A stretch of 64,000 bases of DNA from Tetrapyrgos nigripes (Eukaryota > Basidiomycota > Agaricomycetes > Agaricales > Campanellaceae), in NCBI GenBank assembly GCA_013368315.1, contig JAACJM010000248.1, forward strand, positions 54,587 to 118,586, in the 5' to 3' direction. Below, piece by piece: positions 1 through 64,000 of this stretch (its first letter is position 1; each line of letters begins with the position of its first letter). The position numbers were made by a program, and so were the translations under genes. Below the pieces are notes generated by a model that made no database searches, was not told the DNA's origin, and worked only from the letters and a program-made list of their open reading frames with translations.

Positions 1-257
1 AGCACTGATGGTGAAGGATGATAACATAACTGAGGTTGAAATGGCTGAGGGGAGGAAGGCTATGATAAGCTTCAGAGGAAATTTGGCTTGGTTGTGGTGT
101 TGAACAATAATGCACTACATATTTATCTCTAGATGCTGGTGGAACTGATACGACTGATAGTCGTATACCCCTAGAAAATCACGATGATAATAAAACATAT
201 TCACTTACTTGAACCTGGTTTGACGCAGTCTATCCGCATAAGACTCCTCGATCAGTA

Positions 258-286
258 CTAGTAAAAGAATGGAGCTGTGGCTCCAT
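258..286 (-). mobile_element. Putative Helitron 3' terminus (hairpin + CTAG)
   Basis: On the minus strand a perfect 7-bp stem with a 4-nt loop (plus-strand positions 269-275 and 280-286) is followed seven bases later by CTAG (plus 258-261), and the next minus-strand base is T. Helitrons are known to end with a short hairpin just before CTRR and to insert between A and T. It lies about 300 bp beyond the stop codon of the helicase gene, on the correct side and strand. The matching 5' TC end beyond 31.4 kb could not be pinpointed. Confidence 0.6.
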
Positions 287-565
287 ACTAGTAAATACTC
301 AATCACGAGTGAATGGCAAAGCAACGCACCTTGATACCCATGCCAGGAGACTCATAACCAAGAGATACGAGCAGTGGTAGCATTAAAGAATAAGAAACGA
401 GTCAAGAACAAGCTCAGGAAAGCTCAACGAAGAGAAAAGTAACAAGAGAAGAATAGAAATTGATGCACCCGCAGTTCTGAGGCAGAGGCTGCACTTACCA
501 AATTAGAGCACAAGAATTCAAAACTCATTTGAGTCATTCAACGCGTTGGAATGATGGAAGTTACC
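287..565. other. Helitron 3' non-coding region
   Basis: Lies between the helicase stop codon and the predicted Helitron 3' end. I see no gene, RNA or repeat here; it is most simply the untranslated tail of the Helitron. Confidence 0.4.
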
Positions 566-2298
566 TTAGAGATGATGATCTATGTCATGAAGTTGTTGTC
601 GCACAATATTACGTCCATTTTCTAGTGTCTGTACATTCTTCTCGGTTAAAACAAAGTTTGCGATTAATTCTTCTGAAATTCTATTGACTCTGGTGAAGAA
701 TACACTCCATTTTTCCTTGTCCTCTCGCCAAAGATTGAATATCACAGTGAATATAGTATCGTAAGGGCAGCTCCAATCTTGGGCATCCCAAACCATGCCT
801 TGCAGACCTATTGATTCCTCTCTACTATATGTGTCTTGCTTAAGCCTTTTGTTCGAGATAGATTCTTGATCATTTTTGCTTTTTTTCAGTGTTTTAATAT
901 GGGTTACCAGTTGCCACTGTGTACTCTGTGCTATGGAAGGTACTAGTTCATCACCTGGCTCTATTAAAGTTTGTGGCATATCATTAGGAGTATAGTCCTC
1001 TCCTTTATGTTCAAAATAACTTCGAATCAGTTGGTTTCTTGTTTTTCCTGTTACTCTGGGATCAAGCCTTTGAGTATATTGCAACTCAGTTATTTCATTG
1101 AGGAACAAAAGCTCTCTAAATTCTTGCCGCAAATATCCTGATATTCCACTCTGGATTTTCTTTGGGTCAATTTGGTCCAGGAGCACGATTCCGTCAGCAT
1201 TGCTGCTTCTTGAGAATGCAGTGTAATAAGCATGATGGTTCTTGAGATTTTTGCAATGTATAATATTGTGGATCCTTGTTTTACCCTGTGAAACATAATC
1301 AGTAATAGCAAAGTTAGGTAGGACCATTACTTGCTCTCTTTTGATTGTAAGGCAAGTATCATTTGGAAGTGTACATTTCACAGTTTGTGATGATCTTGAC
1401 AATGGAACCACATTCTTTGGAAGATCAGGAACAAAAATTTCTTGTGGGGGATTCTTTAACAGGACAAATAAAGTATCTAACACTCACTGTCCCTGAGGAC
1501 CAACATTTTCTTGCCAGCCATATACAGTTCCTTCTTGACCATTTGTGATACAAAATTCAGTTGCATAGTTTTGCTTGATGAGTATAGGCAGCCCTATGCA
1601 CAAGCTTAATTTTCCAGGGATATGATTATTTGTTGTAGAAGGCATTGCATTCCAGAGCAGATTCTGACGCTTGGAGTCAATCTTCCCCTGTTTGAGTACA
1701 CCTTCCTTAGTTCGTTTCCGTCCTATTTTGTTATCACCAACTTGTGTAGAACTTGGGATTATAGAATCAATTGAGAAAAAATCTACAAGCTCCTGATTTG
1801 TATCAGATGCATATCTTTTTGTTCCCTTTTGGTTGATTGCGTCTTTATGTACATTCCATGCAGTTATAATAGATGTGTTATGTAACTCCTCTGTTAAAAA
1901 GATCTCACTTTTTTGCTGAGTAGTGGTAAGACTCTGTAAAAACTGGATGTCAGCAGGTTTACACTTACCGTATCTCATATTCTCAAGTGCTTCTCTGAGA
2001 GCAGTATCTTGTGGTGATTCTTTTGTTTGACGCATATTTTCCTTTAAAATCACGGCTGTGGTAGCTTGCTGCCAAATAGATTTTCCCAGAGATTGTTCCT
2101 GTTCTTTTGGTTTCATTCTTGGATTTATTTCCATTTCAATTGGATGATATAGATAGGGGCCTATCACTGGAGGTATTTGTGCAAAGTCACCAGCAAGTAT
2201 TATATTTACTCCTCCAAAAGGTTTTTCTGGCCAATTCTTAGCTGCAGCCAGTTTTGCACTGATATGATACATGTCATGGCAGTTAATCATTGAAATTT
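566..2298 (-). pseudogene. Helitron helicase, C-terminal third (PIF1 core end and tail)
   Basis: Third piece of the split Helitron gene, read from 2298 down to 566. It opens with the end of the Walker B motif (SMINCHD), then GDFAQIPPV, the arginine-containing motif LKENMRQ, the ITNGQEGTVYGW segment, and the PIF1 C-terminal motif AYYTAFSRSS, all standard for Helitron-encoded PIF1-like 5'-3' helicases. A TGA stop at 1484-1486 interrupts the frame between PQGQ and VLDTLF. Related proteins have arginine there, so CGA to TGA is the likely change. After the stop the frame runs on for 305 residues to 566. Upstream it is cut off by the 3.7-kb foldback element. Confidence 0.88.
2296..2298. repeat. Target site duplication TTT (left) of the 3.7-kb element
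   Basis: TTT abuts the CACTGG terminus and is matched by TTT at 6026-6028. Removing the element and one copy rejoins the helicase frame as DEISMINC, the expected Walker B segment. Confidence 0.88.
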
Positions 2299-2715
2299 CA
2301 CTGGAGGCAAATCCCTGTAAATCATCTGCCATACAGAGGTATTACAGTGACCATACAACAAGTCATTCAATAAGTAATCCACCTTGTATTACAGAGGTAT
2401 TACAGAGAGAAGAATTTTCCAGAGCAATGCTGTAAGACTGCTGTAAGACAAGTTGTATTACAGGGACATTTCAGAGGCCAAATCCCTGTATATCCAGTGC
2501 CCTACATAGGGATTACAGCAAACTTACACCAAGCCATTCAACAAGTATTCTGCCTTGGATTACAGAAGTATTACAGAGAGAAGAAATTTTGGGAACAATG
2601 CTGTAAGACTGCTGTAAGACAAGTTGGATTACAGGAACATTTCAGAGTGACATGGTGTCACAGTAATACATTAGGTAATACAGCCAAGAAATACAGAAGT
2701 ATTTCAGTGTGACAA
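2299..2715 (+). repeat. Left subterminal arm of the 3.7-kb element
   Basis: Terminal inverted repeat part before the satellite. It carries many copies of TTACAG and GTATTACAGAG plus the palindrome GTGAC-ggt-like spacer-GTCACAGTA near 2649-2666. It is mirrored with few mismatches at about 5609-6025. The inner part (about 2497-2712) and its mirror contain a matching short open frame that I regard as non-coding. Confidence 0.85.
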
Positions 2716-4291
2716 AAGTGTGCAGGTAGCATCCAGAGTGCGTGCAGGTTGCATCCAGAGTGCGCGCAGGTTGCATCCAGAGTGTGCGCAGGTTGCGTCC
2801 AGGGTGCGTGCAGGTTGCATCCAGAGTGCGCGCAGGTTGCGTCCAGGGTGCGCACAGGTTGCGCCCAGAGTGCGCGCAGGTTGCGTGCAGGTTGCGCCCA
2901 GAGTGCGCGCAGGTTGCGTCCAGGGTGCGCGCAGGTTGCGTCCAGAGTGCGTGCAGGTTGCGTCCAGAGTGCGCGCAGGTTGCGCCCAGAGTGCACGCAG
3001 GTTGCATCCAGGGTGCGTCCAGGGTGCGCGCAGGTTGCGTCCAGGGTGCGTGCAGGTTGCGTCCAGAGTGCGCGCAGGTTGCACCCAGAGTGCATGCAGG
3101 TTGCGTCCAGAGTGCGCGCAGGTTGCGTCCAGAGTGTGCGCGCAGGTTGCGCCCAGAGTGCATGCAGGTTGTGTCCAGAGTGCGCGCAGGTTGCGTCCAG
3201 AGTGCGCGCAGGTTGCGTCCAGGGTGCTCGCAGGTTGCGTCCAGAGTGCGCAGTGCGCGCGGGTTGCGCCCAGAGTGCAAGCAGGTTGTGCCCAGAGTGC
3301 GCGCAGGTTGCATCCGTGCCCGCAGGTGGCATCCAGAGTGCGCACAGGTTTCGTCCAGGGTGCGTGCAGGTTGCGTCCAGAGTGCGTGCAGGTTGCGCCC
3401 AGAGTGCATGCAGGTTGTGTCCAGAGTGCGCGCAGGTTGCGTCCAGGGTGCATGCAGGTTGTGCCCAGAGTGCGCGCAGGTTGCGTCCAGGGTGCTCGCA
3501 GGTTGCGTCCAGAGTGCGCGCAGGTTGCGTCCAGGGTGCGCGCAGGCTGCGTCCAGAGTGCTCGCAGGTTGCGTCCAGAGTGCGCGCAGGTTGCGTCCAG
3601 GGTGCGCGCAGGTTGCGTCCAGAGTGCGCGCAGGTTGCGTCCAGAGTGCGTGCAGGTTGCGTCCAGAGTGCGCGCAGGTTGCCTCCAGAGTGCGTGCAGG
3701 TTGCGTCCAGATTGCGCGCAGGTTGCGTCCAGAGTGCACGCAGGTTGCGCACAGGTTGCGCCCAGAGTGCGCGCAGGTTGCCTCCAGAGTGCGTGCAGGT
3801 TGCGTCCAGATTGCGCGCAGGTTGCGTCCAGAGTGCGCGCAGGCAGGTTGCGTCCAGGGTGCGTGCAGGTTGCGTCCAGGGTGCGTGCAGGTTGCGTCCA
3901 GAGTGCGCGCAGGTTGCGTCCAGAGTGCGCGCAGGTTGCACCCAGAGTGCGTGCAGGTTGCATCCAGAGTGCACGCAGGTTGCGTCCAGGGTGCACGCAG
4001 GTTGCGTCCAGGGTGCACGCAGGTTGCGTCCAGGGTGCATGCAGGTTGCGCCCAGAGTGTGCACAGGTTGCGTCCAGAGTGCGCACAGGTTGCGCGCAGG
4101 TTGCGTCCAGGGTGCGCACAGGTTGCGTCCAGAGTGCGTGCAGGTTGCATCCAGGGTGCGTCCAGAGTGCGCGCAGGTTGCGTCCAGGGTGCGCGCAGGT
4201 TGCGTCCAGAGTGCACGCAGGTTGCGTCCAGGGTGCGCGCAGGTTGCCTCCAGAGTGCGTGCAGGTTGCGTCTAGATTGCGCGCAGGTTAC
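2716..4291 (+). repeat. 22-bp satellite array, left arm
   Basis: About 70 copies of a GC-rich 22-bp unit (core AGGTTGCGTCCAGAGTGCGC) with variants at a few positions (GAGTG/GGGTG, GCGCGC/GCGTGC/GCATGC) and occasional indels such as doubled half-units near 3018, 3250, 3844 and 4157. Because 22 is not a multiple of three and the unit lacks stops, several frames stay open for over 450 codons; these are not genes. Confidence 0.95.
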
Positions 4292-5606
4292 TCACCCTGG
4301 ATGCAACCTGCGCGCACCCTGGACGCAACCTGCGCGCACTCTGGGCACAACCTGCGTGCACCCTGGGCGCAACCTGTGTGCACCCTGGACGCAACCTGCG
4401 CACACTCTGGGCGCAACCTGCACGCACTCTGGGCACAACCTGCGCGCACCCTGGACGCAACCTGCACGCACCCTGGACGCAACCTGCGCGCACTCTGGGC
4501 GCAACCTGCACGCACTCTGGACGCAACCTGCACGCACCCTGGACGAAACCTGTGCGCACTCTGGATGCCACCTGCGGGCACGGATGCAACCTGCGCGCAC
4601 TCTGGGCACAACCTGCTTGCACTCTGGGCGCAACCTGCGCGCACTCTGTACACAACCTGCGCGCACTCTGTACACAACCTGCACGCACTCTGTACGCAAC
4701 CTGCACGCACTCTGGACGCAACCTGCGTGCACCCTGGGCGCAACCTGCGCGCACTCTGGACGCAACCTGCGCACACTCTGGATGCAACCTGCGCGCACTC
4801 TGGAAGCAACCTGCACGCACTCTGGACGCAACCTGCATGCACCCTGGACGCAACCTGCGCGCACTCTGGGCGCAACCTGCGCGCACTCTGGACCCAACCT
4901 GTGCGCACCCTGGACGCAACCTGCACGCACCCTGGACGCAACCTGCGCGCACTCTGGATGCCACCTGCGGGCACGGATGCAACCTTCGCGCACTCTGGAC
5001 GCAACCTGCGCGCACTCGGGACGCAACCTGCGCGCAATCTGGACGCAACCTGCACGCACTCTGGAGGCAACCTGCGCGCACCCTGGACGCAACCTGCGTG
5101 CACTCTGGAGGCAACCTGCGCGCACCCTGGACGCAACCTGCGTGCACTCTGGACGCAACCTGCGTGCACCCTGGACGCAACCTGCGCGCACTCTGGACGC
5201 AACCTGCGCGCACCTGGACGCAACCTGCGCGCACCCTGGACGCAACCTGCGTGCACTCTGGAGGCAACCTGCGCGCACCCTGGACGCAACCTGCGCGCAC
5301 TCTGGACGCAACCTGCGCGCACCCTGGACGCAACCTGCGCGCACTCTGGACGCAACCTGCGCACACTCTGGACGCAACCTGCGCGCACCCTGGACGCAAC
5401 CTGCGCGCACTCTGGACGCAACCTGCACGCACTCTGGACGCAACCTGCCCGCACTCTGGACGCAACCTGCACGCACTCTGGACGCAACCTGCGCGCACTC
5501 TGGACGCAACCTGCGTGCACCCTGGACGCAACCTGCCCGCACTCTGGACGCAACCTGCGTGCACCCTGGACGCAACCTGCCCGCACTCTGGACGCAACCT
5601 GCGCAC
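4292..5606 (-). repeat. 22-bp satellite array, right arm (inverted)
   Basis: About 59 copies of the same 22-bp unit in reverse orientation. The switch of orientation lies near 4290-4300 with only a few unique bases between arms. Variant blocks (for example the short unit ending GGGCACGGATGC near 4570 and 4970) also occur once, reversed, in the left arm near 3310, so the arms share some higher-order structure but are not identical in length. Confidence 0.95.
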
Positions 5607-5608
5607 TT

Positions 5609-6025
5609 TTGTCACACTGAAATACTTCTGTATTTCTTGGCTGTATTACCTAATGTATTACTGTGACACCATGTCACTCTGAAATTTTCCTGTAATCCAA
5701 CTTGTCTTACAGCAGTCTTACAGCATTGCTCCCAAAATTTCTTCTCTCTGTAATACTTCTGTAATCCAAGGCAGAATACTTGTTGAATGGCTTGGTGTAA
5801 GTTTGCTGTAATCCCTATGTATGGCACCGGATATACAGGGATTTGGCCTCTGAAATCTCCCTGTAATACAACTTGTCTTACAGCAGTCTTACAGCATTGA
5901 TCTGGAAAATTCTTCTCTCTGTAATACCTCTGTAATACAAGGTGGATTACTTATTGAATGACTTGTTGTAAGGTCACTGTAATACCTCTGTATGGCAGAT
6001 GATTTACAGGGATTTGCCTCCAGTG
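5609..6025 (-). repeat. Right subterminal arm of the 3.7-kb element
   Basis: Reverse complement of 2299-2715 with few substitutions. It ends GCCTCCAGTG immediately before the TTT duplication at 6026-6028. Confidence 0.85.
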
Positions 6026-8707
6026 TTTCGTCTAAAAATATGTATTCAACTCCTCTCATTTTCTCCTGAACTTGCTTAATGGATGAAGATTCATGTAAGA
6101 AACCAGTTTCTTTGTTATTATTATTTCGAATACCTAAAACAGAATGATAAGTAGAACCGTTCAGTAATGCAGCAGCAGTTCCTGTAGGTGCTAAACAGAT
6201 AAATCTGTAGTTCTCATCTCTCGCCTCAAAAAGGCCTTTCAATGCCTTAATTACTTGTGATTTTCCGGTGCCACCCATTCCTCCTAGATACATTTTCAGC
6301 TGCTCTACTTGAGGAGTGCTGATATGATTAGCAATAATCCGGAATGCTCTTTGCTGATCGCTGTTTAGTGTAAATTTTCTTACAATTGATTCAATTTTTT
6401 CTTGAGAGTCTGTTAAAACTGCAGTATAGTTTTTCATAAAGTATGCAGGTGGAAGGGTAGCCGTTGATGCTTGTGGCTGTGGTGGTAGCATAGGTGGTAT
6501 GCTTGGTGGTACGGAGGATTGTGAAGGGATTTGCGCAAGTCGTGCGTCATTCATTTTCTGCTTTAACTTTTTTATTATTGAATCCCATTCTGAGCCATTT
6601 CGCTTTTCAATTGGCTGAAAATTTGTTGGTGGCAAGTAACAGGATATTGTGTCTGGACCTTTGCCAAGCCATCCAATTTGTTGAAGCCAGTGTTCCATAT
6701 CTTTGCCCTGCTGACAATGTCTAAGATATTGTGGTCCTAGCATATCAACGTCTCCATACTCATCCATTTCTTCATATTCTCCATAGTGCTCTGCAGACTC
6801 ATGATCTGCATCATTTATTATAGCATTCAATGATTTCGGAAATGATTCAAATGAAAACCCTGTTTTTTTGAGTTGCAAATGAAAGTCATCACGAGCATCA
6901 TAACACTCATACTTTAAATTGAAGTTGTTTATTATTTCTTTCTGTCTCCGTGTAAATCCAAATTGCTCAAAGCTCTCTGACCAATTTTTATCAGATATTT
7001 TCAGATCATTTCCATCTCTCCATGGCTTAAATAAACATAGCATAGTCAAAAAATAAAAATCTTCATCTCCCTGATTCTTTTGGGGCAAGGAGCCACCTTT
7101 GAAATTAGGAACAATTTTGTACTGTCTGCTGCTATCACAATAGACTTCATGTGTTGAGTATTGAGGATGTTCATTTTGGAACTTATGATACCTTTTAGAA
7201 GTAGCACATGTACCTGTCATCTCAACATCATGAGAAACATGAGTTTTTCTTGGTTTTGGACATTTCTGGACATGTGCAGTTTGTATCCATTCATATAAAC
7301 TTATTGATCCATATGCTTCAGGTCTGAATCTGTAGTTATCAACTTGTGAGGTTCCATAAATCTTTTTTCGGTTTGTTTTCAATACTACCTTTTCAGCATT
7401 TTGTGAATCTTCTGGATGTGATGCTGTATACTGCTATGGTGCCTTGCTCAACACATCCTGCGAAGTGCAGTTTTTTACAGAGTCTGCTTCGAGATCTAGT
7501 TGAATAGCTGCAACATATGTCTGCCACCAAAAGTCAATGAATGAATGGCTGACATAGTGGTCTGGTAGGCCTAATAAATACAGTGAAGCAAGGGGACTTC
7601 CTATTTCAAGTTTTGTTTGTAAGCTATTAACCAAATGGATTAGAAGTGTTCGTGTAGTATATTCAGGATCTTCTGTAGTGTTGAGAATCTCAGCATTTCT
7701 TTCCAGAATATCAGACAATAAAGAAAAAATTTGGTGAGTTTTTAATGATTGCTTTGTAATATAATCTGAAACATATGCCACAATTGCCTTGATAGAAGTG
7801 CCTGACATCAGACTGGTAACATCAGTATTTGCCCTGATAGCATATGTCAGTTCAGCGGTAATGGTATTCATCATTGGTTCCAACTTTTTAAGATTAAGAT
7901 GACCGTCTTTGATGTCAAAGTGACTCTCTGAGAAAGTGTCCCGTGGAAATCGTTTCACGCACTCACCTTCTTTGTTTTGACAGCCCCTATATGCACTTCT
8001 TTTTATAGCTATAGTGCTAGCATTGTCACCTGGCTTGACAGTATTCTCGTCATTATACATTGACTTACATGTATGTATATTAGAGCGAAGCAAGATATCA
8101 TCAACTGTTTCCTCATATTTAGACCACCAGCTTTTCAATTCAATACACGCTGCACAGGGCTGAATAACATTTGTTTTGTTGTCTGTACTACAATCACAAT
8201 ACACTGGTGGCATATCTGGTAATGTCTGTGTCGGATCCTGATAGTGCATCGATGCTTTAGAAGACTGCTCAGTGACTATATCATGAATACCTGTGCTTGA
8301 TGTACGTACATGTGGAATCTTATCCTTGATTTCAGTATGGATACCTGTTAGAAACTCTCCTCTATGTACACTTTCTAGGTAATCAATTAGTGCTTGCTGA
8401 AACTCAGAATCATTATTCATGATTCTGTCTCGCATTTGTTGAGGAGTCAGTGCTGCTCGTATCCATAATAATAGATGCAGAGGAAGTGTGAGCCTTCCTT
8501 GTTGCTCAACTGTCCCATAGTATGCAGCTGTGTCACCAAATATACCCATATGGTCTGATTTGACACCTAAAATGTGAAGTAAAAACATTTTGACCATGAA
8601 GTTGAAGAATTTTGCGGCTGCCACAGGATTCTCTGCAATTAATTTATAACGCTCATTATAGGATCTTAGCTCTGGACTAAATGTTGTTTTTGTATCAGCA
8701 AAATATA
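6026..8707 (-). pseudogene. Helitron helicase, middle third (Rep Tyr motif to PIF1 Walker A)
   Basis: Read from 8707 down to 6026. The piece starts YFADTK, completing the Helitron-like N domain begun at 28.9 kb. It then has the Rep-type motif LTLPLHLLLWI (about 8500-8460), the two-tyrosine motif YVSDYITKQS (about 7790-7760), a linker, and the PIF1 helicase N-terminus NSDQQRAF with Walker A GGTGKS (about 6275-6258) and APTGTAAALL. A TAG stop at 7434-7436 interrupts the frame; the next 17 codons are open and lead into the following 497-residue open stretch in the same frame. In most relatives the Rep motif is His-x-His; here the first position is Pro (codon 8481-8483). Confidence 0.88.
8705..8707. 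repeat. Target site duplication ATA (left) of the 20-kb element
   Basis: ATA directly before CACTGGG at 8708, repeated at 28933-28935 after the opposite terminus. Deleting the element and one copy rejoins the helicase as HPISLYFADT, matching the family. Confidence 0.88.
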
Positions 8708-10030
8708 CACTGGGTGCAAACACTTGTAAATCCTCTGCTTTACTGAGGTTTTACAAGAGTATTACACCAAGCCAATCAATATGTAAGACTCCTTGTCATA
8801 CATTAGTATTACAAGAGACAGAAAAAATTAGAACAACCTTGTATGACCATTGTAAGTCACAAAGAAATACCATGGACTTTCAGTGTGACTTGCTGTCACT
8901 GTATGCCCTTGGTGGATATACTGTGGAATTACACAGGAATTTCAGAGTGACTTTTTGTCACAATATGTCATGTAGTAAGACACATAAGAAATACTGGAGT
9001 ATTTCAGTGTGACAGATAATCACAGTATGACAAACAGTAAGGCAAGAGGGATTTACAAAGGACTTACAAGGAAGCAAAATCTGCAGGAAATTTACAAAGT
9101 GACAATCAAGTCACAGTAATACACTTGTAAGACTAGCTGTATTATGAAGGAATTACAAGAAACATTTGCTACAAACACAGGTAAATCCTCAGCCTTCCTG
9201 GAGTATTACAAGAGTATTATGGAGAACCAATCAATATATAAGTTGGCTTGACTTACAAGGGTATTACAAAATAGACAAAAAATGAGGACTATTCTGAAAG
9301 ACCATTGTAAGCTGCAAGGACATACCATGGACTTTCAGTGTGAGGCTTTGTCACAGTATAGCATTGAAGAGCATACAGTGGAATTACAAGGTGACTTTTT
9401 TGTCACAGTATGTCTTCTTGTAAAACAGAACTGAAATACCAGGGTATTTCAGTGTGAGATAATGTCACAGTAAGACAATTTGTAAACCAAGTAAAATTTA
9501 CAGAGGACTTACCAGAAGGTAAAACTTGAAAGTCTTGGGTAAGACTGCTCATATTTACACTGAATTTACGGAGGGACATCTGTGTCACAGTAATACCCTA
9601 GAAAGACTTGTGATTTTACAAGGGAATTACAAGATGCAAGTTTTAAAAGTCTATCTCGTAAGTCGCTGGAAAAAACCTGCATGCTAAATGGAGAATATAC
9701 AGTGTGACAGACTGGTCACAGTAAGACACTTGTAAGTCACAAGACATTACAATGACTTTACTGAAAAGTGACTATTTTGTAAGTTATCATGTATATCCAA
9801 TGGACTTACAAGAGACTTGTTGGATGGATTTGTGGTGCATGTCAATTAAGTAATACAGAAGGGCTTACTGAAAATTTACAGGATGTAATACAATGAATTC
9901 ATTCAACCAGGTTAATTGAATTTTACTAAATATAAATAGACAGCTCAGGCTGGACAGGAAAAGGGCAGACTACTGTGTCTGCCTTGTCATCTTCGTCTGC
10001 TCAGTCAGTTACATCTGCCCCATCTGCCCT
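8708..10030 (+). repeat. Left 1.3-kb terminal inverted repeat
   Basis: Matches the reverse complement of about 27605-28932. It is densely packed with TTACAAG/GTATTACAAG motifs and at least nine imperfect palindromes of the form GTGAC-N5/6-GTCACAGTA (for example 8885-8899, 8947-8961, 9099-9119). Such subterminal arrays are where CACTA-type transposases bind in known systems; binding here is inference. The last tens of bases are the first units of the 9-bp minisatellite. Confidence 0.9.
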
Positions 10031-11170
10031 GTCTGCCTTGTCTCTGCTCTGTCTGCCTTGTCTCTTCGTCTGGCTCGTCTGGCTCGTCTGGCTCTTCTGC
10101 CTCTTCTGCCTTGTCTGCCCCGTCTGCCTTGTCTGCTCTGTCTGCCTTGTCTGCCTTGTCTGCTCTGTCTGCCTTGTCTGCCTTGTCTGCTCTGTCTGCC
10201 TTGTCTGCCTCGTCTGCTCTGTCTGCTCTGTCTGCCCCATCTGCCCTGTCTGCCTTGTCTCTGCTCTGTCTGCCTTGTCTCTTCGTCTGGCTCGTCTGGC
10301 TCGTCTGGCTCTTCTGCCTCTTCTGCCTTGTCTGCCCCGTCTGCCTTGTCTGCTCTGTCTGCCTTGTCTGCCTTGTCTGCTCTGTCTGCCTTGTCTGCCT
10401 CGTCTGCTCTGTCTGCCTTGTCTGCCTCGTCTGCTCTGTCTGCTCTGTCTGCCCCATCTGCCCTGTCTGCCTTGTCTCTGCTCTGTCTGCCTTGTCTCTT
10501 CGTCTGGCTCGTCTGGCTCGTCTGCCTCTTCTGCCTCTTCTGCCTCGTCCGCCCCGTCTGCTCTGTCTGCCCCGTCTGCTCTGTCCGCCCCGTCTGCTCT
10601 GTCCGCCCCGTCTGCTCTGTCCGCCCCGTCTGCTCTGTCCGCCCCGTCTGCTCTGTCCGCCCCGTCTGCCCCGTCTGCCCTGTCTGCCCCGTCTGCCCCG
10701 TCCGCCTCGTCTGCCCCGTCCGCCTCGTCTGCCCCGTCCGCCTCGTCTGCCCCGTCCGCCTCGTCTGCCCCGTCTGCCTCGTCTGCTCCATCTGCCTCGT
10801 CTGCTCCGTCTGCCTCCTCTGCTCGGAGCATCTGCCTTGTCTGCTCTGTCTGCTGCGTCTGCCTCGTCTGCTCTGTCTGCTCTGTCTGCCTTGTCTGCCC
10901 CGTCTGCTCTGTCTGCCTTGTCTGCCTTCTCTGCTCCATCTGCCTCTTCTGACCTGTCTGCCCAGTCTGTCTTGTCTGCCTCGTTGTCTGCCTTGTCTGC
11001 CTTGTCTGCCCCGTCTGCTCTGCCTGCCTTGTCTGCCTTCTCTGCTCCGTCTGCCTCTTCTGACCTGTCTGCCCCGTCTGTCTTGTCTGCCTCGTTGTCT
11101 GCCTTGTCTGCCTTGTCTGCCTTGTCTGCCTTGTCTGCTCCGTCTGCCTCGTCTGCTCCATCTGCCTTCA
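9985..11170 (+). repeat. 9-bp minisatellite, left (TCTGCCTTG type)
   Basis: About 130 units of TCTGCC(T/C)(T/C)G-like 9-mers. Higher-order structure is visible: a block with TCTGGCTCG triplets recurs near 10070, 10290 and 10510 (period about 216 bp), and a block with GCTCGGAGCATC occurs at about 10820. The 9-bp period keeps long frames open (repeating Ser-Ala-Leu, Cys-Leu-Val or Leu-Pro-Cys); I do not regard them as genes. Confidence 0.95.
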
Positions 11171-11435
11171 CCCGTAGAGGTAGACGATTTATAAATCGGT
11201 CAGACGAACCCAATGGTACGAATTGTAAATCGGTAGGACCAGGATAAATCCCACTATCTCGCTTGCGGGGCTTGAAATATCGGGCTGGCCGTCACTCAGG
11301 CCTATCACCACCGTCATCGCCAAACCCTGAGAGCTCAAATAAACAATTATTTTACCCAAAATCATATATTTTTGAGAATTATAATCCATAGCACTGATTT
11401 ATAAATCGTACATTAAGAGATACAACAGTACCAGC
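11171..11435. other. Junction between minisatellite and KDZ gene 3' end
   Basis: Contains short copies of an ATTTATAAATC-like palindrome (about 11186-11196 and 11397-11408) that also recurs near 19085, 19165 and 26150 within the same element. No gene seen. It is probably the 3' untranslated region of the transposase. Confidence 0.4.
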
Positions 11436-14400
11436 TCATTCCTCCTCATCACCCAGAGTACCGAGCATGAAGCTATCGTCCTCGTCGTCCCCATCAAGCT
11501 CCTCGTTGTCGATCTCGTTCTGCCCATCGGGATCCCCTCCAGTTATAACCTCATCTACAATCTCCTCTGCCTCCAGTTCCTCCATTTCCTCCTCAACCTC
11601 TTCTAGCAACTCATATCCTTGCCAGCGACTTGCAAATCGATCCCTGAGCGTTATCATGACGTTAGCCTGGCTGTGAGCATACGCAGAAATGCCCTCAGCA
11701 TGCACAATGTCGACTGCGAGCGGAGATTTTGTCCGAGCCTCCCACCAGCCTGCTTTCCACTTTAAACCCTTCAGTGTCCGCCCCATTTCTTTCTTGACAA
11801 GCATTACCTCTTCATTCCAACGATTCATGCGAGCGTAGGCCTTGCTATACTCTACGCGTATCCCTGAAATCGCTGTCTGAGCATTTGTCACTTGGCGTTT
11901 AAGGAACGGCTTACCATCACGCATATGCTCTTCATCCAGCATCTCGCCACTACCCCCTTCCATCCAAATCCAAGACGTCTTCTCATATCCACTTCCTGTC
12001 TTCTCTCGAATTCCTTCTCTGGTCCTCTGTGCCCGGTCTGCTGCCTCTGTCAAGTCATCTAGCTTCTCCATTCTCTTTCTTTTTTTCTTTCCTAACATCT
12101 TTTGGACGCTCTTCCACGCACGATCCGCCTCGCCCGATATACAGCGGACATCCGAGTCCTTCAACCTTCTCCATGCCATCTTGCTTTTGTCACAACCTTT
12201 TGCTTTCCAAACTGCTTCCCAGGCCGCCTGGTACCGACGCTTATGACTCTCCGTCTTCACATCATTCCTAGCGAGTAATGCCCTTGAACGGGTGAGCATT
12301 GCTTGATGACGGACATTGGCATCCCTATATGTTACTAAACGAGTGTGAATGTGGAGATGGTTTCTCAGATGTTCCAAAGAATGTCCCATCTGAGCTTCTC
12401 GCATACGCAGCTCAATCTCCAACAGTCCTTCACAGCATCCCTGCAAACGCCTCTGGGGTGATAGAGCTGATGGTAGGAGAAGGGGAACGGACTCGGCTTG
12501 TTCTTCCAGCGGATTGTCCTTTTCTCGTCTTACAGCCTCTCGTTCTGCCAACGACTGAAGAGCTGCAGGGGTGTACATCGCTTGAAGAGCTCTAAACCGA
12601 CCAATAGATCGACCCAGACGAATACGACGTTCCACGAAAGCTGTGAGCTCTCTGGCACTGGGTCGAGGATTCTTCTCTATATCCTGTAGGAGTCGGCGCC
12701 TGTATAAGTAATTGTAGTTGTTAGTTTCTTTCTATCTGCAATGAATACAACATACGCACTGAGCTTCTTCAATCTCCAACCTGTGCACAACAAAAGCACT
12801 TGGACTAATCCTATGAATCCCTGGGTTACCAGCCTCCTCTTCCCTCTTCTCGTCCTCGGCAAGTTTAAGACGAACTTCGTTCTCTGTCATGCCTGTAGAA
12901 GGCGTCAGTCCATGCATCAGACAGAAATCAATGCCATGTACTCACCCCGCTTCTTCAATTCAAACGGATTCACGCCTGTCCGCTTCTTCTCCCAGTCTTT
13001 CACCCTCTGTACCCAATGTTCAGCCTGTTCTTGTTGTGCGTCGGTAAACTCTTCAAAACCCTTTCGTTGTGCATTTCGCTCTGACACTGCATTGAGTAGC
13101 CTTTTCTGTAGTAGTCTACCTGTGAAACAATGTCAATAACCAATTCCAAACTAAAACCTTCGCTCTTACCGAGAGCTACTGTCTTTTTCCAATTCCAATG
13201 ATGGAAATGGTCATCGAGAGTATCATGACGTGTACCTGGACCCATTTCTCGTGTACTGGTAGCCACTGGTCTGACATTTGCCCACGACCGTTCAATTCCT
13301 TCAGCATCCGTGCGTCCAACGCCAGGTGTGTAGTTCAGAGAGAAATTCAGTTGGCAAGGGAGGTTATGGCCGTGAATGTGGAGTTTAGGAATGACGAAGT
13401 CCATCTCACGCTCTGTAACATCGACACGGACTAATTCTGGCATCGTAGTCATACGCGTAGCGAGATTCTTGTGCCATTGGCATGCGATGTCATAAGAATT
13501 GACTAGATGTAGTCAGGGGTCGACGTGACGCAGAAGAGATCCCCATGCATAATCCATATTTGCATATCTAAAATGACATCATCGGTATCAGAGATAATGA
13601 GATACAACGGAACGGAGATAATGAGATAATGAGGTAATCATACCTCTCTCCCTTCTGCAAATCGACAGCGCCCGATGCCAGTACCATCTCGTGCCTGGCA
13701 CAGACACCAATGGCTACTCCAGTAGCACCGTATCCTCTAGAATATCGGGTATTCGCATGATCCAACGCCGCCAGTCCACTACAAGTGCTCATCTAGATCA
13801 TCAGCCTTCGCCGATAGTAGTAGTTTCAACACAATCGAGCTCACCTCTTGCTGAGTGGTTACTGTCTTGAGGAATTCACGAAAAGGTCGATCCTCCACAA
13901 AATATGCATTGCCCGTTCCCAAACCCAGGTCTTTCTCCTCAGAAGATATGAGACGGCGTTTCAGCTGAAAGCACGCATCAATGGCAATGATGACCGTGTA
14001 AAGGAATCTGGAAGTATTAGTGAGTTCATATCTCAGGACCATGGATGTGTCACTCACTTCACCTCTTCTGGTGCATTCTCCCAACCACCCGGTAGATTTA
14101 TTCCTGGCTTAGGACAAGCGAGACATTGCATTGCACATTCTCCAGCTTTCGTCTTGGGGACTCGCCGACCCTCGGGACAGTTCCCTCTTCCACATCTTTT
14201 CAGCATGATCAAATGTCGCCACTGCAGGATCATTCTCCCCAATACTCGATATCGGTCCTGTTTTCATGTGTATTTCGGTTTCTGTCGCACGTGTACATAT
14301 AATAGAACTGACCTTTTGATACAGGATACCCCCCATACTCGTCATTTTCTCCAACCCCGCCATGAAATCATAGTTATTTACCTTTCCATGCAACGTCATT

Positions 14401-15378
14401 TTATGGAACAGTTGAAGGACCTTGAACGTCGCACAAGTCTGTGGGTCATCCTGGGTTGCCGGGAACCAACAATGACGCAAGCATTGCTGGCGAAACGAAA
14501 CCTCCCCACAGCCACAATAATCTACTGATATGGGATGAAGACCATTCGTATGGATTACCAAGAACCCCACATTTCCTCGGCGAGGGTATGGACACTCCTC
14601 GTTCCGTCGGTGACCAAGCTGGACTGTAAGACCAATGTCCTTCAAGAAAATCTGTTCGAAGAACTTGCCATTCCATTTCTGTGGTCGAAACAGGTATGAG
14701 CTTCTCCATTACATATTTTTACGCTAGTCTAAGCTCACCTTGATGATGTCCAGTGGTCTATTTCGGTGTTCGTCTCAGCAACATTCTTCACATAGGAGAT
14801 CTGGAGCATAGCAGTCCATACACCGATACAAAGGTACATGTGCGTCATCTGTCCTGCAGCATAGTGGGCATACATCATCAAAGTAGTCCCCACGACCTTC
14901 CCCTCTGAGCAGCTCTGCAAGATACTCATCACGGAGCGGCCGCCACAGCAACATGGGTTGATCCTGACAATCAACGGATCTGTCAGACACGGTGATCTAG
15001 AGTCAAAAGAAAAGTCTTACCGACGAGACGTAGCGTCTCTTCACTGCCATGACCTTCGTCATTGACTCATCACCTTCCTCCACCATTTCTGACCCGTCGT
15101 CCAGCATATAATAACCTTCCCATTGCCACCCTCCATCCCCATTCTCAATTAGATGAGGTGCGCGTTTTTTCCCGAAGCTGCTGCATTAGCTGACGTTGTC
15201 GTTTCTTCTGTGGCGATCTGAACTCATAGACCAGCTGACTGCTGTGACCCCGACGTGTATCACAGGAAAGTTCCCTGATCTCTATTGTCGTCCTGGGTGC
15301 TGGTGTATATAAATCATCGATAGTAAACTCCTCATCGTCGCAGACAGACACGTGTTTTCGTTTTACTAGGATGCGCAT
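11436..15378 (-). CDS. KDZ-family transposase with CxC2-like cysteine cluster
   Basis: Multi-exon gene read from 15378 to 11436. The N-terminal exon is basic (KKRQRQ). Next (about 14.99-14.75 kb) comes LLRGEGRGDYFDDVCPLC, then CMDC and LCEECC, a cysteine cluster of the type found with KDZ transposases. Exons at 14.65-13.0 kb carry the hallmark blocks: IHTNGLHPISVDYCGC (first Asp), RHLIMLKRCGRG, CPKPGINLP, VIIAIDACFQLKRR (second Asp), SSEEKDLGLG, ATGV-CARHEM, DLQKGERY, then PKLHIHGHNLPCQ and EGIERSWANVRP (catalytic Glu), REMGPGTRHDTLDDH. The last 400-residue exon (12635-11436) is helical, basic and Glu-rich at the end. The join near 15.15 kb is unresolved; otherwise it looks intact. It should catalyse cut-and-paste of the host element. 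Confidence 0.88.
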
Positions 15379-15769
15379 GGGTTGTCCAAGGTGAGCTTTA
15401 GTGTAGTATAGTAGACAGGTACAATTTCGGGGATACTGAGAGTGCGTTGTTTGTGCTTCTCACAGACCCTGAAGCATCTCAGATCCTTACGGGATTACCT
15501 CCAGCTTATATCTACCAAGTCATATTTCCATAGTATCCATGTCTTCCAGGTAATTATGTCCCAGCCGCCGTAGTCCATATTGCTGATACCTTTGCTCCAG
15601 TCTCAGCCACAGTCCCAGCCACAGTTCCAGCCACAGTTCCAACCAAGGTCTTAAGAGACCGACTACCACCTAGTGAGTTATCTAGATCATATGTATCTGC
15701 CATGGAGGGCTAACCATCCGTTCGTTTGTGTCGTAGTGCTGACCAGGAAACCAATGCCACCACCACATA

Positions 15770-15979
15770 CAGTGGGTCAAAAAATTGTCCACATGTTTCG
15801 CATTTTTGGAAAGATTGCCAATTTAAGCAATACTGAGTAGAGATATTGAAATGTGGTCAGTGATGGGCAGAACGCCCTTGATAAGAGCTACAATAATCTG
15901 TTTTATTTGTCCTATTTGGCTCAAAACTCATGGAGATATGATTGATTTAAAATGGTATGTCATTTGGACAATTTTTTGA
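15770..15979 (+). repeat. Left terminal inverted repeat of Tc1/mariner
   Basis: Bounded outside by TCAAAAAATTGTCCACATG and inside by the reverse complement of almost the same 19-mer (about 15961-15979), so each repeat contains two opposed copies of a probable transposase-binding site. Confidence 0.88.
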
Positions 15980-16098
15980 GTTGCCACTTCAAAATCAGTA
16001 TTGTAACTATGTGATGTCTCATAGATGACATCATAAGTGGAGTTGTACAATGATGCAATGGCTACATCATAATGATATCATAGCTGCCAGCTGGACCA

Positions 16099-16106
16099 TA
16101 TATAAG
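16099..16106 (+). promoter_or_regulatory. TATA box of the Tc1/mariner transposase
   Basis: TATATAAG lies 34-41 bases before the ATG at 16140. The in-frame upstream ATG at 16050 lies before this box, which favours 16140 as the real start. Confidence 0.5.
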
Positions 16107-16139
16107 GGCATCCAGTTGTTCTATAGCCCTCATCAAATC

Positions 16140-17156
16140 ATGAGACCCATCACATCCACCCAGAAAGACAATATCCTCTCTCTCCTCCAAACTTCTGCTT
16201 CATCCAGGGAAATCTCTGCTAAAACTGGGGTATCCAAGTCAAAGATTGCTTCTCTGGCCAAAGAGATGTATCCTGACAAGGAGAACCATCAAGCAGGGCG
16301 TCCTAGAAAGCTGTCTACCACTGATGAACGTGCTGCTATCCAACAAATCAACACTGGCAAAGCTGAAAATGCTACAGAAGTGGCCAGAAACATCAATCCC
16401 CTCCTTGACCAACCTGTCTCCACCCAAACCATTCGAAATTCCCTTCTCAGGCATGATGTGGACACATCTAAAATGAAGAAGAAGCCCAAACTCACTGCAG
16501 CTCACAGGAAGGCTCGTTTAAACTTTGCACAGAAGTACAGAAACTGGACTGTGGATGACTGGAAAAGGGTTATTTGGTCAGATGAGACTAAAATCAATCG
16601 ATATGGGTCAGATGGACAGCAGTATGTGTGGGGGAGGAAGGGTGAATCCTTGGGAGAGAGAAATGTGGTGGAAACAGTCAAATTTGGAGGAGGAAATATC
16701 ATGGTGTGGGGATGTATGGGGTGGGAAGGAGTTGGAAACATGGCAGAGGTGGAGGGCAGGATGAATGCAGAGCAGTATGTGGACATTTTGGAGAACAACC
16801 TTCTGGAGAGCATGGATATTTTGGGTGTTGATCCAGAGGTGGCCATTTTTCAGCAAGACAATGATCCTAAACACAAGTCAAAACTGGCCACCAAGTGGTT
16901 TGAAGACAACAACATCCATTGCATGAGCTGGCCTGCTCAATCTCCTGACCTGAACCCCATTGAACACCTCTGGACAACCCTCAAACACAAGCTCAATGGA
17001 TATGACACAGCACCCTCTGGAGTTTGGGAAATATGGGACAGAGCAGCTGAAAAGTGGGATGAAATCACAGAAGAAGATTGTCAGAAATTGATCAGGAGCA
17101 TGCCTAGAAGGATTGAGGCTGTGTTGAAGGCCAAAGGAGGGCATACCAAGTACTGA
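16140..17156 (+). CDS. Tc1/mariner transposase (DD34E), intact
   Basis: Cut-and-paste transposase of 338 residues from the ATG at 16140 (MRPITSTQKD); the frame is open from 16050. An N-terminal helix-turn-helix (LLQTSASSREISAKTGVSKS) binds the terminal repeats in this family, followed by a GRPRK AT-hook-like motif and a second HTH (NATEVARNIN onwards). The DDE/D catalytic residues are visible: Asp in VIWSDETKIN, Asp in FQQDNDPKH, and Glu in LNPIEHLW, with exactly 34 residues between the last two (DD34E). There is no intron, stop or frameshift, and the length is normal for the family, so it could be active. Confidence 0.95.
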   Translation: MRPITSTQKDNILSLLQTSASSREISAKTGVSKSKIASLAKEMYPDKENHQAGRPRKLSTTDERAAIQQINTGKAENATEVARNINPLLDQPVSTQTIRNSLLRHDVDTSKMKKKPKLTAAHRKARLNFAQKYRNWTVDDWKRVIWSDETKINRYGSDGQQYVWGRKGESLGERNVVETVKFGGGNIMVWGCMGWEGVGNMAEVEGRMNAEQYVDILENNLLESMDILGVDPEVAIFQQDNDPKHKSKLATKWFEDNNIHCMSWPAQSPDLNPIEHLWTTLKHKLNGYDTAPSGVWEIWDRAAEKWDEITEEDCQKLIRSMPRRIEAVLKAKGGHTKY

Positions 17157-17186
17157 GCTAGCACTTTCTGTATTTTCACTTGCATG

Positions 17187-17397
17187 TCAAAAAATTGTCC
17201 AAATGACATACCATTTTAAATCAGTCATATCTCCATGAGTTTTAAGCCAAATAAGACAAAACAGACAGAATATTGTAGCGTTTATCAAGGGCTTTCTGCC
17301 CATCACTGACCACATTTTAATATCTCTACTCAGTATTGCTTAAATTGGCAATCTTTCCAAAAAATGCGAAACATGTGGACAATTTTTTGACCCACTG
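17187..17397 (-). repeat. Right terminal inverted repeat of Tc1/mariner
   Basis: Mirror of 15770-15979 with about ten differences; it also has the inner and outer opposed copies of TCAAAAAATTGTCC. Confidence 0.88.
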
Positions 17398-17668
17398 TAT
17401 ACCACAGGAGCTCTAGCAGTAGGAGAGAGACGGCAGAGTTGGATTATCGATTACTGCCACACTTCTCTTCTGGCTCAAATCACTCAGCATCCGACTTTGA
17501 TCCAACTCAATTCGTCGTATGATTTTTCCTGCCAGCTGGGTCGCAACCTTGAGAAGTGGTGCATGTACTACCGACTTCGAAGTATCAAGATCCATGCCTG
17601 GGCACACCGAGTACCCTGTTCCATTCAGTTGCCTGGCATGACACCTACTATAACTGATGGAGAAACCA

Positions 17669-17955
17669 TGGAATGCTGGTCGGAGCACAAGTAGTGGCTC
17701 GCAGGGTAGATCTATTTACCTTTCTTGATTTGAATTATAAATTGGACATCCTCGACTCCTGAATTATAAATTGGACATCTACATATCCCTACATCCATGA
17801 TCCGCCGAACTTGATGTATTTACTCTCTTCCTCGGAATGCTGGTTGGAGCACAAGTAGCAGCTCGTAGGGCCGATTTATTTACTCCTTTGATTTAAATTA
17901 TGAATTGGACAGCTACATACTCTTACGTACGCCAAACTCGATGTATTTACTCTCT
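17669..17955 (+). repeat. Imperfect tandem duplication over the 3' end of the cargo gene
   Basis: A segment beginning GGAATGCTGGTCGGAGCACA and containing GAATTATAAATTGGACAT and GATGTATTTACTCTCT (17669-17828) is repeated imperfectly at 17836-17955. The first copy contains the stop codon of the disrupted cargo gene. Confidence 0.75.
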
Positions 17956-18043
17956 AAGCTCTTACTCTCTTGATTTGAAATTATAAATCAGCCCGAACAT
18001 AATGCAAGGGACAACTTGATATGAATTATTATAAAGTACACGT

Positions 18044-18933
18044 CTTTGCATGTACTATGCCAAATTCGTGGCGTACCTCGAGGTCGCCTCAGCCACATCG
18101 TCGGTTCCAAACATAATGGTGTGATCTCCCAAATCCACCAGCCGACGATACTCCATCTGGGCTGAAGAACTGTATGTCCATCCATCAAATACTGTTGCAG
18201 CGCTCAATATAACATGGGGACTCACTAAGAATTGGTGATCATAGCAGATCGCTCTGAATGAATAACCCAGTGGGAAAACGCTCCAGAAGATGGAGTCCTT
18301 GCACTGGATGATGACGACTGAATTTCATCAGCATACGCAGAACCCATGGACATAAATGGGTCGACCGTTGCAGAGCGAGGGGATCGAGATGGTTTGGATG
18401 GCGACCCCGCCCTACTCGATGATTTAGTTGGAGAAGGCGTCTGAGCTCGCTTGACAGGAGAAGTGGCCCGAGAACCGACAGTAGGAAAGGATTGTTTGGA
18501 CGGCGAGGTAGAGGTTGATGGGGAGAATGGATTGACGCAGCTATCGTACTTGTAGTTTTCTACATGCCAGTGGTAATGTAGGCAGTACCACCGAAAAGCC
18601 TGGAGACAGTCCTTTTCGTTGTTGAACCCTTTGTAAGCCTCGGAAAGTGGGACGGTTGCCTTCAGATGGTTCCTGAAAAAGACTACAGTCAGCTCAATAA
18701 TTAGAACGTTGAAAAATGTGTGACCAATCTGTATAGATTGCGGCGCCCTCGCCAGTAAAGACCAAATAAAATCGGAAGTTGGGGTTTCTCGCTTTTTGGG
18801 GAGCTTCGGTAGTGATGACAAGGGGTGTGCATCCTCTTCGAGGATCTGCAAGGAACACCAGATCTTGGAGGTCAAGATTTTCCACCTTGAAAGTACCTCG
18901 ATGGGCGTTCACATAGGTAACTTGGGTCATCGT
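18044..18933 (-). CDS. Cargo gene with viroplasmin/RNase H1 N-terminal-like domain
   Basis: Read from about 18933. The likely start is MTQVTYVNAHRGTF. Exon 1 ends at FRFYLVFTGEGAAIYTDW with a GTCACA donor at about 18730 and continues after a TTTTCAG acceptor (about 18674) as NHLKATVPLSEAYKGFNNEKDCLQAF. The pattern (Tyr-x-Val-x-x-Gly, x-x-I-Y-T-D-W, then Y-K-G-F-x-x-x-x-D-C) is that of small domains that bind RNA/DNA hybrids or double-stranded RNA at the N-terminus of RNase H1. After it comes a Ser/Pro/Arg-rich disordered tail. One frame stops near 18227; another (TVFDGWTYSSSAQ to RYATNLA) stays open to 18044, so the 3' splicing is uncertain. No nuclease domain is seen; its role is unknown. 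Confidence 0.5.
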
Positions 18934-19223
18934 TTGTTGAGAAGTAGACTGGGGGGAAAGGAGGGTGATAGAAAAGACAATAAAAGACAATCACGCTCTC
19001 AGGGATCCCTTCGTAATGTGGCTTCAACTTGTTATTCTTGTTACCTCAGCAGGGTAGGCATCCACATTCGTTCCGAATCAGTGGACAAATTTATAAATCA
19101 GATCGGTCCTGCTGGCATTTGCCACCGTTGTTGACCTTGTCATAAAGGGGTAACTCGTGCCACCTGACGAATTTATAAAACAGCTTGATAGGAATTGAAC
19201 TATGCCTACTACTGTATGTAAAG

Positions 19224-19760
19224 TCAGGGTCCTTGGACAACTAGAAGGGAGTTACACAAGCTTACCTGGAGTTTGGCTCGCCTACGTCGTTCCTGTTCCT
19301 TGGCAGCCAGTTCTCGACGATTCTTCCAACGATATTTTGCCTGGTTTTCCCGATGTCTTGCCCGTTTTTCCTCCTTGTCTGCTTCAGACTGCAGGCTGCT
19401 AACCAAGTGGTAACGACTATAAGAGGACACGCCACATGAGTCATGAAAGAGCAAGGCGAAGGCGAAACAGAACTTACTGTGCACTAGTAGCTGTTCGAGA
19501 TTCCCGGTGTCTGAGTGGATAAAATAGAGAGGGATGAAAACTTGAGCAGCGAGAAGTAGTAGTACTAGTAAAAAGTACTCAACATACCTTTGATAGTTTT
19601 GCACATTGACCTTCTGGCGCTTGAGTTTCTGCCTGATAGATTGCCGATACTCCAGCATTTCTTGAAGCTCGTCAAACCCAAACCCCTGATTTTGAAGAAA
19701 CTGCACCTCTGCTGGACCGGTTAGATGGATTTGGGCGTGCTGAGGTGGTGGATGACGCAT
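19224..19760 (-). CDS. Small bZIP-like basic protein
   Basis: Begins MRHPPPQHAQIHLTGPAEV at 19760. It has a helical segment (FDELQEMLEYRQSIRQKLKR) and, after one or two probable introns (about 19.59-19.41 kb), a strongly basic heptad-like segment (EEKRARHRENQAKYRWKNRR, then ELAAKEQERRRRAK). Such Asn-x-x-x-Tyr/basic segments followed by Arg-rich helices resemble a bZIP DNA-contact region. The leucine zipper itself is weak. The exact splice pattern and stop are uncertain. It may be a regulator carried by the transposon, or the N-terminal part of a longer protein. Confidence 0.4.
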   Translation of the reverse strand: MRHPPPQHAQIHLTGPAEVQFLQNQGFGFDELQEMLEYRQSIRQKLKRQKVNVQNYQRYVEYFLLVLLLLAAQVFIPLYFIHSDTGNLEQLLVHSKFCFAFALLFHDSCGVSSYSRYHLVSSLQSEADKEEKRARHRENQAKYRWKNRRELAAKEQERRRRAKLQVSLCNSLLVVQGP

Positions 19761-19941
19761 GGCGAAAGTCAACTGCAAAGGACGCGGGTCTAGAATTATA
19801 ATGCGTAATGAAAGAGAGTCATTACTTATATGTCATCAAGCAACTATCTGAAAGTCACCATGAGGAAATTGAGAACTGTGTTCTCTTCGAAAGGAAGCCA
19901 TGGGTGAGGCCTGAGATGACACTATGTTTCTCTGGTGATGA

Positions 19942-20166
19942 AATAGAAAGCCTAAGATCAAGTAGATAAGTGACAAAAGGGAGGGATTCATGGCACGCAT
20001 CTTAGGAAGGATTGATCAAGAGTCGAATTATACGCGGTTTGAAGAGTTGAATAATAGAAAGCCTAAGATCAAGTAGATAAGTGACAAAAGGGAGGGATTC
20101 ATGGCACGCATCTTAGGAAGGATTGATCAAGAGTCGAATTATACGCGGTTTGAAGAGTTGAATAAT
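19942..20166 (+). repeat. 111-bp perfect tandem duplication
   Basis: The sequence starting AATAGAAAGCCTAAGATC at 19942 repeats at 20053 without a visible mismatch, two copies in all. It lies in the gap between divergent cargo genes. Confidence 0.9.
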
Positions 20167-20482
20167 CAAGTTTCAAAATGCACTGAAAAATTTTGTTATG
20201 TTGCATCTTCACTGATCTATTATACACAATGGTCTGAATTGATGCCTCTGGCTTGATCATAAATGTGTATCTGATTGCAGAGACACGGCGGGGTTGTACT
20301 AAGGTAGGATGAGGATGATAGGCCACTTGAGAGTTAGGGGCTCCGGCGTCTTTGGGCTCTGGCTTCTTTGGCACGTGGCATTTCCGGCCTCTTTTATTGA
20401 TAGATGCATACCACTGAGACCTTGACCAAATCTTTGACGGCGATCCTTTACATTTTCTCCACACGTCGGCAATCGTTATCAT

Positions 20483-23400
20483 ATGGCCAAGAAGGCGAAG
20501 ACAAAGTCTGAGCGGGGCCCTGGGGCTCCTAGCACCCTCAACTCCGTTCGGGAAGCCTGGCTCAATACACGGTTCCAGGACTACGTGACTATTACCGACC
20601 AGAAGAAGAAGACGAAGTGGTTGAACAATACAATTTCAGACTGGTTTAAAGAGTTCCCTTATCACAAGGAGGAAGAACCAGAGGAATTCGCAATCATTAC
20701 ATATCTCGACTCCAAGGCCAAAAGCTCGTCGACAAGTTCTACCCCATCTGACGCAACTACGACCATCCCTGCTTCGGGCAGATCAGACACAGCTCATGCA
20801 TCTCCAGGAAACGATGCTGAAGAGTCCAACCCAAATCCCTTGTCGATGCCAACCGATATACCCCTTCCATCCTCTTCCACTGCAGCCACTAATGACGCAG
20901 AACCAGACTCGACTGGAGTTGTACCTGCTTCTCTCCTGTTCCCAGAGTCTGCTCCAGCTTTCGCCAACAATGCGAAGTTGGAGGCTTTGCTGAAAGACCT
21001 CAGTGAAGCCGATTTGCAATCAATACAAGCTCGGCGTGCGGTTCTTCGCGCAGAGATAGCCAAGGACAAGAGAAAGGCGAAGGTGCGTGTATGCATTGCT
21101 ATGTTTTGGCTATTTCTAATGTTGAATCACACAGAGCATCAGGGATTGGTTCAGTCACAAACGTATTCAAGCCAAGACAGCCTCAGGAGCGCGCAACCCA
21201 TTCAATCCATGGTTTAGTCAGATCAAGGAATTAGGGAGGGAATGCACTGGAACGCTGGGAGACCATCAGTGGTATATGAAGCACAAGGACTATAGCGAGA
21301 AGGTCAAGGAGGTGTTTGACAAGAAATGGGACGAATTGGATCAATCGGAAAATTTTTGTATGCATTACCGATGCTTGACCGCCAAGGAACTTCTGGCTGC
21401 GGAACCGGAGGAAGTCCAGGTGCAGATGAAGTTGGAGAACGAGGAAGACCATAAGCGCTGACTGAAGAATGCCCAGGCACTGTTGTCTGGGGAGGAGTTT
21501 TCATTGGAGGCTAGTGAGAACAGCATCGTTAAAGAGACGTATGTGCATTCATTTTGGACTGGCCGGTCATAGTGATACTGATTTGCATGTGTCTAGCTGC
21601 AGGAAAAATCTTGTCCTCATTGCGAAGCCTTTTGTCGACAGCGTGCAGACTTTCACCAACTTGTATACATTCACAGTGAGTGGACGGCCTCCCAGGCCAG
21701 GAGAAACCAAGTTCGTTTGCAAAGTGTAAGTTAGACAGGTTACTTGTTTACAAAATAATTTACTGATACATGACGGACATGGTTACAGGTTCAGCTCTGA
21801 CCCTGATACTCACAAGATTAATGATTATCGTCCGGAAGAGTTCAGATCGAAGGTGATGAGCTACTTCTTCGACTTCTTGCTTGATAAATATGGAGGTACG
21901 TGTATTATCTATTGATTTAGATATGTATTGACTATTGCGAACAGAGGCGGTGCCCAGGAGCCAAGTTACCCCTGAGGTGCAATCAGAGAAGGGAGCATCT
22001 GCCGAAATCTCTCAGGATGCGAATGGCGATGAAATTACGTTGGAAGATGATGTAGGTGGGAAAGGGGAAAAGAAGTCGGGTATGGAGGATATTGAGGATG
22101 GGAAGGGGAAAAAAGAGAAAAAGAAGGTGAAGCAAAAAAAGAAGGTGAAAGGGGGCAAGGCCGCAGAGAAAGTGACGACGAAGGAAACGGGTAAAGCGAA
22201 AGAGAGGGAGAATGATGAAAGGGAAGACGTGGACAATCGTGGGGGGAACAAAGGTGGAAAGCAGAAGAGAAAGAAGAAGGACATGGCTGAAGATGTTCAG
22301 GAGGATACCCCTGACCTCGAAGAGCCGCGTTGCAGTTTTCGTCCCCGTCCTACCCCTACCATGCTTCGGAACTTTCTCGACATGGTTCCTGATGGCTGGC
22401 TGACTTCAACTGTCATCGAGGGCCTCAAACGCATGCCGGCTATTGAGCTTTCGGCTGCAATCGAACAACTGGCTACGGGGATCAGTAGCGGGAGCGTGGT
22501 CGAGTTTAATCGGTTGGTCCAGGTGGTTGCCCGTACTTATCCGACTTATATGTTGGATGCGGTTATCGTGGAGAAGCGCAATGAGAATATCGACGAGGGG
22601 GACGAGGAGGCTGAAAATGAAATGGAGTGCGCATCCGTCACCTCTGCTGGTCCTACCCCGAAATCTCAAACAGACTCTGTACTGCCAACCTCAAAAGTGC
22701 ATCAAGCTCTGCAAGCTCTTCAGGAATATGCGCTTTCTCAGACTGCCGAAATACCTCATATCACGGTGGAATTGATACGAATATTAGGGGAAGGGTATCC
22801 GACAGCATGGGATCAAGCTGTCACAGCTGCCAGTCCGTTTGATAGAGACGAGGATCCCTCCTTAGCATTGGAACGGTTGGAAAAGTGTGTGCAAGAGTTA
22901 GGTCTGGACCAAGATGGCTTTATTGAGCGATCGACAGAGGTAGATCTGGATGATGCACCCCCCAAGTCTACTCCACCTTCTGCACCTGCAGGCTCTCCGG
23001 CTTACGCACCGGCTTCTCCACCTTATGCACCTGCAGACTCCCCAGCTTACACATCAGAGTCACCACCTTCACCTACAGACTCTCCAGCTTTTGCACCAGA
23101 CTCTCCAGCTTTTGCACCAGACTCTCCAGCTTTTGCACCAGACTCTCCAGCTTTTGCACCAGACTCTCCAGCTTCTGCATCATCGCCTCTTGCGAGTCTG
23201 ACAGGGGCTCCCATCTCGGCATTGTCTATGGCTAATGAGGTTGACGTTGATGACCGTCTGACTGGTGATGCATTTCCGGTATCCGAATCTGCGTCGGCAA
23301 CATCTTCAGCGTCTACTCCAGCTTCAACATCATCGCCGCAACCAAGTCTGACAGTGGCTCCGATCTCGGCATTGGTTGTGGCTGATGCACCTCCATCTGC

Positions 23401-24160
23401 CTCTGCCTCGGCAACGTCTCCAGCGCTGGACCAGACACACTGGCCACCTTGGATGAAATCTGCAGCGACGTATCTCCAGACCACGTTCCAAAAGCTGGAG
23501 TTTGGAGATTTGGGAGAAACGCTCTTGGAAGAATGGGCTATCTTTGAGCGTTGGCATGGGTATAATAATCCGAAGGTAAGAGTTATTTTATATGATGGTA
23601 CAAGAAAGGTGTTAATACGTGGTTATGACTGGTGGAAGTCTCAAGCAAACTGTTTCTCAAGCGAAGGAAGACCTCGAGCAGTTCATGAGTGGTATCACTA
23701 TGGACGCTCCTTCAAGGATTTTACGCCAAAACAGAAGGCTGACTCAGACCTCGTAAGCATGCCGGATACTTGGACTACATGGTGGTCTCAAATCAATCCG
23801 GATTGGCAGGAGAGGGAATCATCCGCTTCTGGGATGGGAAAAATAATCCTTGGAAGGAAAGGAGACGGCGATTGGTCGGATTTGGACAAGTCCGGTCCAG
23901 TTGGCATGCTAACAGTTCTCATGTGCTTAATCTGGTGGAAGGATTCTGATGCCGACAAGACCATTTGGGCTAGTGCAGTGCAGGACATCATTTTTGCATT
24001 CAAAGGGTTGAATAAGGGTAATCGGTTAAGTTGTTTCACTCTGATATCGTTTGCTTTGACTGATAAAAGTTCTATGTAGGTTGCGAGGAGTACGCCGGAA
24101 GTGCGATAACGAGGTTGAGGAAGAAAGCACACCCAAGCGTCGTCGAACACGTTCGAGTCT
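20483..24160 (+). pseudogene. Long intron-rich cargo gene, Agaricomycete family of unknown function
   Basis: Exon 1 (20483-21080) begins MAKKAKTKSERGPGAPSTL and has VREAWLNTRFQDYV and ISDWFKEFP. After a 50-nt intron the protein continues SIRDWFSHKRIQAKTASGAR, a Trp-Phe motif recalling the end of a homeodomain-like helix. A TGA at 21459-21461 breaks the frame (HKR-stop-LKNAQALLSG). Further exons give LVLIAKPFVDSVQTFTNLY and FRSKVMSYFFDFLLDKYG. From 21946 a lysine-rich probable nuclear signal, Pro/Ser/Ala linkers and the C-terminal block WTTWWSQINPDWQ...GPVGMLTVLMCLIWWKDS follow. The Trp-rich C-terminal block recurs in many Agaricomycete proteins of unknown function. The last exon is uncertain. 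The single stop could mark a pseudogene. Confidence 0.6.
23083..23166 (+). repeat. 21-bp coding tandem repeat
   Basis: Four near-identical copies of a 21-bp unit encoding the heptapeptide DSPAFAP in the disordered linker of the cargo gene. Looser Ser-Pro-Ala-Tyr-Ala-Pro units precede it (from about 22980). Confidence 0.88.
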
Positions 24161-24299
24161 TTCTTGATCTGTTCTGCAGCCTTTTCGGTCCCCACCCAGC
24201 TCGTTTCTTAAAATATCCAGTTCTTATACACGTCTCGGACACGTTTTTTTCTGTCATTGATACTTGCATAATGAAATATGTCGTTCATACTATAGATTG

Positions 24300-26155
24300 A
24301 GGTTACGAGTTTTTATGTACGTATATTTTTCGTATATTGATGACTTGACTCCATAACAATGGTTCTGACATTCTGAATGTTTCAGAGGACGATGATCGGA
24401 GAGTCTGAAAAGAAAATGGGTTATTGATATGAATACATATATGGAAATCTTAAGGCATGGATGTTCAGTATGACGGTTGAGTCGGTCACAGTGTGATAAG
24501 TACCTGGATAAGGCATACCTGCTCATACATACCAGAGAACCAGTGAGATATTATTGTGATTTATTCCTAAGAGGTTCTCGACACCGCTAGTTAACTCGTG
24601 ATGTGGCGCATGAACTTCTGACAGCGAAAACTTTTTGAAGGCGGTCAAGTAAGCTTCCAAAGGGAAGCCACTCGTCAATTCATGATGTGGCGCATGGTGG
24701 CGGGAGACTCGGAATGAACTTCTGACAGCAAAAATCTTAATCCCACATTACATACTTACACCACGAATATCTGATTTTAGGACCTGAATATATTTTATGA
24801 TTTGGAGAATCTTAGCTTTAAAGAATATTACAGAAGTGAAGTACAGTGATACAAAGGGACCAAAATGTAGCTGCCATCCACCAGCGAACACAGCATCAAG
24901 CCTGCCAGTCCAATTACATGAGGACGTGTTTCTTCTTCAAAGGCGTGGGTAGAAAGAGTGGGAATGGTGGATGCTAAATTCGGGTGAAGAATGATGTTGA
25001 CCAGAACGCATGATCACATATCAAGGTCATAGAGATGACTATATGTATATACATTGTCAGTAAAGTATGGTGAAATGATTCAGACAAACCTGCATTCACA
25101 AAGAATTCGGTGTCACTCACATATAATGACACTGGATCACGGCTATACAAATCTAATTTGAGAAGAAGAAAAAGCGTAAATTGAATACAAACCTCACCAA
25201 TTGTGGCAAATACAGTACTTCGGGCTTTCAACTCCATTGACATAGTCAGGACCTTCTGAGGCGTGCGGAGCGTGGTTGTGGCTGTAGGTGCAGTGTCGTG
25301 TGAAGAGTCGGAGAGGAATGTGGGATGAATGTCCGTGGCCTGGGCAGAAGTAGAAACGGCAGTGTGAGGCCGTTAACCGTGGGTGGAGAACGAGGTGAAG
25401 GATGGCCAGATGAGGAAGGAACAGTACTTTGACGTCGAGCCAGAGATCACTGCAGGAAAGTATTAGCGAGAGAATCAAATTGAAGATTGGTTGTAACAAT
25501 GAAGAGATAAACATGAGAAAGGGGGGAAAAAAGGACCTAGCCCTGCGAACAGGACGTACCAAGGTAAAGAGAAAGGTGACGGGGGTCACTTGGAAAAGGC
25601 CACCCGAAAACGGGTTGGGCGAGAGTGAGGCAACCAACGGGAAAAAAAAAAAAAAAAGACAAAACAAGCAAAAAAAAGTAATGGAAATGAATGTCGTTCC
25701 CGGGCCCTATGAGGACGGGCTCAGGGAATGAAACAAGAAAGTGAAGGACAGAGGAAACAGTGAAGATACATACTCAGACAGCGGCCCTGGTGATTAAATA
25801 TGTAGTACACGGTGCGTAGTAAGGATAAGCACCGGTGTGCCAATGGGCTGTCGATTAACAAGCATAAGAGCGAAGGACGGTTGGTGGTGGTTAATGTGTA
25901 AGAACAAACCGTAAACGTGACAAGTTTATGTGGCGAGTCCTATTTGGGAATAGCCCAAGGGATCCGATTCAAACAATACATAGATAAGTCCAAAATAGGG
26001 ATCAGCTACGGTGTGAAACCTGCTAAGTACGCAAAAGGAAAGCACTAGCATGGCGCCGAGGTACGGCTTGACCTGCCAGAGGCGGCATCCTGGAAACCCA
26101 GCTCAATTCCATCTGGTCCGGGGGATTTACAAATCGTAGTCCTGGGTTCGCCAGG
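24300..26155. other. Non-coding or undefined right interior of the 20-kb element
   Basis: No convincing gene. A short direct repeat (ATGATGTGGCGCATG-type with GAACTTCTGACAGC) occurs at about 24598-24635 and 24676-24735. On the minus strand 25390-25200 an open stretch is unusually rich in Cys and His (CPGHGHSSHIPL, RHCTYSHNHAPH, KYCICHN) and might be an exon, but lacks support. A run of 15 A lies at about 25640. Confidence 0.4.
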
Positions 26156-26174
26156 GTGATTTATAATTTGTACT

Positions 26175-27247
26175 ACAGCATTGCCTGCTGCGTTGTCTGC
26201 CTTGTCTGCTCCATCTGCCTCGTCTGCCTCGTCTGCCCCGTCTGCCTCGTCTGCCTCGTCTGCTCTGTCTGCCTCATCTGCTCCGTCTCCTCGTCTGCTC
26301 CGTCTGCCTCGTCTGCTCTGTCTGCCTCGTCTGCTCCGTCTGCCTTGTCTGCTCCGTCTGCCTCATCTGCTCCGTCTGCCTCGTCTGCCTCCTCTGCTCG
26401 GAGCATCTGCCTTGTCTGCTCTGTCTGCTGCGTCTGCCTCGTCTGCCTCGTCTGCCCCGTCTGCTCCATCCGCCTTGTCTGCCCCATCTGCTCCGTCTGC
26501 CTTGTCTGCCTTCTCTGCTCCGTCTGCCTCTTCTGACCTGTCTGCCCTGTCTGTCTTGTCTGCCTTGTTGTCTGCCTTGTCTGCCCTGTCTGCTCCGTCT
26601 GCCTTGTCTCTGCCTTGTCTGCTCCGTCTGCCTTGTCTGCTCCGTCTGCCTCGTCTGCTCCGTCTGCCTCGTCTGCTCCATCTGCCTCGTCTGCTCCGTC
26701 TGCCTCGTCTGCCCCATCTGCTCTGTCTGCCTCGTCTGCCCTGTCTGCTCCATCTGCCTTGTCTGCCTTGTCTGCTCCGTCTGCCTTGTCTGCTCCGTCT
26801 GCCTCGTCTGCCTCCTCTGCTCGGAGCATCTGCCTTGTCTGCTCTGTCTGCTGCATCTGCCTCGTCTGCTCCGTCTGCTCCGTCTGCCTCGTCTGCCTCG
26901 TCTGCCCCGTCTGCTCCATCCGCCTTGTCTGCCCTGTCTGCTCTGTCTGCCTTGTCTGCCTTCTCTGCTCCGTCTGCCTCTTCTGACCTGTCTGCCCCGT
27001 CTGTCTTGTCTGCCTCGTTGTCTGCCTTGTCTGCCTTGTCTGCTCCGTCTGCCTCGTCTGCTCCATCTGCCTTGTCTGCCTCGTCTGCTCCATCTGCCTC
27101 GTCTGCCCCGTCTGCCTTGTCTGCCTTGTCTGCCTTGTCTGCCTTGTCTGCCTTGTCTGCCTTGTCTGCCTTGTCTGCCTTGTCTGCCTTGTCTGCCCCA
27201 TCTGCCTTGTCTGCCCCGTCTGCCTTGTCTGCCCCGTCTGCCTCGTC
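26175..27247 (+). repeat. 9-bp minisatellite, right, direct part
   Basis: About 119 units of the same TCTGCCTCG/TCTGCCTTG family in the same orientation as the left array. It carries blocks also seen on the left (GCTCGGAGCATC at about 26398 and 26819; TTCTGACCTGTCTGCC at about 26531 and 26980). Between 27114 and 27190 it becomes a pure run of TCTGCCTTG. Confidence 0.95.
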
Positions 27248-27660
27248 AGACGAGGCAGACGAGGCAGCAGATGGGGCAGACAAGGCAGACAAGGCAGACA
27301 ACAAGGCAGACAAGGCAGACGGGGCAGACAGAGCAGAAGAGGCAGACAGAGCAGACAAGGCAGACAAGGCAGATGGAGCAGACGGGGCAGACAAGGCAGA
27401 CAGAGCAGACAAGGCAGAGACAAGGCAGACGGAGCAGACAGGGCAGATGAGGTAGACAAGGCAGACGAGGCCGAGACAAGGCAGACAGGCAGATGGGGCA
27501 GACAGGGCAGACGAGGCAGACAGAGCAGACAGAGGAGACAAGGCAGACAAGGCAGACAGAGCAGAGACAAGACAGACAGGGCAGACAGGGCAGACAAGGC
27601 AGACAAGGCAGATCAGATGGGGCAGATGTAACAGACTGAGCAGACAAAGATGACAAGGCA
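27248..27660 (-). repeat. 9-bp minisatellite, right, inverted part
   Basis: The array flips orientation at 27248 (GTCAGAC centre) and runs as GGCAGACAA units to about 27660. The outermost units belong to the right terminal inverted repeat. The flip makes a local hairpin of about 400 bp per arm. Confidence 0.93.
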
Positions 27661-28932
27661 GACACAGTAGTCTGCCCTTTTCCTGTCCAGCCTGAGCTGT
27701 CTATTTATATTTAGTAAAATTCAATTAACCTGGTTGAATGAATTCATTGTATTACATCCTGTAAATTTTCAGTAAGCCCTTCTGTATTACTTAATTGACA
27801 TGCACTGCAAATCCATCCAACAAGTCTCTTGTAAGTCCATTGGATATACATGATGACTTACAAAATAGTCACTTTTCAGTAAAGTCATTGTAATGTCTTG
27901 TGACTTACAAGTGTCTTACTGTGACCAGTCTGTCACACTGTATATTCGCCATTTAGCATGCAGGTTTTTTCCAGCGACTTACGAGATAGACTTTTAAAAC
28001 CTGCATCTTGTAATTCCCTTGTAAAATCACAAGTCTTTCTAGGGTATTACTGTGACACAGATGTCCCTCCGTAAATTCAGTGTAAATATGAGCAGTCTTA
28101 CCCAAGACTTTCAAGTTTTACCTTCTGGTAAGTCCTCTGTAAATTTTACTTGGTTTACAAATTGTCTTACTGTGACATTATCTCACACTGAAATACCCTG
28201 GTATTTCAGTTCTGTTTTACAAGAAGACATACTGTGACAAAAAAGTCACCTTGTAATTCCACTGTATGCTCTTCAATGCTATACTGTGACAAAGCCTCAC
28301 ACTGAAAGTCCATGGTATGTCCTTGCAGCTTACAATGGTCTTTCAGAATAGTCCTCATTTTTTGTCTATTTTGTAATACCCTTGTAAGTCAAGCCAACTT
28401 ATATATTGATTGGTTCTCCATAATACTCTTGTAATACTCCAGGAAGGCTGAGGATTTACCCGTGTTTGTAGCAAATGTTTCTTGTAATTCCTTCATAATA
28501 CAGCTAGTCTTACAAGTGTATTACTGTGACTTGATTGTCACTTTGTAAATTTCCTGCAGATTTTGCTTCCTTGTAAGTCCTTTGTAAATCTCTTTTGCCT
28601 TACTGTTTGTCATACTGTGATTATCTGTCACACTGAAATACTCCAGTATTTCTTATGTGTCTTACTACATGACATATTGTGACAAAAAGTCACTCTGAAA
28701 TTCCTGTGTAATTCCACAGTATATCCACCAAGGGTATACAGTGACAGCAAGTCACACTGAAAGTCCATGGTATTTCTTTGTGACTTACAATGGTCATACA
28801 AGGTTGTTCTAATTTTTTCTGTCTCTTGTAATACTAATGTATGACAAGGAGTCTTACATATTGATTGGCTTGGTGTAATACTCTTGTAAAACCTCAGTAA
28901 AGCAGAGGATTTACAAGTATTTGCACCCAGTG
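27605..28932 (-). repeat. Right 1.3-kb terminal inverted repeat
   Basis: Reverse complement of 8708-10030 with only scattered substitutions (for example near 27812, 27999 and 28460). It contains the same TTACAAG arrays and GTGAC/GTCACAGTA palindromes and ends CACCCAGTG before the ATA duplication. Confidence 0.9.
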
Positions 28933-31354
28933 ATAGAGAGATAGGATGAAGATAATCAGCAGGAGACAGTGTAATAAACCAAACAGGAGTGCCTAGAAAA
29001 GAAATCAAGGACCAAATTTCATTGCGCATATTTTTCTTGCTAGTCAAAGATCCCTGAACTTGAGAGCTAACATGGTCAATGTCATTCAATATACCGAAAC
29101 ATTTAGTCTCCTCAGGATTAGAAGGTATAACTTTTTCACCATCAATCATTCTCTGTGTAATATTCTTGACAACCAAAGAATCTAGAGACATAAGTCTTTC
29201 AACAACTGACTTAAAGTTTTTTCTTTTGGTAAGAAGAAAGCTTCCAGTAGATGAATTTTTGATTTGACGTATATTAAAAGCTATCATTGGAAAATAGAGA
29301 TCTTTCTGGAATCGCTTGTCATAATATTGCAGCTTGGCCTGAATTTGTGATTCTTCACTAAGCCTACCCTCAATATACTCATTTGAAAACCCACCATAAC
29401 CATATGGAAACAGCCATGGAAACATGCTTGGAAATAACGATGGATTATTATATATGCTCTGTGGTGTAGGATCAGATCTGATTCCTAATGTCTTTCCTCC
29501 AGTATGTAAATGGTAGAGTGCAAATGCCTTCAGTTTATTTACATCAGCATCTGTGTACTCTTTGCCACTAAGACCATGAACAACAAATGGGCAAGGACCT
29601 GAATCTGTGCCTTCCATTTCATCTGTGTCATGAACACTCATTGTTAATGGATCTTTGACAAGTTCTTCAGTTTCTGATTTCATATATTGAATTTCAATAG
29701 GTATTCCATACTCTGGGTAGGTTGCCAAAATTTCACTTGAAATGTTCAAAGCCTTATAGTCTTTATGATTTAATTTTAGCCATGTCAGTGCATCAGCAAC
29801 TTTATTTCTTCTAACTAATAAAGGAATTCTCTGTAATTCAGTTTTTGTAGGTTTTGCAGGTCCCATAAACACAAATGCAAGAACTTCACTTAGCTCCCTT
29901 CTTGATGGTGGTAGTACCTGATGAATTGTTGTGGTAGGATTTCCAAACATAACTGCATTTGCTATGAGTTTTCCTCTTCCAGATTTGACTCGTACTACAC
30001 ATCAGTTGTGTCTTATTCTTGCTATAAGAAGTGACTCAGCATAAGTCAAATCTTGAAGTTCTTTGGGAACTTCTCCAATCCACTGACCATTTGCAAGAGC
30101 TTTGATTGGAACATGATTCTTTTTGAGAGAAGAGTCACATTCCCCACAGATAAATTCACATCCTAATGCTAATATTGGCTCAGTCAAACTTTCCACTGCA
30201 TCATTGCTATGTTTCCGTTCTTTTCTTGACACATAGGGGCGGACCAGTAAGTCCCTATCAAATTGTGATTCCGTCAGTATTTTGGCTTGAGATAGCAGGT
30301 TCAACTGACCACATATAGCACATCCAACTTCTTCAAAATTTTTAGGTGAACAGTACTCAGCAATACCATTAAGTATTTCATGTCGTAACTTGAAAGTTGG
30401 TGGCTTTGGAGGAAAAGATGGGCTTTCTTCATTATGGAGAGTATTCTCAGTTATATTATGCAACTGTTGTTGAGCAGATTTTTTTGTAGTAGGAATTTTC
30501 TGAATCTTCCTGTGTATTTTTGGTTTAGGGACAAAGATATAGTGGTAAGTTTTACATGAATCTTCACATGTGTGAGTTGAAAGGATCTGTCTAATAGTCT
30601 CAATAACAGATTTCTTTGGTAATGTAATTTTATGCTTCTCCACCAGCATGCGTAGTTTGTTCTTTGGTAACTGTGTGACAATGAGATGGAGCAGAATACT
30701 ATCACACAGGACATAGTTTGCATATTGAGGAGCTTTAATTGACTGGGGAACTACATCAGCTAGCTCAAATTCAGACTGATCTGACAGGTTAACTCTCTCT
30801 TCCAACTGTATGAAAGTGATATGAGGTTGAAGCAATTCATAAGTTATTGGTTTGAGCTTCCCTCCACCTATTAGTTTAGCCATATATACTCTCTCAGAAA
30901 GTAAGCAAGGATTTACCCTGTAGCCAAGTCCCTTGCATAAATTCTGATAATTATGTCTGCGTAAAAAAAATCTGATAATTGATAGGAACACCAGGATCGT
31001 TTCAAGCTTCAAGTTGTGAATACAATGCAGAAGGTCATACTCAAGGGTAAATCTGTAATCAAACCCGTCTCTGACATAATAATACTGTGAATTCTGATTC
31101 TTATATGACGCCGTGAAAGCATCGTTGTTGAAATTGCAAGTAGCATTTGGATTAGGATAAACATTTTGGCAACTCAGCGTATTGCCATAACACATAAATT
31201 CGGCATCTGGTGGTTTATATAAATGCAAAATAGCTTCGGGAGTAAAATCAATTTCCGGAATCAAATCAATTTCCAAGGTTAAATCAATTTCTGGTGCAAA
31301 ATCAATTTCCATTTGAGAGAGCAAAGTGAGATTCACTGCAACCTGTAATACCAT
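28933..31354 (-). pseudogene. Helitron helicase, N-terminal third (Helitron-like N domain)
   Basis: Read from 31354. The first 450 codons include Cys pairs CAICG and CGEC that look zinc-binding, and end LIARIRHN followed by TGA at 30002-30004; the frame resumes as CVVRVKSGRGKLIANAVMFG. Relatives read RHNRCVVRV, so CGA to TGA is the likely change. Next come the conserved LPPSRRELSEVLAFVFMGP, a linker, FPWLFPYGYGG, the Helitron-like N domain (YYDKRFQKDLYFPMIAF, SFLLTKRK) and GTPVWFITLSPADYLHPISL, where the 20-kb element interrupts it. The start codon is the first in-frame Met; upstream exons cannot be excluded. Confidence 0.88.
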
Positions 31355-32330
31355 TGGTATGAGAAACTATACTGTAAGGATCAATGACAAACCTCTCCTT
31401 TCAGATTGCCTAGGTTTGATGCAGGTGGTTCAGTAAGAATTGATGGTACATAGACTTGCTGAGGACTTGCACGCTGAAACCCATGCAAGAAAGTGAGAAG
31501 TACAGGGCAAAATAGGTAGAAAAACGTAGCGAGGAGCATGGTTTTGAGACGTGGTAAGGGCACAGTAGTGTACAATGTGGTACGAGTCGAAGAGACGTGG
31601 CAATTGATTTGATGACTCATTACAATGGCAGGCAAATTCCGGTAAGTACAGTGTATTACCAGAGCAATGGCGTAATACGGCGGCCATATGGCGCCGTATC
31701 TGCGTGCCGTGTTCTAGATTCACGGGCCATTCCGACAGTCCTGGCGTCTAAAAGGGAGATGAGACAGTTGGTAGACTGTATACCCTGTTCTCCAACATCT
31801 GTTGATGCTCCAACTTTCACCCCTGGACGTTCTCACCACCAACACGTTTTGGCATCACTTCCACTCGAATCATTGTTGGGACCAGGAGATTCACCGACAA
31901 ACTCATCCTCCTCATCACCAAATGGTTGATACCTTTTTCACGAGCAAAGACAGAGCCCATTACCTGCAGACAATGTCGGAGTAGGAGAAAACTTCTTGGA
32001 TTTAATGTAGAAGGGTGGAGGGGAGGGCGAAAAAGAGGTCTCAGAGAGAGTAACAAACATCTTGACTCGTTTGATGGTAGTAGAGGCTGTGAGCCGGGTC
32101 TGAGATGGCAACGGAGGATCTTGAAAAGCCACGCAGCGTTCGCATGACAGCTCACTTACCCTCTCAAATATTCAGAGATCTGACATATGCAGGTAAATCA
32201 TGAATACCCATTTTACTAGACCTATCTACAATTGCAACATTGAACTACTTATCATGGTTGAGCATGATAAGTGAATACTTATACAACTGTTCAGAAAGAT
32301 TGTAGGTAGAAGGTAGATAAACATCATCAC
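31355..32330. other. Upstream flank of the Helitron gene
   Basis: A short minus-strand frame (31547-31381, MLLATFFYLFCPVLLTFLHG) begins with a hydrophobic segment and could be an upstream exon, without further support. A near-perfect inverted repeat (ACTTATCATG/CATGATAAGT) lies at about 32249-32274. The Helitron 5' end should be in this region or just beyond, but I cannot place it. Confidence 0.35.
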
Positions 32331-32333
32331 AAA

Positions 32334-35300
32334 TCAGGTAGTGCTCGTAGGGGTTCCTAGAAGAATGACAAAGCGAATATTGAAGTTTGCTTTCAGCGGG
32401 GGGAAAGGGCGGTTGTTTGTAGCAGAGCTAACAGTAGAAGCTATAACTGCAAGCGAGCCTTTAGGAATCTCACCAGTCCAGCGTGGCAGAATGGTATCGA
32501 TTGCTGAGAGATCCTGATTGACATTGAAGGTGCCAGCTGCATGAGTAGCATCATAGACGATGACTGAAGGAAGGTAAGTGAGCAATATGTGAGCACTGTA
32601 GCTATACAAAGCACAAACCTGAAGCATCATATGGGAGTGAGTGGGCATTCGCTCCCATCGGCATAGATGATGAACTCGTTGTGGCTGCCGAATAGACACG
32701 TTCAGTGTTCGGCGAAGATGCTGGGTGAAAGATGAAGTTATTTTACGGAAATAAAATCAATGCCAGTAACGTAGACATACTTGTGGGACCTGACAGCATA
32801 GCATAGCTGCTCTCAAACCGTGTCGAAAATGATAAAATATCAGCGACAATGTCAGCTGACATTTCTGTACCTCCTTCTGCGAGAAGCATGTTGATGACGG
32901 CAATGATTCAGTCCGCATCCTGAGAATGAAGGATGCCGTCTACCTTATGATATTGCTTAGGCTGTTCAGCTTGAGTGCAAGCAAAGTCGACGAGATATGA
33001 CACTTTGACAAAGACAGGAAAGATCGCGATTGCAAGCTGTGGAGGGTTTCGTATGTAGAGAATGTTTCTGGTAAACTTGCTGGAACTTCCAGAAAAGGCG
33101 GCAAGCTCTTGTGGGTTGATGTGAGCTAGATTGACAAAGGGTCCACTCTGCACAAACTTGAAAAAAGAAATAAGGAAGCTCAGGGCCCAGGAATATTAGT
33201 TGGTGGTGGTATCAAAAAACTATTGAATACTCACAGAAAGTCAGACTGAGGCAAATTGATACCCCATTCTGAAAATTTGACGTTTCCCTTCCGAAGAGCA
33301 GAGTTACTCCATGATACTAGTTTCCCAGCCCTACAACAGTGTATGTCAGTAACGACAAACTGCGGAAAGAAAAGAATCACAAACATCAAAGGTGGCAGAG
33401 CATCGTAGCAAATGCCTTCCTGTACCAAAAACTGGTCTTGAAGGCGAACATCGGTAACCTGACATTTAGCTGGTAGCGCGCTACAAATTCTCAACAAAAT
33501 AAATGCTCGACCATGAACAGGTAAGTGATGCCAACTTACACAGGAGCAGATAAATAAGAATTTCTGAGTACGGGCTGGATATTGTGCTGGGCCAATCTGT
33601 CGGCAAATGAAATCTTTGGCGTGGGCATTGGTGGGCTCGGAGGAGAAGGAACTTTCATTGTAGGAGCAGCTAGGAGTGGCCTTGATGGCGAGGGAGTTTC
33701 TGGCGTAGCAGGTAAGATTACTTTGTTGATGGGGGCGGTGCTACCATCACGCTCTTAGCAATCAACCAGTAATAGTTATATCAGTATGAAACTCGCCTGG
33801 GTGGCGTTTGGAGTGTGAGTGGCAGAGAAGGATCTTCTGTCTGATTCCTGAACTCCTTCGCACGGCGGCTGGTTCTGAGTATATGAGATCAAGCGACGAA
33901 AGTTGAAAAAGACAATACATACACCACCATGTCTTCCCATTGGTTTCGAGTCAGAAAAAGCTTGGCAGAGTCCCACAGCAGTTCTGGATTGTGATCCGTG
34001 GTGAACCTGGAAGGGGTTTATAAAATCCATTGGGGAGAGTGTAGTATAGCAACTTACAGTTCATGAATGAACGAAGCGATAAGCTTCTCTGTTAGTGAGC
34101 TTTCCACAACTTCCCTGTATATGGTAGATGTTTGAGGCCGATGTTTGAGTAATTTGAAATTTGAAGAGCTGAGGAATCGCTTACAGTGGTGGCCCGTTCG
34201 AAAAATCTGGTACAATCTCATTGATACTGGAGATTGTCAAAGTCTCATGTGAAGATGACATGATGAAGATGATACGAGCGACTTACAATGCATATAGTCT
34301 GCAGCTGTAAAAGAAAGTAACATGAAATGAGATACTGACAGTGGTAAAGATAGTGAATCACATACAAAGCAAATATTCTGGTGTCTGGACGCCGGATTTC
34401 GTCCACACTATGTTATGATCATGAGAGGAAGGCAACGAGAAGCATTCACAACAAATCACAAGTAACTCACATAGATGACAACACATAGAGATCCGATTGC
34501 CTAGCAGCATCTTTTGTGACCAAGGTTTGGGGAGCAGCAGGGGTGGCATCGTCGTTCAACTTGTAATACTGGATTGGAGAACTGATGATTCCAGATATAT
34601 ATGAGCAGAGTATATGCATCTTGGTATAGTTCTTACAAAGGAGGAACATTACTAAACACCCAGAGAAGAGGATATTAGCACGGAGCAAGCGTAGCGATGA
34701 GATGATGATTCACACTCACAAGTGGCTAAAATTTGCTGAAGAGGCGGGGATCCCAGAGGTAAATGGAGGGGCTAAACTTGGATACGTATAATTGAGACTG
34801 AAAATATGTAGGCCGTTAGTAGCTGAGCATAGTGAAAGGCATATGGCGTACGGCGCATCGTTGGTGACTGTCCGCGCCAATCTAAGAAAGATATTTGTTA
34901 ACCATAAGGACCGTCAATGAGTAACTCGATAGGTGTAAAAACATACGATGATGCAGTGTCAGGGAAAGGTTGTGTAAAAGGCCTACATTAGAAATTTCTC
35001 GAGTAAGCAGCAGCGTGGCTTTTGGAAAGAAGAGACATCATACGGGCCCATCTCAGGGTAAGGAACTGTGTTTTTGCTGAAGGAGTGGATCAGTAGCTGT
35101 GAGAATCTAATAAATATTGACAATGACCTTTTTCGTGGACGCTTTGGAGCTGGCAGAACTACAAGACGAGTTGATTTGGGTGGTCTTCTTGGTGTAACTG
35201 GCGTTGCTGGTGCATCGGGCCTGGCTGGTTGTTGACGCCTTCAACAGATATAGTGAACAAAACAGAATAATGGTAAATATAAGACGGAAGACTTACTTTC

Positions 35301-35598
35301 GACTAGAACGCCTGGGTAATTTGGAGTCGGGTTTTTCATTGAAATCTTTGATAGGAGAGATGTCATCCTCAGAATCAGTCGGACCAAAATCGTCGGGATT
35401 GGGTTTCTTGGTCATAGAGGAGAGGGCAATTCTGGACCAGTCGATGACAGTGAAAGTGTTTATAGATGAACAGAGACTGAAAATTTGGAACAAGTCACAC
35501 GATACTGTCCGGAAAAACTTAGAACAAATGACAGAGAAGTTCCCGAGTACAAATGTCAATACTGTCTCCATTCCTTGGAAGCGCAATTCAGCAGTCAC
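32334..35598 (-). CDS. Unrecognised intron-rich gene(s)
   Basis: A chain of short minus-strand open stretches separated by intron-like gaps. From upstream: VIDWSRIALSSMTKKPNPDD with an acidic and Arg/Ser-rich linker; a Pro-rich segment with basic motifs (RPPKSTRLVVLPAPKRPRKR); VLQYYKLNDDATPAAPQTLV; a Pro/Ser linker ending KISFADRLAQHNIQP; RAGKLVSWSNSALRKGNV with KFSEWGINLPQ; LAHINPQELAAFSGSSSKF; and a final exon VIVYDATHAAGTFNVNQDL to FNIRFVILLGTPTSTT. At least one tested join (near 33.2 kb) does not keep frame, so the gene may be decayed or use other sites. No catalytic motif seen; the function is unknown. Confidence 0.35.
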
Positions 35599-35949
35599 GG
35601 AGTTGAAGTTTTGGCAAGGATACCAAAAAATTGAGGGACCCTGACGATGTTGACCCTGTTAATATGGACGCACTTGACACAAATCAGAATTTGATTGCTG
35701 ATTCGTCAAAGGAAAATCATACAGAAGGCTCCGAAGTCCAAACGGAGAAAAAGGAAGCTTGCTGCAGTGTAATTGAAGATGATGGAAATGAAAATAGGGT
35801 CGACAAAAGGGTCAACAATGCCGTGAGAGTAGTTCACAGATCGTTTATAATTTTCAATGCCTTGCCAGTAGTGTGGTCAGTAGATTTGGAAAGTCAGAAA
35901 GTGAATATTCAAGGGTGCAGCGTTTGGACTTTTACAAGTGTAAACTATT

Positions 35950-36290
35950 AGCTGGTCCATTTGTAGCCAAAAAAAAATGGCTCAAATGTCCCTGATATAT
36001 ACAGTCCATTGGAGCTTGGCAATTCTAGTCTCGGTACCAGAATAACTCTACATTTTTCATTCCAAAAAGGAGCTTGATGCCCACTAGAACCAACGGATGT
36101 TGTAAAAAAAATTGATTGTCATAGAATTATCTGGTCCATTTGTAGCGAAATAGTGGCTCGCATGTCCCTCACATATACAGTCCATTGAGCTTGGCAGATT
36201 CTAGTCTCGGTACCAGAATAACTGTAAATTTTTTTGTCCCAAAAAAGAACTTGATGCGTACTAGAACCAACAGATGTTATAACTTCTGGC
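35950..36290 (+). repeat. Tandem duplication, about 175-bp unit, two diverged copies
   Basis: The block beginning CTGGTCCATTTGTAGC and containing TCTAGTCTCGGTACCAGAAT and ACTAGAACCAAC occurs at about 35953-36127 and again at about 36131-36280, with substitutions and indels. It has no coding signal. Confidence 0.85.
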
Positions 36291-36884
36291 CCAGAACCAA
36301 AGTAGAGTAAGCGGAGAGGAACACGTGAAACTTACGTCCATTGGTTCCAGCCCGCATCATGTTCCTTTTGGGACAGAAATGCGTAGTCAATCAGCATCAA
36401 AATTACTTGAGGCTTCCAAGCTTCAGTGACACATCATTGTTCTCAGGCACACACATGAAGCTTTAGACAGTGGCTCGGAGTGGCTCGGATACCCATCTGC
36501 TGATGTGGATTGGGACTTCTGAGTCTCTCATCTGAACGGAGAGCATCCGATCCGCATCCGATACGCTGAGTGCCCTAGTCGGAGTCACAGGTCAGCTCAA
36601 AAGTATTTACATTCATAATTAAAGATCATCTATGTACTACTTGAAGCTACATCAGTTCTACTCCGTGTGTTGCTATGGATTCTTCAAATACTGAGGTAAG
36701 AAAGGCGAAGTAAGACGTTGGTTAGTGTTTGTCATGATTCAGTCTAAGATTAGCGATTCCCCTCCGTACTCGCTGCTCTTCAACAATATCATCATCTTCA
36801 TATCTCAGCCTTTTCAGAAGACCAGTGGTGGTGGTGGTTGATGCTTGGGAAGAAATTGCAGTGTTTCTTGCAATTGTTGCAGCC

Positions 36885-38124
36885 TACAGAACTGATAATG
36901 AGGATAAATGTTGATGACAAGTAGAGATATGCACAGTGGAAACAGTGTCATTCAACAAAACAATGGACTTTAGAATCATGAGCATCTTATATGCATCATT
37001 GCGTTGTCGAACTGCAATCACAATGAACTGTATCTCGACGATATCACCAATGGTAAAAGTGCCCAGTTGAACGTCTGTATAGCTAGGTACGCGCCGTCAT
37101 ATTGGGGGAAGACTTTTAGAAAGAACGCTGGACTTACCGCCACTTCTTCCCAGGCTTTGAAGCCTTCATGTAAAGCACATCATTTTCTTCTGTGTGAGCC
37201 ACACCATCCTTGAGCAAAGACTGAAGTACTCCGTCGGGATCAACACCATCTCGGAATGGCACATTTTGCTTCTCCAAGGCATTTGAGTCAACTGCAAAAT
37301 ATCAGCAACTAGCAGTAACTCCAACATGGCCAGAACCGAACGAGGTGTCTGGTATCCAGAGGTTGAGGGTGTGGCCAGTCAGAGCACGCTGGAATTTCGA
37401 AAAAAGGAGATGGAGTTTATTGATAGAAGCAGTCATGTATGGGAGACCCAAGCCTAGGATGCCAATATGTTGTCGGAGGTAGGGGGCTTGTTTACGTGCA
37501 TAGGCTCCGCTTGGATAATTTTATGAGACAACAAAGGCAACACTGAACATTCAGAATTGCGTACCTGACCAAGCTAACAGGAGGTAGTTCTTGTTCATAG
37601 ATAACTCCTTGGAGTCGGAAGATTGTTTCTTCATATGGGCCACTCTCATTTGCGACAACTACTGGGTTCGTTACACGATAGGAATGTGGTTCTGTATATC
37701 TGCGAACTTGTACATCACCATTCTGCGAACAGCAATAAAAATTATTAAACGTCAGGTTCAAAGTCTTGGTAAGAGCGTGATATAAGAACATACGGAGTCA
37801 ACGGTCAATGACCTGGATTGTTTAAGGTCTAGATTATTTCGTTCTGCCTGAAGATTGTCGAGGAGAGCTCCTGGCCGTAAAATGGGGAACTTGAGGGGCA
37901 TATATAAAAAATGTTGAAGATAGGACTTACTTGCTTGCTCAAAATTGAAATATTTGTCCATGAGTTTGCGCAATGTGCAGTGGACGTATCGAAGTGAAGG
38001 ATAAGTGGAAACCACCTTGAAGTTGGCCTGGACAGGTGATTGTGCCAAGCTGTAAGTCTGAAACTATGTGAAGATCAGTGAAGGTGAAAGAAAGTGGGTC
38101 CCGGCCGTAAAGCGCATCAATCAA
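36885..38124 (-). pseudogene. Agaricomycete-wide protein of unknown function, splicing unresolved
   Basis: Minus-strand exons: FKVVSTYPSLRYVHCTLRKL; NGDVQVRRYTEPHSY; FQRALTGHTLNLWIPDTSFG; VDSNALEKQNVPFRDGVDPD leading to VAHTEENDVLYMKASKPGKK with a clean GTAAGT donor at about 37135; then VQLGTFTIGDIVEIQFIVIA and YKMLMILKSIVLLNDTVST. The pattern DALEKQNVPFR-ADPSG-L, then E-DNEV-Y, then F-IGDIVE-Q-S, belongs to a large Agaricomycete family without known function. The join between the last two exons is off by one in frame with the obvious splice sites, so a small indel or an unusual splice site is likely. I give the outer limits only. Confidence 0.5.
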
Positions 38125-38160
38125 TGTACCCTGTGAGGATCCTCATATGACCCTTGAGGA

Positions 38161-38610
38161 CTAGCTTCGAAGAAGAAGTAAATATAGAAGTGTATTGACT
38201 ATAGAGAAGAAACGGATACGCAGGTGATTATTAAAAATACAACGAGTTTTGTATTGATACTGTGACACAGGCTGGAATGAAGAAGGACGACGCAGCACGG
38301 ATGTATGTAGATAGATGGATACATACATTGGAGGGAGTGAGGATAATGAGGGATGAATAAGACCACGGATTGGTATGGAGATGTTGACGGCCGCCAAGTG
38401 AGTAGGATTTGCGGTGAGGCTACTCAGCATTGGACAGGCTGACTGCTCTCCTTTATTGCAGTCTGTGCTCGTTGGTCGTTTACATACTTGATATCGCATC
38501 TCAGATGCAACCGTGTAAAAGAGGATGAGCGAAAGGATGCTTGAGAGGAGCAGAATAAAAATGAAAGGGACAGAAGCTTTTGAGAGGTAGACGAGTTGAT
38601 GCACTGGCAC
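38161..38610 (-). CDS. Doubtful small membrane protein
   Basis: A 149-codon frame starting MPVHQLVYLSKASVPFIFIL with one strong hydrophobic segment (about residues 13-34). The rest is Ser/Pro-rich without recognisable motifs. No family resemblance, no neighbours that support it. It may be chance or part of a spliced gene. Confidence 0.2.
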   Translation of the reverse strand: MPVHQLVYLSKASVPFIFILLLSSILSLILFYTVASEMRYQVCKRPTSTDCNKGEQSACPMLSSLTANPTHLAAVNISIPIRGLIHPSLSSLPPMYVSIYLHTSVLRRPSSFQPVSQYQYKTRCIFNNHLRIRFFSIVNTLLYLLLLRS

Positions 38611-38840
38611 ATCATGGACGTCAGTGGCACTTGAATGCAGCCGAGTCTAGACAGTAGTAACCGGATAAAAAGGGGTGGGAGACTGAACCTGTGGAAAAAT
38701 TTTGGAGGTCGACGTAAGTTAACTCAGCCTAAAGGCCTCGTAATATGTCTTAGATATTTGAGATTCTGACTCCTGGCAGTCATCGCTAGGTCCTCATGTA
38801 GAAACAATGTCAGTTAGATGATATTTCACATAGGACTTTT

Positions 38841-39540
38841 TTAAAGAAAAATCTTCCCATCGAGAGTGGAAAACAAACCCAAGAAAAAAGGGTTCATAAC
38901 CTCTAGTACACCATCTAACCATAACAGGAATTCATCACCATTATACCCACCAATCTTGATGTGGTTGTATATAATGCCTTCTATGGTCAAAGCAGGTAAG
39001 ATGGAGTACCTATAGGGGGGCAGCATTAGTCTCAGTTTATAATGACAGCATGACACGCACCTAGTGTCTTGAACAAATTTGGTGGTCTTCCAAGCCCTTA
39101 GACCCTTTGTATTCCACCCATTCCTCCTGTAAGTTGTCAAAATATTGACTGCAGACTCATCCCCGCATACTAGATACTCTGGCAGAAAGCACCCAATCTC
39201 TACGAAAAACTCATCACAGCGTGATTGTTGTCGTTCCACAGCTTGACAGCTCAGCTATTCATATGTAAGTCTTCAAATATAACTCAGAGAAAGTGTACCT
39301 ACCTTCTTTGACGAGTATCCAAGACGCTTGAGGGAACTATATATCATGATAATTGACACATCAATGCCATGTTGTGAGGAAAGTTGTTCTTGGATCTCAT
39401 CGAGGTAAATGTCGGCATTGCGGTCAACTATCGCAATGAGAAACTGTAAAGCATTTGAAAAGGATCAGGACAGTGTCAGAGAGAGCAAATACATAACATA
39501 GCGCAGGATAGTATACAACGTCGTCCACAACCCTTCCTTT
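38841..39540 (-). pseudogene. Truncated DDE transposase (DDE_3-like)
   Basis: Read from about 39540: FLIAIVDRNADIYLDEIQEQL, then SIIMIYSSLKRLGYSSKK (the HTH typical of these transposases), an intron-like gap at about 39240-39300, then ERQQSRCDEFFVEIGCFLPE with YLVCGDESAVNILTTYRRNG (first catalytic Asp in DESAVN), RYSILPALTIEGIIYNHI and LWLDGVLEVMNP. Relatives continue with a second Asp (V-DNA/C-IH) and Pro-Glu motifs; here the similarity stops at 38841, so the catalytic core is incomplete. No terminal repeats were found. Confidence 0.7.
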
Positions 39541-42420
39541 CCCTACAGACATCTCCTATCTGATCCCATGTGTGCTTTACATGTTGCATGACTCGAAGAG
39601 TTATGTTCAAGTTGATGGAGATTTGCATGGTATTGAGCTGGAGGGTGAAATACTGATAGATAATGTGTTGCTTGAGGTCTCAAGAATAGTGCTGCCTAAT
39701 AGATACACGAGGGTGCAGACGTGCCATTTTGGTAAGTCTTGAGAGAAACAGTGTCCAAATGCGAAAGCTGTGATGTCAAAAGAGCAGTATGGAAGCTAAC
39801 AGAGCATGTTGCGAGACTGCAGAGACAGTGGTGTCAAGGTTTTGCCAGTGATTATGTCATCCCAAATTGGTCTGCCCCACCCCGAGTCAAGGATACTAGA
39901 TAGAGACAGTACTCTTCAAGATCATGACCTCTACCTGGTTTTTTGAGCTCTTGGAGGACTGAAGATGGTCACTGGTATGCTCATGACTGTGTTCTTGCTG
40001 TACTTGTATGTAGAAATATAGAAAAATGCACTGTACAAGCTGTCATCCTATTCATATAATTGTTACATGAGGACCTAGCAATGACTGCCAGGAGTCTGAA
40101 TCTCAAATATCTAAGACATATCTCAAGATTTGAAGATTGGTTGCAGAAGATTGCCTGAAAGCTTGATGCACATGAAAAAATTGGGTTGTGCCTTATGTAC
40201 CTGAAATAGCTGTAAATGATTGTTCTGTATTTCCTGTTGGTGGGGGTGAGGTGGTATGTCCAAATACCATCATCATTCAGGTGTTTCATAGTCTACTGGG
40301 GGTATGTATGGTTCCCCAGTGAGTGACTCCCATCTTTCTTAGAATGGTCTCATGTCACCGGTTTCATCCATCATGGGTTGCTCCCAATATGGTAATTGCC
40401 TATTAGGTGTTGACATTGCTACCAGTCCCCCTTGTGGTTGATGGACTTCCAGATTCTTGTTCCTAGCAAGTCCTCTGTTGTTACTGAAGGAGACTCGATT
40501 TTGGGAGTTGGAAACCCTTCATTGTGAGTTTGTTGGTGCCACAAGTATGGATTGTAAGCCCGTTCAGTTTTGTTCCTGGCTTATCCTTCAGTTGAGCAAG
40601 GAGTTGTCCATAAGGTAGAACTCATTATTGAGCAATGCCATAATTCTGCTCGTGCTGTTCTTGTAAAATTTCTGCTGGTGAGGGTGATTGGCAGTCCTAA
40701 AAAGGTTTAGTCCAGAAATAGTTCTAGGACTTTCTCTGAGGACACGTCCTGAGCCTATAGGAAATGGGTCTCCATGTGAAAAGGGGTTGGTGAACTGCTG
40801 TTGCCTAGAACCTCCCAATTCCCAGTTGCCTTGTGGGTTTTGTGTGTGATAGGAACAGTTTGGTGGGCCTGGATCTTGATTTTGAAGCTGGTTCATTTCA
40901 GTTTGCTCCTCAGTACATGTAGCCATGTTGGGAGCGGGGGGAGTCCAGATATTATGTAAGGATGCATACCTACAAGTCGTAAACATAGTACAGTGCCCCT
41001 AGTTGTGCGTAAGACTGCTGAGCAAGATGTCTACATGTCAAGGTAAATAGTAGCCTTGAGAGAAGAGCTGTCAGCCACAGAGGGGATATCTGTGGATAAG
41101 TACTAGATGAAGGCTGAGGAAAAATATGGGAAGCTGGAATAAAGTTGCCTTGATGTTGCTGTGAGGCAGACAAAGCAGGAGAAGTCTGGTAAAAAGTAGG
41201 TATAGGTACAAAATATCTGGACTGATGTATCTACTGTTAATACTTAGTTTATATATCTACAACTATAGTCATTATGAGTCATATACAGTCATTCTGACTA
41301 GACATCATCGGTCCCTTAGTCTGATGAGTCACAGAAGTAGATGAGTCAGTATAACAAGTCGAGGATTGAGTTGTGAGAAAAAGTGCCAGGTATATCTGCA
41401 AGGTTGGCAACAAGCCATGGTTTGTCCCATGCGATAGCCCTATTGTAGGCAGGATTACAACTCTTGACACCATCGTACATGAAGATGATGGGATAGTTCA
41501 GATCACCATGCCTTCACCTGGGGTATGAAGATTTTCTCAAACCAGAACATGAAAATCTCATTGCTGGTCCATCCTGTATCAGTCATTGCAACCCTGCAGT
41601 AACATTTCAAAGATAGTGAGTGTCAAGAACAGGTCAGGCTGGATACTGGTAACCTCTCAGGCCACCACACAGAGGCAATAGACGATGACAAGACAAGTAG
41701 AATAGATAGATAGTGAGTAAGCCAAAGGTAGGCCTATGTCAACATAGTACTGAGGCAAGCTGAGCAGTATGGATCTAAGGGATACAAGTGGACAGACTAG
41801 AGACCTATCTATGAAGCCATGAAGTATATATGACCAAAGGGACAAAGAAGCGAAGCCTAGATCAATATGTATTGATGGAAAGGAAGAACTATGGAGAAAT
41901 AAAGGAACAATGGAGGAATCAAGGAGAAACAAGGTAGAACTATGGAAAAACAAGGAAGAACCATGGAGAAACACCTGGAAGAACTATAGAAGTGACAGGA
42001 ACAAAGGAAGCAAAGCAAAGAAGAAGGAAAACAAAGAGAAACAAGATCTGGATAAGCCAAAGTACTGGAAAGAAGACTAGAAGTAAAAGGAATGAAGGAA
42101 AACAGGGTTTGGAGATGAAGGCATGAAGAGATTCATGACAGTGAGTTAGTTCAATGATAAGGAAGAATGAAGACATACCTGTAATTCCACTCTGTGCAGC
42201 CTTTTTCCCCTTTCAACATGATGTCCATGCACCGACTTTGAATTACATTCTTATTATTGGATTGCCAGAATTCCTTAGGATTGCCCTCACTCTTCTCAGT
42301 ATTATCTCAGACTCTTCTTGTTGAGTACAGAGTTGAGAAGATTTTGAGATGATTTCAATTCTTCTCAAACTCTTCTCAGTGATCTTTTATTGAGCAGATT
42401 TGAAATCTTCTCAGGCTCTT
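39541..42420. other. Non-coding, low-complexity stretch with possible decayed gene
   Basis: Minus-strand fragments at 41173-40500 read as Gln/Asn/Pro-rich protein (SASQQHQGNFIPASHIFPQP, QNPQGNWELGGSRQQQF, NPYLWHQQTHNEGF) but with stops between; perhaps a relic of a disordered protein gene. 41870-42130 is an A/G-rich degenerate repeat around GGAGAAACAAGG and GAACTATGGA. 42290-42425 has six or more copies of TCTTCTCA. Nothing else recognised. Confidence 0.4.
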
Positions 42421-42421
42421 C

Positions 42422-43106
42422 TCATTGAAAAGAGCTGCCTTTGCCCACAGTGTGTACCATCTGCACAAACAACCTCAATAGTAGTTGCCAACTCCAAGTC
42501 ATCACTCTTAATCCTGTACTGATCCACAACTGCAAACACATACTCTTCCCCACTTCACTTCTGTCCTCCACCAGGTTGGCACCCAACCTCATCTCCATTC
42601 CAAAAGTTGGATAGCAGAATCTCATGCACGTTGAATAGAGACTGGATGAGGTCAAAGTGACAGGTAACAGTAGCCTTGTTGAAACACTGCACTCATTTGG
42701 GGTCCAGATGAGCTCCTTTGCCCACAACCAACTCAGGATAATGCATAATAAAGCACATAAACCAGTGTTTCCCAGGTCACTGACCTGTTAAGGCATGAAA
42801 CTTTGGGGAAATGGTGTGGCAAGAGACAGGATTACTGGTGGATGCAAGAAATTTCGCCCAGTCCACAAGGACAGACTCCTTTGTAGGGTTGAGTTTCTGT
42901 TGACTGGTATGTACCTTGCGATGGTCTTGTGTTAAGCCTTTTCATTGCTTATACAGGGTGGAATAGGATATGCCATGTGCTTCTGTGGCCTTCAGGCATG
43001 TCTCATATATACCAGAAGTGAGGTCATTTAGAGCTTGTTGGATTTTCATTTCTCACTTGTCCATCTTTTTCTTCTTCCATTTCCATTGTGCTTGAGGAGC
43101 AGGCAT
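42422..43106 (-). pseudogene. Degraded pogo/Fot1-type transposase (N-terminal half)
   Basis: Read from the ATG near 43106 across frames with several stops: MPAPQAQWKWKKKKMDK, then IQQALNDLTSGIYETCLKAT and GISYSTLYK (psq-type HTH), KVHTSQQKLNPTKESVLVDW (second, CENP-B/Tc5-type HTH), GKHWFMCFIMHYPEL, CFNKATVTCHFDL, EYVFAVVDQYRIKSDDLELA and TTIEVVCADGT, which matches the start of the DDE_1 core (E-V-T-I-E-C-x-C-A-D-G-T). The rest of the catalytic core is missing at the TCTTCTCA repeats. A dead relic. Confidence 0.65.
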
Positions 43107-43109
43107 GGC

Positions 43110-46100
43110 AGATAAATAAAATAAAAAGAGGGTTGTGTGGCTGAGCTGGGCCCTGCCCACCTCAGTGAAGGGTGAAGGTGCACCAGGTCAACAGCGGCAA
43201 AGAAAAGAAGTGACACTGAAGCTTCTGATGCATTGAGTGGAGTTTGAAATGCTTCATGCCAAGAATTTGAGATTTCAACTCTTTCGCTGAGTAGGTACTC
43301 ATAACTCCTCAGATTTGACCATAAAAAGTAGCTGTAAAGATATATATACCCACTATCATGTACTAGAACAAGCCTTGACTATTTTCTTCAGAGGAACACC
43401 ACATTCCAAACTTTTTCACTTCTGTCACACTCGTGGAAATGCACTTTTTCCATCATTTTCAGCCCATGGCAAATCTTAGTGCAAACCTGGTAAATCTGGT
43501 TACATAGAAATGTAGGTAATATGTGAAAGTATCTATTATTCAATTTTTATAAAGGGAGATGAGGGGGGGGAACAAAGATATGGACAGATTTCTTTGGAAT
43601 CTTCCACTTCTAGGGCCCATGTCACTTCTGGGTCATGAATAGTAAGCTCACTTTGCAACAAAGAAGTGCTTGTCATGAGACCCTTTCCTATTTGGGACTT
43701 ATTGCACTCCCCTCAATCCTCTTGTTTTGAATGTCTGTATTACTTCCGATCCTGTGGTGAACCCTCCTCTTTTTTTTTGTGTCTGTGCTGTTCTGTTCCC
43801 CTTTTTAGGATGACACTTTCCCACAAAATCAAGCTGCCCATTCAATAGCTCTTCTGCCGTTTAATCCTTTCCTTCCCCCTGTTTCTATTGATATGCTGAA
43901 ACATTCCAATCATCAGTTATAAACTTGCCCTGCTCAGGTACTCTTGTTCTTTTCCTTCTTCAGCTGCTCCTTGATGGCATCTGTGTCAGTGTGGATCAAA
44001 GGGTTGCTCGTTCCTAGCTATGATTGTGACTTCTGCCTGTCAACCTCAACATACACTCTAGGCTACAGCAGTGACTCCTCGTTGGATTCCTCAACCTTCT
44101 GGGTGTCTGTAACCATTCAAGTTTCCAGTGTTCAGATCAAAATGTAAACAATGTTCTTCTCAGAATCCACAATCGCTGTGGGCCAATCTGAACCACTTCT
44201 CAATTGTATCTTGGAGCTGGCTGTGATAAAACAGTTATGTAGGTGCTCTGTTCAATAGGTTTTCTCTCCAACCATGTCCCAAATGAGAGTGTATCTTGAC
44301 CAACTCCTATGATCATTCTTTGGCTCACATCTTGAAAGTTTCTATGCTGCTCAATCATGTCTTGATTTCCATATCTCTAGTTCTCTCACTCTTCATTTCT
44401 TCACTGGGGAACCTCACAACACCAACCTCGATCTTTATTGCTTGGCAACATCATTGCACTGGGCAACCAACTAACAAGCTTTGGCTACAGCTTCATAGGC
44501 TCTTCTGCTGGGAACGCTGACTTCCAATCAATGGTAGAAGAGAAGATGGGAAGGGTATGAGCCAACTATAACAGAGATTTCTGGCATCTACAACTTCATC
44601 AACAATGATGGCTCGAAAATGCAAATTATCGGTTGTGCACATTCACAACTAGAGGTCATTCTGAATTTTCATTCCAGTAAGTCATTGCCCTGTTGCCCAA
44701 CTGTTACTTTGCTCATTGCGAGTCAGAAGCCTGCATGATGAATGTTATCTTATCTCACTATGCAGTTTCACTATTCCCCTGATCAATGCTTTTGGGAGGG
44801 ATCACAATACACTTGAAACACAAAGACATGGCTACAGCCCCTATTGCCAAATACAAGCAGCAAGGATGGACTGTTGCAGAAACCATCTCAACAAGCACAC
44901 ATTTAGATGTCGATTCAGAGTTATTGTGGGTAATATGCAGAGTGGGGGACCAATACTGCAAGGTGATACGATGTCTGAAAAGGCTGCTGTGAGTTCAAGA
45001 AGGTTGCAGGACCCAATATTTTTAAACAGTTGGAATATTGTGAAGGAAGGGAACAGTAAATGTGTTTTGGCATTCAGTGTCCTACATGATGACAACACAT
45101 GTGGACTCACTGTATCAAATCTGTGGCTACAAATGCAAAGGTATGATGCTTGGCCTCCTTTTCACGTTCGCAGCTAAAGCAAAATTTAGTATGCAGATGG
45201 AAGAGCTGGTTACTAGTCAATACAATAACATGCTAGCCTGCAGTGCTGCTTTGCTGTCATCAGTTCCAGCCAGGGTTCTCAACACATGAGAAACTGTGAT
45301 CTGGATTAAACTGCTATCTTTTTTCACGGATGTCAGCATTGCATTGAATGTAATTGCGAAGGTATGAGACTTAAATCCTCTTGACACAGCCACTGCTAAT
45401 CATGTCTACAGTTCCAGTTGACATTCTTGGGTGGACTATTGATGATTCTGACAATGACCTTGGTCTTCCCAAGGCATTTGCAGAAATGAGAAATGACGTT
45501 GACTCATACATTGATGGAAAGTTGGGATCCTTTGAGGTCCAAGTCACTTTTTGAAATTGTGGGCAACCAAAAGGCAACGTTGGTTATTTGATTGGACACC
45601 TACTTACTCATATCCTTACACTTGTCTATGATCACTGGTTATTTGATTTGAAACCCACTTGTTCATATCCTTACACTTGAGTTGGGTTACCTGACACCCC
45701 TGTGGTGGTTTACATATATCTAAATGTTTAGTTCAAGTGGCTGAAGTTAACCAGCGCAAATGGTAGCGGGCTTTGCTGCCCCACAGGGGCCGGCCCTGCG
45801 CCGATTATTTTGGTATAAGCGTCTTCACTATGGTCTTGAGGGTATCCTGGCCTTCACTGGAGCGAAATGACACGGCGGGAGGCATTTAGGAGCTAATGGT
45901 GACGGAGAAGACGCGATCACGCGACAGTGGCTGTGCCTTCCATTTTTGGATTAATGACTAATAGCTTCCCAGCGTCTAAAAGACACGCGGCTACTAAGGC
46001 CCCTTGATTATAGGTTCGGACACAAACCCATCCAAAAATTTGAAAATGCCTTTGTTCGCTTCGGACAAGACTAGGGCCACCGAAGGCGGAAGCTCTGGAC

Positions 46101-46420
46101 AGTATTCGGACACGAGCCTTGGCCAATGTGGTCAGACCAAGGGTGGGTGCTTTGTGGTACTTGGCTGTGTGCCCTCCGATGACCTAGAAAGGCCTCAGAA
46201 TAGCCGGTAGCTGCCAGGAAACGAGAATCAGTGAAAATACGAGGCTATAGCCTTAGGACTGGTTCGGACAAGAACCACCTCTTGGTGGAAGCTTTCGGCT
46301 CAATTCGGGCAGGAACACCTCCCAGACCGCCAAATTTGGTTCGGACATCTGGGGCCAGATTTTCAGAAGGCCGCCGGACAAGGCATTCCCACCTATAATC
46401 AGGGGGCCTGGCTACTACAT
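43110..46420. other. Mostly unrecognised sequence with possible gene remnants
   Basis: Plus-strand fragments: 44786-44995 (GGITIHLKHKDMATAPIAKY, ELLWVICRVGDQYCKV) and 45411-45556 (TVPVDILGWTIDDSDNDLGL, EMRNDVDSYIDGKLGSFEVQ, stop) read like exons of a decayed gene, but I do not recognise the family. A 90-bp stretch with TATCCTTACACTTG is duplicated at about 45577-45680. From 45760 to 46420 the sequence is GC-richer with no clear gene. Confidence 0.3.
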
Positions 46421-46421
46421 G

Positions 46422-47093
46422 ACATGTTTCAATTGGTGTAGACCTCGTGTAGAAGTGGCAATCATGTAGCACCGCCTTGCGCATATGACGAGGACCATAA
46501 TTACTTTGACTTCCGTCAGGTTTCGCTTCAGTGCCCCACCCCATCTCAACATCTCAATTTCTTATGTGCGTAGTCATTCACAGAGCTCATATATGAGTAG
46601 GAAGACTAAACTTACGCCTGACGTTGCATTCATCAACACCATAAGTACTTCGACCCAACTTTCCCTCAGGCTCGCTTTAGTATCTCCCTCCCTATTCGTA
46701 AGGTGCGTAGACGTTTACACAGCTCAAACACGAGTAGAAAGGCTAAACTCACAACTTTCACAAGACTCAAAGGCACCAACTCTTAACACCTGACCTGACA
46801 GTGCTTCTTACATGGCTCGTCGAGGTTACGACTTTGCTCATCGAATTGTATCCTTAATGTCCGCTTCGGTGAGGTCGGCAGAACTTGGGAGACCTTCACT
46901 GCGTAGTTTCTTACACAGTCTCCTGTACGTCGTTTCTTATATTCCTCGTCGAGGTTATGGCTCTGCTCATCGAATTGTACCCTTCCAGAATGGTCTATCT
47001 GAGATGGAAAGACACAATATCAGTTGTGACATCTCCACATGATCCCTTACAAAAGCGCACCCGACCTCGCCGGCTTATCAACACACGCACTAT
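46422..47093 (+). repeat. Segmental duplication, copy A (5' part of HET gene)
   Basis: From ACATGTTTCAATTGGTG to CACGCACTAT this 672-bp segment matches 49655-50344 with limited divergence and a few short insertions (for example a 15-nt difference near 49925). It covers the upstream region and the first codons of the HET gene. Confidence 0.9.
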
Positions 47094-47880
47094 CAAACTC
47101 GAAGAGTTCTCTTCCAATGACTCGGTCCCTCCTTATGCTATCCTCTCCCACTGCTGGGAGGCAGGCCACGAAATATCATACCAGGAGATGGTCAAATGTC
47201 AGCTTCTTACTGCCGCATCCATTCGTTCCAAGAGTGGCTACAGGAAGATTGTAGCTGCTTGCATGCAAGCACGTAAAGACAATTTCACTTACATCTGGAT
47301 TGATACTTGTTGCATCGACAAGGGAGACCACGGTCAACTCTCGCAGGATATCAACTCGATGTTTGATTATTACAAAAATTCGGAGGTCTGCTATGTCTAT
47401 CTTTACGACTATTACCCATGGTTCTCTCGAGGATGGACTTTACAAAACCTAGTAGCGCCTTGGAATCTTGGAGGTTGTAGCTGGTTCTTTCGAGGATGGA
47501 CTTTACAGGAGCTAGTAGCGCCTTCATCCGTGAAGTTCTTCGATGCAAAGTGGAAATATTGCGGAGATAGAAAGACACTCAACATCGCTATATGGGCTAT
47601 CACCGGTATCCGATGGGGTTTATTAGAGGGAGGGAAACAATCCAAGATGTCAGTATTATAGAGCGCATGTCATGGGCCATCCACAGGCAGACAACTAAAG
47701 AAGAAGATCGAGCATACTGTCTGTTGGGACTGCTTGATATCACGATGGAGCCTCGCTATGGAGAAGGGGTAGAATCTGCATTTGAGCGGCTGACAAACAT
47801 CCTTCATGAATGTTACTCTGGTCATCAGCGACTAGAAAGAATCCCCAAGACTGGGAGAGAAATGATGGAATACTTTTCCT
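46885..47880 (+). pseudogene. HET-domain (heterokaryon incompatibility-like) gene, frameshifted
   Basis: The frame from 46885 to 47661 contains RRLINTRTIKLEEF (where HET proteins normally begin), PPYAILSHCWEAGHEISYQE (HET motif 1), GYRKIVAACMQARKDNFTYI then WIDTCCIDKGD (motif 2), MFDYYKNSEVCYVYLYDY and RGWTLQELVAPSSVKFF (motif 3). A 63-bp in-frame tandem duplication (47420-47482 and 47483-47545) doubles the RGWTLQ segment. Near 47615 the frame must shift by one base (apparent 1-bp loss) to continue PMGFIRGRETIQDVSIIERM, EEDRAYCLLGLLDITMEPRY and GEGVESAFERL, the normal end of the domain. HET proteins trigger cell death on fusion of unlike fungi. The real start is uncertain (Met at 46957 is likely); any downstream part is lost in a pyrimidine tract. 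Confidence 0.75.
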
Positions 47881-47904
47881 ACTGGTGTAATGCTTATTTG
47901 ATTA

Positions 47905-48170
47905 TACTTTCTACGTTCTTTTTCATTTTCATTTTCTCTTTCTCTTTCACTTTCATTTTCATTTTCTCTTTCTCTTTCACTTTCATTTTCTCTTTCATTT
48001 TCTCTTTCACTTTCATTTTCACTTTCATTTTCTCTTTCCCTTTCTCTTTCTCTTTCTCTTTGTCTTGGTCTTTCTTTTTGTTTTTGTTTTTGTTTTTGTT
48101 TCTGTTTTTCCTTTTCTCTTTCTCTTTCTCTTTATTTTTATTTTTATTTTTATCTTTCTTTCCTTTTATA
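47905..48170 (+). repeat. Pyrimidine microsatellite tract
   Basis: About 265 bases made of TTTCTC, TTTCAT, TTTCAC and TTTTTG/TTTTTA hexamers, almost all T and C on the plus strand. It follows the HET homology directly, translating to Phe/Ser/Ile only, so it is not taken as coding. Confidence 0.9.
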
Positions 48171-48239
48171 TTTTGATTTATATTTATATTTATATTTTTG
48201 ATTGCATTTTGATTTCATTTTGATTGTGTCTTTCGTTCT

Positions 48240-49650
48240 CGGCACCTAGATTTTTGCGTCCAGGTGCGTCCAAATTGTGCATCCATGTGTGTCCAGTGGC
48301 TGTGTTAATCCCAATGCTTCCCAAGATGATTACACTTTGTTAATACCCTCTTCGCTATGCAGTGTTGCTGTATTTTCTGGCGCTTTTGAGTCTTTCATGT
48401 CATGTATTGTATGTATATAGCTACTGACAGACAAGACTGAGACTGAACAGTGCAGTAGAGCAAGGACAATAGAGGTGTGAGGATCTAGGATGTCTCAAGC
48501 CCAATGAATGAGGGGAAATAACATGAAACTGAGGAAGTACTACCAAGTACGGTTGAGAGAGAAACTTGTAAGAAAGTGATACTCATAAAGAATGAACATA
48601 AACAGAAACGTAGAAAGAGATAATGGTATCGTACTGAGGCTTGACTATTGAAACGAGTAATGTAGTGGGATGTTCGGTACGTAGGTTGACAGTTTTTTGT
48701 TTTGGAGATTGTGCTCGAGGAGGAATGGGAGAAAGAGTGTTATCAGTTGGAGTATCATTAAATAAATTGTCCCTTTGTGTAGTCATGGGGTTCCGAGAAG
48801 AGATATTCGGAAATCTAATTGTTAGTTCAGTATTCCTGACGTCTAAGTCATTACATGACCTGTAAGTATTGGCAAAAGATCAGTAAGTGATAAAATATGC
48901 CTCTCTCGTAGAAGCAAAGGTGACCTAAGCAATCCCCTTGATAGAAGTGCGAAAATGGAATGCTAGGTGAGTCAGTACATTTATTAATTTGTTCCGGTGA
49001 AAAATATGTAAAGAAACACTTTGACTTTGACCTTGACAATATGAACAATGAAGTTTGAACAAAGTGTAATGAACTCCAAAATTTAATGGGATTAGCACAG
49101 CCATTGGACGCACCTGGACGCATGCCATATTTGGTGCGTCCAAGTGGGTCCAAGAGAATCATGTGAATGCAAGTGATACTTACTGATTATTTGATTAGCT
49201 AGTACGTGTAAATGTATATCTGAAGGATTATGAACCGAAATTTCCTTATACACACTTGCATTTTTGTCCTTAGTTCTTAAGAGAAATGAAAACATCTCAT
49301 TATAGTAATACATCTATCTACAGATCTATAATCAAGAAAACCTCACCCACAGCGAAAGCAAGAATGGATAACCACAGCCAGCGATGGGTGTTTTCCATGG
49401 TTCCACGAGACACCTCGTCTAATGATGCTCAGACTCTGCAAAACTTAGGACCTGCTTTAACCCAGGGCAACCTCTTCGTTGCAGAATATAAGCATCTCGA
49501 GACTGGAACCGGGCCGCCTGGTTTTGCATGTGGACCACTGACCAGTTGACCGAAGCATGCGTCAGGGCCGTAGATGTCTTCAGGGAGAAGTGCCAACTTG
49601 TCATACACACGTGATCCATTCCTACGCGTCGCGGCGCGTTGAAAACTGGT
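48240..49650. other. Intergenic, no gene recognised
   Basis: Short related motifs with GCGTCCA occur at 48257-48295 and inverted (TGGACGCA) at about 49107-49150, about 0.9 kb apart, perhaps ends of an old element. Nothing else supported. Confidence 0.35.
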
Positions 49651-49654
49651 TACA

Positions 49655-50344
49655 ACATGTTTCAATTGGTGTAGACCTCGTGTAGTAGTGGCAATCGTGT
49701 AGCACCGCCTTGCGCATACGACGAGGACTATAATTACTTTGACTTCCGTCAGGATTCGCTTCAGTGCCCACCCCCATCTCAACATCTCAATTTCTTAGGT
49801 GCGTAGTCATTCACAGAGCTCCTATACGAGTAGGAAGACTAAACTTACGCCTGACGTTGCATATCATCAGCACCATAAGTACTTCGACCCAACTTTCCCT
49901 CAGGCTCGCTTTAGTATCTCCCTCCGCTGTCGATATCTTTATTCGTAAGGTGCGTAGACGTTTACACAGCTCAAACACGAGTAGAAAGGCTAAACTCACA
50001 ACTTTCACAAGACTCAAAGGCACCAAATCTTAACACCTGACCTGACAGTGCTTCTTACATAGCTCGTCGAGGTTACGACTTTGCTCATCGAATTGTATCC
50101 TTAACGTCCGCTTCGGTGATGTCTACAGTTACAACAGCAGTTCCGAGACCACTGCATATTTTCTTACAGTCTCCTGTACGTCGTTTCTTATATTCCTCGT
50201 CGAGGTTATGGCTCTGCTCATCGAATTGTACCCTTCCAGAATTGTCTGTCTGAGATGGAAAGACACAATATCAGTTGTGACATCTCCACATGATCCCTTA
50301 CAAAAGCGCACCCGACCTCGCCGGCTTATCAACACACGCACTAT
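49655..50344 (+). repeat. Segmental duplication, copy B (truncated HET 5' part)
   Basis: Second copy of 46422-47093. It keeps the upstream region and the first HET codons (ELYPSRIVCLRWKDTISVVT, RRLINTRTI). Homology stops at ACTAT, exactly at the target duplication of the 7-kb element that follows. No HET sequence is present on the far side of that element (57354 on). Confidence 0.88.
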
Positions 50345-50345
50345 T
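50340..50345. repeat. Target site duplication ACTATT (left) of the 7-kb element
   Basis: ACTATT directly before the ATGGAAACCC terminus; the same six bases at 57354-57359 follow the other terminus. A shorter 4-bp reading (CTAT) is possible if one more base is counted into each terminal repeat. Confidence 0.75.
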
Positions 50346-50370
50346 ATGGAAACCCGGAAGGCCTCGCTCG
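50346..50370 (+). repeat. 25-bp terminal inverted repeat, left
   Basis: Perfect match to the reverse complement of 57329-57353. Further in, only weak similarity remains (a TAAGCGAT motif on both sides). Confidence 0.88.
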
Positions 50371-50691
50371 CTCCGGAGAGCCTCGCAGACTATAAGCGAT
50401 CATGCCGGCAATACGGCACCTCCGATATGGAAATCAGACCCCAGACACTTCGGTGTATAGAGAGTTATGTAAGTATGTAAGCTGTTATTCAAAAGACTGG
50501 AGATATTGCGAGCATCGTGTATGGGTATCTCACCTCGTTCTCAGGCTTCAAATCAGCTGCATTTTTTGAACTGTATATGGATGCGTTCAAAGTGCTCAAA
50601 GGACTGGAGACTTTGATAGATTTTACGAGATTTTACATGCTGGTACATAGACTGAGAGAAGATATGATTTGTAAATAGATTGTAGTTTGTT

Positions 50692-52590
50692 TTACTCTTC
50701 ATCTGACTGTGCTTCGTCAGATGTGAAATCAACAATGCCATCGACCAAACCACCATCTTCAATATCAGCTCCCAGACCACCTCTCACACCACCCATATAG
50801 CCACCTTCTGAATCATGATGTAAAGGTAAGAGATCATCGAGAATAGGCTCAGATGCATCTTCCGGAAGTGGAGGCCTAGGCGCCCAGGCATTGTCACCAT
50901 AGCCTGAAAGACCCATTGTCTCAAATATGGCAGGGTCCACTTCAAACATAGCCAATAAATCCTCATAAACATTCCACACATTGTCCCTTGTTACAGCGGG
51001 AGATCCAAGTTGCTCATAATACACAGAAGCCCAATGATTGAACTCTGATGGCACAAGATCAAAAACGGGATGATCAGGAGGAGCATAAAGTTTCTCAGCG
51101 TCGTGGATATAATCAGCGTCAGCATTAATCACAATCTGTCAATAAATAGTGATATAATAAGTATACAAGCAAATGAAATTTAGAGTATATGCTGTTGCTT
51201 ACTTTGAAGTTGAGTGAATTGTAGCGCTCAGGATGTTCGTCAATGTCATCTGGAGGCCCATGAGGGAGAATCTTGTGCTTCTGAGCACGTTTCAGTGAGT
51301 TGTTGACCCGGTGAACATAAGCATCAATTTCGAGTTGTAGCCATGGAATGAAAACCCATTTGAATACATTGCTAGGATTAAGGATATGAGAGACAGATCA
51401 AGTGTGATCAGTAAAGGAAATGCTCACTACTGGAGAGGATGGTGGGGGTCATATTGCACAGAGGCACTTGATAAAATGTTCTCAAAGCCTGGCATGAAAT
51501 TGCAGCGTAAATTTGACCAGGTAATCTCGGGAGGAATATTGCTTTTCTCCCGCATGAAACGATGCTGTAAAGTACCGATCAATTGGGGGTCCAGGCACTG
51601 GCGGATGTATGAATGTCCCTTAGCCAAGTGAAAGTTCTCGGTGCCTGGGTCGCTTTGAGTTACAAGAGATGTGTCTGCAAAATATTCCATCAGAAAGAGA
51701 GAAGATATTTATTTGTTAGTGCACCTCACATCCATCCTTCTTGATAGTATCAAGGTAATACCTAAAGATCAGCCGTGGATTGGAGTTGTTATGCCAGACC
51801 TTCATCCACTTTATTTTGCCAGAGAAAGGATCAATTCCTGCATTGCAGAATAAATTCATAAGCATACAATAATTAGAAACAAGCTGATACCTGTATGCAA
51901 AGCTAGACCATATTTCTTGAGCTTATCATGCTGGTCAACGCAAAGCATGTCATTGACGCCAGCTGCCCAAAATCTCCGACGCTTGAGTCTTCTTCTTCGA
52001 CGTGCCCTCACCAAATCTGGCTCATAGCGACGGAAGTATTCCTCGATAACTGATTTGTGTGTCATACGTTGTTAATCTTGATTGATAGTGACATAGATCA
52101 GAAAACTTGCCTCTTCACTTCCTTCTTCAGATCATGGTGGAAAATCCTCTTGATACCTCTTGCGCCGGCCACAGGATAGTATTTACGTAGTGATATCATG
52201 TCTTCTATAATATCTTCGACTTGTAAATCTGAAAGCACTGGTTAGTAGATATCAAATTGTGAATGTAAAGGCATGCAGACTAGAAGAGCGTGATCGGTAT
52301 AGCCCCAAGCTTGTACGTATTTGGCGGAGTTTCTTAATCCTGGTAGACTCATATCAGCTTTTCGTACGAGGATTTTACAAGCTTTGAATAATGACTGACG
52401 CAATTCCATATTGTTCTGTATCAAAAAGTTTGTCTTCATAAAGATATGCCAAAATCTTCACGTCACTGAAACCTCGATCCCAGTACTTTCGAATGCTGGG
52501 TTCGATGAGTTCAATAGGGGCTGCATGTAATCAATCAGTCAATGAAATGTCTAGATGTGTACACGTACGAGTAGGTTTGTTTCTTCCCAT
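50692..52590 (-). CDS. Integrase-core (DDE) transposase, intact
   Basis: Starts MGRNKPTR at 52590; short exons follow with GTACGT..CAG introns. Exon 2 reads PIELIEPSIRKYWDRGFSDV with DTEQYGIASVIIQSL; a 46-nt intron (CTGAT branch point) leads to IKKLRQIRTSLGLYRSRSS, an HTH. Later exons: EDIIEDMISLRKYYPVAGAR; VIEEYFRRYEPDLVRARRRR with RLKRRRFWAAGVNDMLCVDQ and HDK (first Asp); GIDPFSGKIKWMKVWHNNSN with YYLDTIKK; VTQSDPGTENF (second Asp); TLQHRFMREKSNIPPEITWS (Glu); NVFKWVFIPWLQLEIDAYVH; and the acidic tail DLLPLHHDSEGGYMGG. This order is that of the Agaricomycete integrase-core family. All tested joins keep frame, so the enzyme should be functional and move the 7-kb element. Confidence 0.85.
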
Positions 52591-53459
52591 TCAAGCTGAG
52601 CAAGGAATAAAAAGGACAAGATGAGGACCAGCAATGGCTCGATGAATAACTTCGAAGTCAAGGATGGAGTACTTATAGTCTCCAGTCTAGTAGACAATGC
52701 TGCGGGCAGCGTGCAGCATTTGATATGCATTTCTGTTGCCCGTGTGGCGGTTGAGGCCTCCATTTGAACGGTCGAACTTGCGTTGTATTTGTCACTCGAA
52801 ATTTCCAACGGATTTTTCAGCGGTGAAGATCTTAAAAACTTGCGTCCGTATAATGCCTGTATAACGGTTTTTTGTGTTGCTTGCAGGGGACCACATATCA
52901 GAATCAACATGAGGCTCCTCGGTTGTCTTCGGAGGACCACATGCCAGATGTGAACTTACCCGTCATATAGGTTCGAGTCTAATAGTGGATTTGTGGCGCG
53001 CTGAGTCTGAAAATTGTTGTTGTTGTACTTGCATCCGATCCGAGTCTGATTTGTGGATTTGTGGCGTGCTGAGTCTGGAATTTTCAGCGGTTGAACTTGT
53101 GTCTCGTCAAAAACTTGCGTCCGTATAACATCTCATGGGCTGCTTGCGGTCAAACTTGTGTCCGATTGAGTCTGATCTGAGTTCAGAATTTCCAGGATTT
53201 TTTTGCAGCGGTCAAACTTTGAAAAACTTGCGTCCGTATAATGCCCGTATAGCATTTCATCGGTTACTTGCAAAGGACCATATGCCATGAGGCTCAACAC
53301 AAGATTTCTACCGCACACGATTGACTGGTGGCAAAAAATCAAGTGAATCACTGTCAGATTAAGAAAAGACTATGGCTCGTATAAATACCTGAAGCTTATT
53401 TCTGGAATCCATCATCCTTACTAGCAATCCTCGATTGAACCTGCCTGCCTCTGATCTCA
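52591..53459. promoter_or_regulatory. Divergent intergenic region with repeated CTTGCGTCCGTATAA motif
   Basis: The 869 bases between the two start codons. CTTGCGTCCGTATAA occurs three times (about 52840, 53115, 53230; first on the plus strand as AACTTGCGTCCGTATAATGC), each followed by a TTGC/CTTGC segment and preceded by a TTTCCA/TTTTTTGCAGCGG segment. GATTTGTGGCG(C/T)GCTGAGTCTG occurs twice (about 52987 and 53050). They could be binding sites shared by both genes, but might equally be remains of tandem duplication. Confidence 0.45.
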
Positions 53460-56259
53460 ATGACCTCCCTCCCTCCGGCCCAAGAAGTCAATGCTTTTAC
53501 GAGCGATGATCGTGCTCCAGAATCATTCAACTGTGAGCGGTGTGGAGTGTTTGTGAAGAAGGGTAATGAATGGGGTTACTTCAAGAATCCTGCTGGCCGT
53601 GATAAACGGACCTGCAAGGACTGTAAGAGGTACTATAGCAAGGGTGTAGCCCAGTGTCAAGGTGCATTGTTTTTATTTATCCGATACATTTTCATTTATC
53701 CAATCATTTTTTATTTCTATTTAGATACCTTAAGTCGAAGTCGTTCCACCAGCTCTTCCACTCATTCAGGAATGATTGAACCACTTCCAAATCCTGACAT
53801 GATAGCATCGAGGGTAAATGCAGCTCAACGTGCCAGTGAGGATTTCTTATTTTTTATTACAACGAACGGCTCACCTAACTTCGATTAATAGATGCTAGCC
53901 GGGAAATGAGCCATGTCACTCCTATGAGCAATTCAGGTAGAATCAATCCATTTTTACTTTTGTGATTATTTCTCATTAATTTTTGAAGGTCCTTATGTCA
54001 GTCTGCCCAACCTGAGTCGCAGTTCTGCAGTATTGAGTGGACCGCATGGATATGTCTCGAGGCCAAGAGCAACTGGTTATTCTCCTGCTCACCAACATCA
54101 CTCTGCACAAACCGATCTGTGGCGATCCAAAGCTTATGCACCTAGTGGCGAGACTGTGGCGGTGAACATCACTGTCGGTCATGCTACTGAAGGTAAAACA
54201 GGTCATGAACTGTTGAATGTTGGTATTTCTGCATTCTTAAACTTGTTATGCTGCTCACCACCATCCACAGGGGATTTCAGATTCCATTCGAGACCTTGAT
54301 GTGAATCTTACTGTGCCTGAAGTCCGCCACGCAGTTCTGGACCTCATGAAGCCCAAAATCAATCAGTTCTCAGCTGAAATCATGGGATTCTGTTTCAAAT
54401 TCGATGAATTCAATTTAAGGGAAATCTCCAAGTCACTGAATGTTGACATGGACGGACCAACATTAGATCGCCGTACACCATACTTTCGACCTCAGTGCAT
54501 GAAAGCTGATAAGAAAACCAATCAACTGAAATTTCACCGGCCATCAACACCATTTCGTCTTCTCTTGCTCATCTCCGCAAAAGAATGGGATCGTTACGAG
54601 TCTTTATTGGAGGCGCAGGCACATGCAAACGTGAGGGGATTTTATTTGGTATTACTATTCCGTATTTCTGACTGACTTATATTGTTTTCTAGGACTTACC
54701 AATTATCCGTACCACTTCCACGAGCTCTTCTCATTCATCATGGGCAAAAGGTTTACAAAGTGTGCGTACTCAATGTAAGTTATGGTTATGAATGTTCTAT
54801 ACTTACACATCTGTTTGTAGATTCCCTCAACAGCGACTTCGTCAGCTTTAAATACAGCTAGCCCCAAGACTTCCGCTGCTATCTCTTCAGTATCAATGAC
54901 TGACTTGATTGGGGATGACAGTGATACTGCACGTACCTCTGCCAAACGACCTCGCAGCGTATGTACACTTCTACTTCCCATATCAATATTCTCTGAAGCG
55001 CCCATATACTTTTAGACTTCCAGTGTGACACCAACGACTCCTCCACGAGCCAAAAGAGCTCCAGCACCATTCCTTTCACCAACGGAAAATCGGATCACTA
55101 GTGCTTTGATAGCAGGCGGATTGAATTCTGACCAACACTCAGACATTAGCTCACTCACCACCATGCAGGGCCTCGTTGCTCCCATACCAACGGTCTCCTT
55201 TCTTGACATCATCAACCTCGACAATGTTCATACCAGGTTCATATTTGACAATGCTGTGCTTTCCTCCGTCGCACATTTGCAGGCTGATTTGCGCTTTGAG
55301 TCAGAACTTGGCGTTGGGGCTTTCAAAACTTGTCACCCGGCCAAGCTGATCTGTTCAGAACAAGTAATGACTGCCAACTCTGTTGTGATGAAGGAACTTT
55401 ATAAAAACAAGGGCCTTAGAGAGAACAGCAAAGTGTACGCATTATTTTTTCTATACTATAAGACAAAACTAATTCTCTTAACACTTCGTCAGAGTCAATC
55501 GAGGCAGATATAGCGGAGTGGTTGAATTTGACGGAATCATGATTGAAGCCAACGTTCATTATTATGCCGTTGCCTTAATGGAGTTTGCATATGCATATAT
55601 TGAGCGACAAAAGCTTGAGAAAGGTATCTATCCTTTTACTCATTGTTTAACTTACTGATCATTTGATGCTAACAGGTCTCCCTGACCTCCCTATTCCAAA
55701 TTTGAGATATGTTGAGGCTGCAGTGTTCATGGTGCAGAACAATGAGATCAGACATTCAAGATCAAGTACTGCTGGGCCAAAGCGTACATATTTACTGGAG
55801 GAACGGATCGCTCTGCCACCAGGCCAGGACTTTATCAAATACATCCATAACTCGAGCCCCTTACCAGCCATTCCTCCCGAGCATCCTGAATACAACACTG
55901 CATTATTCCTAGCAGCAGTGCAACATCTTCAGTATGAGAAAACATATCAGAGCGCATATGTCTCTGATTTCCAAGGTTATGGTGGACTGCTTTCTGACCC
56001 GCAAATAATGACCTCTCCGTTAGTTTTCCTTATCCTTGGTATGTGGTGGTATACTAAGAATATTTCCAGTAAACTCTTACAGGTGATTTTCAGAGAAGGA
56101 GCTGAAGCTGCTGCTCTAGACCCAAAAACCTCACTTTTCGGGGATGGAAATGTTCAGAGCGGGTTTGAAAAGTTTCCCCTAAATCATCAGTGTGAGGGTA
56201 ATCCTTTTTGCGCATGGATGGAATTGAAGCCACTTCAGAATGAGCTTCAGGATGAGTGA
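53460..56259 (+). CDS. Zinc-finger atypical alpha-kinase (transposon cargo)
   Basis: Starts MTSLPPAQEV at 53460. The N-terminus has a CERC...CKDC zinc-binding pair around GNEWGYFKNPAGRDKRT. Several introns and Ser/Thr-rich linkers follow, then an alpha-kinase (MHCK/eEF2 kinase-type) domain: FESELGVGAFKTCHPAKL (glycine loop), VVMKELYKN (lysine), RYVEAAVFMVQNNEIRHSRS, YLLEERI, FLAAVQHLQY, YVSDFQGYGGLLSDPQIMTS (catalytic Asp and DPQ), LFGDGNVQSGFEKF and NHQCEGNPFCAWMEL (His-Cys-Cys zinc site). The domain looks complete, with the usual order and all key residues. Alpha-kinases phosphorylate Ser/Thr; the substrate here is unknown. Such kinases are expanded in mushrooms; presence inside a transposon is the notable point. 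Confidence 0.82.
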
Positions 56260-56536
56260 GTGCAGACTCGGTAGATGTTGCTAGCCTATAGCCACACTCT
56301 ATTTCCTGTACATATCTTCAATTTCTATATACACATTTCGAATTCTATGGCCGTACGAGTGTACACTTGCCAGAAGGATTATTTTACTTTGAAAGAAATG
56401 TGCAGATGGCATCATTCCTGGTATCACAAAGAGCAAAGAAAGATACAACAAGCTTGTATCGAGGAGGTAGTTGCACATTTCTCGCTTCATCTGGTTGCTT
56501 ATACTATGACAAAAGATCAGTCAATAGACTGATGGT

Positions 56537-56965
56537 ACCTCTGATTCTCGTTACTGTACCTTCGTTTTCCATCAGCAACTCTTAATTTTTTTCTATTTAA
56601 CTACCATCTTATACTAATTAAACAAAGATACCTACTACAGAGCTTAGTAGTAGAACCATCTGTTGCTAGAGCTGGGTGAAAGCCACCCTACGACGCCAGA
56701 AGAAGCGTGGGACATCCGCCCTTCCAAATTGGTACTAGTCATTAGTCATCCAAGGATTGACCGACGATGCCTCTGATTTTCATTACTGTACCTTCGTTCT
56801 TCATTAGCAACTCTTTATTTTCTGTATTTAGCTACCCTATGATATTAATCAATGAAAGGTACCTACTACAGAGCTTAGTAGTAGATCTATCTGTTCAAAA
56901 CGACGCCACCGGAAGAAGCGCCCTTCTAAATTGGGGAGTCGGTTAGTCATCCAGCGATTGAATCC
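56537..56965 (+). repeat. Tandem duplication, about 235-bp unit
   Basis: The segment with TCGTTACTGTACCTTCGTT, CCTACTACAGAGCTTAGTAG and GACGCC..GAAGAAGCG at 56537-56768 repeats with substitutions and a 40-bp deletion at 56769-56965. It lies downstream of the kinase gene inside the 7-kb element. Confidence 0.82.
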
Positions 56966-57328
56966 CTATTGTTTCTTGGCCATAGCTTTTTCTATGACCT
57001 CCCCATTATGGAAAAAATGAGGAGGACTCCTAGAATCGCTACATGTATATCGACACCCTTATATTGTGAGAAAAGTGTAATGAATACCCGGAGACAGCGA
57101 ACGCAGTCATGGATAGTGGCTTGACTTATTGTGTGTCGATTCCTAAGGCAGTGAGTCATGTATTTATTGCAGAGAATGTACTGCCTCGGACTGAAGCAAT
57201 GTCGCTCTCACAAAAACCTCTTGGATTTCGATACTTAATAAATACAAATTAATACACAAATCAGGGACAGAGAGTGCTCGAGAGTGCTCGGGGTCCGAAA
57301 CCTCGCCAATCAAAAATGAATCGCTTAA

Positions 57329-57353
57329 CGAGCGAGGCCTTCCGGGTTTCCAT
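57329..57353 (-). repeat. 25-bp terminal inverted repeat, right
   Basis: Mirror of 50346-50370, followed by the ACTATT duplication at 57354-57359. Confidence 0.88.
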
Positions 57354-57359
57354 ACTATT

Positions 57360-58455
57360 CCGTCAGCTCGGCAGAGTCGGCACCAAACTTCTCCGCAAAT
57401 TCTCCGTCAACTTTCGTCGAGCAACGAACCAGTGACCAGTTCATGACCCACACCTACCCTCTTCAGAGTCTATTGCATTTTGTGCAATGGGATGAGGACT
57501 CGTACCTGCCGCTGTATACAGTGGCCCCACCGACATATTACCAACGTTGCGTTCTTCGCCGGTTCCATGCGTATACATGCAATGGTTTTGGGAAGCCATT
57601 AACTCATGCTGGTTACAATTACCTGTCGTGCACTGGTTTCATGGACCTACAGCTCCATTCCCCTATCATTCGTAATCTCGATTGAAATCAGGACCAAGTT
57701 CATTTTCATTTTCATTTCTAAACATGTTCGCGATATCGCATTCTTTATTCAAAAGTTCGTTTTCATATTATTCCGCGTTGGCTCATGCTATTCACTCAAA
57801 ACCTCATAAATGTAGATATTTTTTCATACGAGTGACGATTGGTTGTCTACCTCTTACATATACTTAGCACCATGTTATATACTTCCGTTGTGTAGTAGCT
57901 CGGGTAGCATACTTTTAACACCATTATTGTCGTCGTTTCCTCAACGCAGAATATTCCAGCATCCTAATCTAGAGTGAGTGAGATAATACGCCGCTACCTA
58001 GTACTAGCTACTGAAGGCTTTACATCTGTATATAGACGTGCGAAGCAACTATCTACAGTCTAAAATATACGGGCAGAACTCTCTACCACCGAGATAAGCG
58101 GCAAATAAGCCTCTTTCCATGACTATACAGAAGACCGTGAATAGGGGTTTTTGGCTCCCCGTGACCACTTTTTTTGCAGAATTTCGCCTTTGATGCGTTG
58201 TATGATGTCGCTGTATTTCCGAGTCTCTTCTCCCCCCACTCCACCGACGACTACATCGAGTACTGCGAATACGACGACAACGACAGGTACCACTCAACCC
58301 GACTCCCGACTGCGCCTATATCCTCCCCACCCAAATCCTCAGCCGCGGCGCCTCCTCCCATCCCTCAATCAAACCTAAACACCGACTCCCTAGACGACCC
58401 ATCAAGAAGGCTACCGCCCGAGTTGACGGTCAAGTTGGAACACAGTGAACAAAAT
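57360..58455. other. Intergenic, no gene recognised
   Basis: A plus-strand frame at 57443-57685 (MTHTYPLQSLLHFVQWDEDS) is open for 80 codons but matches nothing I know. Part of 58140-58240 (GGGTTTTTGGCTCC, GTATGATGTCG) resembles 58865-58945, suggesting an old duplication around the MITE. Confidence 0.3.
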
Positions 58456-58461
58456 TAAGTA

Positions 58462-58836
58462 CTGTACCATTTCGAAGAGGTTGCTCGCATCACGCATCAC
58501 AGAGGCTTTCGAACAGTTCATTTTCGATGCTCGTCACGCATCACAGGCTGAACTGAACTGCGTGAGTCAAAAACGGTAATTTTGATATGTAAAAAGCAAA
58601 ATAAATCTCCTGTCCCCCCAAATAGCTGTTTTTGCACTCAGTAAGGCCAAAATCAGCCACGAATCTGCTATAAAGTCGCAATTTACATTGAAAGAAGCCC
58701 ATAAAAGCACTTTGTGGCAAGCAAAATGAACCGAACTGTTCGTTGTCGCACGTCATTTTGTCTTTCGAACCGACTGAACTGGAGCTTGAAAACATCACAG
58801 CCCAAAGTGACCAAATACCTCTTCGAAATGGTACAG
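58462..58836. mobile_element. 375-bp MITE with TA duplication
   Basis: A 20-bp perfect inverted repeat (CTGTACCATTTCGAAGAGGT) at 58462-58481 is mirrored at 58817-58836; both sides are flanked by TA (58460-58461 and 58837-58838). There is no coding capacity. The TA duplication points to mobilisation by a Tc1/mariner-type enzyme, though the termini do not match the Tc1 element at 15.8 kb. Confidence 0.75.
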
Positions 58837-58839
58837 TAT

Positions 58840-60340
58840 CCGCACACGCAGACGCGTTTCGGCGATAGGGGTCTTTGGCTCCGGGACAGTCGGCAATCGG
58901 ACCTACTTGGCCTTTTACACGTGGTATGATGTCATCCAAGTCTCCTCACGACACTGCGGGCAGCCATTGATATTTGCAGGCATTTTTGTGGAGACTTAAA
59001 TTACGAAATTTTCACACGATTTCCGGGATGATAAAAGCTGATAAAGTCAAAGCATTTGCCGCCGAAATTCGGCTCCCAATTGGGAAATTCCCATCTGATA
59101 CTCGGCTAGATTTGCTAGATTTCTACATCCGTCGTCGTTCAGAGTGAGTTCTTCCCAAGTTCTCCACCTCCACCTCGAATAATTGAAGCGGTATCACGTT
59201 CAAATATGAGATAGCCCCGTCGACAGTCCTGCAGCCTTCTGAATCTATAAGATTAGTACACAACACATGCATTTTTTATCGCCTTCCAAATATGTATGTA
59301 CGTACCAATATTCTTCTCGGAGAAGGAATTACTTCGTATCATCCTTTTTTCTAACAGATACGCATGCACAGTACTGTAAAATCTTCAATCAATGCCTGAA
59401 CTCTGAGGAAGACTTCACAGGAGCAGCGTCGTACTTACATGTTCAGGGTGGAACTATATTGACAATACAATCCATAAGCGAAGATACAGATCAGTAGGAC
59501 ATGTACTGATACTCTTTGTTCAAGGAAAAATCCATGACGATGACAACAATGAGCACCTCTGCATGATGATCTTCTCATTTGGCGCAGGATCCAGCTTGAA
59601 GGTGGCTCATATGCGTAGTAGGTAGAATGAATCTGAGCAGACAACTTATCGGATCATCTTCGCTTGGAGGTACGTACCTAAGCGATTGTCATTATCATTA
59701 TCATTATCATTATCATCCCCAGCGGCCTAGGTGCTCTCTAAGCTTGCCCATCCCGAGTGCGCTACCCCGGAAGAGAACCTAAGAATAGAAACACATATGC
59801 TCGGGCTCCAAGCCACCGCCACAGATACACTATCCGTTTGCGTCCGCAATTATGTACATATTCATCTTTTACTTTAATTCATTGGACATGTATACAAGTA
59901 CAGTAGATGTAGATATGTAGACATACAACCCGCCCCTGTTAGACACTAGAGACCTCGTCTTTCAGGTGATAGAAAAAGAGAATTAGAGTTTATTCTGATC
60001 AGGGGAATCCCACCTGCGGAATCTCAGTTATTGAATAGGGGAATTCCAACCTGCGGACTCGCAGTACTACGGAGGAATCTCCGTCTGATTGAATACACTT
60101 TACCCAACTGCCCACCCTCCGAGATAATCCTAGAGAGTGTTGATCTTACCTCCTCAATACTCTTATCATTCGAGACCCCTTCGAAACTTAAGGAGTCTTG
60201 CTGAGTGTTTTATTGTGGATTTAGTGGTTTTCTATTGAAAGCACATTTCTATCTATACAATCACCAGCCCTATCATTACTGGCTATGTAACCTCTTATAA
60301 CTTTTGACTCCCACCGGCGGACTTCCTTTACAGTGCTGTA
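58840..60340. other. Intergenic with a short ATTATC microsatellite
   Basis: Five copies of ATTATC lie at about 59690-59720. 59937-60331 starts TGTTAG and ends TTTACA, as some solo LTRs do, but has no target duplication. No gene seen. Confidence 0.35.
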
Positions 60341-60580
60341 CGTCAATTTCATATCAATCAACGACTCCTCCCAGCCGGTATCTCCACATTCTCGTACTTA
60401 TTCGCGGATCCGGACGCTGTTCCTGTAGAAGACTTTGCAAATGGGAATCCCGCTCCTGGATCATTGGGGTGTAAGCCGTTCAAATAGTCATCTTTTCCAT
60501 CTTCAATTGCTCATGATACCATACTTATGCTTTGAAAGGAACACACTCCTCCGAGATATTCTACGTCTTTGGCATGCTCA
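60341..60580 (+). pseudogene. Fragment of a second carboxylesterase gene (3' exons)
   Basis: From 60341 the sequence matches the last visible exon of the gene at 62.2 kb (63905-64000) at nearly every base: LLPAGISTFSYLFADPDAVP, then VEDFANGNPAPGSLG, an intron with GTGTAAGCC near the donor and a TTTGAAAG acceptor (about 60538), then GTHSSEIFYVFG, which fits the catalytic-His region (H-S-E-I-x-Y-V-F) of type-B carboxylesterases. No upstream part of the enzyme is present, so this is a truncated duplicate. Confidence 0.75.
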
Positions 60581-60584
60581 TTCT

Positions 60585-62180
60585 TAACTTTTCCTTCCGG
60601 CCGCGTACTCGCCACGCTTGGGCGCTGGCCCACACCTCTTTCATACTAGTGGATTACCAGCGGCCGCGTTCGCTTCTCCTCCTTCATCTGGGTCTTCCTC
60701 CCTGCTCTCGTTCTTTGAAGCTACAGCTACAACAATAGGGACAGAGAACGGAGATGCAAGTGGAGAAGGAGCTGAAGATGGCAAAGGAGGAAGGCCCTGT
60801 CGCTACATCCTCACAGGCTACCACTTCCCCATCGGAGTCTGGATACGACGGTTAGAGTTTGGGATGTGCTAACGGGGTGAGTGGGTTTCCCAAACTTCTA
60901 TTCTGGATTTTCTTCGGGTTTTTAAAGGTTTAGTATAGGACGTGTATAAACATCCTCTCAAACCACACCTCACTCGTGTGTCAGGTCCAGCTTTCACCTG
61001 GGAGTGAGGTGCGGGGGAATCCTACTTCTGATCTACCTTCCCATTTGTCTATACCGATCTCGAGGAAAACGAGCTCGGACATCTATCTCACTCATCTCTA
61101 AGTTAATTCTTTCAAGTTTAGCAGTGCTGGCCAGTTCTCCCTGTATTCAAACCTTACTTTCCCCTACACCCAATTGGCGCTCGTGGGCCAATCGGGTCTG
61201 TTGGGAGATTACGGTTACAGTAAAGGCAGAACCCGTAGTTGCTCTGCCTAGTAGTAATCAATCATTACAGTCCCATATATCCATCCACGTGTCGCAAGGA
61301 TCATTATTAGGGTGGTCTGTTATTACTTGTTCAGAGGTATCCACAGTGACTGACCCATGCACCTCAGGCTGTAGAACGAATGCATCCTGCACAGCATGTA
61401 CATATTCGACATTCTGTTTTACCTGTAACAAGATAGAAATATCATGGGGAGTATCTGTACCCTGATTCCCTGTACAGACTATAATTAGCATGTATTTGAC
61501 CTGAACCAGGTACTCTACATTCTGTATTGTACATGTACTTGTACTAACATGCTGTAGAGTCATTCCCACCTGGGTGACTATGTGAAAGGGCCTCGTAACT
61601 TGCCACGCGAAGCGATGGCCCTTTACCCCAGTACTAACATGCTGTAGGGTCATTCCCAAGTGTTCCCATGCTGCAACGGTCTCCGGGCTTTTGCTGATGC
61701 ATCTGTGATTTTTATGCTGTGAGTTTGGCCGGCTGGGTCATTCCCAAGTGTTCCCATGTCTGCGACGGTCTCCGGGCTTTTTGCTGATGCATCTGTGACT
61801 CTTATAGTATCGTTCTTTTCTGCGCGGCAGCTGTGAGTTTGGCCGGGAGGTTTTTCGGAATATGAGAGATGTCTCACAAACGAAGACCCAGACAAATCTA
61901 GACAGAAGCCGAAGCTTGTGGCTCGTCTCGACGGCGGACGCACGTCATTATTGTCTCGAGGGCGTCCGGGAAACTCAGGATCGCAGGACATATGATGGGA
62001 CATTGTAGCGGGACATTGTAGCGAGACAGTGTATACTACAGGACACAGGCGCAGTGAATATGCAGTGTCCGGCGATCCTCGGATAGGTGGGTAGGTTCCC
62101 GTGGCATGGGAAGGAGCATAGTACCGTTCAGTAGCCATGACGCGATTCGTTGAGTCAGCAATAGGGTACACTTAGCCATG
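60585..62180. other. Intergenic with local duplications
   Basis: A block with GTCATTCCCAAGTGTTCCCATG and CGGTCTCCGGGCTTTT, ending TGTGAGTTTGGCCGG, is repeated at about 61651-61731 and 61737-61845. A related shorter block with TACTAACATGCTGTAG occurs at 61542 and 61632. No gene recognised. Confidence 0.4.
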
Positions 62181-62181
62181 A

Positions 62182-62189
62182 CTATTTAA
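62182..62189 (+). promoter_or_regulatory. TATA-like box of the carboxylesterase gene
   Basis: TATTTAAA lies about 40 bases before the ATG at 62230, a normal spacing for a fungal core promoter. Confidence 0.4.
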
Positions 62190-62229
62190 ACTGACCAAGT
62201 CATTCGTCCCCAAACAACATTCTTCCACT

Positions 62230-64000
62230 ATGCCACTTGTCCTGCTTCTGCTCTTGGCATTCTCAACATGTACTTCTGTCTTTGGCACAGGCCCAAGCGT
62301 TTCGATTGGAGATTTCACTTTTGTTGGACGGCAAACCTCAGAAAACGTTGAATTTTTTGGAGGTGAGTAAAGCAGTCAAAGTGGAGTCAAATGTTAACGA
62401 TATCCGATATTCGAACCAAACTGGAACTATACGCAGGTATTCCTTTTGCAGAACCTCCGATTGGTAACCTGCGCCTCAAACCGCCGATCCTCAAGACCTT
62501 CTCATCTGGACGACACACCGTGTTCAATGCAACCCAATTTGGTCCTTCTTGTATTCAAACTCTGATTCCTGTGGGCGAAGTATCGGAGGATTGTCTCAGC
62601 CTGAGTATCTTTCGTCCAGCAAATCTCGAATTAGACCAGGCTAAGGGTGACGGTCTATCAGTCATGGTATGGTTCTTTGGGGGTGGGTTCATCGTAGGAT
62701 CTTCTTCGATGTACGACGGAACACCGCTAGTCAACCGTAGCGTTTTCAGGGTACGAGACACAGATTAATAGAGAGAATGTCATATCTGATCCAGACTCTG
62801 ACCTCTACAGGGGACACCTACCATCTTCGTCGCTGTCAATTACCGCCTAGGACCGTTGGGGTTTCCACGCGGAGACGACGTTGCAAGGGAGGTCGCTGCT
62901 GGATCTCGTATTCTGAATCTTGGATTACAGGATAATATTGCAGCTCTGCAGTGGATCCAGAAACACATCGTTTCCTTTGGTGGTGATCCGTCAAAGGTAG
63001 TTCCAAGAGTTTGTTGCACGGTTACATCTTTTCAACGACACAATTGTAGGTTACCGTATTTGGTGAAAGCGCTGGGGCCCGTGCCATCGAACTCTACTGT
63101 TGAGCAACCAGATTCAGGGTCTGGCAAGAGGGGCGGTAAGCAAATCACACATTTACCTCTTGGCTCCTCCTATTTCTTAATGTGAGATCCAGATCATGGA
63201 ATCAACGGACGGAGTAGCGCACATATCTTCCACGTCTTCCACCGCGATACAGTATGGGATAATTTCATGACTGCTCTACCTCAATGCGCAAATACTTCTA
63301 TGACCGATGTCGAGTGCATCCGAAACCTGAAAACCTCGGAGTTAATCGAAGGGTTCGGTCGTTTATTTTCCAATTCTACAGGAAAAAATTGGCTGCCAAC
63401 TCTCGATGACGATATAATTCCTAGCTTTCCATCCACACTAAAGCCTGACCATGGAGTCCTCGAAGCTGTTATAATTGGATGCAACAAAGACGAAGGTAAT
63501 AGCCTCGCAGCCTTCAATCTAAAATCCCTTTGAATTCATCAATGCATTTCCAGTAACGCTTGTCACCGACCAAACGATAAACTCAACACAGGCGATAAGC
63601 GATACGATTCTCGGATCACCTCCATCTCCACCGAACGCTTCACCATCCCAAAGAAAAGTGCAGCTTCAGGAGCTTCAATATATTTTCGAACAAACGCTGG
63701 CTCTATACCCAAATATCCCTTCCTTGGGATCTCCTTTCGACACTGGCAACGAGACCTTTGGATTAGATCCAGAGTACAAACGTTCTGCAGCCGTATGTGA
63801 GTATTCTAGTTCTTTCGTTCGTTCACTCCATCTAATTGGAAGCTAACCTCTTTGGATTCTTACCTGCTTGCACAGCAACGGATAAAGGATTCCAGGCTGA
63901 GCGTCGATTCCACATCAATCACCAACTCCTCCCAGCCGGTATCTCCACATTCTCGTACTTATTCGCGGATCCAGATGCTGTTCCTGTACAAGACTTCGTG
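62230..64000 (+). CDS. Secreted type-B carboxylesterase (partial, probable frameshift)
   Basis: Exons by splice sites: 62230-62362, 62437-62750, 62811-62996, 63050-63135, 63193-63495, 63554-63796, 63876 to the window end. The N-terminus MPLVLLLLLAFSTCTSVFG is a signal peptide. Family motifs: GIPFAEPPIGNLRLKPP, SEDCLSLSIFRP, VMVWFFGGGFIVGSS (oxyanion hole), FVAVNYRLGPLGF, LGLQDNIAALQWIQKHIVSF, GGDPSKVTVFGESAGA (nucleophile Ser). Just after, near 63094-63098, a one-base loss is needed to pass from RAIELY to LLSNQIQGLARGA; then IMES, IIPSFPSTL and LPAGISTFSYLFADPDAVP. The acid residue and catalytic His lie in part beyond the window. It would hydrolyse carboxylic esters outside the cell if the frameshift is not real. 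Confidence 0.8.

Follow-up and report, generated by a model that had tools for sequence, protein, structure and literature searches.

We describe a 7,010-bp DNA transposon of Tetrapyrgos nigripes that spans positions 50345-57354 (no strand assigned) of the window, the whole 64,000-nucleotide stretch of DNA analyzed here. It is very probably a transposon of the IS3EU/GingerRoot type in which an alpha-kinase gene is a long-standing part of the lineage, with the kinase proposed to act for the transposon. The 25-bp inverted repeats given in the preliminary description (50346-50370 and 57329-57353) match exactly, and comparison of copies extends each end by one base, resulting in perfect 26-bp repeats at 50345-50370 (+ strand, TATGG..) and 57329-57354 (- strand, ..CCATA). 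The 25-mer of these repeats has two matches in the window at up to three mismatches, compared with a mean of 0.00 in 100 shuffles. Genome-wide, the terminal repeat has 61 matches at up to three mismatches and the reversed control has none.

The termini are not unique to this locus, as further copies are present in the genome. Besides the window copy, five full-length copies (on contigs C154, C20, C160, C58 and C163) are 99.56-99.77% identical and share the TATGG..CCATA ends, and an additional copy at C401 is interrupted by the contig end. The proposal of a mobile two-gene DNA transposon is borne out by these near-identical copies, by target duplications at other copies and by an insertion-free allele, which together show that the element is mobile; it has been recently active. 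Among the singleton substitutions between copies, counted without C401 and over columns split five to one, 43 out of 54 are C>T or G>A, and 35 of those 43 lie at CpG. This CpG decay suggests that the host methylates the element.

We examined 10 insertions for target duplications, comprising the window copy and nine full copies or shorter relatives. Eight have an exact 6-bp duplication and the one at C154 has 7 bp, while no in-register duplication flanks the window copy. The ACTATT previously taken for a 6-bp duplication there is coincidental, since at both ends it takes in a terminal base that belongs to the element, and it is ruled out as a true duplication by the register and the empty allele. 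In register, the left flank ends in CACTAT and the right flank begins with CTATTC, with only CTAT in common. On contig C279 the same left flank occurs with no element inserted (..CACTAT|CGAACTCG..). The right flank (57355-64000, no strand assigned) matches that of the C154 copy rather than the sequence expected opposite the left flank: over its 6,647 bp, up to the contig end, there are 0 substitutions and 11 gap openings relative to C154. Inside the element, the window and C154 copies differ by eight substitutions, none of which lies right of 54086, and by eight single-base gaps, seven of them right of 54086. Based on the missing duplication, the C279 allele, the C154-like right flank and this split at 54086, we regard the window copy as a probable mosaic of two insertions.

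It is likely that this mosaic arose when the assembly joined two separate insertions across the 7-kb repeat, so that the window locus would not be a genuine single insertion. The lack of an in-register duplication, the absence of substitutions from C154 both to the right of 54086 and in the right flank, and the failure to find the expected right junction at up to three mismatches all argue for a join. On the other side, a genuine crossover between copies would produce the same pattern, the window and C154 contigs may be two haplotypes, and the right parts of the two copies do differ by single-base gaps. The suspected join touches the window locus only, and the remaining copies are sound insertions.

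The transposase gene occupies 50692-52590 on the - strand. Our manual model has nine exons (52590-52563, 52520-52379, 52339-52281, 52228-52107, 52041-51891, 51837-51730, 51674-51428, 51371-51203 and 51135-50692) encoding 489 amino acids, and all eight introns are GT-AG, although the junction of exons 4 and 5 (52106-52042) is uncertain. A frameshifted gene was considered and rejected because an in-frame GT-AG solution exists at this junction. Splicing there loses three residues (VIE) that the inspected homologs retain, and a similar arrangement was seen by eye in the alignment at C300, C142 and C3. A 492-aa variant of the model matches the Pfam integrase core PF24764 with an E-value of 1e-08. 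In an alignment (A2) of 50 sequences, drawn from the 120 listed of 528 homologs, D148 and D203 (P0022 numbering) are nearly invariant and E244 is invariant. Judging from this conservation, D153, D212 and E253 of the window model likely form the catalytic triad, with 40 residues between the second aspartate and the glutamate. The core is not preceded by an HHCC motif, as a single cysteine (residue 151) precedes D153 in the 489-aa model. When the transposase model was compared with PDB folds, nothing reached E <= 0.001, the best rows being TnsB, IstA and retroviral integrases.

The alpha-kinase gene lies at 53460-56259 on the + strand, with 11 exons in our manual model (53460-53661, 53725-53835, 53892-53936, 53989-54192, 54281-54630, 54693-54761, 54821-54958, 55016-55434, 55493-55623, 55676-56018 and 56094-56259), GT-AG introns throughout and a product of 725 amino acids. 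As proposed in the preliminary description, both genes appear intact and divergent, with open models on opposite strands. The expected transposase and alpha-kinase domains were both recovered, the latter by PF02816 (E-value 1.1e-12; 48.9 bits against a cut-off of 21.3), along with the cysteine pairs of the claimed zinc-finger-like N-terminus. This CxxC...CxxC motif (53532-53624, + strand), which may be zinc-finger-like, has no Pfam match, and two cysteine pairs (CxxC or Cx4C) occur in six of the eight kinase proteins inspected. One of these six is P0001, an annotated T. nigripes relative 92% identical to the kinase over the searched region, whose predicted fold has 42 PDB matches at E <= 0.001, every one an alpha-kinase. 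The predicted catalytic fold is thus that of eEF2K, myosin heavy chain kinase A and TRPM7/ChaK, from which the element's kinase differs in its N-terminal cysteine motif, its central part and its location on a transposon. A PDB sequence search with the kinase found three chance antibody matches only, and a profile search with the kinase alignment A1 (15 of 16 sequences, P0015 being omitted for its short match) found six proteins and no lead.

Comparison of the window with diverged copies gave dN/dS values of 0.029-0.036 for the transposase core and 0.078-0.089 for the whole transposase, and of 0.047-0.071 for the kinase domain and 0.132-0.152 for kinase exons 5-11, all of them rough as dS is saturated (1.7-3.3) and the compared copies are decayed. 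At that resolution the values support purifying selection on the kinase.

To what extent the two genes travel together can be seen in the genome as a whole, with transposase and terminal-repeat loci grouped by hand from the matches listed. Of 38 alpha-kinase matches, at least 13 have one of at least 32 transposase loci within 15 kb (0.37 expected), 11 in divergent and two in convergent orientation. With nine weak loci added, at least 19 of the 38 are linked (0.47 expected), 15 divergently and four convergently. These locus numbers are lower bounds, since 87 of 146 candidates were scored in the first set and 84 of 132 in the weak set. Six of the 19 pairs depend on weak transposase matches (E-values of 1e-7 to 1.3e-4, 21-28% identity), and six further pairs are near-identical element copies. 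All 19 are on opposite strands, with no same-strand pair, and the four convergent pairs rule out divergent orientation as a general rule. Among the matches listed, there are 15 facing terminal-repeat pairs, and a kinase match lies inside eight of them. PF24764 proved a poor guide to linkage, as members of this transposase clade give low scores with it: among the matches listed, its 72 loci have two of the 38 kinases within 15 kb (0.83 expected), one same-strand and one convergent. Over four pairs, kinase and transposase distances have a Spearman correlation of 0.83, which is weak evidence given six dependent distances. The idea that a mobile kinase underlies the expansion of this kinase class holds for part of this genome's alpha-kinases, those adjoining a related transposase.

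The kinase could instead be a captured host gene carried as a passenger and useless to the transposon, which we regard as unlikely. Among the loci listed, 19 of the 38 kinase matches lack a related transposase within 15 kb and 22 of the 41 transposase loci lack a kinase match within that distance, and short kinase-less copies (C109 and C150) have also moved, with 6-bp duplications. Such short copies can, however, use a kinase in trans. The two genes are also neighbors elsewhere, as the preliminary description expected: in Marasmius sp. AFHP31 and Paramarasmius palmivorus, representing two further genera, they bear consecutive locus tags and their contigs have equal lengths. In Pleurotus pulmonarius the contigs of the two genes likewise have equal lengths, which does not amount to adjacency. 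Several diverged families in the T. nigripes genome keep the opposite-strand arrangement, kinase-domain dN/dS is low, and the pairing is given for all TET-positive IS3EU families described by Kojima 2025 (PMC12730594). A kinase that works for the host or holds the element in check, and is mobile only incidentally, is very improbable: kinases do function in signaling and a strong expansion of alpha-kinases has been reported for rusts (PMC4469406), but the transposon itself spreads near-identical kinase copies, and the related copies compared have in-frame stops or gaps, unlike host-beneficial genes.

The element was assigned by its ends, its target duplications, the genes it carries and their Pfam class, which fit the Repbase superfamily IS3EU/GingerRoot. 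Its members are described as having TA..TA ends, usually 6-bp duplications and an integrase-type DDE transposase without an HHCC motif (PMC10045372), all in line with the element; the word 'kinase' has no occurrence in the main text of that source. The preliminary description knew of no named element with this content, but Kojima 2025 already presents fungal IS3EU with transposase and alpha-kinase, stating that all TET-carrying families hold the two in opposite orientation (PMC12730594), the arrangement found in the window element. According to that source, these families of rusts and Tuber also share 6-bp duplications, and the rust families end in TAYGG..CCRTA. They differ in having a TET/JBP gene between the two genes, and the rust families in having terminal repeats longer than 30 bp compared with 26 bp here (PMC12730594). 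No such gene was found in the window element: PF12851 has two matches in the genome (C284 and C404), none on the contigs of the window or the other full copies. In the 869-bp spacer between the genes, the longest wholly internal open stretch is 121 codons, and an ORF overlapping the spacer has no Pfam match above cut-off; an Rfam scan of the whole window gave 0 matches. Fungal KDZ transposons with TET/JBP (Kyakuja, Dileera and Zisupton) likewise carry an enzyme gene beside the transposase, yet they belong to another transposase superfamily and encode a dioxygenase instead of a kinase, and Zisupton makes 8-bp duplications (PMC12730594). The pairing is therefore already known from rust transposons, and what is new here is the agaric host and the absence of a TET gene, to which we add the genome-wide linkage, the apparent constraint on the kinase domain and the gene pairs in Marasmius and Paramarasmius.

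In the mechanism we propose, the integrase-type transposase would recognize the 26-bp TATGG..CCATA ends and insert the element with a 6-bp target duplication, presumably by cut-and-paste as judged from the superfamily. The alpha-kinase would be a long-standing component of the lineage rather than an accidentally captured host gene. It probably serves the transposon. Candidate substrates are the transposase itself and a host factor involved in chromatin or repair, and the N-terminal cysteine motif and a predicted central domain are possible targeting parts. As the CpG decay suggests host methylation, escape from CpG-methylation silencing is one candidate role.

Tentatively, and at slightly less than an even chance, the kinase may be an obligatory helper of the whole fungal IS3EU lineage, licensing transposition or countering silencing, with transposon genes of this kind and their decayed relics making up most of the alpha-kinase expansion in Basidiomycota. 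Alpha-kinase expansions have been treated as fungal gene-family traits, for example in rusts (PMC4469406). If transposons account for many such kinases, as they seem to for about half of the matches here, these expansions would need to be re-read. With its near-identical copies and an insertion-free allele, T. nigripes offers a practical setting for testing this, and for a mobile element, maintaining a protein kinase under selection would be an unusual way to act on the host or on its own transposase.

The 7,010-bp transposon carrying a transposase gene and an alpha-kinase gene appears, by its termini, duplications and gene content, to fit the IS3EU/GingerRoot superfamily. The 25-bp inverted repeats of the preliminary description match exactly (50346-50370 against 57329-57353), and one extra base per end is common to the full copies, giving an element at 50345-57354 with 26-bp terminal repeats, TATGG..CCATA. 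Identity is 99.56-99.77% for five other full-length copies, named here by contig (C154, C20, C160, C58 and C163); one more, C401, is truncated by a contig end. The termini are not unique to this locus, as the 26-mer has 61 genome matches at three or fewer mismatches and its reversed control has none.

Using the 26-bp ends, an exact 6-bp target duplication was found at 8 of 10 insertions examined, four at full copies (C20, C160, C58, C163) and four at insertions with neither gene by tblastn (C109, C150, C18, C53); that at C154 is 7 bp. The duplication ACTATT previously proposed for the window copy is ruled out as a coincidence that takes one element base from each end, the flanks in register having just CTAT in common. 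An empty allele on C279 carries the window left flank without insertion (..CACTAT followed by CGAACTCG..), so the right flank is expected to start CACTATCGAACTCG, a junction not found in the assembly at three or fewer mismatches. The window right flank is that of C154 (6,647 bp, no substitutions, 11 gap openings). Within the element, none of the eight window-versus-C154 substitutions falls to the right of 54086; seven of the eight single-base gaps do. The window copy is most likely a join of two insertions made through assembly.

A direct repeat of ~0.7 kb (46422-47093 and 49655-50344, 92.6%) flanks the element on the left, and its first copy runs on past the point matching the insertion, forming a paralogous empty site. 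A 7.5-kb stretch at ~1116-8621 of locus L046 (C18:91000-100900) is bounded by similar termini and by TTATTG, an exact 6-bp duplication, and has neither window-type transposase nor kinase by tblastn; one of its ORFs presumably resembles another DDE transposase, and the stretch is possibly a non-autonomous copy into which other sequence is nested.

The transposase gene (52590-50692, minus strand; 9 exons, 489 aa) matches the integrase core PF24764, and placing an acceptor at 52042 makes each of its eight introns GT-AG. The exon 4/5 junction is uncertain because the GT-AG solution (52106-52042) loses three residues kept in the homologues inspected. The join suggested by the homologues is not GT-AG, and short near-repeats stand at the intron ends (GTCATT in C300, C142 and C3). 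Among the best 120 of 528 homologues, the recognisable named entries are, we presume, from mushroom-forming basidiomycetes. In 50 aligned homologues D148 and D203 are nearly invariant and E244 invariant (numbering of the homologue P0022); the window equivalents D153, D212 and E253, the last two separated by 40 residues, form a putative catalytic triad. A Foldseek search of the PDB with the predicted P0022 model (mean pLDDT 79) gave zero matches reaching E 0.001, the top entries being TnsB, IstA and retroviral integrases.

The alpha-kinase gene (53460-56259, plus strand) has 11 exons, GT-AG introns throughout and a 725-aa product matching PF02816. For the predicted model (mean pLDDT 66) of P0001, an annotated T. 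nigripes relative, 42 chains in the PDB score E ≤ 0.001, every one an alpha-kinase. Of the proposed zinc-finger alpha-kinase, the kinase stands, and the two cysteine pairs near the N-terminus in six of eight kinase proteins inspected, including P0001, are a candidate zinc finger. Residues ~175-300 of P0001 presumably correspond to the predicted folded central part, and the low-scoring streptokinase domain entries among its structural matches hint at a possible beta-grasp-like fold.

PMC10045372 gives TA..TA ends and duplications usually of 6 bp as marks of IS3EU/GingerRoot, and PMC12730594 describes termini TAYGG..CCRTA and 6-bp duplications in TET-positive rust IS3EU families, the TET gene lying in all TET-positive IS3EU families between oppositely oriented transposase and alpha-kinase genes. 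The window element fits these in termini, duplications and two-gene content and differs in having no TET/JBP gene; the two PF12851 matches in the genome are on C284 and C404. The content, first thought to belong to no named element, is therefore already in print, in passing, in PMC12730594, the sole source found for an alpha-kinase with an IS3EU or fungal transposase. Literature searches, with Repbase and supplementary files outside their scope, turned up no published TET-free member from an agaric and no published genome-wide transposon-to-alpha-kinase link.

Of 15 facing terminal-repeat pairs in the T. nigripes genome, 8 have an alpha-kinase match between them; by distance, 11 of 38 kinase matches are no more than 12 kb from a terminus, against 0.45 expected. 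Thirteen of the 38 are within 15 kb of one of 32 transposase loci (0.37 expected), 11 divergent and two convergent. With nine weak loci added, of which six are close to a kinase (E values 1e-7 to 1.3e-4, identity 21-28%), the loci number 41 and the linked kinases 19 of 38 (0.47 expected), with 15 pairs divergent, four convergent and none same-strand; six pairs are near-identical copies, leaving about nine lineages by rough count. A partner within 15 kb is missing for 22 of the 41 transposase loci and for 19 of the 38 kinases, and with PF24764 loci alone two of 38 kinases lie that close (0.83 expected), one pair same-strand. The four tail-to-tail pairs (C139:200949-203975, C151:149467-152496, C31:100746-101983, C261:14436-15635) differ in arrangement from the window element. 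Weak matches for a distant transposase, 25-26% identical to the protein P0044, lie divergently ~3.7-3.8 kb from alpha-kinase matches (C190:98693/102538, C477:11054/14900, C41:434275/430609) and are perhaps another two-gene family.

The two genes are also neighbours elsewhere, with consecutive locus tags on equally long contigs in Marasmius sp. AFHP31 (PQX77_011602/011603) and Paramarasmius palmivorus (VNI00_008427/008426). In Pleurotus pulmonarius both are on equally long contigs, which does not imply adjacency. Such pairing was seen for at least 3 of 13 listed kinases of other species, a lower bound from the best 120 of 528 transposase homologues.

Compared with diverged, partly broken copies, dN/dS was 0.047-0.071 for the kinase domain and 0.132-0.152 for exons 5-11 (C300, C142, C65, C3), and 0.029-0.036 for the transposase core and 0.078-0.089 for the whole (C300, C142, C3), values reliable in direction only because synonymous sites are saturated. 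Broken copies against each other gave 0.2-0.9 (kinase) and 0.4-1.2 (transposase), as decay predicts. Of the 54 singleton substitutions among the six full copies, C>T or G>A changes account for 43, and 35 of those 43 fall at CpG, a pattern usual for methylated CpG, which suggests that the element may be methylated.

From its family and duplications, the transposase is predicted to cleave the element at its TA ends and to create a 6-bp duplication on insertion. The kinase appears to be retained by selection along with the transposase, and so probably helps the element. Its target could be the transposase itself, a chromatin factor, relieving methylation-linked silencing, or a repair or cell-cycle factor; these candidates stand level, the present evidence favouring none. 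The proposal that part of the kinase expansion is due to mobile alpha-kinases is supported, within the T. nigripes genome, by the 19 kinases near a transposase. The rust alpha-kinase family is called highly expanded in PMC4469406, and the rusts are also hosts of the reported alpha-kinase-carrying IS3EU elements.
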